A stretch of DNA of 37,635 nucleotides. It comes from a virus. How positions within the stretch are numbered: the stretch's first letter is position 1; each line of letters starts with the position of its first letter. The position numbers and the translations under genes were made by a program. The notes under the pieces are model-generated. The model worked only from the letters and a program-made list of their open reading frames with translations. It searched no databases and had not been told where the DNA came from. Positions 1-37,635 of this stretch are shown here, piece by piece. The stretch is taken from IMG/VR virus record IMGVR_UViG_3300020469_000108, positions 1 through 37,635 of that record; one strand, given 5' to 3'.

Positions 1-154
1 CCGGCAGCATGGGTTTTTTATTATTACTTACTGTGCCTTATTTCTACACCTGGCACCTGGCATCCTGGAGAGATCCGGCAGCAGCCTGGCAGCCTAAAGT
101 TGACCAGGGCAGCACCAGGGTAGACCAGGGAAACGCCAGGATAAATCCGCAGCT
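1..154. repeat. Left copy of imperfect terminal direct repeat
   Basis: Positions 1-154 recur at 37471-37635. The first 109 bases match with one substitution (G77 versus A37547). A second substitution lies at 110/37580. The right copy then has an extra 11-bp unit and one more substitution before both copies converge through aaacgccaggataaat. This is what a T7-like phage with terminal redundancy would give, but copies from one virion should be identical, so the differences may come from adjacent genomes in a concatemer, population variants or sequencing error. The element is crowded with CCTGG (49, 56, 64, 85) and CCAGG (104, 115, 125, 136) words. A role in packaging or concatemer processing is inferred. 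Confidence 0.85.
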
Positions 155-163
155 GACTCCAGG
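104..163. repeat. Helically phased CCAGG iterons in the terminal repeat
   Basis: CCAGG starts at 104, 115, 125 and 136, a spacing of 10-11 bp, and again at 159. The units read as variants of ACCAGGGYAGC. The 16-mer ccaggataaatccgca occurs at about 137 and again at 159. In the right terminal copy there is one more unit, with starts at 37574, 37585, 37596, 37606 and 37617. One-turn spacing suggests a row of protein sites on one face of the helix. Which protein binds them (terminase, replication or transcription factor) cannot be read from the sequence. Confidence 0.6.
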
Positions 164-208
164 ATAAATCCGCATTAAAACTTTTTTTTATTTTTTTTTA
201 AAAAAGAC

Positions 209-230
209 TTGACATCAGTTATTAGATGTA
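209..230 (+). promoter_or_regulatory. Left-end promoter-like element (TTGACA ... GATGTA)
   Basis: A perfect sigma70 -35 hexamer TTGACA lies at 209-214, followed after 10 bases by GATGTA (225-230). A matching arrangement, gacTTGACT-N10-GATGTA, lies upstream of the gene at 36899. No good -10 box is present at the standard 17-bp spacing, so the element could be a host-type early promoter with a poor -10 or a binding site for another factor. It precedes the first gene of the early region, where a T7-like phage needs host-polymerase promoters. An A/T-rich tract (181-205) just upstream could serve as an UP element. Confidence 0.4.
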
Positions 231-246
231 AGAAAACAATATTGTA

Positions 247-552
247 ATGATAAAAAACACCATCAAATACAAAGCGGTTCGAGGTTCGAATCCCCACCTT
301 AATTCTCCATTGAAGGATGTTGAATATAAGGTTTATGAAGCAAAAGGAAAGCATGCGAAAGCTTCCTTTTTGAACTGGTTCAGTGACACTTACTTCTCCG
401 GAGAGCATGAGTTCGGCAAGGACTTGGATGCTGATCCTGGGTTTATTGAGTTCGACATCGGACGCTGCCACTACCGGTTGAAAAACAAGAAACCAGCGTT
501 GGTTGGCTTCTTCAAGAATGCGAAGAGAATGCCCATCAATTATTTCGCCTAA
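247..552 (+). CDS. Hypothetical early protein, N-terminus overlaps a tRNA-like sequence
   Basis: A 101-residue ORF, the first on the left arm. I do not recognise a family. Residues 11-18 (VRGSNPHL) are the peptide expected when a tRNA T-arm is translated in this frame, because the DNA at about 272-300 looks like the 3' part of a tRNA gene. The downstream part (KDVEYKVYEAKGK to the end) looks like ordinary soluble protein, rich in aromatic and basic residues. The ATG at 247 lacks a clear Shine-Dalgarno sequence, and the only nearby in-frame alternative is a TTG at 310. If the tRNA-like segment is attP, integration would separate this gene from its upstream region. The start codon is uncertain. 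Confidence 0.55.
   Translation: MIKNTIKYKAVRGSNPHLNSPLKDVEYKVYEAKGKHAKASFLNWFSDTYFSGEHEFGKDLDADPGFIEFDIGRCHYRLKNKKPALVGFFKNAKRMPINYFA
271..308 (+). other. Candidate attP core (tRNA T-arm-like sequence)
   Basis: The stretch contains ggttcgaatcccc, the usual DNA form of a tRNA T-loop and 3' T-stem, followed by acctt and ttctcca, reminiscent of a tRNA or tmRNA 3' end. Upstream sequence does not fold into a complete tRNA, and the 5' side of the T-stem pairs imperfectly, so this is not a functional tRNA gene. Tyrosine-integrase phages often carry such a 3'-end fragment as attP to rebuild the host gene after integration. The integrase is 3.3 kb away, which is farther than usual. The host target cannot be identified here. 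Confidence 0.4.
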
Positions 553-583
553 CAATACTAACTAAAAGAAAGGAACACCACAT

Positions 584-841
584 ATGATTAAAGAAACCGA
601 AACCGGAACTTGCTGCCTCTGTGGCGAAGAGTACCAACACTATGGATGCAATCCGTATCCATTAGGAGATCTATTCGCTGGCGAGAAAGCATGCCACGAA
701 TGCGACAATCAACTAGTCATTCCTACCAGGCTAACCAACATGATCCGGTTTGGAGGAACTGCCGGAGATCCAAAAGAAAACCAACGAATCAGAAAGGAGT
801 ATTTTGCTGCGATGCTAGCTTGTCCAGCAATCAACAACTAA
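584..841 (+). CDS. Small zinc-finger-like protein (two CxxC pairs)
   Basis: An 85-residue ORF with a good ribosome binding site (AAAGGAA upstream of ATG 584). It carries CCLCG near residues 10-14 and CHEC near residues 37-40, spaced to bind one zinc ion, followed by QLVIPTRL. This resembles short phage and plasmid proteins of the pattern CxxCG...NPxPL...CxxCN...VIPxRL, which have no established function that I know of. It may bind DNA or RNA or act as an adaptor protein. The stop codon overlaps the next start by one base (TAATG), which implies translational coupling. Confidence 0.75.
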   Translation: MIKETETGTCCLCGEEYQHYGCNPYPLGDLFAGEKACHECDNQLVIPTRLTNMIRFGGTAGDPKENQRIRKEYFAAMLACPAINN

Positions 842-1191
842 TGGAACTAATCACTGAAAACTACAAAAGCGAAATCATTTACCGGTTGAAGCGAGGGCAG
901 AGCGAGCTCGAAATAAAGCAAGCTCTACCAATGTCGAAATGGCGGTTCTTTGATGAAGCAGCTAAGGAATTTATCGATACCGAGTTTACCTTAGAAAACA
1001 ACATCAAGGCAGTCCGGAAAGGAGTCTATAAAGACCTGGATGAAATGAACGAGTTAATCATTCAAAACTACAAGAAGATCGAGGAGCTGGAGGTTGACCT
1101 GGCTTGTCTTAAATCGGAGAAACGGAAACTCGAAAAGAGGGAACGAGCTCTCCAGGATATAAAGAATACATTAACATTACCCACCATATGA
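841..1191 (+). CDS. Hypothetical protein with C-terminal coiled coil
   Basis: A 116-residue protein starting at ATG 841, which overlaps the stop of the zinc-finger gene as TAATG. The same frame is open upstream to 610, but that part only shadows the previous gene. The N-terminal half (RLKRGQSELEIKQALPMSKWRF, residues about 11-33) looks like a small helix-turn-helix or resolvase-type recognition segment. The C-terminal half, from about residue 65, is a charged helix with regularly spaced I and L (NELIIQNYKKIEELEVDLAC) ending in KRKLEKRERAL, predicted to form a coiled coil. A DNA-binding dimer is plausible. No family is recognised. Confidence 0.7.
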   Translation: MELITENYKSEIIYRLKRGQSELEIKQALPMSKWRFFDEAAKEFIDTEFTLENNIKAVRKGVYKDLDEMNELIIQNYKKIEELEVDLACLKSEKRKLEKRERALQDIKNTLTLPTI

Positions 1192-1436
1192 AAAACCTAA
1201 TCAATGCCCAAAATGTCAAAGCCCTGGCAAAGGACTTTGGCTCGGAGATCTACGAAAAGGATCTCCAGGTCTCAGCTGCTTTCATCGAGCAGACTGCGGA
1301 TCTATTCGCTGCCATAATCAAATACCAGGTGTGCAAGCAAGAGTCACTTGCCGGAACGCTGCGAGAAACCGACTGGGCTAATCTCCAGATCGACGCAGCC
1401 GAAAATCTTATCATTCAACAAAAGGAGGAAGCGTGA
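1188..1436 (+). CDS. Hypothetical protein, 82 aa
   Basis: An acidic, mostly helical 82-residue protein (MKNLINAQNVKALAKDFG..., ending QQKEEA). Its ATG overlaps the previous stop as ATGA and its own stop overlaps the next GTG start, so it sits in a tightly coupled early operon. There is no signal peptide, membrane segment or catalytic motif. No family is recognised. Confidence 0.65.
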   Translation: MKNLINAQNVKALAKDFGSEIYEKDLQVSAAFIEQTADLFAAIIKYQVCKQESLAGTLRETDWANLQIDAAENLIIQQKEEA

Positions 1437-1708
1437 GTTACACTTCGATTGAATATGGTAAAGCCCAGGGATCCAGGTTCGGAGCTTTGATCTTCGAATC
1501 CGGTCTCCTGGTGCCGAGGTCGGAGCGTGCAAAACCTTTGTTTGAACGAGGGCAGCATGTATCCAATAACTACAACAACATGACCAGGGAAGACCAGGCG
1601 GTTGTTTCAAGAGTGTCCGGATACAAACCTGGGAGAAAGATCCAGGAAGAGATCCGGATAGAACAACGAAAGGAGATCCAGGCGAAGACCTGGGAATTAT
1701 TCACATGA
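1433..1708 (+). CDS. Hypothetical basic protein, GTG start
   Basis: A 91-residue basic protein. It starts at GTG 1433, chosen because AAAGGAGGAA lies immediately upstream at ideal spacing, one of the strongest ribosome binding sites in the left arm. GTGA overlaps the previous stop. The C-terminus (KPGRKIQEEIRIEQRKEIQAK, about residues 65-85) is a charged helix. It ends in an ATGA overlap with the next gene. Function unknown. Confidence 0.65.
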   Translation: MSYTSIEYGKAQGSRFGALIFESGLLVPRSERAKPLFERGQHVSNNYNNMTREDQAVVSRVSGYKPGRKIQEEIRIEQRKEIQAKTWELFT

Positions 1709-1917
1709 GCAAACCCTATCAACACTTAGAGTTAAATCTTATTGACGCTATCGATCACGACAAATTTGTTGTCCGGACTAACCTTCCAGGCACCTATTTT
1801 GTTGTTAATCGTGATACCCTGGGAACTTTTCACTCTCAGATTGACTTGAAATTCAACGATTTACACGATCGAGAAAATAAATCGAAAAAAGTTTCAAAAA
1901 CACTTGACATCGACTAA
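1705..1917 (+). CDS. Hypothetical protein, 70 aa
   Basis: A 70-residue ORF coupled to the previous gene by ATGA. The sequence alternates hydrophobic and polar residues (KFVVRTNLPGTYFVVNRDTL), suggesting a small beta-barrel or beta-sheet core with a charged C-terminal tail. No family is recognised. The last codons coincide with a TTGACATC string that resembles the left-end promoter element, probably by chance. Confidence 0.6.
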   Translation: MSKPYQHLELNLIDAIDHDKFVVRTNLPGTYFVVNRDTLGTFHSQIDLKFNDLHDRENKSKKVSKTLDID

Positions 1918-1920
1918 GGG

Positions 1921-2154
1921 ATGGCTGAAGATAATAGCGTAATGAGAAACCACCACGACAAAAAAGTTCTTCCGGCTGCCGGCTTGCTCACTAGTCGAGC
2001 TGCTGCCTTAAGAGTCTTAAATAGTCCAACTACTCCGACTGATTCGGAGCTTCTCGAAATCGTCCGAACCTATGGCACTAAGAGATATTTAAATACTCCG
2101 GCTGAGTCTGCCAGGCTCGCTGCTGCCAAGAGTTTGTTAAACTACCACTACTAA
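1921..2154 (+). CDS. Hypothetical protein, 77 aa
   Basis: A 77-residue ORF starting 3 bases after the previous stop. It has no separate strong ribosome binding site and is presumably translated by reinitiation. The sequence is alanine- and leucine-rich (LLTSRAAALRVLNSP, ESARLAAAKSLLNYHY), consistent with a small helical bundle. No family is recognised. Confidence 0.6.
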   Translation: MAEDNSVMRNHHDKKVLPAAGLLTSRAAALRVLNSPTTPTDSELLEIVRTYGTKRYLNTPAESARLAAAKSLLNYHY

Positions 2155-2173
2155 CTAACGAAAGGAAAAAGTA

Positions 2174-2593
2174 ATGAATAAAAAACACCACCATGACCTT
2201 GAGATCGGAGACATTCTGTCTGCGAGTTGGGGTTATGATCAAACCAACATCAACTACTTCGAGGTTGTTAAGACCAGCCCCAAGTCAGTTGAAGTTCTTG
2301 AAGTCGAGGGTGTCTCGCTTCCGGAACATGACCAAACCGCTAGCGTTGCGACTATGGGTGCCAGGGGCATTCCGGTCGAAGCCTGGAGATCAGCCACCAG
2401 TGACTATCCTAAAAAAGAGGATGGGTCTTGGGATTTCCGAGCCAAGAAAATCTTGAAACCCAAGAGGTGCAAGTCAATCGGAGAGTTCAAAGGCGAGGGC
2501 TACAACTCTCTTCGGATCAAAGATCACATGTACGCCAGGTATGACAAGCCAGGCACTATTAACTACGAAACCCACTGGGCTTATGGACACTAA
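2174..2593 (+). CDS. Conserved-type hypothetical protein (WGYDQTN motif)
   Basis: A 139-residue protein with a good ribosome binding site (AAAGGAAAAAGTA then ATG). Residues 11-25 (IGDILSASWGYDQTN) resemble a hypothetical family I recall from phages and plasmids with GDILxSSWGYDQTNxxFYxV, followed by a basic middle and an aromatic C-terminus (THWAYGH). The function of that family is not known to me. Its stop overlaps the small ORF at 2583. Confidence 0.7.
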   Translation: MNKKHHHDLEIGDILSASWGYDQTNINYFEVVKTSPKSVEVLEVEGVSLPEHDQTASVATMGARGIPVEAWRSATSDYPKKEDGSWDFRAKKILKPKRCKSIGEFKGEGYNSLRIKDHMYARYDKPGTINYETHWAYGH

Positions 2594-2717
2594 GAAAAAA
2601 GAAACTAAAGAAGAAAAACAAAAGCGTTTCGAGAGCATTGCCAAAACTCACCAGGAAAAGGTGTTGTTGAAAGCAGCTCTCAAAGCTGGGAAGATCCAAT
2701 TCATAACCATCAACTAA
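2583..2717 (+). CDS. Small charged ORF, 44 aa
   Basis: An ATG at 2583 opens a 44-residue ORF overlapping the end of the previous gene by 11 bases. It is highly charged (MDTKKKETKEEKQKRF at the start) and predicted helical, then LLKAALKAGKIQF. It fills the otherwise empty gap before the gene at 2729, and the overlap is typical of this arm. There is no homology I can name. It is plausibly real because of packing rather than family evidence. Confidence 0.45.
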   Translation: MDTKKKETKEEKQKRFESIAKTHQEKVLLKAALKAGKIQFITIN

Positions 2718-2728
2718 AGGAAAAAGTA

Positions 2729-3073
2729 ATGAGTAAAAATAAAACACCACTAAAAATAGACACTGGATTTGAATCCATGTGGCTCGATTATGATCCGGAG
2801 TCGTACAAAACGATTTCCGGAGCAGCTAAGGGTTTGTATAAAGCCCTTATTAAATTCCTCATCGATACTGGCTGCTCAAAAGAGGCTGCCGAGCGTGAGG
2901 TAATTATTCGGACTCCGGAGGAGAATGCGAACTTCGGTTATTCGAAAGCCTGGTATGTTGCCTTTGAGGGTGGCATTTACGAGTGGGCTCATGCAGCGAG
3001 CTGGTCAATCACCGGCTCCTGGGGATATAGCGAGCCCTACCACTCATTCGACTTAACCTTCTACGAGAACTAA
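2729..3073 (+). CDS. Conserved-type hypothetical protein, 114 aa
   Basis: A 114-residue protein with a ribosome binding site identical in form to that of the gene at 2174 (AAAGGAAAAAGTA then ATG). The C-terminal half (NFGYSKAWYVAFEGGIYEWA, then EPYHSFDLTFYE) matches a pattern I recall from phage hypothetical proteins with WxVxWExGPYxWA and EPYxSFDLxFYE. No catalytic role is known to me. It may be an early host-takeover protein, inferred from location only. Confidence 0.7.
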   Translation: MSKNKTPLKIDTGFESMWLDYDPESYKTISGAAKGLYKALIKFLIDTGCSKEAAEREVIIRTPEENANFGYSKAWYVAFEGGIYEWAHAASWSITGSWGYSEPYHSFDLTFYEN

Positions 3074-3075
3074 TT

Positions 3076-3459
3076 ATGATCGAATTATTCCTAGCAATCG
3101 CAATCGTTGAAAGTAACCTGGATCCCACTGCGGTGGGAGACCAGGGCAGTTCTGTTGGTATTGTTCAAATCTCGGTGCCAGTCATCCAGGATGTAAATTG
3201 TTTCTATGATGGCTGCACTTACAAACCGGAGGATCGAACCAATATCGACAAGAGCTACGAGATCTTCGTAAAGTACATCAACTACTGGGGTTCAGTTTAT
3301 GAACGAAAGACCGGTAAAGAGTTGACTAACGAAGTTCGATCTCGAATATGGAACGGAGGTGCCTATGGTTGGAAAGCAGCTGAAGGCACCAACAAGAAAA
3401 AGAACCTGGATGTTTACTGGAGTAAAGTCCGGCACCATCTAACAAAAGGAAGTAAATGA
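3076..3459 (+). CDS. Lysozyme-like lytic transglycosylase (probable endolysin)
   Basis: A 127-residue single-domain protein. IVESNLDPTAVGD with E12, followed by SSVGIVQIS, is the ES...G-xx-QI signature of the SLT/goose-lysozyme fold, where the glutamate is the catalytic acid. Downstream RIWNGG and a tyrosine fit the later conserved motif of the family. It should cleave the glycan strand of peptidoglycan between MurNAc and GlcNAc. There is no convincing signal peptide, although the N-terminus IELFLAIAIV is hydrophobic. In T7 the SLT domain is part of the ejected gp16, but here the gp16-like protein has no such domain. The enzyme may serve lysis, with a holin, or entry if packaged. Confidence 0.75.
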   Translation: MIELFLAIAIVESNLDPTAVGDQGSSVGIVQISVPVIQDVNCFYDGCTYKPEDRTNIDKSYEIFVKYINYWGSVYERKTGKELTNEVRSRIWNGGAYGWKAAEGTNKKKNLDVYWSKVRHHLTKGSK

Positions 3460-3593
3460 CTGATCCAAAAACCACTACCCTAACTAAGGCAGAAAGGAAG
3501 AAATTCCACTATGCCTGGTTAGCGTTTTGGAGACGCAGAAAAAAGAAACCACCACATGTAAGTAAAAACCGCTTGCATGTGTTTGATATTTAA
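3456..3593 (+). CDS. Small basic ORF, 45 aa
   Basis: An ATG overlaps the stop of the lysozyme-like gene (ATGA) and opens a 45-residue basic ORF containing WLAFWRRRKKKPPH near residues 21-34. It fills the space up to the integrase leader. The short aromatic stretch followed by a basic cluster could be membrane- or nucleic-acid-associated. Support is coupling and position only. Confidence 0.45.
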   Translation: MTDPKTTTLTKAERKKFHYAWLAFWRRRKKKPPHVSKNRLHVFDI

Positions 3594-3599
3594 TATAAA
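3573..3599 (+). promoter_or_regulatory. Possible sigma70-like promoter of the integrase
   Basis: TTGCAT (3573-3578) and TATAAA (3594-3599) are separated by 15 bp, in the only A/T-rich gap in this arm, just ahead of the integrase ATG at 3611. The spacing is shorter than optimal. A separate promoter for the integrase is biologically plausible, but this call is weak. Confidence 0.25.
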
Positions 3600-3610
3600 A
3601 GGAAACCATA

Positions 3611-4471
3611 ATGAATACTAAAACTAAAACTAAGACACTTGCCGAAGCAGCGAACGCCACATTCAAAGCTCGTTGGATCGGCACTGCGAGTGCTCGTTCC
3701 AGGGAAGCCCAGGTGCGTTGCATTGTTAAGTATTTCGGATCCAAGACTCCGATTACTAAGATCACTACCAAGTCAGTTCTCGACTATGTGAAATACCTAG
3801 AGGATAAAGTTGGTAATGATGTCGAGACCAGGAACAAAAAGATCAGTGCGATCTCGGTTATCCTGGATCATTCCTATACCGAGGGATGGATTGATTCTCT
3901 TCCAAGATTGAAGGGACGCAAGTCAGCCAATAACCAGTGTAAGGAATACATATCGAAGGAAGAGGAAAACATCATTCTTCCTTTCATGCAAAATCATGAC
4001 CTGGAGAGCATGAGATACTTTGGAGACTTTTGGGCATGGTCGGTTGATACCGGACTAAGACCTAGTGAGTCTCGGAGGATTAAAACCCAGGACATCTACA
4101 AAGAACCAGGTATTGGGTTTGTTGTTCGTATTAACCAAACCAAAACTAATGACTGGAGAGTTATACCACTGACTCAGCGAGCTTATGAGATCTTCATGAT
4201 GCAAAACCAGGAGCAGCCCTGGGCAGCCATGAACGAAAGTCGCATTAAGCATGCCTGGAATCGAGTAAGGGAGTTTCGCAACCGCCAGGGAGACCGGAAC
4301 TACAAACCATATTTGACCAGGCACACTACCGGATCCAGGTTGCTTCAGAACCGAGTTGACATAACTTTGGTTCGTGATGTACTCGGACATTCTAACATTC
4401 AGACCACCCTTCGCTATGCTAAGAACTCTCCGCAGCACCTTGCAGAAGCGATGAAAACTTTGAATGTATGA
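3611..4471 (+). CDS. int: Tyrosine integrase
   Basis: A 286-residue site-specific recombinase. Residues 1-100 form the helical SAM-like core-binding domain. The catalytic domain holds R150 (GLRPSE), a lysine in the beta-hairpin (TKTNDWRVIPL, K178), box II YLTRH with R237, H260 (LGHSNIQTT) and nucleophile Y269 (RYAK). The first histidine of the usual HxxR is replaced by Y234. Other members tolerate variation there, so activity is still likely. AAGGAAACCATA precedes the ATG. Placement directly upstream of the RNA polymerase matches integrase-bearing marine T7-like phages. It would integrate the genome at a tRNA or tmRNA gene, with the candidate attP near 271-308. I recognise no repressor or excisionase nearby. 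Confidence 0.95.
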   Translation: MNTKTKTKTLAEAANATFKARWIGTASARSREAQVRCIVKYFGSKTPITKITTKSVLDYVKYLEDKVGNDVETRNKKISAISVILDHSYTEGWIDSLPRLKGRKSANNQCKEYISKEEENIILPFMQNHDLESMRYFGDFWAWSVDTGLRPSESRRIKTQDIYKEPGIGFVVRINQTKTNDWRVIPLTQRAYEIFMMQNQEQPWAAMNESRIKHAWNRVREFRNRQGDRNYKPYLTRHTTGSRLLQNRVDITLVRDVLGHSNIQTTLRYAKNSPQHLAEAMKTLNV

Positions 4472-4563
4472 GAACTATTAAACTATTAACCAAAGAGCTA
4501 GCAAAGATGAAATATGGAAAGCCAAAGCCCAAGCCAAGACCAAAACCAAAAAAGAACAAGTAG
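4468..4563 (+). CDS. Small Lys/Pro-rich ORF, 31 aa
   Basis: ATGA overlap with the integrase stop opens a 31-residue ORF ending in KYGKPKPKPRPKPKKNK. It is strongly basic, like a nucleic-acid-binding tail. It overlaps the ORF at 4514 in another frame, so at least one of the two may be untranslated. The coupling and the unusual composition favour mention, but there is no independent support. Confidence 0.35.
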   Translation: MRTIKLLTKELAKMKYGKPKPKPRPKPKKNK

Positions 4564-4735
4564 TATCCTAAGCCCTAAAGTTGAGACGATCTTAACTGAT
4601 GGGCTTAATAGTATGCGTAAAGCTTGTGAAGCATTGAGTGATCAGAATAAGATACTCAACAAAGACATCGAGAAGCTTAAACAAAAGTGCTCTCGATTTG
4701 AGGAGAAATTAAGAATTAACAACATCGAGGTTTAA
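4514..4735 (+). CDS. Hypothetical protein, coiled coil
   Basis: A 73-residue ORF immediately before the RNA polymerase. The N-terminus is S/Q/K-rich. From about residue 30 it is a charged helix with heptad-like spacing (LNKDIEKLKQKCSRFEEKL), predicted to be a coiled coil. The ribosome binding site for ATG 4514 is poor, and an internal methionine at residue 34 is an alternative start that would remove the overlap with the 31-aa ORF. Function unknown. A regulator of the polymerase is possible by position only. Confidence 0.5.
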   Translation: MESQSPSQDQNQKRTSSILSPKVETILTDGLNSMRKACEALSDQNKILNKDIEKLKQKCSRFEEKLRINNIEV

Positions 4736-4740
4736 AATAA

Positions 4741-7167
4741 ATGCCGAACAAATTGGAACAGAAAGAATTAAATAAAGACATGGAGACTTTGGGTCTCGGT
4801 CGTTATCGTTCCAGGAATGAATCAGCAAAGAACCGAGATGCAGAACTAGAAACAAAATATGGACAACGACTCATGCGAGCTGCACTACCGGCATACGCAC
4901 AGTCAATTCAAACCTGGTTAGAGAAAGTAAATTCTCAAAGATCAAAAGCCAGGTATCAAATAGATCTAAACGAGCTGCCGGAGAAACTGGTAGCTTTTGT
5001 TTCTATCAAAGCGATACTCGATTCCATTACCAAAAAGAAATCCCTGGCTTCAGTCAGTCATTATGTTGGTGCCAGGATCGAGGACGAATGTCGCTGCGTA
5101 TTTTTATTAGAGAACAACGAACAAAAAGGTGGTGGTATTCTATTAGGAGCCAAGCGGAGAAAAGGTAAGTCAGCTAAGCTCCGGCATATTAGATCCAGCA
5201 TGAAGAAGGAGTCCGGCAAGAAGCTAATGGATCCCTGGAACTCCTGGTCTCATCGAGACAAATTAAACTGTGGATTACACCTGGTAGAGTTGTTGCGTGT
5301 TAGCACAAATCTAATCGAGTATGTTTATATTACAGACAATAGGAGATCCAAAAGACCTACCAGGTATGTAACTGCAACTAAGGATACCCTGGAGTGGATT
5401 GAGGATTACAACACTAACCGAGAGCTCTTGGAACCCTTTTGGCTGCCAACAATTACACTACCGGATCCCTGGGTAAACTGCTGGGAAGGTGGATACGATA
5501 CGACAGATACATCGCTGCCTAGGCTGCCCTTTATAAAAACAAATAACATGAATTATCTGCGAGGGATCCAGGGTAAACTCCAGGAGCCGATGGACGCAGT
5601 GAACTTTATTCAACAAACACCCTGGGCAATAAATGATAAGGTATTAGATGTCATGAAACATTGCTGGGAGAACTCGATACCTATTGGAGATCTACCCAGC
5701 CGAGAGGACGAGTCATTACCTCCGGTGCCAACAGACTTTGAAACTAATCCAGCAGCCAATAAACTTTGGAGACAAATGGCAGCCAGGGTTTACAATCATC
5801 GAGCATCAACAATATCCAGGAGATTACTTGTAGCTAAGATCTTATATGTAGCGGACAAGCTCCAGGGTAATAGATTTTTTTATCCTTCCCAGGTAGATTT
5901 TAGAGGACGAGTCTACAACATCCCAGCGTTCCTGGGGATCCAGGGAGCCGATATGAGTAAAGGATTGCTGCACTTCGAAAGACCGATGCGGATCAAGAAT
6001 CATGAGCAAGCTCGGTGGCTCGCTATCCAGGGAGCAAACACCTGGGGAAATGATAAAGTTACCCTGGACGAACGAGTCGAGTGGGCATGTAAGTTTTCAA
6101 ACACTGCTGACCGGATAGCTTGCGATCCAACTAAGAACTTGGAGTGGACTGAAGCCGAGGATCCCTGGCAGTTTCTTGCCTGGTGCCTGGAGTGGGCAGA
6201 GTATGCTGCCACCGGTAAAGTTAAATCCAGGCTGCCGGTAAACATGGACGCATCGAACAATGGGGTTCAGATTCTTAGCATTCTCATGCGAGACTTTGAT
6301 GGTGGTGTTGCTACTAATGTAATGCCTACTGACTATCCTCATGATATTTACCAGGTATGCTGCGATCGTGTGTTGGAGTTACTTTTCGAGGATAGAGAAA
6401 AAGGAAACATCATTGCCGGTGATTGGATTTCATTTGGAGTAGATAGGAAATGCCTAAAGAGACCTTGCATGGTTTTCCCTTACTCCGGCACCTTCTATTC
6501 TTGCCGAGCTTATGTTGATGATTGGTACCAGGACAAGATCCGGAAGACTCAAAAGACAACACCATTTTCCGAGGATATGAGACATCGAGCCACCGGATAC
6601 CTTTCCAAGTTAGTTTGGAGAGCGATCAACGAGATCCTGGTAAGACCAAAAGAATGTATGACCTGGTTGCAGCATGTTGCTCATGCAGCATCTAAGAAAA
6701 AGAAACCACTACAATGGGTTACTCCTACTGGATTCCCAGTGCTCCAGGATTACCGGAAGACTCAGACTCAGAATGTAGCCAGCCATATCGATGGACAAGC
6801 TACCTGGGTAAAGTGGCATAAGGAGACATCGATGTTGGATCCGAGGCGTTGCAAGGCAGCAGTCTCGCCCAACCTGGTACACTCCCTGGATGCTTCTGCC
6901 CTGGCTAGAACTATTTGTAAATGCAGCGAACATTCAATCTATGATTATGCGATGGTACATGACTCGTATGGCACCCATAGCGTGAATGCTCCTATCATGG
7001 GAGAGATGCTGCGTGAAGCTTTCATTGAGATATTCTCTAAAGATCTGTTGCTGGACTTCAAACATCAAGTTGAAGCTCAGCTACCAGGAGTTACCCTGGA
7101 CGATCCTCCGGAGTATGGCTCGATGGATATAAACGAAATAAGAAAAAGTACTTATTTCTTCTGTTAA
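4741..7167 (+). CDS. T7-type single-subunit DNA-directed RNA polymerase
   Basis: An 808-residue polymerase (T7 gp1 is 883) that transcribes the middle and late phage genes. All catalytic motifs are present. Motif A is VDFRGRVY with D386 (T7 D537). Motif B is RKCLKRPCMVFPYSG with K573 and Y581 (T7 K631, Y639). Motif C is VHDSYGTH with H740 and D741 (T7 H811, D812). NLVHSLDASAL matches the conserved T7 NFVHSQDGS segment. Serine replaces the glycine after the motif B tyrosine. The start follows a 5-base gap after the small coiled-coil gene. The likely cognate promoters are the three GGACTAATATG elements at 12590, 15417 and 36056. Confidence 0.97.
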   Translation: MPNKLEQKELNKDMETLGLGRYRSRNESAKNRDAELETKYGQRLMRAALPAYAQSIQTWLEKVNSQRSKARYQIDLNELPEKLVAFVSIKAILDSITKKKSLASVSHYVGARIEDECRCVFLLENNEQKGGGILLGAKRRKGKSAKLRHIRSSMKKESGKKLMDPWNSWSHRDKLNCGLHLVELLRVSTNLIEYVYITDNRRSKRPTRYVTATKDTLEWIEDYNTNRELLEPFWLPTITLPDPWVNCWEGGYDTTDTSLPRLPFIKTNNMNYLRGIQGKLQEPMDAVNFIQQTPWAINDKVLDVMKHCWENSIPIGDLPSREDESLPPVPTDFETNPAANKLWRQMAARVYNHRASTISRRLLVAKILYVADKLQGNRFFYPSQVDFRGRVYNIPAFLGIQGADMSKGLLHFERPMRIKNHEQARWLAIQGANTWGNDKVTLDERVEWACKFSNTADRIACDPTKNLEWTEAEDPWQFLAWCLEWAEYAATGKVKSRLPVNMDASNNGVQILSILMRDFDGGVATNVMPTDYPHDIYQVCCDRVLELLFEDREKGNIIAGDWISFGVDRKCLKRPCMVFPYSGTFYSCRAYVDDWYQDKIRKTQKTTPFSEDMRHRATGYLSKLVWRAINEILVRPKECMTWLQHVAHAASKKKKPLQWVTPTGFPVLQDYRKTQTQNVASHIDGQATWVKWHKETSMLDPRRCKAAVSPNLVHSLDASALARTICKCSEHSIYDYAMVHDSYGTHSVNAPIMGEMLREAFIEIFSKDLLLDFKHQVEAQLPGVTLDDPPEYGSMDINEIRKSTYFFC

Positions 7168-7200
7168 ATATAAATCCATGAATGGAAAGGACATAACAAA

Positions 7201-7803
7201 ATGAACATAACAACACCAAAAGGCATCGCCTTCTACCCAAGATTAGCTACTCCGGATACGGAGTGGAACAAGGATGGAGTTTACTCTTGTAAGCTGCACC
7301 TTTCAGAAACTGATTACAAAGCTTTCGAGCTTCAAATCAACGAGATAGTAAACAAAGCTTACAAAGCTGAATGCGTAAAGCATGGCAAGGAGTCCATCAA
7401 GCTCTCCGATGTTAAGAAACCACTCAGAGTTACCGACAACGGAGACTTTGAGATTTTCGGAAAACAAGTCGCAGCTAAGGATACCAGGAAAGGAAGACTG
7501 GAGTTCAAAGTAAGTGCGTTTGACGCTAAAGGAAATAAACTAGAAGAGATGCCAAATGTAGGTAGTGGATCTACCCTCAAGATGGCTCTCGAAATCTACC
7601 CTTACTTCACTGAGTTGAATGGGTTTGGATATAGTCTTCGATTGAAGGCAGTTCAGATCTTAGATCTAGTAGAATATAATACTGGAGACGCTAACTCATT
7701 TGGATTCACCGCTGAGGAAGATGGATACCGAGGATCCGGAGAATCATTCAATGAGACATTCGAAAAAGAAGAACCCAAAAAAGACATCCAGGCACCCTTT
7801 TAG
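7201..7803 (+). CDS. Single-stranded DNA-binding protein (T7 gp2.5-like)
   Basis: A 200-residue protein with a strong ribosome binding site (GGAAAGGACATAACAAA then ATG). The OB-fold-like body (TPKGIAFYPRLATPDTEW... GYSLRLKAVQIL) matches the gp2.5-type protein of T7-like phages. The acidic tail ending in phenylalanine (FEKEEPKKDIQAPF) is the hallmark that lets gp2.5 contact DNA polymerase and helicase. It coats ssDNA at the fork and aids strand annealing. The 3' end overlaps the endonuclease I gene in another frame. Confidence 0.9.
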   Translation: MNITTPKGIAFYPRLATPDTEWNKDGVYSCKLHLSETDYKAFELQINEIVNKAYKAECVKHGKESIKLSDVKKPLRVTDNGDFEIFGKQVAAKDTRKGRLEFKVSAFDAKGNKLEEMPNVGSGSTLKMALEIYPYFTELNGFGYSLRLKAVQILDLVEYNTGDANSFGFTAEEDGYRGSGESFNETFEKEEPKKDIQAPF

Positions 7804-8143
7804 GAGTGGACTGGAAGCATACATTGCAGCCACCCTCACAAGGGGTGGTTGCTTATATGAATATGAAACACTAAGGCTACCTTATGAAAAAACACATCAC
7901 TATGTACCGGACTTCATCTTACCAAATGGAATCATCATCGAAGCGAAGGGTCGATGGCTTTCCTCAGATAGGACGAAGCATCTCCGAGTTCGTGAATCGC
8001 ATCCGCACCTGGATATACGATTTGCATTTCAACAACCGAACAACAAACTCTCCAAAAGATCCAAGACAACTTACTCCGACTGGTGTGAGAAGAATGGTTT
8101 CCTTTGGTGTGGTAAGGATATACCGGAAGAATGGCTGATTTAG
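7751..8143 (+). CDS. Endonuclease I, Holliday-junction resolvase (T7 gp3-like)
   Basis: With the start at ATG 7751 the protein has 130 residues (T7 gp3: 149). The catalytic set is intact: E22 (FRSGLE), D54 (VPDF), E64 and K66 (IIEAKG), equivalent to T7 E20, D55, E65 and K67. The end (KDIPEEWL) also matches T7 (KLIPAEWI). It cuts branched DNA, resolving junctions and helping degrade host DNA. I chose 7751 because GGAG lies 9 bases upstream. The frame is open to a TTG at 7700, and ATG 7721 is possible but badly spaced. The first 53 bases overlap the gp2.5-like gene. Confidence 0.93.
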   Translation: MRHSKKKNPKKTSRHPFRSGLEAYIAATLTRGGCLYEYETLRLPYEKTHHYVPDFILPNGIIIEAKGRWLSSDRTKHLRVRESHPHLDIRFAFQQPNNKLSKRSKTTYSDWCEKNGFLWCGKDIPEEWLI

Positions 8144-9714
8144 AGTCAGCACTTACGCATCAACCTTGCCCTTCGTGCGGAAGCAGCGATGCCCTGGTAG
8201 TTAATACCGATGGCAGCACTAAATGCTTTTCGTGTTCGTCATTTACACCCTCAACTGGAAAGACATTGAAAATTACACCACAAAAAACAAATACAATATT
8301 CATCGAAGGAGAGTTTATGGACATCCCTTCGAGAAAATTATCCAAAGAAACTTGTAAAAGGTTTGGATATTTTATTGGCAACCAAGCCGGTAAACCAGTC
8401 CATGTAGCAAACTACCGAAACATGGAAGGCGGTTTAGTTGCTCAGAAGTATAGATTCAAAGATAAAACTTTCAGCTGCGAAGGCAGCCCAGGGTTTTTCT
8501 TTGGGCAGCACTTATGTCCTAATGGAGGCAAGCAGCTGGTAATCACTGAAGGCGAGATAGATTGCTTGAGTGTTTCCCAGGTATTCGAAGGTAAGTGGCA
8601 TGTTGTGTCGCTGCCCTCCGGTGCTCAGTCTGCTAAGAGTGCTTTTAGGAAACACTTCGAATGGCTCAATAGTTTCGATAAAGTCGTGCTGATGTTTGAT
8701 AGCGATGACCAGGGACAAAAAGCTATTGAAGAAGTGGCTCACATATTGCCAGCCGGTAAGACCAGGGTTGCTAAGATCCCAGCTAAGGATCCGAATGAAA
8801 TGCTCCTGGACGGAAAGGGTAAAGAGATTGTTTATTCAATATATAACTCTCAGCCCTGGACTCCGGATGATATTGTTTGTGGATCCAACTTGTATGATCG
8901 ACTCCTGGAGATAAAGAACATTGAATCCATTCCTTACCCATACACTGGTTTGAATGAGAAAACCAGGGGTATTCGTAAATCCGAGATTGTAACTTTTGCT
9001 GCCGGATCCGGTATAGGTAAGAGTCAGATCTGCCGAGTGATTGCTCACCATATATTAACAACAACAGAAAAGAAAGTTGGATACATTGCCCTGGAGGAAA
9101 GCCTGGAGAGAACTGCCCAGGGTATCCTAAGTATCGAGATGAACAAGCAGCTTCACCTGGAGCCCTTTGAATACTCAGATGAGTTCGGAGCTGCTTTCGA
9201 AAAGACGCTAGGATCCGGAAGGTTCTTTCTGTATGATCACTGGGGCAGCACAAGTTCGGAGAATCTCCTGGGAAGGATCCGATACATGGCTAAAGTCCTG
9301 GATGTTGAGTATGTTGTTCTTGATCACTTGTCTATTGTCGTTTCCGGAATCGGAGATGGTAATGAGAGAAGAATGATAGACAACACGATGACGAAGCTCC
9401 GCAGCTTAGTTGAAGAAACTAAGATTGGATTGATCCTGGTTTCTCATTTGAAGAGACCGGAAGGTCGAGGACACGAAGAAGGAGCAGTGACAAGCTTAGC
9501 TCAGCTCCGAGGATCAGCCGGCATTGCCCAGCTATCAGACCTCGTTATCGGACTAGAACGAAACCAGCAAGACAACGAGAACATGAACCAAACTGTTGTC
9601 CGAGTTTTAAAGAACCGCTTTAGTGGCGAGACCGGAATAGCTTGTGCTCTCCGTTTTTGCCAGGATACTGGAGCATTAAATGAATACACACTAACCACAG
9701 AAAACCCATTCTAA
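8131..9714 (+). CDS. DNA primase-helicase (T7 gp4-like)
   Basis: A bifunctional 527-residue replicative enzyme. The N-terminal zinc finger uses C13, C16, C32 and C35 for recognition of the priming site. The TOPRIM primase domain shows ITEGEIDCLS and MFDSDDQGQKA, the acidic metal-binding residues. The C-terminal RecA-like helicase has Walker A GSGIGKS with K297, then EESLERTAQG and the Walker B segment VVLDHLSIV. As in T7, it should form a hexamer that unwinds DNA and primes lagging-strand synthesis with the phage DNA polymerase. It overlaps endonuclease I by 13 bases and abuts the polymerase (ATG within CTAATG). Confidence 0.97.
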   Translation: MADLESALTHQPCPSCGSSDALVVNTDGSTKCFSCSSFTPSTGKTLKITPQKTNTIFIEGEFMDIPSRKLSKETCKRFGYFIGNQAGKPVHVANYRNMEGGLVAQKYRFKDKTFSCEGSPGFFFGQHLCPNGGKQLVITEGEIDCLSVSQVFEGKWHVVSLPSGAQSAKSAFRKHFEWLNSFDKVVLMFDSDDQGQKAIEEVAHILPAGKTRVAKIPAKDPNEMLLDGKGKEIVYSIYNSQPWTPDDIVCGSNLYDRLLEIKNIESIPYPYTGLNEKTRGIRKSEIVTFAAGSGIGKSQICRVIAHHILTTTEKKVGYIALEESLERTAQGILSIEMNKQLHLEPFEYSDEFGAAFEKTLGSGRFFLYDHWGSTSSENLLGRIRYMAKVLDVEYVVLDHLSIVVSGIGDGNERRMIDNTMTKLRSLVEETKIGLILVSHLKRPEGRGHEEGAVTSLAQLRGSAGIAQLSDLVIGLERNQQDNENMNQTVVRVLKNRFSGETGIACALRFCQDTGALNEYTLTTENPF

Positions 9715-11516
9715 TGAATATGACTAATACATTTTTCGCAGATATAGAAACTAACGCCATCGAGGATTGGAGCACTTTAGAGGATCTTGAAACCATCCAC
9801 TGTATTTGTGCTCTTGACCAGGATGAAAAAGAATACCGATGGAGCACTGATGCTGGAAACATCGATGAAGGGATCCAGGCTTTAACCAACTGTGAGAACC
9901 TGGTGTTCCATAATGGCGTAAGCTTTGATTACCCAGCTCTCGCAAAACATACTGGGTTCCGACATAACAATGTTGCAGATACCCTGGTAATGAGTCGCTG
10001 CATTTATCCGGATCTAAAAAGAGATGACCATCGAGCTGGTAGAAATACAAAGATCGTAGGCAGCCATAGTCTCAAAGCCTGGGGAGAAAGACTAGGGTTT
10101 CACAAAGGAGACTTTGGAGAGGATACTGACTGGTCAACCTGGTCAATCGAGATGGAAGACTACTGCCTCCAGGACTGCCGAGTTACTAAGAAGCTATTCG
10201 ATCATCTCATATCTAAGGAGCCCTCTAAGAATATGTTATCCCTGGAACACCGGTTCGCTAGTCTCATGAGAAGACAAGAGTTCTATGGGTTTCCTTTTAA
10301 TGTTGATGCTGCTGAAAAACTAGCAGCGGATCTATGTGTAAAAAGAGTAGAGCTCAGAGACAGACTTGAGAAAGTATTCGAACCGACAGTAGTTCCTATG
10401 AAATCCTTTTGGTATGTTAACGCTGCCGGAGATAAGTTTCCATCAAAGAAAGCTATGAAGGAAGTAGGATACAAGGATGATCAGATCCGCAAGGGAGAAA
10501 GAAAAACAAAAACAATACCCTTTAATCCTGGATCCAGGGATCAGATCTCCGAGAGACTTATGGCTAAAGGCTGGAAACCAGCAGCTTATGAAGGTAAGAG
10601 ACCGCAGATAAACGAAGGAGTTCTAAAGCAGATTGGATCCGAGGAGTCCGAAGCTCTCCTGGAATACCTAACAGTTCAGAAGAGACTTGGACAACTAGCC
10701 GAAGGTAAGCAAGCCTGGCTCTCCCTGGAAAAGAAGGGAAAGATTCATGGACAAGTCTTAACTAACGGAACAATTAGTGGAAGAGCTAGTCATAGAAATC
10801 CCAATGTTGCCCAGGTGCCAGGTGTTGGATCACCCTATGGAGCAGAGTGTCGTGCTTTATTCACTCCCCTGGAAGGCAGCGTCCTGGTAGGAGCTGATGC
10901 TTCCGGACTAGAGCTCCGGTGTTTAGCTCATTACCTGGCAGCCTTCGATGGTGGACGCTATGCTGAGATTGTTGTTGATGGAGATATTCATACTGCAAAT
11001 CAGAAAGCTGCCGGATTAGAGGAAAGATCCCAGGCAAAGACTATGGCGTATGCCCTAATCTATGGTGCCGGAAATGAGAAACTAGGTCAGATTATTGGTG
11101 GTGGATCTAAAGCCGGTAAAGCTTTGAGGGAAAAATTCATCAACAATACTCCAGGTATTAAGAAACTGTTCGATGCGGTAGATAACGCAGTCAAGACCAG
11201 GGGTTCCCTGGTAGGACTGGATGGTCGCATTCTACCATGCAGATCTCCACACTCCGCTTTGAATCTCCTTTTACAGAGTGCCGGTGCGGTAATAATGAAG
11301 ATGACCAGTATCCAATTCAACGAGTTAGCGAGACATCCACACACACTGCATGCTCATGTACACGATGAGATTCAGTTCAGCTGCCGAGAAGAACATGCTG
11401 AAGAGTTAGGAAATACATTTATTGAAGCTATAAAAACAACTGAAAAGATCCTGGGATTTCACTGCCCACTTGATGGTGAGTTTAAGATCGGATCCAACTG
11501 GAAGGAAACCCACTAA
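9714..11516 (+). CDS. Family A DNA polymerase with 3'-5' exonuclease
   Basis: A 600-residue T7 gp5-type replicative polymerase. The exonuclease domain has D10 and E12 (ADIETN), NGVSFDYPAL and the YCLQDCRVT motif. The polymerase domain has motif A GADASGLELR (D395), motif B RSQAKTMAYALIYGAG and motif C HVHDEIQF (D551, E552). All catalytic residues are present, so proofreading and synthesis are both expected. It is shorter than T7 gp5 (704), and whether it uses host thioredoxin as processivity factor cannot be judged here. This gene is a good example of the CCWGG bias, with 23 CCAGG/CCTGG words by hand count. Confidence 0.97.
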   Translation: MNMTNTFFADIETNAIEDWSTLEDLETIHCICALDQDEKEYRWSTDAGNIDEGIQALTNCENLVFHNGVSFDYPALAKHTGFRHNNVADTLVMSRCIYPDLKRDDHRAGRNTKIVGSHSLKAWGERLGFHKGDFGEDTDWSTWSIEMEDYCLQDCRVTKKLFDHLISKEPSKNMLSLEHRFASLMRRQEFYGFPFNVDAAEKLAADLCVKRVELRDRLEKVFEPTVVPMKSFWYVNAAGDKFPSKKAMKEVGYKDDQIRKGERKTKTIPFNPGSRDQISERLMAKGWKPAAYEGKRPQINEGVLKQIGSEESEALLEYLTVQKRLGQLAEGKQAWLSLEKKGKIHGQVLTNGTISGRASHRNPNVAQVPGVGSPYGAECRALFTPLEGSVLVGADASGLELRCLAHYLAAFDGGRYAEIVVDGDIHTANQKAAGLEERSQAKTMAYALIYGAGNEKLGQIIGGGSKAGKALREKFINNTPGIKKLFDAVDNAVKTRGSLVGLDGRILPCRSPHSALNLLLQSAGAVIMKMTSIQFNELARHPHTLHAHVHDEIQFSCREEHAEELGNTFIEAIKTTEKILGFHCPLDGEFKIGSNWKETH

Positions 11517-12247
11517 TGAAACTTATAATCGACGGAGATATGATTGCTTACCGAGCAGCGTTCGGTAGTGAACATGAAATTAAATGGGATGATGATGTCT
11601 TTACATTACATCTCAACATGCACGAAGCCCTGGATAGAGTAGATTCTATCATCGAGGCATCGTTGAAGAAACTAGGAGCTAAGGAATATGTTACTGTTTT
11701 TTCTGATAAAAAGAACTTTAGGCATGACCTGGATCCCAGCTACAAAGCTAATCGTAAGGATCGCAGAAAGCCCCTGGGTCTATCAACTGTAATAGATCAG
11801 ATGTTCTTGTTTTGGAATGGCATGAAAATCAACAACCTGGAAGCTGATGATGTTATTGGTATTCTATGCAGCAAGCATAAGGATCACATCGCAGTATCCG
11901 GAGACAAGGATTTCCACACTATACCTGGTAAGTTCTACAACTTTCTGAAAGACGAGATGTATGATACAACAGTAGATGAAGCGAATAAGTTCCATCTAAT
12001 CCAAACATTGGCTGGCGATACTGCCGATGGTTATCCTGGGGTTAAAGGCGTAGGCATGAAGACTGCGGAAAAACTCCTGGACAAAGAAGGTTATACCTGG
12101 GATGCAGTAGTTAAGATCTACGAGTCTAAAGGTATGACGGAAGACGCTGCCCTGGTAACTGCAAGACTTGCTTATATATTGAGGCACCAGGACTTTAACC
12201 TTAAAACTAAAAAGATGAAATCATTATGGAAACCAACGACAACTTAG
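11516..12247 (+). CDS. 5'-3' exonuclease (T7 gp6-like, FEN/PIN fold)
   Basis: A 243-residue nuclease. IIDGDMIAYRAA at the N-terminus, LEADDVIGIL and AVSGDKDFHTIPG supply the acidic metal ligands. LAGDTADGYPGVKGVGMKTAEKLL is the helix-hairpin-helix segment typical of phage 5'-3' exonucleases. It removes RNA primers and degrades host DNA. The start overlaps the polymerase stop (TAATG), and the end overlaps the next gene by 22 bases. Confidence 0.95.
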   Translation: MKLIIDGDMIAYRAAFGSEHEIKWDDDVFTLHLNMHEALDRVDSIIEASLKKLGAKEYVTVFSDKKNFRHDLDPSYKANRKDRRKPLGLSTVIDQMFLFWNGMKINNLEADDVIGILCSKHKDHIAVSGDKDFHTIPGKFYNFLKDEMYDTTVDEANKFHLIQTLAGDTADGYPGVKGVGMKTAEKLLDKEGYTWDAVVKIYESKGMTEDAALVTARLAYILRHQDFNLKTKKMKSLWKPTTT

Positions 12248-12585
12248 ATTTACCGGATACCGGAGAGAGAACCCAGTTTGACACTGGTGCGGTTAGAGAC
12301 GCAATGGAGGGCAAAGGTCTTCCATCGCTGCTGCCGATAGACGCTATGCGAGCAGCTAGTAAACGATTCGAAGCTGGAGCTTTGAAGTATGGGAGAAACA
12401 ACTGGCAAAAGGGGATCCCACTCTCCAGGTATGTTGATGCTCTTTACCGGCACCTATGGGCATACATGGAAGGAGAAGACTCCGAGGATCATGGTGGTGC
12501 TATCGTATGGAATGCAATGTGCCTGGTTCAAACCCAGGAGTGGATTAAACAAGGGAAACTCTCAGATGAACTGGATGATCTCTAA
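12226..12585 (+). CDS. dATP/dGTP diphosphohydrolase N-terminal domain-like protein
   Basis: A 119-residue protein. FDTGAVRDAMEGKGLPSLLP followed by AASKRFEAGALKYGRNNWQKG, LSRYVDALYRHLWAY and GEDSEDHGG..WNAMCLVQ matches the phage family recalled as DUF5664 or dATP/dGTP diphosphohydrolase N-terminal domain. Conserved acidic and histidine residues are consistent with an all-alpha nucleotide pyrophosphatase fold. It probably adjusts nucleotide pools during replication. There are no purine-modification genes that would make it part of a Z-genome pathway. The family match is from memory of the pattern. Confidence 0.75.
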   Translation: METNDNLDLPDTGERTQFDTGAVRDAMEGKGLPSLLPIDAMRAASKRFEAGALKYGRNNWQKGIPLSRYVDALYRHLWAYMEGEDSEDHGGAIVWNAMCLVQTQEWIKQGKLSDELDDL

Positions 12586-12589
12586 CTTC

Positions 12590-12602
12590 GGACTAATATG
12601 AG
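12590..12602 (+). promoter_or_regulatory. Phage RNA polymerase promoter candidate 1 (GGACTAATATG)
   Basis: GGACTAATATGAG lies in the 17-bp gap after the nucleotide hydrolase, ahead of the virion gene block. The 11-mer GGACTAATATG recurs at 15417 and 36056, also intergenic and on the + strand. It resembles the T7 promoter core GACTCACTATAGGG in position of GACT, TATR and following purines. The upstream TAACTTC matches TAATTTA at the second site. It probably drives the gp7.3-like, portal and scaffold genes. Confidence 0.6.
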
Positions 12603-12803
12603 ATGAGCACTGCTGATAACGATAGAGTTCCCCCAATATCTCCGGCTATAATTGAATACCTGGAGCGTATCTTTCCGATGAAAGACTACGATAAATATGA
12701 GGATCAGAGTGATATTCGCTTTTATAGTGGATGTCGCCATGTTGTTAATTTTGTTCGATCTCAATTTGAACAACAAAACGAAACAATAATAGATAAGGAA
12801 TAA
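12603..12803 (+). CDS. Hypothetical protein, 66 aa
   Basis: A 66-residue ORF just downstream of the promoter-like element. It begins MSTADNDRVPPISPAIIEYLERIFPMKDYD and continues in a helix with C and H (SGCRHVVNFVRSQFEQQ). T7 has small virion-associated genes in this interval (6.5 to 7), but I see no sequence that identifies one. Function unknown. Confidence 0.6.
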   Translation: MSTADNDRVPPISPAIIEYLERIFPMKDYDKYEDQSDIRFYSGCRHVVNFVRSQFEQQNETIIDKE

Positions 12804-12810
12804 TAATATT

Positions 12811-13041
12811 ATGTGTATGAGCGTAAAAGCACCCAGGATACCACCACCTCCTCCTCCTCCAGTATATGCACCGCCCCCAGCTCCAACAGAGCGAGCTAAG
12901 CGGACTATCAACCCTAGGCTAAAGCGTAGGGCGATGGCTAGAAAGTCCGGAGGGTCAAGAGGTCTACGGATCAAGAGAGGTCAGAACTCCACTACTCTTA
13001 ATGTAGGTGGACAGACCACTGGCTCTAGTCTTAATGCTTAA
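12811..13041 (+). CDS. Small proline-rich virion protein, T7 gp7.3-like
   Basis: A 76-residue protein with MCMSV at the N-terminus, a run of prolines (IPPPPPPPVYAPPPAP, about residues 10-25) and a basic, glycine-rich end (RRAMARKSGGSRGLRIK, then GGQTTGSSLNA). T7 gp7.3, in the same place before the portal gene, also ends in a basic RKxARxGxKSL and Gly/Ser-rich tail, and it is a virion protein involved in tail assembly and ejection. This assignment rests on position and tail composition, not on strong similarity. Confidence 0.6.
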   Translation: MCMSVKAPRIPPPPPPPVYAPPPAPTERAKRTINPRLKRRAMARKSGGSRGLRIKRGQNSTTLNVGGQTTGSSLNA

Positions 13042-13071
13042 AGTTAAGCGATCTATAAGTAGGATTTAAAC

Positions 13072-14637
13072 ATGGAAAATAGAAGTGCTAAGCAAATATA
13101 TCACTCCCTAGAAGGGAAGCGGTACAATTACATCGAGAGGGCTCGTACTTGTTCAAAGCTTACGCTACCTTATATAATGCCGGAAGCCGGCTTTGGTGGC
13201 AGTTCTAAAACATTAACACCCTTTGCGAGCATTGCAGCGAGAGGAGTAAATAACCTCGCCTCTAAATTACTGTTAGCACTTCTACCTCCCAATGCTCCAT
13301 TCTTTCGCTTAAATGTAGACACTTACAGTTTAAAAGCTGAAGGTGCTCCGGATGATATAGTCAGTACAATCGAGTCCGGCTTGCAGCAAGTAGAAGAAGC
13401 AGTCATGGATGAGATCTCCGGTACAAGCTACCGAGCATCCTTACATGAAGCCCTCAAACACCTTATCGTTACTGGGAATGCTTTAATCTATATGCCTAAA
13501 GAAGGAGGCATGCGAGTGTTTCACCTGGATAGATATGTTGTTGATCGTGATCCTATGGGCAATGTCACTCATATTGCTACCCAGGAGAATATCTCCAGGA
13601 ATGCCCTAAGTCCGGAACTCTCCGGCATGATACCGGAAGACGCTTCATCATCAGCAACAAATAGCGATTTAGAACTATATACCGCTTGCTGCCTAATGGA
13701 TAATAAGTGGCATGTCTTCCAGGATATAAATGGTATTCGTATCCCAGGATCCGAAGGAGTATTTAAAAAGGATCGTAATCCGTATATACCGCTAAGGTTC
13801 TCCTTAGTATCCGGAGAATCCTATGGTAGATCCTATGTTGAAGAATACCTGGGAGATGTTCAATCGCTTGAATCCCTTACTAGGGCAATCGTAGAGGGAT
13901 CCTCGGCTGCTGCCAAAGTGCTATTTATGGTTAATCCTAATGGTACCACCAGGGCGAGAACCTTGGCTGAATCGGAGAATGGTGCAATTACCCAGGGTAA
14001 TGCTAATGATATATCCGTATTGCAGCTGAATAAATTTAATGACTTTAGAGTTGCCCAGGAAACTATGAACTCGATTAAGGATCGCCTGGGTCATGCCTTC
14101 CTACTAACCAGCGGTGTTGTTCGTAATGCTGAACGAGTTACTGCTGAGGAGATCAGAATGCTCTCAATGGAGCTAGAATCGTCTCTAGGAGGTTTGTATT
14201 CTTTATTAAGCTCAGAGCTCCAGTTGCCTATGGTAACTCGTTTAATGGAAGTTATGGGCAAAAAGAAATCACTACCGGATCTACCGAAGGATGTTATCAA
14301 TCCAGTTATCATTACCGGTGTTGAAGCCCTGGGAAGAGGAAATGACTTACAGAAACTCGATATGTTCTTAGCCGGTGCCAACCAGGTTGTCGGTCAACAA
14401 GCGGTATCTCAATTTGTTAATGTTGCTGAATACTTCAAACGAAGAGCAACATCCCTGGGAATCAAGACTCCAGGTCTTATCAAAACCCAGGAAGAAATCC
14501 AGGCAGAGATGACAAGTCAGCAAGAACAGACCTTGCTAGAGAAGTCAGCTCCGAGTGGAGTCAGTGCTTTAAGTCAACAAATGTTGCAGCAAAGGCAGCA
14601 TGAAGTTGAAGGACAAGTAGAAGAATCAGAGGAATAA
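13072..14637 (+). CDS. Portal (head-tail connector) protein, T7 gp8-like
   Basis: A 521-residue portal protein (T7 gp8: 536). The N-terminus (HSLEGKRYNYIERARTCSKLTLPYI), the SSLGGLYSLLSSELQLP region and the Q-rich C-terminus fit gp8-type connectors. It should form the dodecameric ring at one vertex through which DNA is packaged and ejected, and which binds the gp11-like tail ring. The start has AGTAGGA upstream. It follows the gp7.3-like gene and precedes the scaffold by 3 bases. Confidence 0.93.
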   Translation: MENRSAKQIYHSLEGKRYNYIERARTCSKLTLPYIMPEAGFGGSSKTLTPFASIAARGVNNLASKLLLALLPPNAPFFRLNVDTYSLKAEGAPDDIVSTIESGLQQVEEAVMDEISGTSYRASLHEALKHLIVTGNALIYMPKEGGMRVFHLDRYVVDRDPMGNVTHIATQENISRNALSPELSGMIPEDASSSATNSDLELYTACCLMDNKWHVFQDINGIRIPGSEGVFKKDRNPYIPLRFSLVSGESYGRSYVEEYLGDVQSLESLTRAIVEGSSAAAKVLFMVNPNGTTRARTLAESENGAITQGNANDISVLQLNKFNDFRVAQETMNSIKDRLGHAFLLTSGVVRNAERVTAEEIRMLSMELESSLGGLYSLLSSELQLPMVTRLMEVMGKKKSLPDLPKDVINPVIITGVEALGRGNDLQKLDMFLAGANQVVGQQAVSQFVNVAEYFKRRATSLGIKTPGLIKTQEEIQAEMTSQQEQTLLEKSAPSGVSALSQQMLQQRQHEVEGQVEESEE

Positions 14638-14640
14638 ATT

Positions 14641-15417
14641 ATGGCAGAACTAAATAAAGTTGTGATCAACGACACACAAGAAGGCACTAATATGTCTCTT
14701 GAACAAGAAGCAGCTGCAATCGATGAGAAGGCAGCAACACAGAACCAGGGGGAAACTCCTATTCTTGAGCAAACTACTGAGACTCAGAACAGTGGCTCCC
14801 AGGAGAACGAAAGACCGGAATGGTTGGATAATAAATTCAAGAGTCCGGAAGATCTAGCAAAGGCATATGCCGAACTTGAAAGAAAACAAGGACAAGAAAA
14901 TGTCCAGGAAACAGAAGTATCCGATAATGATGCTATCAATTCAGCTAGTGAATATTATGCAGAGTATGGCGAACTTGGGTCAGACCAGTATGCTGCACTT
15001 GCTGCTAGCGGTATCAGCCAGGAAATGGTCGATACATATATCCAGGGTCAAGAGTCGATCCTGGCTACTGAAGTCCAGCAGATACAAGCTGGAATCGGTG
15101 GAGCTGAGAACTATGAAGCAATGACTCAATGGGCAACGAGTAATATCTCAAATGAAGAGATTGAAGCTTATGATGCTATTGTTGAGTCCGGATCTTCGGA
15201 TCAAGCTAAGATGGCGGTTGAAGGGATGTACGCCAGGTATGTTGCTGCTAACGGCAACCAACCTACACTCACCCAGGGTTCAACTACTGGATCTGCGGTG
15301 CAGCCTTTCAATTCATCTGCTCAGATAACACAAGCTATGAGAGATCCTCGATATAAGATGGATCCGGCTTATCGTGCTGATGTTGAAAAGCGTTTAGCAA
15401 GGTCTAATGTAATTTAG
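14641..15417 (+). CDS. Capsid assembly scaffolding protein, T7 gp9-like
   Basis: A 258-residue acidic, Q/E-rich protein. RPEWLDNKFKSPEDLAKAYAELE (residues about 58-80) is the typical motif of gp9-type scaffolds, and the C-terminal basic segment (MRDPRYKMDPAYRADVEKRL) is the usual capsid-binding helix. It directs procapsid assembly around the portal and leaves before packaging. In T7 the capsid gene follows immediately. Here about 2.5 kb of accessory genes intervene. Confidence 0.92.
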   Translation: MAELNKVVINDTQEGTNMSLEQEAAAIDEKAATQNQGETPILEQTTETQNSGSQENERPEWLDNKFKSPEDLAKAYAELERKQGQENVQETEVSDNDAINSASEYYAEYGELGSDQYAALAASGISQEMVDTYIQGQESILATEVQQIQAGIGGAENYEAMTQWATSNISNEEIEAYDAIVESGSSDQAKMAVEGMYARYVAANGNQPTLTQGSTTGSAVQPFNSSAQITQAMRDPRYKMDPAYRADVEKRLARSNVI

Positions 15418-15428
15418 GACTAATATGG
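15417..15428 (+). promoter_or_regulatory. Phage RNA polymerase promoter candidate 2 (GGACTAATATGG)
   Basis: The 12-mer GGACTAATATGG starts at the last base of the scaffold stop codon and lies before the ATG at 15436. It shares the 11-mer with sites at 12590 and 36056, and the flank TAATTTA with TAACTTC of the first site. It probably boosts transcription of the accessory cassette and the major capsid gene up to the terminator at 19030. Confidence 0.6.
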
Positions 15429-15435
15429 AATAACT

Positions 15436-15864
15436 ATGTTTGGATTACCACTCGAAGCGGTTCTTGGGATCATAAGCTCCCTGGGCGGTTTTCTTATGAA
15501 AGCCAGTGCTCAGAAAGCTGCTGATCAACAAAAACTATTAGAATACAGTCTCCGCAAACAAGAAGCAAATAATGCCTCAGCGGATGCAGCAGCTAAGAGA
15601 TCCGATCCTTTCCTCCGAAAGTTAGCAGCAATGGTCGTGTTGTTTGTTGCGTTCTTAGGGTTATTCCTAATTGCGTTCTTTCCGGAGATTCCAGTTACTA
15701 TTGTTGAAAGAGTCGCTCCCAAGTCATTCTTAGGATTTGAGTATGGCGGTGGATTAAAAACAACAGTAGCTAATGGATTCGTAATTCCGGAGTGGTTTAA
15801 ATATTCTGTAATATCAATCGTCCACTTTCTATTCGGAACTGGAGCAGCCAAGGTCGCACGATAA
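15436..15864 (+). CDS. Membrane protein, possible holin
   Basis: A 142-residue protein with a hydrophobic N-terminal stretch (LEAVLGIISSLGGFLM, residues about 5-20), a charged helix, a strong transmembrane segment (KLAAMVVLFVAFLGLFLIAF, about 63-82) and a third near 120-138 (YSVISIVHFLFGTGAAKV). The layout recalls three-segment holins of phages and gene transfer agents. It lies behind a phage promoter-like element, consistent with late expression. A structural role is the alternative. Confidence 0.6.
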   Translation: MFGLPLEAVLGIISSLGGFLMKASAQKAADQQKLLEYSLRKQEANNASADAAAKRSDPFLRKLAAMVVLFVAFLGLFLIAFFPEIPVTIVERVAPKSFLGFEYGGGLKTTVANGFVIPEWFKYSVISIVHFLFGTGAAKVAR

Positions 15865-16349
15865 TGGCTAAATTTGCGAGCACCAGGTTTCAAACTAATC
15901 CGGATTTCTACAACGATCCGAGCGATTGGTTTAATAGCAGCGAAGGGCATAACCTAAGTTACAACGCTACTACTAATAGAATTAGTGGAATCTGTATTAA
16001 GGATGCCGGAGATTATCATGGACTCGATTATCAGAACTTTTCCTGGGGAGCTAATATTATACCGGATCCTCATGCCAGGTATGGAGATGTAAGAGCATTT
16101 TTAACCCTTATAATAGGACAACTGTTTCATGAGTATAACGAACAAGTAACCGCTAATGCAGATAGACACCTATCTGAGTTTATAGAATTTACTAGAAACT
16201 CCACTATCGATAGTGAGAACAACACCAGGACAACTCATTATTTATTTACTGTAACTGATGAAGCCCAGGCTGCACAAGAAAGTCCTTTTGTATCCGAGCT
16301 TCAATTTGGATCTACATTTACAACTCCCACTGGAATACCCAACGAGTAA
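15864..16349 (+). CDS. Hypothetical protein, 161 aa
   Basis: A 161-residue ORF coupled to both neighbours by TAATG overlaps. It is rich in N, T, S and aromatic residues (SWGANIIPDPHARYG, FTRNSTIDSENNTRTTHYLF), a composition common in virion surface or accessory structural proteins. No family is recognised. It could be a head decoration or small receptor-contact protein, but nothing in the sequence decides this. Confidence 0.6.
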   Translation: MAKFASTRFQTNPDFYNDPSDWFNSSEGHNLSYNATTNRISGICIKDAGDYHGLDYQNFSWGANIIPDPHARYGDVRAFLTLIIGQLFHEYNEQVTANADRHLSEFIEFTRNSTIDSENNTRTTHYLFTVTDEAQAAQESPFVSELQFGSTFTTPTGIPNE

Positions 16350-16612
16350 TGGCTAAGAGAAAGGGCGTTTCAATGCGTAAAGAGCATAAGTCCAAAAAAG
16401 GTGGGTTAACTAAAGCTGGGCGTGACCATTACAATAGAGCTACCGGATCCAAACTCAAAGCTCCGGTTACTGAATCTAATCCAAAAGGTAAAAGAGCAGC
16501 CAGGCGTAAATCTTTTTGTGCCAGGATGAAGGGTGCCAAAGGTGCCATGAAAGACGATAAAGGGAAACCTACAAGAAAAGCACTAGCCCTACGGAGATGG
16601 AAGTGTAGATGA
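16349..16612 (+). CDS. Small basic phage protein (DUF6321-like)
   Basis: An 87-residue, very basic protein. KKGGLTKAGRDHYNRATGSK, then KAPVTESNPKGKRAARRKSF, CARMKGAKG and TRKALALRRWKC form a pattern I recall from a widespread short family in phages (labelled DUF6321, from memory). The cysteines and arginines suggest nucleic-acid or nucleotide contact, but no function is known. It is coupled to both flanking genes. Confidence 0.75.
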   Translation: MAKRKGVSMRKEHKSKKGGLTKAGRDHYNRATGSKLKAPVTESNPKGKRAARRKSFCARMKGAKGAMKDDKGKPTRKALALRRWKCR

Positions 16613-17229
16613 TCTTCTACGATAGAAAACTTATATTTGTACACTTACCCAGGACTGCTGGATCTTTAATCGAGAAGTCTATTACTAATACTTACACTGG
16701 GAATTTTTTAAACCCTAAACACTTTGAAGCGTACGATTATAAAACTGTATATCCGGAGGAATGGGAATCCTTCTATAAGTTCGCTTGGGTTAGAAACCCC
16801 TTCGACTGGTGTGTTAGTTTAGCGGTTAGGTTCGACTGCCCCCTGGATACTCTTTTAGGAGAGTTCGAATCGAGACCTAATATATGGCAAGCCTTTAGAT
16901 CGGCTCCCAGGTGGTCTCAGAAGTTGCCCATGTCTAACGCTATTGATGGTGTTGATTTTGTTGGTAAGTTCGAAACCTTAGAGTCAGACTATAAGATCCT
17001 CCAGGATAAGTTTGACTTACCGGATCTATTGATAAACGAGCAATTTAAAAAAACGGAAGGGCGTGACCTAGACTACAAGTCTTATTATACCGACTACGAA
17101 GATCAACACCGCATTGAGGCAATCGAACGGATATTTGAAAAAGATCTCCAAAATTTTGGGTATACTTTCGAAAACGGAATTGTTAGAGAAAAGTTCGAAA
17201 GACGAATGGAACAAGGCAGCGATGTATAA
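16609..17229 (+). CDS. Sulfotransferase-like protein
   Basis: A 206-residue protein with the two PAPS-binding signatures of the carbohydrate sulfotransferase fold. The 5'-phosphosulfate loop is IFVHLPRTAGSLIEKS (residues about 9-24). The 3'-phosphate motif is FAWVRNPFDWCVSL (about 58-71, with R62 and the serine of CVSL). Downstream KFETLESDYKIL and Y...Y..DLQNFGYTF match the usual ends of this family. It would transfer sulfate from PAPS to a glycan, of host envelope or virion. It is coupled to the DUF6321-like gene by ATGA. Activity and substrate are inferred. Confidence 0.8.
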   Translation: MIFYDRKLIFVHLPRTAGSLIEKSITNTYTGNFLNPKHFEAYDYKTVYPEEWESFYKFAWVRNPFDWCVSLAVRFDCPLDTLLGEFESRPNIWQAFRSAPRWSQKLPMSNAIDGVDFVGKFETLESDYKILQDKFDLPDLLINEQFKKTEGRDLDYKSYYTDYEDQHRIEAIERIFEKDLQNFGYTFENGIVREKFERRMEQGSDV

Positions 17230-17242
17230 AATTTTATAAATT

Positions 17243-17398
17243 ATGGCAAAGATATGCTCGAAAGGAATTGCGTGGGCAAAGCGTAAATTCGACAAATACC
17301 CATCTGCTTACGCTAACATGGCTGCAAGTAAGTACTGTAAGGATCCTAAGTATGGTAAGGGTAGATCTAAGTTAAAGATGAAGAAGAAGAAGAAATGA
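17243..17398 (+). CDS. Small basic protein (CSKGIAWAKRKF motif)
   Basis: A 51-residue protein starting at ATG 17243 and ending in a lysine run (KMKKKKK). MAKICSKGIAWAKRKFDKYP followed by SAYANMAASKYC resembles short conserved proteins that I recall beside capsid genes in marine phages. The two cysteines and strong positive charge suggest binding to nucleic acid or a structural role. It overlaps the next start by ATGA. Confidence 0.65.
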   Translation: MAKICSKGIAWAKRKFDKYPSAYANMAASKYCKDPKYGKGRSKLKMKKKKK

Positions 17399-17550
17399 AT
17401 GAAGTCCTTCAAGTCATCTCATCTATAACTCCAGTCTTAATTGGCATTATAACCCTAATTATAGTTCTTGCCAGGATGCACTACAACCTGGAGAGCCTCG
17501 CAGAAAAAGTAAAAGTTTTATTCGATTTTCATAACAAGCGAAAGAAATAA
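17395..17550 (+). CDS. Small single-pass membrane protein
   Basis: A 51-residue protein with one clear transmembrane segment (ITPVLIGIITLIIVLA, residues about 11-26) followed by a charged helix and a basic end (HNKRKK). The start overlaps the previous stop (ATGA). The size and topology fit class II or III holin-like or antiholin proteins, but also small virion membrane proteins. Position in the late accessory cassette fits a lysis function. Confidence 0.6.
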   Translation: MNEVLQVISSITPVLIGIITLIIVLARMHYNLESLAEKVKVLFDFHNKRKK

Positions 17551-17551
17551 T

Positions 17552-17791
17552 ATGGGCGAATTAGCAAAGTGGAGAAAACAGAAATGGGTTCGGATCGGTA
17601 CCGATGGTAAGATCAAAGGAGCTTGTGGAACCAGTAAGAATAAAAAGAATCCGGATCGCTGCCTACCACTTAAAAAAGCTAGAGGTCTCTCGATCAGACA
17701 AAGAGCAGCAACTGCTAAGAAGAAAAAGAGAGAGGGATCGTCCGGTAAACAATTTGTAAAAAACACTAAGGCTGCTAGGGTTAAGTCTTAG
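17552..17791 (+). CDS. Small basic phage protein (DUF5872-like)
   Basis: A 79-residue basic protein. KWVRIGTDGKIKGACGTSKN, KKNPDRCLPLKKARGLS and RAATAKKKKREG followed by KQFVKNT match a short family common in marine phages that I recall as DUF5872 (label from memory). Two conserved cysteines (ACGT, RCLP) could bind metal. Function unknown. It is the last gene before the capsid leader. Confidence 0.75.
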   Translation: MGELAKWRKQKWVRIGTDGKIKGACGTSKNKKNPDRCLPLKKARGLSIRQRAATAKKKKREGSSGKQFVKNTKAARVKS

Positions 17792-17910
17792 TTGTTAAGA
17801 ATTTTGTTCAAAGACCAACAAAATCAGCCCCTTGCGAGGGACAACTGGTAGCGGAAGTTAATGGATGAATTAAACCCAAAATATAAACTATTAAATAAAG
17901 GAACAAAATC
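17792..17910 (+). promoter_or_regulatory. Leader of the major capsid gene with hairpin
   Basis: This 119-bp untranslated leader contains a perfect 8-bp inverted repeat, ATTTTGTT (17801-17808) and AACAAAAT (17817-17824), with an 8-base loop, and a second short stem CCCT/AGGG around 17829-17840. There is no T-run, so it is not an obvious terminator. It may be an mRNA-processing or stabilising structure for the highly expressed capsid message. No GGACTAATATG element is present. Confidence 0.45.
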
Positions 17911-19011
17911 ATGGCTATTATGTCAAGCGATGGAGCCCCAGCATCAAGACTTGGGGTCGACGCTAACAGTGCCAGTAATTCAAATACTGGTAATGAAGCG
18001 TTGTTCTTGAAGGTGTTTAGTTCAGAAATTCTGACTGCCTTCGAAGAGCATAACTGTATGAAAGACCTTCATACTATTAGAACAATCAGCAGTGGTAAGT
18101 CCGCACAATTCCCAGTTTCTGGTGTTGCAGAAGCGGTGCGTCATGTGCCTGGTCAGTCTCTAGTAGAGAAAGCGTCAACATACTTATCAGATATTGGTCA
18201 TACCGAGCGTACGATTTCAATAGATGATATGTTGGTTTCTTCTGCATTCGTTGCGAATGTTGATGAAATGCGTAATCACTACGATGTCCGTTCAATCTAC
18301 TCAGCAGAGATAGGTAAAGCTTTAGCTAAAGCGTTCGACATCCAAGCGATGAAAACACTGTATGCAGCCGCAAAGTCTGCTGCTTCAATCTCCGGTCAAA
18401 CATCCGGTGGAACTGTAATTAGTTCTACTGATAGTGGTGGACTCGATTCTGTTGCAGAGATCATTGACTCGCTATATACAGTAGCACAAACCCTAGACGA
18501 GAAGGACGCACCATCTGATGGTCGTTTCGCTATCGTAACACCAGGAACATACTACAAGTTGTTTACTGCTGACCACCTAGCAATCAATAAAGATTTCGCT
18601 AATGCTGGTAATGCAGATGCAGCTAAGGGTACGATCCTTGATGTTGCTGGTATCCGTCTATACAAATCAAACCACTTGAAGAGTGTTGCTGATCTTGGAG
18701 ACAAGAGTGGAGTGACTAGCGGTTCTGACATCGATGGCGTTAAGAATAATGTCTTCGACGATAGCGGATTCGGTGGATCTGATGGTGGCGATGGTTACAT
18801 GGGTAACTTTGCTAACCTTACTGATGGCACAAACTATGGTATCCTTGCTGGTACTAAGGACGCTATCGGTACAGTTAAGCTACTTGACCTAGCGACAGAG
18901 AGCGAATACCAAATCGAGCGTCAAGGTACATTATTTGTATCTAAGTTCATGCTTGGTACTGGCGTTCTTCGTCCGGAGTGTGCAGTTGCAGTCGAAGTTG
19001 ACGCAGCGTAA
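17911..19011 (+). CDS. Major capsid protein, T7 gp10-like
   Basis: A 366-residue HK97-fold capsid protein (T7 gp10A: 345). NEALFLKVFSSEILTAFEEH, SGKSAQFPVSG and DIGHTERTISIDDMLVSSAF are characteristic of gp10-type capsids of podoviruses. AAAGGAACAAAATC precedes the ATG. Codon use differs from its neighbours: arginine is mostly CGT, and CCAGG/CCTGG occurs only twice in 1.1 kb (at about 18148 and 18541) against 23 in the 1.8-kb polymerase gene, consistent with selection on a very highly expressed gene. A strong terminator follows. Confidence 0.95.
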   Translation: MAIMSSDGAPASRLGVDANSASNSNTGNEALFLKVFSSEILTAFEEHNCMKDLHTIRTISSGKSAQFPVSGVAEAVRHVPGQSLVEKASTYLSDIGHTERTISIDDMLVSSAFVANVDEMRNHYDVRSIYSAEIGKALAKAFDIQAMKTLYAAAKSAASISGQTSGGTVISSTDSGGLDSVAEIIDSLYTVAQTLDEKDAPSDGRFAIVTPGTYYKLFTADHLAINKDFANAGNADAAKGTILDVAGIRLYKSNHLKSVADLGDKSGVTSGSDIDGVKNNVFDDSGFGGSDGGDGYMGNFANLTDGTNYGILAGTKDAIGTVKLLDLATESEYQIERQGTLFVSKFMLGTGVLRPECAVAVEVDAA

Positions 19012-19029
19012 TTTACTCTGATTAAATCT

Positions 19030-19065
19030 AGCTCCAGGGTCTTCGGATCCTGGGGCTTTTTTTTT
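19030..19065 (+). terminator. Strong intrinsic terminator after the capsid gene
   Basis: A 12-bp stem, AGCTCCAGGGTC paired with GATCCTGGGGCT (two G-T wobbles), is closed by the very stable C(UUCG)G tetraloop and followed by nine T residues. It is directly downstream of the capsid stop. T7 has its main terminator Tphi at the same place, after gene 10. It would reduce transcription into the tail genes. Confidence 0.93.
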
Positions 19066-19088
19066 AACCCTTTAAATGGAAATAATTT

Positions 19089-22000
19089 ATGGCAACCGCA
19101 AAAGTAAGTGGAACTAAGACATCCCTCCTCGACTCAGTAAATACTGGGATGAGTGTCCTGGGAGAAACTCCTCTATCGGCATTAAGTACTGGTACGATCC
19201 CTCCGACTGAGAATGTAGTACGCTTAGTTATTGCTGAAGTGAATAACGATGTTAATGCAAAAGGCTGGTGGTTCAATACCAGTGGTAATAGTATTACCTT
19301 CGATGATATGACTAATACATCGACTACTTTCGACACAGATACACCGGAAGAAGCCATACGATATATTACAATACGAGCAGCAAGAGTTGTTCAAAGCAGA
19401 TTCTTAGCAAATGAGAATCTCCACAAATTTACATACGAAGAAGAGTTGGCATCACTAGCAACTCTTATCCAGGCTAATGTTCGCCAGGGTGGATATAACG
19501 ATGATCTGTCGTTCGCATCTTATCCGGCTGAGCTCCGTCAATTAGGTATCGAAGAGCATACCTTCTTGCAGCAGCAGTCCGATGACAAAATCAACACCAT
19601 CCGACTAGCAACCGAACTAAAGCAAATTGGATTATTAACTGAGCAAACATCAACACAAGTTCAAGATACAGTAGTCAAAACAAACCAGGCTGCACTTATA
19701 GCTCAACAGAAGCTAACCGAGGTACAAACTACTCAGTTAGTTACTGCTCAGAAAAACAAAACAAACAGTGATAAAACTTTAACAGATAAAACGGCACTAA
19801 CCGAAGTTAAGAGAGCTTTGGATGTTGTTGCGGACACTACTTTAAAAGGTAAGCAAGGAGCTTTCGTAGACAAACAAGCTTTGACTGAGGTTAAGCAAGC
19901 TCTTGATATTGTTGCAGCCACTACCCTCAAAAACTCTCAAGGTGCTCTTGTAGACAAACAAGCTTTGACTGAGGTTAAGCAAGCTTTACTCCAGGTCTCC
20001 CAGGCAGCAAACCTAGACAAACAGGCTCTCACAGAAGTCAAAAGGGCTCTTGATATTGTTGCTGATACTACCCTTAAAGGTAAGCAAGGAGCTTTCGTAG
20101 ATAAGCAGGCTCTCACAGAAGTCAAAAGAGCATTAGACCTGGTAGCGGATACTACATTAAAAGGTCAACAAGGTGCCTTAATTGATAAGCAAGCGTTGAC
20201 CGAGGTTAAACAAGCTCTCGATGTCGCTGCTGCAACAACATTAAAAGGCGAACAAGGAGCTCTACTTAATAAGCAAGCGTTGACCGAGGTTAAACAAGCG
20301 TTACTACAAGTTTCCCAGGCAGCTAACCTGGACAAACAGGCGTTGACCGAGGTCAAACGAGCACTCGATATAGTAGCCGATACTACATTAAAAGGTAAGC
20401 AAGGATCTTTCATCGACAAACAAGCTCTGACTGAGGTTCAAAGAGCGTTAGATGTTGCAGCCGATGTTACATTAAAGGGTCAACAAGGTGCCTTAATTGA
20501 TAAGCAAGCTTTAACTGAAGTTAAACAAGCGTTACTCCAGGTCTCGCAATCAGCACTCCTCGATAAGCAAGCTCTTACTGAAGTTAAGAAAGCTCTCGAT
20601 GTTGTTAAAGACACCGAAGTTAAAGGGAAGCAGAAAGAATTAGTTGGATCTCAGAAGCTACTTACCGACAAACAGACTATAACTGAACAAGCTCAGAAAA
20701 CTTTCATTGATAAACAAGCTTTGACTGAAGTTCAAAGAGCTCTTGATGTTGCTGCTGATGTTGCTCTAAAAGCTAAACAAACCATCTTCGTTCAAAACCA
20801 GGCAGCCACTGAACTCAAGAGAGCTTTAGATATTGTCCAGGATACTGCACTTAAAGTTTCCCAGGCAGCACTCCTCGATAAGCAAGCTCTCACAGAAGTC
20901 AAAAGAGCCCTGGATGTTGTCCAGGATACTGCACTCAAGGTTTCCCAGGAGTCATTCATTAACAACCAGGCAGCCACCGAGCTGAAGCGAGCATTAGATA
21001 TAGTTGCAGATACTACACTAAAAGCATCTCAAAAAAGCCTAGTCGATAATCAGTCTGCTACTGAGTTAAAACGAGCATTAGATATAGTTGCAGATACTAC
21101 CATCAAAGGTAAGCAAGGCAATCTCATCGATAACCAGGCAGCCACCGAGGTTAAAGAAGCATTACGAAAGGTAGCAGAAACATCATTACTCAATGACCAG
21201 GAGCAGCTTGTAGTCAACCAGGCAGCCACCGAGCTCAAAAGAGCCCTGGATATTGTTGCTGATACTGCTCTTAAAAGCTCGCAAAAAGCACTATTAGATC
21301 AGCAGAAGCTAACAGAAGTAAAAGAAACTGTTAAGCGATCCGCTGATACTGCCCTGGTATTAAGAACAACAGATAAAACATTAGCAGAAAAAAGACTGGT
21401 TGATGCTACCGAGCTCAAGACTGATGCTGAATCTACTCTTTTAACTACTCAAACGAACAAATTAGAAGAAGAGCGAGCAGTCGGATCTACTGTTGAGTCT
21501 ACTTACTTTACCGGTATTCTAGCTGGCACCCAGGTTTCCTACCAGGACTTTGCTGCTGAACTTAGAATCCTAGGGTTCGAAGAGACAACCTTCCAGGCAA
21601 TGCCGGCAGCTAAAAAGAAAGAAGTCCTTATAGATGCAACTCAATACAGAAGTACTCAGATTAGTGGTGTTACTCATACTGGAGATTCATTACCTATTGT
21701 TAATAATATTCTAAGACTAATAGGAGAACCAAAAGTTTCCAATGTAAACAACAACTCATTAGGTATTGCTGCTTATGAAATGCTTACAGAAACCAATAAA
21801 GAGCTGCAAGCCAGGGGCTGGTGGTTTAATACACAAGCTGATGTAGAGTTAGAGAATGTTCTCCTGGAGAATGAAACCGACACTTATGGTGGAACCTTCG
21901 ACATAACTTCTCCGGCTACTGTCAGTTCAGCTGCTTCTACACATACTTGGACAAAGCTCAGTTCGACATCTGCCGGCAAACCAATGTATAGACATATAGA

Positions 22001-22598
22001 GTCCGATGGTAATGTGAATACTCTTTATTATAGTACTAATATTGGCGATGGTCTTGTAGCTGGGTGGATGCAATCAAGCCAGGAGGATCTCGCAAATGGT
22101 GGACTACCGAGTCAGTTTTCTACTGTTGATAGTACTCATCCCTGGATACTAGCAAACGGAGAGGTTGATCCCAAGTTTAGTAACTTTGTAGGTCTTACGG
22201 AGAGTAATCATGTTCCTATTGGTACAAACGCTATAACCGCTGAAGCCAATGATTATGATACAACCATTCAGACATCAAGCGGAGTAAAAGTATTGTATGA
22301 TTTCAAGGAGCAATCAGTTGCTAAATTCTCCGGTACGATCAAAGCCAAGGTTATATACCTAAGAGACTTTGATGATACACCAAGTAAGTACATAGAATAC
22401 CTCACTGTTCGTGTTGCTCTTCTTCTTACAGAATTGTATCCTAAGTCTACCATCGATGTTCAACGCTTACGCAAGTTAGAAGGAGAACTCGAAACTTATT
22501 TCAAAGACCGAGAGAATGACCAGGGTAATTACAATGTCTTTGACAGTTACGACGCTGCGAGTAGAGTCGGAATCAATAGGAATCACAACTTAGTCTAA
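19089..22598 (+). CDS. Giant tail tubular protein A (gp11-like) with central coiled-coil repeats
   Basis: A 1169-residue protein, against 196 for T7 gp11. Residues about 10-115 are gp11-like (AKGWWFNT, then IRYITIRAARVVQSRFL). Residues 143-180 hold a small domain (SYPAELRQLGIEEHTF). Residues 233-764 are about 20 heptad-based repeats of DKQALTEVKRALDVVADTTL type. Residues 816-855 repeat the small domain (SYQDFAAELRILGFEETTF), and about 865-1169 form a full gp11-like domain (VNNILRLIGEP, QARGWWFNT, IEYLTVRVALLLTELYP). So two gp11-like parts flank a long coiled coil. It should form the ring under the portal. The coil could project as a fibre. The start has GGAAATAATTT upstream. Confidence 0.85.
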   Translation: MATAKVSGTKTSLLDSVNTGMSVLGETPLSALSTGTIPPTENVVRLVIAEVNNDVNAKGWWFNTSGNSITFDDMTNTSTTFDTDTPEEAIRYITIRAARVVQSRFLANENLHKFTYEEELASLATLIQANVRQGGYNDDLSFASYPAELRQLGIEEHTFLQQQSDDKINTIRLATELKQIGLLTEQTSTQVQDTVVKTNQAALIAQQKLTEVQTTQLVTAQKNKTNSDKTLTDKTALTEVKRALDVVADTTLKGKQGAFVDKQALTEVKQALDIVAATTLKNSQGALVDKQALTEVKQALLQVSQAANLDKQALTEVKRALDIVADTTLKGKQGAFVDKQALTEVKRALDLVADTTLKGQQGALIDKQALTEVKQALDVAAATTLKGEQGALLNKQALTEVKQALLQVSQAANLDKQALTEVKRALDIVADTTLKGKQGSFIDKQALTEVQRALDVAADVTLKGQQGALIDKQALTEVKQALLQVSQSALLDKQALTEVKKALDVVKDTEVKGKQKELVGSQKLLTDKQTITEQAQKTFIDKQALTEVQRALDVAADVALKAKQTIFVQNQAATELKRALDIVQDTALKVSQAALLDKQALTEVKRALDVVQDTALKVSQESFINNQAATELKRALDIVADTTLKASQKSLVDNQSATELKRALDIVADTTIKGKQGNLIDNQAATEVKEALRKVAETSLLNDQEQLVVNQAATELKRALDIVADTALKSSQKALLDQQKLTEVKETVKRSADTALVLRTTDKTLAEKRLVDATELKTDAESTLLTTQTNKLEEERAVGSTVESTYFTGILAGTQVSYQDFAAELRILGFEETTFQAMPAAKKKEVLIDATQYRSTQISGVTHTGDSLPIVNNILRLIGEPKVSNVNNNSLGIAAYEMLTETNKELQARGWWFNTQADVELENVLLENETDTYGGTFDITSPATVSSAASTHTWTKLSSTSAGKPMYRHIESDGNVNTLYYSTNIGDGLVAGWMQSSQEDLANGGLPSQFSTVDSTHPWILANGEVDPKFSNFVGLTESNHVPIGTNAITAEANDYDTTIQTSSGVKVLYDFKEQSVAKFSGTIKAKVIYLRDFDDTPSKYIEYLTVRVALLLTELYPKSTIDVQRLRKLEGELETYFKDRENDQGNYNVFDSYDAASRVGINRNHNLV
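19785..21380 (+). repeat. Tandem coding repeat of 84 bp with 42, 63 and 105 bp variants
   Basis: Units start at residues 233, 261, 289, 310, 338, 366, 394, 415, 443, 471, 492, 527, 541, 569, 597, 625, 653, 681, 709 and 737 of the gp11-like protein. The unit lengths are 28, 21, 14 or 35 residues, always a multiple of seven. The consensus unit begins DKQALTEVKRALD. Hydrophobic residues follow a 3-4 pattern (L5, V8, L12, V15). The DNA of the units is diverged with many synonymous changes, so the array is not a recent slippage product throughout. A few units (about 19858-20125) are nearly identical. Confidence 0.95.
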
Positions 22599-23242
22599 TG
22601 CCTTTAATAAACCATAGTTTACCTAATCTAGTCCAGGGGGTATCCCAACAAGCGGATGCTCTACGATTTGAAGGTCAGTGCGACGCTCAAGAGAATGCCC
22701 TCAGTAGTATTGTCTCCGGTCTACAAAAAAGACCAAACACCAGGCATGTGGCTCGGCTGATTACCTCCGCAATAGCTAATGACTCTAAGGTTCACTTTAT
22801 CAATCGTGATAGTGATGAAAAGTTTGTGATAATCCATAGTGGTACAAAGCTCCGGATATTTAATTTAATTACCGGAGCCCAGGCTAAGATTAGAGCTCTC
22901 GATCAAGAATCAACAACATACGAAAATGAGTACGAGTTACAATCCGATGACTTTAATGCAGCCACTTCATCCGGAGAAAGGTTCTATGGTTACGCTGCTA
23001 ATCCTCGAAATGCTATTAAATTCTTAACAGTCTCAGATACTACATTTTTACTTAATACAAGAAAAGTGGTAGAAGAAAACTCCGTAAAGACTGCTGATTA
23101 CGAAAAGGCAGCCCTGGTGTTTGTAAAGCAAGGAGACTTTGGTAAAAACTACAATATTGAATTTGGTACTCCGACAACCTTTGCTCAAATATCTTTCGGA
23201 ATTAGAAATTATGTATACTCCTACGATGATGATGATGATTGA
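22598..23242 (+). CDS. Tail tubular protein B (gp12-like), N-terminal fragment
   Basis: 214 residues. MPLINHSLPNLVQGVSQQAD, AQENALSSIVSGLQKRPNT and RDSDEKFVIIHSGTKLRIF are the N-terminal signature of T7 gp12-type nozzle proteins (T7: 794 aa), but the ORF stops after YVYSYDDDDD. The aspartates come from a GAT repeat that also forms the start of the next gene in another frame. The rest of gp12 is encoded at 23823-26024, after an intervening oxygenase-like gene. It starts by TAATG overlap with the gp11-like gene. The protein may work as a two-chain nozzle, or this may be a disrupted gene. A sequencing error alone cannot explain a 580-bp insert. Confidence 0.88.
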   Translation: MPLINHSLPNLVQGVSQQADALRFEGQCDAQENALSSIVSGLQKRPNTRHVARLITSAIANDSKVHFINRDSDEKFVIIHSGTKLRIFNLITGAQAKIRALDQESTTYENEYELQSDDFNAATSSGERFYGYAANPRNAIKFLTVSDTTFLLNTRKVVEENSVKTADYEKAALVFVKQGDFGKNYNIEFGTPTTFAQISFGIRNYVYSYDDDDD

Positions 23243-23819
23243 TAATACAGTTACAGAAGCATTTAAAGGTATGATTGATACTCTATTTGAAGAATCAGAT
23301 AGAACATTCAAAGATGTTAGGTGGAACCCCACAAACAGAGACCTAGAGTCAATCCTATCAAAGGAAAATTTAGATACAATAATTGATAGGTATGGCGATA
23401 CTGCCTCTGCCAAGCATATACCAGGTAATGACAATCGAATCACTTTTGATAGGAGGATAGAAAACTTCGATTACCTGGAAGATGTTACAAACGCTATTGC
23501 TATGAGTATGGACATAGAACTCATAAGTTCGTCCGGTCTGTTTTGGTATCCCCCAGGTGGTTATTGTGGGTGGCACACTAACAACAATAGAGAGGGAGAG
23601 CGACTATATTTAGCCTGGGCTTACGAATCCAACAAAAGTTTCTTTAGAAAGTGGGATTCTGAAAAAAACGAAATTATAACCGAATGGGATAAAGAAGGAT
23701 TAAATATCCATCGTTTTACTGTATCAAAAGAAAACCCATGTTGGCACTGTGTTGGAAGCCACACAAACAGATTTAGTTTAGGATTTAACCTGGATATTAG
23801 AAAGGAAACAAAGGAATAA
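23226..23819 (+). CDS. 2OG-Fe(II) oxygenase-like protein inserted within gp12
   Basis: A 197-residue protein if translation starts at the first ATG of the ATGATGATGATG run (23226, 23229, 23232 and 23235 are all possible). FWYPPGGYCGWHTNNNREGE gives H117-x-N119, and WHCVGSHTNRFSLGF gives H174 and R182, the layout of the HxD...H...R facial triad of 2-oxoglutarate/Fe(II) dioxygenases, with asparagine in place of the usual aspartate. Similar WHTN...WHCV proteins occur in marine phages, as I recall. The function could be hydroxylation of a virion protein or nucleic acid. The HTN variant leaves activity uncertain. It separates the two gp12 ORFs. Confidence 0.65.
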   Translation: MMMMIDNTVTEAFKGMIDTLFEESDRTFKDVRWNPTNRDLESILSKENLDTIIDRYGDTASAKHIPGNDNRITFDRRIENFDYLEDVTNAIAMSMDIELISSSGLFWYPPGGYCGWHTNNNREGERLYLAWAYESNKSFFRKWDSEKNEIITEWDKEGLNIHRFTVSKENPCWHCVGSHTNRFSLGFNLDIRKETKE

Positions 23820-23822
23820 TTT

Positions 23823-26024
23823 ATGTCACATAGTACAACCGCATGGCACGATGTAAATATCGTTAACGCTTCGCAAGGGTACACCCAAGCACAGTGTAAT
23901 GCCCCTACGACTGCCTCTCCAGCTGGATTAGGATTACCAACTACTTATTCTAGGTTCGGAGTAACCTTCAACCTTCAATACCGAAACTTTACAGTTAATA
24001 ACCAGGGAGAAATAACCGCTGGGCAGGTATATGGAACACGAAAATCCGGTTCAACCGGAAGCAGCGGTACTGCTACTATAACTCTTTCAGCAGGTGCCGG
24101 AGCTGGGACTTCATACACTGACGATATGGGGTATGGAACTGTAACAGTTAGAACCGGAGAATCTACTTCCGGTGGTGGGTGTGCTGACGCAATAAATATC
24201 CAAAAAGCTTTAAGTAACGAGGGTGAAGCCTTTATGGTGGCTGCTGACACTACTTTCCCAACATCAGTTTCCGGTGCATTTGTTGTCACAAGAGTAGGAA
24301 CAACAACAAGATTTGCTGGCGTAGATGGACAAGATTTTCCATTTTCAGTATCTGATGGTCTTGGGGGCAGTGGTCTCGGAGGTGTTTACAAAGAAGTAAA
24401 CAGTATTGACGATTTACCGGTTACTGCACCGCACAATTTTAAAGTTAAGATTATCGGAGACCTGGAACTAGCCCAGGACGATTACTATGTAAAATTCTCT
24501 GTTGCTGGAGATGGAAACTTTGGAACCGGAACCTGGGAAGAAACAAACGGATTTAGAGAATCCCTAGGGCTAAATCAACAAACCATGCCTTTGAAGATCA
24601 TAAGTAAAGGTAAGAATGCCCAAGGTGTAGATCTATTTGATGTTAATGTTGCCTACTGGGATAACCGCCAGGCTGGAGATAACGACAGTAATCCTCATCC
24701 TAGTTTTGTCGGAACTACGATCAACAACATGTCTTGGTTTAAAAACCGATTAGTAATGCTTACTGATGACACTGTTGTCATGTCGGAAGCCGGAGAGCCT
24801 TATAACTTTTATAAGGTAACTGTAACTCAGCTGCTGGACTCAGCTCCTATTGATGTTACTGTTGCTACAAACTCAATCACTAATCTTAGGTATGCAGTAG
24901 GATACCAGGAGAACCTGGTGTTGTTTTCTGATAGAGAACAATTTGTTCTTCGAGGTGGGCAGCTGCTATCAAATGATACTGTATCTATATCTCCTATTAC
25001 CAACTTTGAGATTAACCCTAAAGTTAGTCCTATTGCCCTAGGAGCCTACTTATACTACCCTTTCAATCGAAATGACTTTAGTGGTGTTCATCAATACTTT
25101 GTAAATGCGAACACTGATAACTATGATGCCCAGGAAATAACTGAGCATGTGCCTTCTTACTTACCTAGTAATATATCAGTAATAAAAGGATCCTCAGTTG
25201 AGAATATCCTTATCGCAATGAGCCACGACGAGCCGACAACTCTATATGTATATCGGTACTTTATGTCCGGAGGTAGTCGGATATTAAGCTCCTGGAGTAA
25301 ATTTAAGTTTGATCACTGCTGCACTAACATTGTGGACTTTGAGTTTATTGAAGGTACTTTGTATTTGATAATGATTAAAGCTGGAGAGACGCATCTACTA
25401 AAGATGCCTTTTCAAACTGTTCTTAGTAATCCGGAAAATGTGGGATCGCCTAGTGCAAACGAGCCTAATATATACTTAGACTTTGCATCTGATGCGAATC
25501 TTACCGGAACTGCTGCTCAAAGCTTTAACCTGGGGTTTAAGATTACTGCTACCCAGGAAATGGAAGCTTACAGGGCTGACACTGGAGCAAGTGCTTATAC
25601 TTATGGAGGAATTGCTAATGCTGGTAATTTATCAGTTACCCCAGGTGCTGCCGGCTCCGGTAGACATATAGTTGGTATTCCTTATACCATGAAATATACT
25701 TTCTCAGAGCAGTTATTTAAAGCTCCAGCTGGCACCGGAAAGACACCTACCAATTCAGCTAAGCTCATGATTAGAAGCGGAACTGTATTCTTTGATAAGA
25801 CTAATGCCATCGATATTAAGGTCACACCGGCTTTAAGAGGTGAAACAACACAATCATTTTCCCAGGGAGGAACAACGATTGATGATGGAAAATTTAAGTT
25901 TGGAGTCTTGGCACCGGCTGATAATACAGTCATAACATTAGAAAATAGCGGAGCGTTACAGTCTGACATACAGTCAGCAGAGTTTGAGTCTTATGTCGCA
26001 CCAAGATCTGAGAGAATACGATAA
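23823..26024 (+). CDS. Tail tubular protein B (gp12-like), C-terminal fragment
   Basis: 733 residues with their own ribosome binding site (AAGGAATAATTT then ATG), the same form used by neighbouring virion genes. Residues 1-95 are Gly/Thr/Ser-rich beta sequence with no gp12 counterpart that I know. From about residue 100, ADAINIQKALSNEGEAFMV, then VKIIGDLELAQDDYYVKF and MPLKIISKG, it continues the beta-propeller nozzle of T7 gp12, including NNMSWFKNRLVMLTDDTVVM and QENLVLFSDREQFVLRGG. Together with the upstream fragment the total is 947 residues. It should form the hexameric nozzle at the tail tip. Confidence 0.88.
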   Translation: MSHSTTAWHDVNIVNASQGYTQAQCNAPTTASPAGLGLPTTYSRFGVTFNLQYRNFTVNNQGEITAGQVYGTRKSGSTGSSGTATITLSAGAGAGTSYTDDMGYGTVTVRTGESTSGGGCADAINIQKALSNEGEAFMVAADTTFPTSVSGAFVVTRVGTTTRFAGVDGQDFPFSVSDGLGGSGLGGVYKEVNSIDDLPVTAPHNFKVKIIGDLELAQDDYYVKFSVAGDGNFGTGTWEETNGFRESLGLNQQTMPLKIISKGKNAQGVDLFDVNVAYWDNRQAGDNDSNPHPSFVGTTINNMSWFKNRLVMLTDDTVVMSEAGEPYNFYKVTVTQLLDSAPIDVTVATNSITNLRYAVGYQENLVLFSDREQFVLRGGQLLSNDTVSISPITNFEINPKVSPIALGAYLYYPFNRNDFSGVHQYFVNANTDNYDAQEITEHVPSYLPSNISVIKGSSVENILIAMSHDEPTTLYVYRYFMSGGSRILSSWSKFKFDHCCTNIVDFEFIEGTLYLIMIKAGETHLLKMPFQTVLSNPENVGSPSANEPNIYLDFASDANLTGTAAQSFNLGFKITATQEMEAYRADTGASAYTYGGIANAGNLSVTPGAAGSGRHIVGIPYTMKYTFSEQLFKAPAGTGKTPTNSAKLMIRSGTVFFDKTNAIDIKVTPALRGETTQSFSQGGTTIDDGKFKFGVLAPADNTVITLENSGALQSDIQSAEFESYVAPRSERIR

Positions 26025-26493
26025 TTATTATGCTAGGCACAATAGGATCCAGGTAGTTACTGCTGCCCAGGAACATATTGCTGCCATTGCGGAAAACCTT
26101 CGTCCTATGGATGCTATTGAGATAGCGTGTATGGGAGGAGATCCGGCTGAAGCTTTATCCAGGGGAATCGAGGAGAGCCATTGTGCTTTAACAGTCCTGG
26201 ACGATGATGATGTTCCGATCGCCATGTTTGGTGTAAATGCGTGTGGTAATCACATGCACTCGATATGGTGCCTGGGAACCCCAGGTGTCGAAGAAAATTT
26301 AAGAGACTGGATAAGATACTCCAGGAAATATGTAAATAGTATCAGTGCTCCTTTCGGAGTTACATTCAACTTTGTTCATCATGAAAATGAAAAAGCTATA
26401 AGATGGCTTAGATTTTGTGGTGCTCAATTCATTAACGAAAGAAAATTCAATAACCAAAAATTCTACGAGTTTATTATATGTGTGAACCTATAA
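25993..26493 (+). CDS. Internal virion protein A (T7 gp13-like, GNAT-like)
   Basis: 166 residues from ATG 25993. The frame is open to a TTG at 25984, which is less likely. The segment VPIAMFGVNACGNHMHSIWCL, then ISAPFGVTFNFVHHENEKAIRWLRFCGAQF, matches the phage gp13 family with an acetyltransferase-like fold. T7 gp13 is needed for assembly of the internal core but is not known to acetylate anything. It overlaps the gp12 fragment by 32 bases and the gp14-like gene by 16 bases. Confidence 0.8.
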   Translation: MSHQDLREYDNYYARHNRIQVVTAAQEHIAAIAENLRPMDAIEIACMGGDPAEALSRGIEESHCALTVLDDDDVPIAMFGVNACGNHMHSIWCLGTPGVEENLRDWIRYSRKYVNSISAPFGVTFNFVHHENEKAIRWLRFCGAQFINERKFNNQKFYEFIICVNL

Positions 26494-27002
26494 GTATGGG
26501 AATAGCGATGGGTGGTATGCAAGCCATGTCATCATATTCCGGACAAAAGCAATCTGCAAGAGCCCAGGCAAGATCCCAGGCTGCTGCGAGTAAGCAAGAA
26601 AGAGAACGCCTAGGATACGAAGCAAGTAGTATCCGTAGGCAGCAGCAGCAAGACATGATCTCTAAGACTCAGCGTCTCCAGGCTGCACAACAAAAATCTA
26701 GGGCTGCCCAAGCAAGATCAAGGGTTATGGCTGGCGAAAATGGTGTTAGTGGATTAAGTGTTAATAATGTTATGAATGAAATAATCCGCAAAGAAGCAGC
26801 ATACAACTTCAGTGAATCTAAGAACGAGGATATGAAAGACATCAACACAAACATGCAGCTACAAGAAGCAGCTATGCGTTACCGAGGAAACCACTTGAGA
26901 ATCAACAAGCCAATTCAGCAGCCGGATCTATTCGGTTCATTGATTGGTGGTGCCTCAACTGGTATTGGTGTCGCTACTGGTTTAAAAAGTGCTGGATTTT
27001 AA
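26478..27002 (+). CDS. Internal virion protein B (T7 gp14-like)
   Basis: 174 residues (T7 gp14: 196). The N-terminus MCEPISMGIAMGGMQAMSSY and the long Q/A/R-rich helix (QKQSARAQARSQAAASKQER) followed by AYNFSESKNEDM are the gp14 pattern. In T7, gp14 is ejected and forms the outer-membrane part of the trans-envelope channel. The glycine-rich C-terminus (LIGGASTGIGVATGLKSAGF) could insert in membrane. Confidence 0.82.
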   Translation: MCEPISMGIAMGGMQAMSSYSGQKQSARAQARSQAAASKQERERLGYEASSIRRQQQQDMISKTQRLQAAQQKSRAAQARSRVMAGENGVSGLSVNNVMNEIIRKEAAYNFSESKNEDMKDINTNMQLQEAAMRYRGNHLRINKPIQQPDLFGSLIGGASTGIGVATGLKSAGF

Positions 27003-27015
27003 TAAGGAATAATTT

Positions 27016-29226
27016 ATGGCTAGAGAAAAAATAGATCCCAATATCGGACAGATCGGTTTAAGAAACCAGGTGCAAAGAGCCGGACAATATACTGTAAATG
27101 CCCAGGCAACACCAAAAACCAATACTGCTTTGCAGTTTGCCCAGGCTATGTCCAGGATGCCTGGTATTATTAACCAACTAGGTACCCTGGGAGAACTCCA
27201 GGCTGAGGAAGATCTACTAGAGCTCACTAATCCAGCTGAAGTAGATAAAGCAATGACCAATAATGATAAAGGTACAATGCGAATCTTGGGGTACAATCGT
27301 AAATACCAGGAAGGTGTTGTTGCTAAATATCTAACCAACAACGCACCGGAGTTTGCTAAGGTTTGGGATGGTTATGCAAATGACGAGGCAATGCTAGGAA
27401 AGGATCCCCAGGAACTTGTAGAAGCTATGGATGCTAAGAAAGCCGAGTTCATGGATGGATTATTGAATGACTTTGGTGGAAACAAAGGCAGAGAAAGAGC
27501 TATCCGAGCACTAGGAACCGCAGTTGTTGACAAGTTATCAACATCAACAGAAGCCAAAATTATACAGAACCAGGAAGCTCAGTCTATGATGTTCCTGGAT
27601 GCGAACTTTGCTAACAATGTTGGTAGTGAAAGCATGACCATAAAAGAGTCGCTAGACCTTTATAGAACCGAGCTTAGCGAGATGCAAGTCCACTCATCTA
27701 AGGAGATAAAAGAGAAGATGATTGGCACTGTTGAAAGCTATGTAGAAACTCTTGTTCAGAACAAAGAATACGATAAAGCTGAAGAAGTTATTAACAATTC
27801 TTCTGTTTACCAACTGTACGGATCTAAGGATCCAAATAAACCAGGGGCAACCCTAGGTGGAGCAGTGGCTGATAAGCAAAGATTTGGAGTGCTTTCCGAT
27901 AGTATTCAGACTGCTAAAGATAAAGATGACGAAGAATTTGCAGATAATTCTAAAGGAGTAAGACGAGATGTTCTCCTGGGAATAGAAAACATAGTTAATC
28001 CGGATGTAGACGAAAATGGATATAAGACTGGATTAGAAAGAGTCCTAGTCAGAGCCGGATATACCCAGGAAGAAGCTGAGACAGAAACCGCCTCGATCGA
28101 GGGGAAGCACGACATCAAAGGGTTTATATCCTGGTATTCAGCTCTCGCTAATAAAGAGACTAATGAAGTCAAAAGAGATCTACTCACAGATCAGCTTGGA
28201 ATTGTGCGTAAAACAGAGAAGGAATACTTTTCCGGAGGGGCAGCTACAATAGGAACATTCACTAAGGACGAACTAGCTACCCTGGAGAATGATATGAGAG
28301 AGTATATGACTAGTAATCCAAACCAGTCATCGAGTATTCTTAACTACCCTAACTCAGTAAATGGACGAAGAATGTCCTCTGCGGATCCGGATTACCTGGA
28401 TTTGGTTAAGAAGATCAGCAACGAATTTAGATGGGCAAGCTCAGAGACACAGATGCAGCCTATTGTTCTAGCTACGCAGCGTAATATACTCGCAGATCCG
28501 AATATACAAGCCGGAGGATTTGGACTTGAATATTCAACCGAGATTCGATCCACACTCCAGGAAGAAGCTGCTTCTCTTTGGTCTCAGTCTAGTGGAGATG
28601 TAAATATCTTTAACGAAAAGATGGCTGCGAGGGCTACGGAGCTCCAGGGTCAGTTTATTCAAGAAGCTACAACCAGGTCATCTCTTGATGCTATTTATGA
28701 TCAAGATCTCTCTGCTGAGATGACAAAAGACTCTTTGAAGATAATGAAGAGCGAAGGAAAGGGAAACATGGAGCCCAGTGATGGTTTTGAGAGTTTCGAT
28801 AGAGATTTCAGATCTTTTTCAAATATGAAAGGATTTGGCGAAAACCCAAAAGCCTACCAAAGATTTATCGATGTAATCACGACAGATCGGAAGAACATCG
28901 CTAATACTAATCTTAAAGATAAAGATAAAGTAAGAGCCACAAGAGCACACCTAGTAACCTATGGTTTCCAGGATATGAGTCAGTTCGACATCAACATCCT
29001 AGCAGACAATGGAGTAGGCTTTGGAGATATACCTTTAGGACAACGAGTTCGAACTGCGTTAGATGATGGTTTAGGAGCATTCCAGGCAAGAGACGCTGGA
29101 GAGGATTTAACCCCAGAGCAGCAGCAATCTCTCAAAACCTTTGAAGACTTTGGTTTCGATGGTGTTGATGATTTCAATACAATACTCGAAGCACAACGAG
29201 TAAGAATCAGCCTCATTAACAGATAA
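27016..29226 (+). CDS. Internal virion protein C (T7 gp15-like)
   Basis: 736 residues, close to T7 gp15 (747). It is largely helical with few cysteines and begins MAREKIDPNIGQIGLRNQVQ. Its length and its place between the gp14-like and gp16-like genes identify it. Local sequence is divergent from T7. In T7, gp15 is ejected into the periplasm and forms the channel with gp16. The ribosome binding site is AAGGAATAATTT, as for other virion genes. Confidence 0.8.
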   Translation: MAREKIDPNIGQIGLRNQVQRAGQYTVNAQATPKTNTALQFAQAMSRMPGIINQLGTLGELQAEEDLLELTNPAEVDKAMTNNDKGTMRILGYNRKYQEGVVAKYLTNNAPEFAKVWDGYANDEAMLGKDPQELVEAMDAKKAEFMDGLLNDFGGNKGRERAIRALGTAVVDKLSTSTEAKIIQNQEAQSMMFLDANFANNVGSESMTIKESLDLYRTELSEMQVHSSKEIKEKMIGTVESYVETLVQNKEYDKAEEVINNSSVYQLYGSKDPNKPGATLGGAVADKQRFGVLSDSIQTAKDKDDEEFADNSKGVRRDVLLGIENIVNPDVDENGYKTGLERVLVRAGYTQEEAETETASIEGKHDIKGFISWYSALANKETNEVKRDLLTDQLGIVRKTEKEYFSGGAATIGTFTKDELATLENDMREYMTSNPNQSSSILNYPNSVNGRRMSSADPDYLDLVKKISNEFRWASSETQMQPIVLATQRNILADPNIQAGGFGLEYSTEIRSTLQEEAASLWSQSSGDVNIFNEKMAARATELQGQFIQEATTRSSLDAIYDQDLSAEMTKDSLKIMKSEGKGNMEPSDGFESFDRDFRSFSNMKGFGENPKAYQRFIDVITTDRKNIANTNLKDKDKVRATRAHLVTYGFQDMSQFDINILADNGVGFGDIPLGQRVRTALDDGLGAFQARDAGEDLTPEQQQSLKTFEDFGFDGVDDFNTILEAQRVRISLINR

Positions 29227-29230
29227 TAAT

Positions 29231-32200
29231 ATGTCAAATACACCCTTCCAAGACTTGCTGATTGAGGATCCAACCTCGTCAACAAGCGATGCACCTAAAA
29301 CTCCAGTAAATATCTATGAGCAGCTGATAACTCAAAATCATACCAGGGAGCAGATCCTGGATGAAGAGTATGTTGATGATGATCTTTCTCCGGTAAAAGA
29401 TGTATCCGGAGGTCAAATAGCCGGATCTATTGTAACTGAAGTAGGAGTTGGTATAGCTTCCGAGGCGGTGGCAGCGAAAGCTGGTATAACTGCTGGTGCT
29501 ACAACCACTGCTGCCCTGGCTGCAACCGGAGTTGGTGCTTTGATTGCATTACCTGCTGGTGCCGTTGTTGGTGGTATTGTTTATTTCGGAACTAAATTTA
29601 CTATGGGATATGGAGCTAGTGTTGCTGCTCAAAAGCTCATAGAACAACAAGATGATATTTCCCAAGGAAGAGCGTTGATTGCTGGTGCAGCCAACTTGAT
29701 ACCAGGAGGTAAAACAATTCAAGGGGGTTCTAAAGCTATTAAGTATGGAACTATTGGTCTTCGAGAAGGTGGTAAAGGTGCAGCCATCGGTGTGGCTGAT
29801 GTCACTGCTAGGGCAACCATCGATGAAGGTAGACTGCCTACCCTGGAAGAACTTAGGTTCGGTGCTACTGTTGGTGGTGCTACCGGTGGTGGTTTAATGG
29901 TCGGTGGATCCGCACTGAAAGATGCCGGTGCCTTTGCTGCTATATCCAAGCAAACAAAAACACTTTGGGGCAAAATGAGTGGGAAGAACGCTGAGGAGAT
30001 TGATGCGATGCTTAAAGGCAAAGAGATCTACCAAGAAGAGTTTACCGATATGCTCCGAGAAATGGATGATGTTGCTAAAGGTAAACCGGCTGGTAGACCT
30101 TGGCAGAAAGACACTTTCAAGAAAGATTTTGATGATGCAGTCGAGCAGAAGAGACTAAACGAACAAGAAGTTGCTGATGCAGCCCTCCAAGGAAAACAAG
30201 GTTCGTTGTTGTTACTCAATAAGAACTTTAAGGAGATGACTGTTGATGAGTTATCTAAATATGATACAGACGATCTAAGGCAAATAGGGGACAAGCTCGA
30301 TGAGATTCCGGAAATAGCAGCAGCCGAAAAGCAGATTGAAACAGAAACTCCTACCTGGAAAGATGCAGAAAATCAAAAAGACTGGACTAAAGAAGAAGGA
30401 TTTAGTGAGTCCTGGCAGCAGCGTCGAGGATGGTCTGACCAGGTTGACACTTTGTATGGCAGCGGTGCTGCGATCCAGGAGAAACAAGCAATAATTATAG
30501 CTGGTGGATCTGCATCCGGTAAGTCCGGTATTGCTGACCAGTTGTCTGCCGAGGGTGGTTATAAAATTATTGACTCAGATTTTGCAAAAGAATTGATACC
30601 GGAATACCAGGGAGGCAAAGGTGCTAATGTAGTTCATGCCGAAAGTAAGGAAATAAATGAACTAGTAATCGATCGAGCCTTAGATAATGGAGATAATATC
30701 ATCTTACCGGTGGTAGGTAGCTCCGGATCTTCTGTATCACAACGGATCAAGGATTTAAAAGACGCTGGGTATAAAGTCGCTTTTATGTATGTTGACATCC
30801 CAGCAGACTTAGCCCAGGTTAGAAATTTAAAAAGGTATAATCGTACTGGACGATTTGTACCACCATCATATATAAGGAGCAGTTATGGAGCAATCAAAAA
30901 CAACATCAAGACCGGACAACGAGCAGCCGACGAATATCAAATCCTCACAAACGAAAACAACTATGTCCAAGTCAAAGAGTCCTCAAAAGGGTTCAACAAA
31001 CTTGTACGAGGAGATGATGTCGATGGGGGAAGAAATCGAATTGAGAGCGATTACCAAGCGGATGGAGGCACGAAAAGCCGCCCAGGTCGAGAAGAAATCC
31101 ACGAAGCAATAGACGAAACGAAGAAGCTTCTGAAGCACCGAGATGAGGGCAAAGGAGCTGAAGTTACCAGGTATGTAAAAGGTCTGTATCGTAAAGTTGC
31201 TCGTAATTTCATGAGTGATGCTACTGATCTCTTTAAGAAGGGAGATATAACTTTAGCAAGAACTCTGTATCAGCAGCTAGATGATTACATCAAGTTCGAT
31301 AATTTAATATCAAGAAAAGATTATGCTGATGGATCCTCATTAGCAGCAAACAAGCTAAACGCAGATTCGCATACTTATCAGTCCGGTATAACGACTGATG
31401 GGAATCGCAGAACCCAGGATCTCCTGGAGTTCAAAGAGATGCTGCGTCAATACATCGATGATCCGGTCGGAGCTAAGCTCAACCAGGAGCTCGGAGAGAA
31501 TGTAACCGAGGAAGCTCGAAAGAGATCCGGTGGTGTCGCTAAGTCCAGGGCAGAACGCCTGGATGAGATGCAAGCTCACTTTTCCAAGTCAATGGTCAAG
31601 AAGAGACAAGGTGCATTACAGAATGTAATCGATACCTACTTTGCTACCAGGATGTCGCAAATGCTCAATCAGACTAAGACTGCATTTGTTGGTGTTCCTT
31701 CGGCAGCAGCTATGTCAATAATTAGACCAGTTATAAATACACCTTATGCTTTACGCCAGGCAATCGGTCAAAAGAACCTGGGGCTACAAAAGAAAGCAAT
31801 ATACGCTATGAGCGAATTGATTGCTACCCAGGAGTATATTCACATGATTACCAGGCATGGTTTCCAGGTTGGTCGCAGCGTGTTAAACACAATCAAGAAT
31901 AAAGGAGAAAGTAGCTTCTTATATCGAGATCGTCACTCATACAAAGTAAATGAGATAGCCGATGCGAACGAACTTTCACACACTGCTAAGACTCGTATGA
32001 GAGAAGCAGAACGAAGAGTTGACGCTAAGAATGCCAGGGGAGCTATGAAAACAGTCATGAATCTTCGAAAGAACATCATGAATGCTCCTATCACAAAAGT
32101 ACCTATGTTCTTGTTTGATTATGGTTTATCTCTAATCGGTGGACTAGAAGAGATCTCTCTGATTGCCCACTCACTTAGAAAAGCCAGGGCAGAGGGTATT

Positions 32201-33913
32201 CGTAAAGGTGTAACCTCCGGTCGAGAGGACTGGAACAAGGCAGCCGAAGAGTATGTCGAGTCTACCATCGATCGCAGCTCCGGAAGAATGCAAGCTAAGT
32301 ATGATCCGGAGTTCAAAGAGATCTTTAACGAAGCTCGTAGAAATCACTTTAGAAACATGGACTTAGATCCTAACGACATTCGTAGGGATGTTGTTGATGG
32401 TGCAGTTGAATCTCTTAACAAGCTTTCAAACTCTCCTAATGAAGCCGGCTTGATTGCCAGGTTCCTATTTCCATTTATTGGCGTGCCATTCCGAGCATTA
32501 GGGATGACAACCGACTACATAGCTCCGCTAAAAGCAGCAAGTATGGGTATGGAGAAAGTAGGTAGAGGAATCTCGAAGCTAGAAGGACGAGGTGGTAAAG
32601 GTACAGTTTCATCGTTTACCGGTAAATACAACAAGCGTATTGGAGATCTACAACAAGAGATTGCTGATGAAACTAAGAATTTGAAAAGTGCAGATCCTTC
32701 AACTGCCAGGGCAGCTAAGCAAAACATAGCGAGAGCGAAGAACGATCTGAAGAATGTTAAAGATCTACAAATGCAAAAAGACTATGAAGATCTTGGGATC
32801 CTGGCTATCGGCACCGGTATGTTTGCCCTGGGCTATCAAATGGCTGAACAAGGTCAAATCACTGGAACTGATGCCTGGATGAATAAAGATCAGAAAAGGG
32901 CAGCATCAAATGTCCAGGGAGCACCTAAGTCTTACAAGATGTTCTTTGGGGAAGGCAGCTATGATTTCAAATACCTGGATCCGGTCAAAGGAGCCCTTGC
33001 CCTGGGAGCTGATTACTATCGCTGGAAACAAACCTTAGATGGAGATCCATTCGAAGCTAAGAATGCAATGGAACTTGCCAGGTTTACTACTGCATTTGCG
33101 TCCTCGATCTTTGTAGAAATGCCTACATCCAGGGGCGGTAAAGCTTTAATGAATGTATTCTCAAATGTTGAATCAGTTAGAGAAAGAGGTGTAGGAGAGA
33201 TCTTAGGATCCACTGTTCCTTTTCCAGCTGAGATCCGGAGAGCACAAACATTCACAAATGAGTTTGTTGATGATCCCCTCCAGGGGAACCCATTCCAAAA
33301 CTCTATTATGAGATCCCTAGGACAAACCGCAGAGAACTACCGGTTAACTGTCCTGGGAGAGCCTAAGAAGAGAGACGAACAAACTGTATCTAGTTATGTT
33401 ACTCCATTCGGTAAACAGATCCCAGTTCAGAGAGAAGCTATTGATGATGTTCTCCTGGAAGACGCTTACTCGTATAATACAGTGGCACCTATCCAGCCTA
33501 CATTCAATGGAATCAAAACCAAAGAGTTTGTTAATGAGGATGGTTTAACTCTGTATTCAGTGTACGGAGCTCAGATGTCTACCATGAAAGTAGGAGGTAG
33601 GACATTAAGGCAGCGGTTAAACAAGCTAGTTAAACAGACCGCATTCGTTACTGCATATAATCGAGGATATTATGACGATCCTAATAGCGGAACCAAAGTA
33701 AACGATGGGATCCAAATGATTAAGGATATTATATCGGAGCACAGGAAGGCTGCCAGGGAGTACATATTGTATAACCCTAAAGCTAAAGCTTCACTACAAG
33801 GATTTGTTAATGATGATGGGCAATCAATCTATTCAACCATTAACATGAGAAAAGCAACCGGTGGCGAGAAAACTCAAAACCTTTTAGAAGAACTATCAAT
33901 CCCAGGAAATTAA
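29231..33913 (+). CDS. Internal virion protein D (gp16-like) with zeta-toxin-like kinase domain
   Basis: 1560 residues (T7 gp16: 1318). Residues about 58-135 are Gly/Ala-rich and membrane-like (AALAATGVGALIALPAGAVV). Residues about 415-620 form a P-loop kinase of zeta-toxin type: QAIIIAGGSASGKSG with K431, then YKIIDSDFAKELIPEY, HAESKEINELVIDRALDNGD and IILPVVGSSGSSVSQRIKDL. The remainder is long helical gp16-like sequence, including RFLFPFIGVPFRALG. The lytic transglycosylase domain that opens T7 gp16 is absent. It should be ejected first and span the inner membrane. The kinase could act on UDP-sugars in the infected cell, as zeta toxins do, or on another substrate. That role is inferred. 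Confidence 0.85.
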   Translation: MSNTPFQDLLIEDPTSSTSDAPKTPVNIYEQLITQNHTREQILDEEYVDDDLSPVKDVSGGQIAGSIVTEVGVGIASEAVAAKAGITAGATTTAALAATGVGALIALPAGAVVGGIVYFGTKFTMGYGASVAAQKLIEQQDDISQGRALIAGAANLIPGGKTIQGGSKAIKYGTIGLREGGKGAAIGVADVTARATIDEGRLPTLEELRFGATVGGATGGGLMVGGSALKDAGAFAAISKQTKTLWGKMSGKNAEEIDAMLKGKEIYQEEFTDMLREMDDVAKGKPAGRPWQKDTFKKDFDDAVEQKRLNEQEVADAALQGKQGSLLLLNKNFKEMTVDELSKYDTDDLRQIGDKLDEIPEIAAAEKQIETETPTWKDAENQKDWTKEEGFSESWQQRRGWSDQVDTLYGSGAAIQEKQAIIIAGGSASGKSGIADQLSAEGGYKIIDSDFAKELIPEYQGGKGANVVHAESKEINELVIDRALDNGDNIILPVVGSSGSSVSQRIKDLKDAGYKVAFMYVDIPADLAQVRNLKRYNRTGRFVPPSYIRSSYGAIKNNIKTGQRAADEYQILTNENNYVQVKESSKGFNKLVRGDDVDGGRNRIESDYQADGGTKSRPGREEIHEAIDETKKLLKHRDEGKGAEVTRYVKGLYRKVARNFMSDATDLFKKGDITLARTLYQQLDDYIKFDNLISRKDYADGSSLAANKLNADSHTYQSGITTDGNRRTQDLLEFKEMLRQYIDDPVGAKLNQELGENVTEEARKRSGGVAKSRAERLDEMQAHFSKSMVKKRQGALQNVIDTYFATRMSQMLNQTKTAFVGVPSAAAMSIIRPVINTPYALRQAIGQKNLGLQKKAIYAMSELIATQEYIHMITRHGFQVGRSVLNTIKNKGESSFLYRDRHSYKVNEIADANELSHTAKTRMREAERRVDAKNARGAMKTVMNLRKNIMNAPITKVPMFLFDYGLSLIGGLEEISLIAHSLRKARAEGIRKGVTSGREDWNKAAEEYVESTIDRSSGRMQAKYDPEFKEIFNEARRNHFRNMDLDPNDIRRDVVDGAVESLNKLSNSPNEAGLIARFLFPFIGVPFRALGMTTDYIAPLKAASMGMEKVGRGISKLEGRGGKGTVSSFTGKYNKRIGDLQQEIADETKNLKSADPSTARAAKQNIARAKNDLKNVKDLQMQKDYEDLGILAIGTGMFALGYQMAEQGQITGTDAWMNKDQKRAASNVQGAPKSYKMFFGEGSYDFKYLDPVKGALALGADYYRWKQTLDGDPFEAKNAMELARFTTAFASSIFVEMPTSRGGKALMNVFSNVESVRERGVGEILGSTVPFPAEIRRAQTFTNEFVDDPLQGNPFQNSIMRSLGQTAENYRLTVLGEPKKRDEQTVSSYVTPFGKQIPVQREAIDDVLLEDAYSYNTVAPIQPTFNGIKTKEFVNEDGLTLYSVYGAQMSTMKVGGRTLRQRLNKLVKQTAFVTAYNRGYYDDPNSGTKVNDGIQMIKDIISEHRKAAREYILYNPKAKASLQGFVNDDGQSIYSTINMRKATGGEKTQNLLEELSIPGN
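30885..31112 (+). CDS. Overlapping ORF inside the gp16-like gene, 75 aa
   Basis: A 75-residue ORF in the +1 frame of the gp16-like gene, over the codons just after its kinase domain (residues about 552-627). TAAGGAG lies five bases before the ATG, a better ribosome binding site than many real genes here have. The product is S/T/K-rich at first, then a charged helix (YEEMMSMGEEIELRAITKRM). There is no homology I can name. It could be a real overprinted gene, for example a partner of the kinase domain, or a chance ORF. Confidence 0.35.
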   Translation: MEQSKTTSRPDNEQPTNIKSSQTKTTMSKSKSPQKGSTNLYEEMMSMGEEIELRAITKRMEARKAAQVEKKSTKQ

Positions 33914-33916
33914 ATT

Positions 33917-34075
33917 ATGAACTCAGAACACTTACCTTCAGCAGTAGGCATGGCTGGTATATTAGGCACTATAACATTAGCTGACCTAAATACAGTTGTT
34001 GCGTTACTCGTAGGTTGTACTACTTTAGTGTATCTCGTTATTAAAATTTATAACGAATTGAAAAATAAAAACTAA
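33917..34075 (+). CDS. Small membrane protein, probable holin (T7 gp17.5-like position)
   Basis: A 52-residue ORF with hydrophobic segments (VGMAGILGTITLA, about residues 10-22, and TVVALLVGCTTLVYLVIKIY, about 26-45) and a charged tail (NELKNKN). In T7, holin gene 17.5 lies immediately before the small terminase gene, exactly as here. It would permeabilise the inner membrane at lysis. Other small membrane proteins at 15436 and 17395 are competing holin candidates. Confidence 0.65.
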   Translation: MNSEHLPSAVGMAGILGTITLADLNTVVALLVGCTTLVYLVIKIYNELKNKN

Positions 34076-34084
34076 GGAACAATT

Positions 34085-34321
34085 ATGACATTAGACGATA
34101 AGCTCAATCAGCTCCAAGAGATACTGATAGATGAGATGATCAGAAGGATCAGTACCGGAGAAGCTACCGCTGCCGACTTAGGTGCAGCTAGGCAACTCCT
34201 TAGAGACAATGGTATCCAGGCAGTTGCCCAGGAGGGATCTCCGCTGCATGACCTGGTAACATCATTACCTTTCCAAGATGAAGCAGATAAAATTGTAAAT
34301 AGTATAGCAGCATCCGTCTAA
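34085..34321 (+). CDS. terS: Small terminase subunit (TerS, T7 gp18-like)
   Basis: 78 residues (T7 gp18: 89), directly before the large terminase with a TAATG overlap. LIDEMIRRISTGEATAADLGAARQLLRDNGI is the typical helical core of small terminases of T7-like phages. It recognises the DNA to be packaged and stimulates TerL. The ribosome binding site is AAGGAACAATT. Confidence 0.85.
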   Translation: MTLDDKLNQLQEILIDEMIRRISTGEATAADLGAARQLLRDNGIQAVAQEGSPLHDLVTSLPFQDEADKIVNSIAASV

Positions 34322-35991
34322 TGGAGATACCGGAGGAAATAAAGGATTTTAGAAACTTCCTATACTTAGTATGGAAGCAGCAGAACCTTCCGGATCCTAC
34401 TCCAATACAGTACGAAATAGCCGACTACATGCAGCATGGTGCCAAGAGGGCTATCATCGAGGGATTCCGAGGTGTTGGTAAGTCCTGGATCTGTTCTGCC
34501 TTCGTAGTCCACCAGTTACTCCTGGATCCAACAAAGAACATTCTTGTTGTTTCTGCTTCGAAGACCAGGGCTGATGACTTCAGTACCTTTACGCTGCGGT
34601 TAATTCATGAGATGCCGGTATTAAAACACCTCATACCAAAAGCTACGCAGCGTTTCTCTAAGATCTCCTTCGATGTCGCACCGGCTCCAGCTTCACATGC
34701 ACCTAGCGTCAAATCTTTAGGTGTTAGTTCGCAGCTAACCGGAGCTCGTGCAGATATAATTGTTGCTGATGATATTGAGGTACCTTCAAACTCAGCTACT
34801 CATGGTTTACGCTGGAAGCTTTCAGAACAAGTAAAAGAGTTCGATGCTATCCTCAAACCTGGAGATAGCTCGAAAGTTATCTTCCTGGGAACACCTCAGA
34901 CCGAGGATTCAATTTATAATTTACTCCTGGAGCGTGATTACCGCTGCAAGATTTGGACTGCTCAGTACATCGATGAGAGCACAAACGAGAATGTCTACGA
35001 CTCCCAGGTGTCTAATCTATGCGTAAGCAATAGTGACCTAGGTAAATCCACCGAGCCCACCAGGTTCTCGGACATAGATCTCGAAGAAAGAAAGTTATCC
35101 TATGGTAGATCCGGATTCAGCATGCAGTTCATGTTGAACACCAGGAGATCCGATATGGATCGCTACCCCCTACGCCTGGTAGATCTTATAGTCATGAACC
35201 TGGATAAAGAACTGGCACCGGAGAAGCTCGTATGGGCTCAATCTCCGGATCTAGCCTGGGACTCTAGTGTTCCTAATGTTGGATTCAGTCATGACCGGTA
35301 CTATCGTCCGTTCAAACAGATTGGGGATCATGTGCAGTACACCGGATCCGTCATGAGTATTGATCCCTCCGGTAGAGGTAAGGATGAGACTGCCTGGGCA
35401 ATCGTTAAGATGCTCAATGGTTTCCTCTATGTTGTTGATGCTGGAGGCATGCAAGGAGGATATGAAGAAGATGTTCTAAAATCCCTTGCGATAAAAGCCA
35501 AGGACTACTCGGTCAACGAGATAGTTGTCGAAAGTAACTTTGGCGATGGAATGTTCAATCAGATATTCAAGCCTATCCTCTCTAAGATATACCCATGTAC
35601 TATCTCCGAGGTAAGACACAATACCCAAAAAGAGAAACGAATCATCGACACTTTGGAACCAGTTATGAATCAACATAAACTCGTTGTCGATCCCAGGGTC
35701 ATCCAAAATGATTTTGAATCTGCCCAGGGGTATTCCCAGGATTCCCAGCTCAAATATCAACTGTTCTATCAAATGTCCAGGATCACCAGGGAACGAGGGG
35801 CTATCAGTCATGATGACAGATTGGACGCTCTATCGATGGCAGTCAACTATTGGGTTGAACAGATGTCACAAGATGCAAGCGACAAAATAGTAGACCGGAA
35901 GAACGAGCTGCTATTTGAGGAGATGGAAAAGTTCAAGGATGCCTTTTACAAGAACAAAAAGGGGTCTAGGAGCGTCCATGTATGGATGTAG
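34321..35991 (+). CDS. terL: Large terminase subunit (TerL, T7 gp19-like)
   Basis: 556 residues (T7 gp19: 586). The N-terminal packaging ATPase has Walker A GFRGVGKSW (K54) and Walker B DIIVADDIE. The C-terminal RNase H-like nuclease has SIDPSGRGKDETAWAIVK, IVVESNFGDGMF and SHDDRLDALSMAVNYW, holding the metal-binding aspartates. It pumps DNA into the procapsid and cuts concatemers at the terminal repeat. The start overlaps TerS. No Rz-type gene lies between the terminase genes, unlike T7. Confidence 0.97.
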   Translation: MEIPEEIKDFRNFLYLVWKQQNLPDPTPIQYEIADYMQHGAKRAIIEGFRGVGKSWICSAFVVHQLLLDPTKNILVVSASKTRADDFSTFTLRLIHEMPVLKHLIPKATQRFSKISFDVAPAPASHAPSVKSLGVSSQLTGARADIIVADDIEVPSNSATHGLRWKLSEQVKEFDAILKPGDSSKVIFLGTPQTEDSIYNLLLERDYRCKIWTAQYIDESTNENVYDSQVSNLCVSNSDLGKSTEPTRFSDIDLEERKLSYGRSGFSMQFMLNTRRSDMDRYPLRLVDLIVMNLDKELAPEKLVWAQSPDLAWDSSVPNVGFSHDRYYRPFKQIGDHVQYTGSVMSIDPSGRGKDETAWAIVKMLNGFLYVVDAGGMQGGYEEDVLKSLAIKAKDYSVNEIVVESNFGDGMFNQIFKPILSKIYPCTISEVRHNTQKEKRIIDTLEPVMNQHKLVVDPRVIQNDFESAQGYSQDSQLKYQLFYQMSRITRERGAISHDDRLDALSMAVNYWVEQMSQDASDKIVDRKNELLFEEMEKFKDAFYKNKKGSRSVHVWM

Positions 35992-36055
35992 TGACACTTA
36001 CCATTGGGAGAACATAAAAGGGCGTACAGAGCCTCCTAGGGGTCTTCTGAAGGAT

Positions 36056-36071
36056 GGACTAATATGGGGGG
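36056..36071 (+). promoter_or_regulatory. Phage RNA polymerase promoter candidate 3 (right end)
   Basis: GGACTAATATGGGGGG, 65 bp after the TerL stop. It is the copy most like a T7 promoter, with the 11-mer followed by a G-run like the initiating GGG. T7 has its replication promoter phiOR at the right end of the genome, so this copy may serve replication or packaging as well as transcription of the gene at 36173. Confidence 0.6.
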
Positions 36072-36158
36072 TTTAACTATAAGTTAACCTAGGTTATCTG
36101 TTGTTTTTGATCTAAGAACATCAACATAAGTTAAAACCTTTGTTAAACCTATGTTAAC
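36071..36158. repeat. GTTAAC-type repeats and 12-bp palindrome downstream of promoter 3
   Basis: An A/T-rich stretch of about 90 bp with GTTTAAC (36071), GTTAAC (36083), GTTAAAAC (36130), GTTAAAC (36142) and GTTAAC (36153), plus the palindrome TAACCTAGGTTA (36085-36096). It lies directly after a promoter-like element, the layout of T7-type replication origins where phage polymerase transcription primes synthesis beside an A/T-rich region. Origin function is inferred. Confidence 0.4.
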
Positions 36159-36172
36159 CACCGGAAAAGCAC

Positions 36173-36427
36173 ATGTCAAGCTCAATAAATTTAGAAGAAA
36201 TCATAGAAGAAGCCAAGGCGATCCTAGGGGAACACTTTGAGCATTATGTAATTATTGTAAATACGGATAAACATGAGTGTCAGATCGAGTATGACAATAG
36301 TTTTGCAGCTAAGGGTCTCCTGGATATAGGAACAAAAACAGTTGACAACTACCTTCAATTAGACTTTACTGATGACGCTGATATCATATGGGATGAAGAT
36401 GAATCTGATTCCGATGATTTTAGTTAG
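36173..36427 (+). CDS. Acidic hypothetical protein, 84 aa
   Basis: 84 residues, starting after CGGAAAAGCAC. The N-terminal helix (INLEEIIEEAKAILGEHFEH) is followed by beta sequence (YVIIVNTDKHECQIEYD) and an extremely acidic tail (WDEDESDSDDFS). The acidic end could mimic nucleic acid, as in some T7 host-inhibition proteins, or it could be a packaging-associated protein. No family is recognised. A terminator follows. Confidence 0.7.
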   Translation: MSSSINLEEIIEEAKAILGEHFEHYVIIVNTDKHECQIEYDNSFAAKGLLDIGTKTVDNYLQLDFTDDADIIWDEDESDSDDFS

Positions 36428-36443
36428 TATTCATTACAAATAG

Positions 36444-36483
36444 AAACCCTGGGTATGTGGTGTGCCTGGGGTTTCGCCTTTTT
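36444..36483 (+). terminator. Intrinsic terminator after the acidic protein gene
   Basis: A 10-bp stem, AAACCCTGGG paired with CCTGGGGTTT (two G-T wobbles), with an 11-base loop, followed by CGCC and five T residues. It lies 17 bp after the stop at 36427 and would end the rightmost late transcript. Confidence 0.7.
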
Positions 36484-36826
36484 AGGTTCCAGGCATTTTG
36501 TTGCAAAAATCTGTTGAGGTTTATCGTAATAACAAAAGCCAATTTACCCCCAATGACCTTTGATTTTTGGCTGATTTTGATGATGATGATGCTGCAAACT
36601 GACCTTTTTTATCTGCAAGTCGTTGATTATCAGCACATTGGCTGAAGATTATATATCTCTATACATGCTATTTAGACCGGTTCGCCTGGCATTTCAAAAT
36701 GTTCGGTTGTCTGTCTGCTTGCATGCGTTTTTTGACATCCTAGGTTGACCAGGGTTGACCGGAAATTTACCAGGCAGCAGCAGCATCCAATGTGCAGCTT
36801 AAATTTATTTTTGTTCTTTTTTCAAA
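36484..36826. other. Non-coding interval between terminator and right-end promoter
   Basis: I see no convincing gene here. One + strand frame (36457-36645) is open but has low-quality composition, a methionine run and no ribosome binding site. The interval contains A/T-rich stretches and, near 36743-36775, gttgaccagggttgacc and accaggcagcagcagc, which resemble parts of the terminal repeat (gttgaccaggg at about 99-109). It may belong to the regulatory or packaging region. Confidence 0.5.
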
Positions 36827-36855
36827 TTGACTTGACTCCTGCTTGGAGATGTACA
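36827..36855 (+). promoter_or_regulatory. Sigma70-like promoter for the gene at 36899
   Basis: TTGACT (36827-36832) and TGTACA (36850-36855) are 17 bp apart, a reasonable host-type promoter. The sequence also contains gacTTGACT-N10-GATGTA, matching the left-end element at 206-230. The gene downstream thus appears to be read by host polymerase, like the early genes, although it sits at the right end of the window. Confidence 0.5.
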
Positions 36856-36898
36856 GTCTTCAGCTAAATTTTTAATAATACTAACCAAATAAAACACC

Positions 36899-37327
36899 AT
36901 GAAAAACACCATACAAAACAATAAAGAAGTAATAACATTAGCTGCTGATCTTAACTCAGCTGATCTAATCGAATTAGCCGGAAGTCTCCAGGGACTGATT
37001 AAAGAAAAACAACATCAAGAGCAAGCTGCTTACCTGGATCATGAGTTTGCAAATGCTGAGCTTTGTGAGCTTATCCGGAATAACCACGATGCTGAGTATG
37101 AATCAGAGTGGTATGATATAGCCTGGAGCGTTGATCCACTGTCCACCGATCCGGCATTCCCATATGATGCCAGTAAAGACTACGGATCTCGTAAGCTTGT
37201 ATATGATATTCTGCATAATCCGGAAGGCAGCACCAGCCGGAGAACTATCCAGGCTCATCATGATAAGTTTAAACACCTTAGCAACTCAGTGTGCCGGCAT
37301 GCTTTAGATAACCGGTTCAAGTACTAA
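36899..37327 (+). CDS. Hypothetical protein, 142 aa, right-end early-type gene
   Basis: 142 residues. The start MKNTIQNNKEV resembles MIKNTIKYKAV of the first gene at 247, and the DNA around both starts shares aaaaacaccat. An N-terminal helix (LAADLNSADLIELAGSLQGL) and a polar, aromatic middle (YESEWYDIAWSVDP) are visible, but I recognise no family. It has its own sigma70-like promoter and terminator, so it is an isolated single-gene unit. This would suit a lysogeny-expressed gene or an early gene of the circular form. It shows no helix-turn-helix that would make it an obvious repressor. Confidence 0.75.
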   Translation: MKNTIQNNKEVITLAADLNSADLIELAGSLQGLIKEKQHQEQAAYLDHEFANAELCELIRNNHDAEYESEWYDIAWSVDPLSTDPAFPYDASKDYGSRKLVYDILHNPEGSTSRRTIQAHHDKFKHLSNSVCRHALDNRFKY

Positions 37328-37347
37328 GATCATCAACATCATCAAAC

Positions 37348-37375
37348 AAGGGCAGCCAGTGTGCTGCCTTTTTTT
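37348..37375 (+). terminator. Intrinsic terminator of the right-end gene
   Basis: Stem AAGGGCAGC paired with GCTGCCTTT (9 bp, one G-T wobble), six-base loop CAGTGT, with the T-run continuing to 37375. It starts 20 bases after the stop codon at 37327. Confidence 0.88.
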
Positions 37376-37470
37376 GTGCCTTAAATTTAGCCGGTACGAG
37401 CTCCGTTATTTTCTCCAGGGTAATGATACCGGTAAACATTTTAAATGATTCCTGGAGCACCTGGAGAGAT

Positions 37471-37635
37471 CCGGCAGCATGGGTTTTTTATTATTACTTA
37501 CTGTGCCTTATTTCTACACCTGGCACCTGGCATCCTGGAGAGATCCAGCAGCAGCCTGGCAGCCTAAAGTTGACCAGGGTAGCACCAGGGTAGCACCAGG
37601 GTAAACCAGGGAAACGCCAGGATAAATCCGCAGCT
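37471..37635. repeat. Right copy of imperfect terminal direct repeat
   Basis: 165 bp matching positions 1-154, with three substitutions and an additional 11-bp unit tagcaccaggg, giving five CCAGG words at 37574, 37585, 37596, 37606 and 37617. Just before it, cacctggagagatccggcagca (37459 onward) nearly duplicates tcctggagagatccrgcagca inside the repeat, so a short repeat is nested at its left border. The exact biological end of the repeat cannot be set from this window. Confidence 0.85.

Follow-up and report, generated by a model that had tools for sequence, protein, structure and literature searches.

It is well known that phages rid their genomes of restriction sites. At the ends of the T7 genome lie arrays of CCTAAAG repeats, after the large terminase gene and at the left end, both inside the terminal repeat and next to it, which are non-coding and made of short units that follow each other every 10-13 bp. 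Where prokaryotic genomes have been surveyed for Type II sites, over-representation was uncommon and slight, with Kr about 1.4-1.5 and most cases being CCGG in Helicobacter (PMC4687349). Short palindromes that are spread over whole genomes, coding sequence included, are known from cyanobacteria as HIP1 (GCGATCGC) and alternative HIPs such as GCSGC, RCCGGY and GGCGCC, which are described together with Elhai's HIP model in PMC4390886. The defence system DISARM is reportedly not set off by a sequence but repressed by methylation, and DNA without its methylation sites is reportedly targeted more strongly (PMC9142583); one DISARM system has CCWGG as its methylation mark (PMC12926258).

Here we analysed the record IMGVR_UViG_3300020469_000108, classed as linear in IMG/VR, over its whole length of 37,635 bp, which we call the window. 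As is usual in phages, it avoids certain short words, about 17 of them, and its relatives avoid CCWGG, but the striking signal in the window is the enrichment of this classic restriction site.

Genome and features of the window

The gene content and gene order are those of a marine T7-like phage. The genes comprise an integrase, a single-subunit RNA polymerase, SSB, primase/helicase, DNA polymerase and exonuclease, followed among the structural genes by portal, scaffold, capsid, tail and internal virion proteins, with the large terminase subunit (TerL) close to the right end (Table 1). Among named records, those closest to it, at about 49-69% protein identity, come from uncultured MedDCM phages and from phages of Roseobacter and Pelagibacter; queries with the integrase and with the last ORF found no closer relatives. 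A TerL scan of genomes for a host gave as its sole match a phage contig in a marine archaeal MAG, with no usable host link.

Table 1. Coordinates of the features discussed in the text
Feature	Position	Strand	Basis and remarks
End repeat, left copy	1..154	.	154-165 bp in common with 37471-37635
Tandem array, period 7 (CACCTGG)	47..68	+	TRF; CCTGG at 49, 56, 64
Tandem array, period 10-11 (about ACCAGGGTAGC)	102..163	+	TRF; CCAGG at 104, 115, 125, 136
Major capsid gene	17911-19011		
Small terminase subunit (TerS), probable, 78 aa	34085..34321	+	position (directly upstream of TerL) and size only
Large terminase subunit (TerL)	34321..35991	+	phrog_38, E 7e-113
End repeat, right copy	37471..37635	.	
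Right copy of period-11 array	37573..37626	+	five CCAGG, one unit more than left copy
CCWGG set, 361 sites	1..37635	.	46-60 expected; 313 inside genes analysed

Several other features were noted. A sulfotransferase-like gene lies amid the virion genes (16609-17229) and was matched by none of 50,697 phage records. The large protein at 19089-22598 contains 84-bp and related repeats at 19785-21356, that is, units of 28 residues, and similar-looking repeats are present in the relative G005. A tRNA T-arm-like string, GGTTCGAATCCCC, occurs at 275-300 within the ORF at 247-552 and is a putative remnant of an attachment site (attP); tRNA and Rfam scans of the window found nothing.

CCWGG across the genome and in relatives

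The earlier note on this DNA had presented CCWGG as the building unit of the terminal repeat, a local description that is right in part, the feature itself extending over the whole genome. Base composition predicts 46 copies and dinucleotide shuffles gave 59.6 +/- 6.8, against the 361 observed, so that chance can be rejected as the source of the excess; the word has accumulated about eightfold (O/E 7.8), to a density of about 9.6 per kb. It is enriched in all three reading frames, and also in non-coding DNA outside the ends (18 copies, 2.7 expected). On the + strand CCAGG (207) and CCTGG (154) are intermixed along the genome, with no strand bias. Spacings between neighbouring sites cluster on multiples of three, following the reading frames, and not on 10.5; helical phasing of the word over the whole genome was therefore rejected.

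Codon usage alone was rejected as well, as a synonymous-codon shuffle gave 64 copies where 313 are present in the genes used. A stricter null, in which proteins and codon usage were preserved and 19 avoided words were forbidden, raised the expectation from 66 to 125. The same null gave 136 for GCWGC (187 observed) and 137 for CCGG (177 observed), and the excess of these two words is largely a by-product of avoidance. The context of tryptophan codons supports a pull on CCWGG itself: where Ala, Ser, Thr or Pro precedes Trp, the pair is written NCC-TGG in 34 of 41 cases. NCC accounts for 23% of codons of this kind, and the other choices before Trp are freely allowed, none of them being an avoided word. 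In a penalised model of synonymous choice over all 4- and 5-mers, CCWGG ranked first at +5.27, or about +3.5 net, CAGG being -1.75; the next words reached +2.0 and +1.4.

Genes differed in their use of the word: the share of possible CCWGG sites taken up was 62% for early and middle genes, 45% for late genes and 12% for the major capsid gene, which has just two CCWGG (1.8 per kb, compared with about 10). Codon selection acting on strongly expressed genes may account for these differences.

The avoided words are of four to six bases and are absent or nearly so, and their list is far longer than in most relatives. It includes ACGT (0 against 141), CCCG (0 against 162), GGCC, GCGC and CGCG (0 against 81 each), ACAGC and TCAGG (0 against 61), GGWCC and others.

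CCWGG was counted in 237 related loci, each 6 kb or longer, and its O/E was below 0.1 in 72% of them, with a median of zero and a maximum of 1.6. The window was matched solely by L003 (O/E 8.7), a 5.2-kb contig that is 96.5% identical to it, and retention of the sites was measured over the 5.2 kb of this one pair. All 51 CCWGG sites of the window were kept in L003, where rates by codon position predict 42.6 (P 2e-4); when the four extra sites of L003 are counted, 51 of 55 were kept with 45.8 expected (P 0.05). The control words GCWGC, CCGG, AGCT, TCGA and CTAGG had no such retention between the two sequences, and GATC and GGATC had weak signs of it. The complete retention of CCWGG and its absence in the control words argue that the sites are being held now. 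The enrichment of CCWGG, its word-specificity, its retention and its independence of reading frame are thus established.

The synonymous-choice model was also applied to 15 other genomes or loci, and no word exceeded +1 except in L128 (CCSGG +2.2, GCSGC +1.5) and L172 (ACTGG +2.8, merely offsetting avoidance of CCAG). L128 (IMGVR_UViG_3300032225_000838) is a mirror image of the window, as CCSGG (100 against 17) and GCSGC (66 against 17) are abundant in it, and CCWGG and GCWGC are absent (0 against 22 each). Non-palindromic words are avoided in L010, L016 and L172: CCAG is missing from L010 (0 against 54), and CCAG followed by A, C or G is avoided in L172. Such avoidance would point to non-palindromic restriction specificities. 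In the literature that we searched, no report of phages rich in CCWGG was found.

The end repeat and its arrays

The two copies of the end repeat differ by two substitutions and one 11-bp unit over their 154-165 bp. The simplest reading of them is a direct terminal repeat whose copies were assembled from two variants of the strain, which would put the physical ends of the genome here; alternatively, a circular map may have been assembled with overlapping ends. Two tandem arrays lie in the repeat, and the TRF unit of the period-11 array is about ACCAGGGTAAC. The positions given earlier for CCTGG and CCAGG at the left end were all correct, namely those in Table 1, a fourth CCTGG at 85, beyond the period-7 array, and a last CCAGG at 159, in a 23-bp repeat. 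In the right copy CCTGG is found at 37519, 37526, 37534 and 37555, and the five CCAGG (37574, 37585, 37596, 37606, 37617) are 11, 11, 10 and 11 bp apart, in agreement with the spacing of 10-11 bp reported for them. The same spacing, claimed for the whole left CCAGG group, holds for its first four sites (11, 10, 11), and the last gap is 23 bp.

The earlier note had further described sites that switch orientation, with one-turn spacing on either side of the switch. CCWGG is a near-palindrome, so that merely the centre base changes, and the gaps on the CCTGG side are 7, 8 and 21 bp. Since TRF delimits two adjoining tandem arrays, the switch is the border between the period-7 and the period-11 array. 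Each run consists of tandem copies, so that its spacing and its centre base do not count as independent observations. When nine sites were placed at random in 115 bp, at least three gaps of 10-11 bp arose in 6% of trials and at least four in about 1%. The unusual aspect of the end array is its density of CCWGG: this is the densest place in the genome, with nine sites in 115 bp where the genome's own rate predicts 1.1 (P about 2.5e-6 under that rate). Both ends also form the densest windows of 10-11 bp repeats in the genome, the 11-bp repeat signal reaching z = 21 in 37380-37635. An exact DNA pattern taken from the end repeat had no match in viral contigs.

To compare the array with those of relatives, identical 5-mers 10-11 bp apart were counted in 300-bp windows of their genomes. 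The genome's best or near-best signal fell in the TerL-distal or left-end region in the window, in CRP-114 (18, and 11 elsewhere), CRP-125 (10 and 6), HTVC168P (24 and 9) and HTVC019P (21 and 10), and in the partial genomes L006, L082, L016, L046 and L010. The signal was weak in L065, and CRP-171, HTVC121P and L018 had none in the end region by this test. T7 itself was borderline (8 and 7), with its CCTAAAG repeats nonetheless visible in the end region. The repeated words differed from phage to phage. Because the spacing recurs in end regions and the sequence does not, the array belongs to a known kind: on sequence and location, we take it to be a T7-type terminal short-repeat region, the counterpart of the T7 CCTAAAG repeats, written with CCWGG and placed in the non-coding stretch that holds the terminal repeat and the concatemer junction in T7-like phages. 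It differs from the T7 arrays in its CCWGG-based unit, in the period-7 array joined on, and in that its word is found over the whole genome and not locally.

Explanations for the accumulation of CCWGG

We favour, at a probability of roughly one in three, a reading drawn by analogy with DISARM in which methylated CCWGG would be a self mark against a methylation-repressed defence, both the host and the methylation being putative. Methylation, a host enzyme, a defence and a benefit to the phage are the parts of it that we infer. The host would most likely have a cytosine methyltransferase for CCWGG; the methylated sites would repress a defence that is held off by methylation and not triggered by a site; and more CCWGG would give better camouflage. 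The word is densest at the ends, which would be the first part of the incoming DNA to be inspected, and the gain is perhaps greatest there. It is a more tentative proposal that the lineage rewrote its genome, largely synonymously, with the self-identity methylation site of its host, turning a restriction target into camouflage. DISARM self-marking offers a parallel in the mark itself, CCWGG, and in a defence repressed by methylation (PMC12926258, PMC9142583), whereas the link of this phage to a host or to a DISARM locus is a proposal of ours. Against the self mark, none of the proteins scanned from the window was recognised as a C5-methyltransferase, which weakens a phage-encoded enzyme as a candidate, and PF00145 was absent from the records of 12 relatives. 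A further point against it is the opposite pressure seen in the 72% of related loci that are nearly without CCWGG. Moreover, phased end arrays occur in relatives without CCWGG, so that the end cluster need not concern methylation.

The main rival is a repair drive similar to that proposed for HIP1, in which mismatch repair in the host, and so in the phage, is biased in connection with a CCWGG methyltransferase and turns near misses into CCWGG, no benefit of the site being needed; we consider it improbable, if still a serious contender. As in the HIPs, a palindrome is in excess genome-wide, beyond what codon usage (64) or avoidance (125) yields against 313 in the genes, coding and non-coding DNA are enriched alike, and some near misses are depleted (PMC4390886). 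Near misses in the outer base are nearly gone, with TCAGG at 0 against 61, TCTGG at 3 against 61, ACAGG at 4 against 61 and GCAGG at 5 against 46. However, ACTGG (78) and GCTGG (76) are not depleted, an asymmetry between RCAGG and RCTGG that would not be expected if a palindrome were repaired symmetrically. Host repair would, besides, act on a T7-like phage for little time. The cyanobacterial HIPs differ further in belonging to cells and not to a phage and in their density of about 0.5-2.5 per kb; here no associated methyltransferase was recognised in the proteins scanned, and close relatives are nearly free of the word. Nor is the classical VSP signature, a loss of CTWGG, present (CTAGG 60 and CTTGG 59, with 61 expected), and Dcm/Vsr VSP repair, which has the same over-represented site, was rejected on this count.

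The array could instead be a putative nucleoprotein site for terminase cutting, as the earlier note had suggested. Part of that suggestion stands, as short repeats 10-12 bp apart recur in the end regions of most of the T7-like relatives compared, and the array here is non-coding and sits between TerL and the early genes, inside the shared end repeat. CCWGG and its change of centre base are, however, unsupported as a terminase-specific signal, for the word is not conserved among relatives and is genome-wide here, the left half of the array is not helically spaced, and three relatives have no 10-11 bp signal. This explanation, which we regard as unlikely, would account at most for the local array and not for the other ~340 CCWGG sites.

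A still less likely explanation holds that many restriction-forbidden words, perhaps from successive hosts, squeeze G+C into the few words that remain permitted, one of which is CCWGG. The long list of avoided words is consistent with it, as are the rise in expected CCWGG from 66 to 125 when they are forbidden, which covers most of the GCWGC and CCGG excess, and the mirror phage L128. Yet 125 is far below 313, so that avoidance of other words alone was rejected; the excess before Trp exists in spite of freely allowed alternatives, and no word is strongly enriched in the relatives whose lists of avoided words are long.

Least probable is a short protein-binding or Chi-like signal, for instance a shield from host exonuclease, which would fit the genome-wide spread, the retention and the peak in density at the ends, the points of entry for exonucleases, but a near-palindrome of only five bases would make a short binding site, and an oriented Chi-like signal is weakened by the lack of the strand bias that it needs.

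The part worth following is the accumulation of CCWGG over a whole genome in a clade that has mostly erased it. A classic restriction and methylation site is present at eight times its expected density and is kept between strains, while most of the clade has removed it, which suggests a benefit to this phage from a DNA site of the kind that is usually avoided by viruses. The mirror phage L128, with CCSGG up and CCWGG absent, suggests that the accumulation of a word may not be unique to this phage. If the accumulation is linked to methylation, it would be the trace, spread over the entire genome, of selection for a self mark, or else the first HIP-like word known to us in a phage.

Follow-up and report, generated by a model that had tools for sequence, protein, structure and literature searches.

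A zeta-superfamily kinase domain in a gp16-type internal virion protein of a marine T7-like podophage

Introduction

What does a kinase domain do in a protein encoded at the gp16 position of a T7-like podophage? Ejection proteins of the T7 type are known to serve in DNA translocation and to include no enzyme beyond one that cuts the wall. After its ejection, T7 gp16 refolds and crosses the inner membrane, with residues 411-1118 thought to be cytoplasmic, and its N-terminal transglycosylase domain has been described as phage-specific (PMC8954989). An earlier note on this DNA had recognised zeta-toxin motifs in a gp16-like protein and proposed that a kinase acting on UDP-GlcNAc is ejected as a possible early weapon. 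Here we analysed the domain, its carrier and its relatives.

Results

The kinase carrier occupies the gp16 slot

The window, i.e. the whole stretch of DNA analysed, comprises an entire virus record (37,635 bases). It encodes a T7-type RNA polymerase, primase-helicase, DNA polymerase, portal, capsid, nozzle, gp14, terminase and integrase, and is a marine T7-like (Autographiviridae-type) podophage genome. No RNA families or tRNAs were found in it. Judged by its terminase, its nearest named relative is the Mediterranean phage MedDCM-OCT-S45-C18 (Ayaqvirus, 69%), followed by Roseobacter and Pelagibacter phages.

The kinase carrier lies in the gp16 (internal virion protein D) slot, after gp14 and a gp15-sized ORF, for which no convincing family match was obtained, and before the terminase (Table 1). 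In Roseobacter and Pelagibacter phages, the proteins of that slot are homologues of its C-terminal half; the profile of this gp16 module was built from 25 gp16 proteins of relatives. In hhalign the carrier family matched internal virion protein D of Pelagibacter phage HTVC121P / Fussvirus (99.9%, E 4.9e-33) and CRP-171 gp36 (99.9%), and tblastn matched the carrier to Fussvirus S30C28 (E 3e-4). The carrier shares with T7 gp16 the gene slot after gp14/gp15, the size and the hydrophobic segments, but it has an extra kinase, no recognised transglycosylase (no SLT match in Pfam) and no significant match to T7 gp16 by profile against the PDB or by hhalign, although divergence may hide homology. The label gp16-type thus rests on gene position and on the annotated marine relatives. 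Two hydrophobic segments upstream of the kinase form a candidate inner-membrane region, by analogy with TMH I of T7 gp16 (PMC8954989). In the hydropathy scan, hydrophobic stretches resume from residue 817 on, and the kinase sits between.

Table 1. Positions of the features in the window and, in the last row, in three other contigs
Feature	Position	Strand	Residues or remark	Evidence
gp14-like internal virion protein	26478..27002	+		Pfam T7_gp14 E 6.2e-24
gp15-position internal virion protein	27016..29226	+	736 aa	position and size only
gp16-type internal virion (ejection) protein, kinase carrier	29231..33913	+	1560 aa	one uninterrupted ORF
Two hydrophobic segments	29417..29587	+	63-81 and 101-119	hydropathy scan
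Conserved lead-in GWSDQVDTLYGSGA before P-loop	30428..30469	+	LYGxGA-type
Kinase module, zeta superfamily	30443..30979	+	405-583, Pfam core 417-576	Pfam, subfamily alignments A4/A7, AF2
P-loop AGGSASGKSG	30500-30529	+	Lys431 (zeta Lys46)	Gly and Lys invariant in A7
Motif YKIIDSDFAKEL	30560-30595	+	second of four quoted motifs
Equivalent of zeta catalytic base Asp67	30578..30580	+	Asp450	1gvn alignment; invariant in A7
Motif HAESKEINELV	30635-30667	+	third of four quoted motifs
H-x-E-S motif	30635..30646	+	His469 and Glu471	His and Glu invariant in A4
Motif NIILPVVGSSGSS	30695-30733	+	fourth of four quoted motifs
PVVG acceptor-site loop	30707..30718	+	replaces zeta EGTG	P and G invariant in A4
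Equivalents of zeta Arg158 and Arg171	30833..30853	+	Arg535 and Arg541	both nearly invariant in A7
Conserved C-terminal gp16 module of marine clade	32375..33772	+	1049-1514	profile i-E 1.1e-21
Terminase large subunit	34321..35991	+	used to find relatives	phrog_38 E 6.6e-113
Virion structural protein downstream of kinase protein	L126 10735-13218, L141 3915-6389, L143 9753-12377

The domain belongs to the zeta superfamily

The four motifs quoted in the earlier note all lie, in the order given there, in the single open frame of the carrier, within residues 424-501. Pfam Zeta_toxin (PF06414) matched residues 417-576 (hmmscan, E 2.4e-21) with 76.5 bits against a curated cut-off of 22.3, which is far beyond chance. 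The next Pfam match of the domain, AAA_33 (E 4e-7), lies 14 orders lower. Chloramphenicol phosphotransferase was rejected as a candidate family, the Pfam CPT match (E 0.018) being under its cut-off.

An alignment of the subfamily profile to zeta 1gvn placed Lys46, Asp67, Arg158 and Arg171 of zeta at Lys431, Asp450, Arg535 and Arg541 of the window protein; Asp67 acts as the catalytic base in zeta (PMC3062530). The Asp and Arg were not lost in homologues: together with the P-loop they are retained at 22-47% identity (A7), which argues for an active enzyme. The LYGxGA lead-in is common to the window protein, L105, L125, L096, L107, L094 and others. As the earlier note had claimed, the protein at the gp16 position holds a zeta-like kinase. 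Its ATP-binding and catalytic residues are intact; judged from its residues, the domain is apparently a working enzyme with a predicted kinase activity.

The acceptor site differs from that of zeta toxins

Streptococcal zeta contacts UDP-GlcNAc through Asp67, Glu100, Thr118, Arg120 and Thr128 (PMC3062530), and one of these five, the Asp, is conserved in the subfamily. In the window protein the positions of Thr118, Arg120 and Thr128 are taken by Val495, Ser497 and Arg505, and Glu477, at the position of Glu100, is not conserved across the subfamily, which instead conserves a PxVG (or PxLG) loop and an H-x-E-S/A motif (A4). Phosphorylation of UDP-GlcNAc, as the earlier note proposed, is therefore not supported. 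A genuine zeta toxin, one that blocks wall synthesis upon entry by phosphorylating UDP-GlcNAc, would agree with the catalytic Asp and Arg and with zeta/PezT being the closest family in both fold and sequence. However, besides the replaced contacts, a Thr118 to Val change rendered PezT non-toxic (PMC3062530), and the PezT equivalog of NCBIfam gave no match in the window protein, so that we regard this explanation as unlikely. The gonococcal zeta toxin, a Gram-negative enzyme with a different binding mode, phosphorylates several UDP-sugars (PMC5923241), and for this reason UDP-sugars are still possible acceptors for the divergent pocket. No antitoxin gene was recognised among the immediate neighbours of the carrier, which are the gp15-position ORF on one side and, immediately ahead of TerL, a small ORF with 52% identity to the same-slot ORF of L011. 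In comparison with zeta/PezT (PF06414; Streptococcus pyogenes zeta 1gvn/3q8x, pneumococcal PezT 2p5t), the fold, P-loop, Asp, two Arg and lead-in helix are in common, whereas the domain in the window is fused within a virion protein, has a PxVG instead of an EGTG loop and does not retain the UDP-GlcNAc contacts.

Structural comparison places zeta ahead of polynucleotide kinases

An AlphaFold2 model of residues 400-610 was built with 23 aligned sequences; its pLDDT was ~87-98 (10-residue blocks) through model residue 150 and <65 thereafter. Foldseek ranked zeta 1gvn_B first (E 1.4e-8), and a second aligner gave Z 17.6 for zeta, 16.2 for PezT, 15.6 for Clostridium polynucleotide kinase and 14.7 for AvrRxo1. 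The best structural match is hence zeta and not a different P-loop family, although it leads polynucleotide kinase by only 2 Z units. When solved structures were searched with the A4 subfamily profile, zeta 1gvn also came first (E 9e-13), followed by Pnkp1 (2.2e-10) and PezT (2e-6), and a single-sequence search (phmmer) gave polynucleotide kinase 4gp6 (E 1.7e-4) and zeta (E 1.3e-3). These scores make a polynucleotide-kinase-like domain, repairing the ends of phage DNA or host tRNA during entry, the next candidate. However, the helix leading into the P-loop has a counterpart in zeta (aligned from residue 11), PezT and AvrRxo1 but not in the polynucleotide kinases, the aligned residues of the model number 181-192 for the former three and 142-159 for the latter, and the distance between Zeta_toxin and AAA_33 in Pfam points the same way; we consider such an end-repair function improbable. 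AvrRxo1 is a delivered kinase related to zeta, described in PMC5087710 as a type III effector making 3'-NADP and 3'-NAADP; its likeness here is one of fold.

The kinase recurs in other podophages

A Zeta_toxin match was found in none of the 52 records reached via the terminase or its named relatives, and none of 40 gp16-size proteins of close relatives matched the kinase subfamily profile, which indicates that the kinase is not required for infection as such. When viral contigs were searched with the kinase domain alone, there were no matches. Members of the subfamily were found via a degenerate DNA pattern for GYxVxxxYVDxP, a profile search, alignment A5 and further scans. Five other podophage contigs (L105, L125, L126, L141 and L143) carry the same kinase in the core gene block.

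A second T7-like phage is represented by L105 (capsid 39%, nozzle 29%, with ORFs in the gp14 and gp15 slots as judged by order), and its gp16-slot protein contains the kinase at residues 465-640, with 38% identity to the window protein over residues 333-643. Residues 193-393 of the L105 protein are homologous to the N-terminal gp16 module of the window's relatives (profile i-E 6.9e-23). Neither protein alone shows both end modules, but since L105 matches the N-terminal and the window the C-terminal module, the kinase lies between the places of both modules in both phages. In L125, L126, L141 and L143 the kinase protein follows the nozzle or internal virion genes; L126, L141 and L143 represent a second podophage lineage. 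A virion structural protein of ~830-875 aa (phrog_684 in L126) comes after the kinase protein in these three contigs (Table 1). A ParB domain suspected by eye upstream of the kinase in L125/L126 was not matched by a three-sequence ddrB-ParB profile; in L126 the region in question matched phrog_10691 as well as the C-terminal portion of portal family phrog_21. In a tree of 24 kinases the window and L105 grouped together (88/93), the deeper order was not resolved, and a single clade of four podophage kinases was weakly disfavoured (p-AU 0.04).

The absence from the 40 gp16-size proteins, which indicates dispensability for gp16 assembly, might suggest that the domain is a passive structural insert or a relic with no catalytic role. 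Such a relic would hardly be expected to retain all ATP-binding and catalytic residues while the rest diverged to 22-47% identity, in a frame free of stops or frameshifts, and we give this explanation slightly less credence still than end repair. That mis-assembly joined the kinase to gp16 is scarcely credible: the sole 98%-identical contig, L001, begins at residue 797 (covering 797-1560) and so misses the kinase, but G+C is even along the carrier gene and the independent contig L105 has the kinase, with its homologous flanks, in the same slot.

Beyond these podophage contigs, the kinase occurs in giant phage proteins alongside SLT, N6 methylase, helicase, ddrB-ParB, MuF_C, LPD38 or ART-PolyVal domains, and in bacterial genomes PxVG-subfamily kinases occur in proteins of ~300-700 aa; plasmids gave only one weak match. 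A PxVG-type kinase is also found as a short gene in Vibrio and Photobacterium islands (L132 9590-10567, L134 6980-7855). The L132 and L134 islands also have homologous integrases and other genes in common, so that the standalone kinase sits in a conserved mobile-element setting.

Comparison with known zeta-like kinases

Zeta-like kinases on MuF and polyvalent proteins have been reported, with wall weakening and help to entry already suggested (Iyer 2017, PMC5512222), and MuF toxins are thought to be delivered together with DNA (PMC5576092). These kinases are of the same superfamily, and the large proteins in which they reside are likewise presumed to enter with the DNA; the PxVG subfamily itself extends to giant proteins with ddrB-ParB, MuF_C, LPD38 and ART-PolyVal. 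In contrast to the carriers of PMC5512222, the main text of which contains neither the word gp16 nor ejection, the window carrier is a gp16-type ejection protein of a T7-like podophage. Polyvalent proteins are defined by at least two disparate enzyme domains per polypeptide, as found in the carriers L104, L107, L094 and L096, whereas only one enzyme domain was recognised in the window protein. Their other hallmark, delivery with the DNA, would for the window protein follow from its gp16 slot. The minor head protein of cyanophage PSS2, the zeta-ParB protein of HCTV-5 / HVTV-1 and gp57 of mycobacteriophage Phrappuccino likewise hold zeta within a large structural-region protein, but their carriers are MuF or unknown, their acceptor loops are of DGT- or DKV-type and identity is 24-32%. 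In the open-access literature, no earlier description of a T7-type internal virion protein with a zeta kinase was found. The gp16-type ejection-protein carrier and the PxVG subfamily are new, while MuF/polyvalent zeta kinases with delivery to the host had already been proposed (Iyer 2017).

Discussion

We consider it reasonably probable that the core protein is ejected and that its zeta-superfamily kinase becomes cytoplasmic and phosphorylates a small acceptor early in infection. The kinase module has the hydrophobic N-terminal part of this protein on one side and its conserved C-terminal gp16 module on the other. By analogy with T7 gp16, the carrier would be packed in the capsid core, would pass through the tail when a cell is infected and would then refold across the inner membrane. 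That it is ejected into the cell is suggested by gene position, by homology to annotated internal virion proteins and by the T7 literature; since T7 gp16 has no detectable sequence homology to the carrier, ejection and topology rest on position and annotated relatives. The kinase follows the first hydrophobic region of the carrier, as the cytoplasmic gp16-C does in T7 (PMC8954989). By this analogy, the region past the first membrane segment, including residues 405-583, would reach the cytoplasm, where ATP is present. There the domain may phosphorylate a small acceptor, the likeliest candidates being UDP-sugars or other nucleotide-linked metabolites, with a few copies per virion acting ahead of any phage gene expression. 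The presumed benefit would be a block of envelope synthesis or of host or prophage defence, and the kinase could hypothetically serve as the weapon that the earlier note envisaged. If the kinase faces the cytoplasm, the ejectosome of an abundant group of marine phages would be a device for delivering enzymes that act on the metabolism of the host during the first minutes of infection. In addition, the analysis defines a zeta-like subfamily with a distinct acceptor loop that is common to podophages, giant polyvalent phage proteins and bacterial genomes.

More tentatively, the gp16 centre in marine T7-like phages may be an exchangeable cargo bay, in which varied enzymes (PxVG kinase, NADAR + DUF4326, DUF7831) lie between fixed end modules and are delivered by the ejectosome to the cytoplasm before expression, the PxVG kinase using an acceptor other than UDP-GlcNAc. 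The gp16-slot protein of L072 (1281-8123) has weak central NADAR and DUF4326 matches, both under their curated cut-offs; that of L024 (2809-8592) and of one more relative has a strong central DUF7831, and that of L077 (2396-8389) a very weak central nucleoside deoxyribosyltransferase. Since few gp16-slot proteins show other central domains, the cargo bay is a lead and not a result.

Other features of the genome

A tyrosine-type integrase is encoded at 3611-4471 of this T7-like genome, and likewise in MedDCM-OCT-S45-C18, which suggests possible lysogeny. The nozzle (gp12) gene is split within 22598-26024: profile positions 1-170 fall in ORF 22598-23242 and 141-794 in ORF 23823-26024. Between these parts lies a 226-aa ORF (23139-23819) that by eye resembles a 2-oxoglutarate oxygenase and has no Pfam match; the nozzle of L105 is intact. 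The tail tubular protein (gp11) ORF, 19089-22598, encodes 1169 aa as compared with the usual ~200. Its Pfam Tube domain is fragmented, the best match being at 870-930, and tandem repeats of 84 bases occupy 19959-21164 of the gene. A sulfotransferase-family match (16609-17229, E 3.8e-6) lies between the scaffold and capsid genes.
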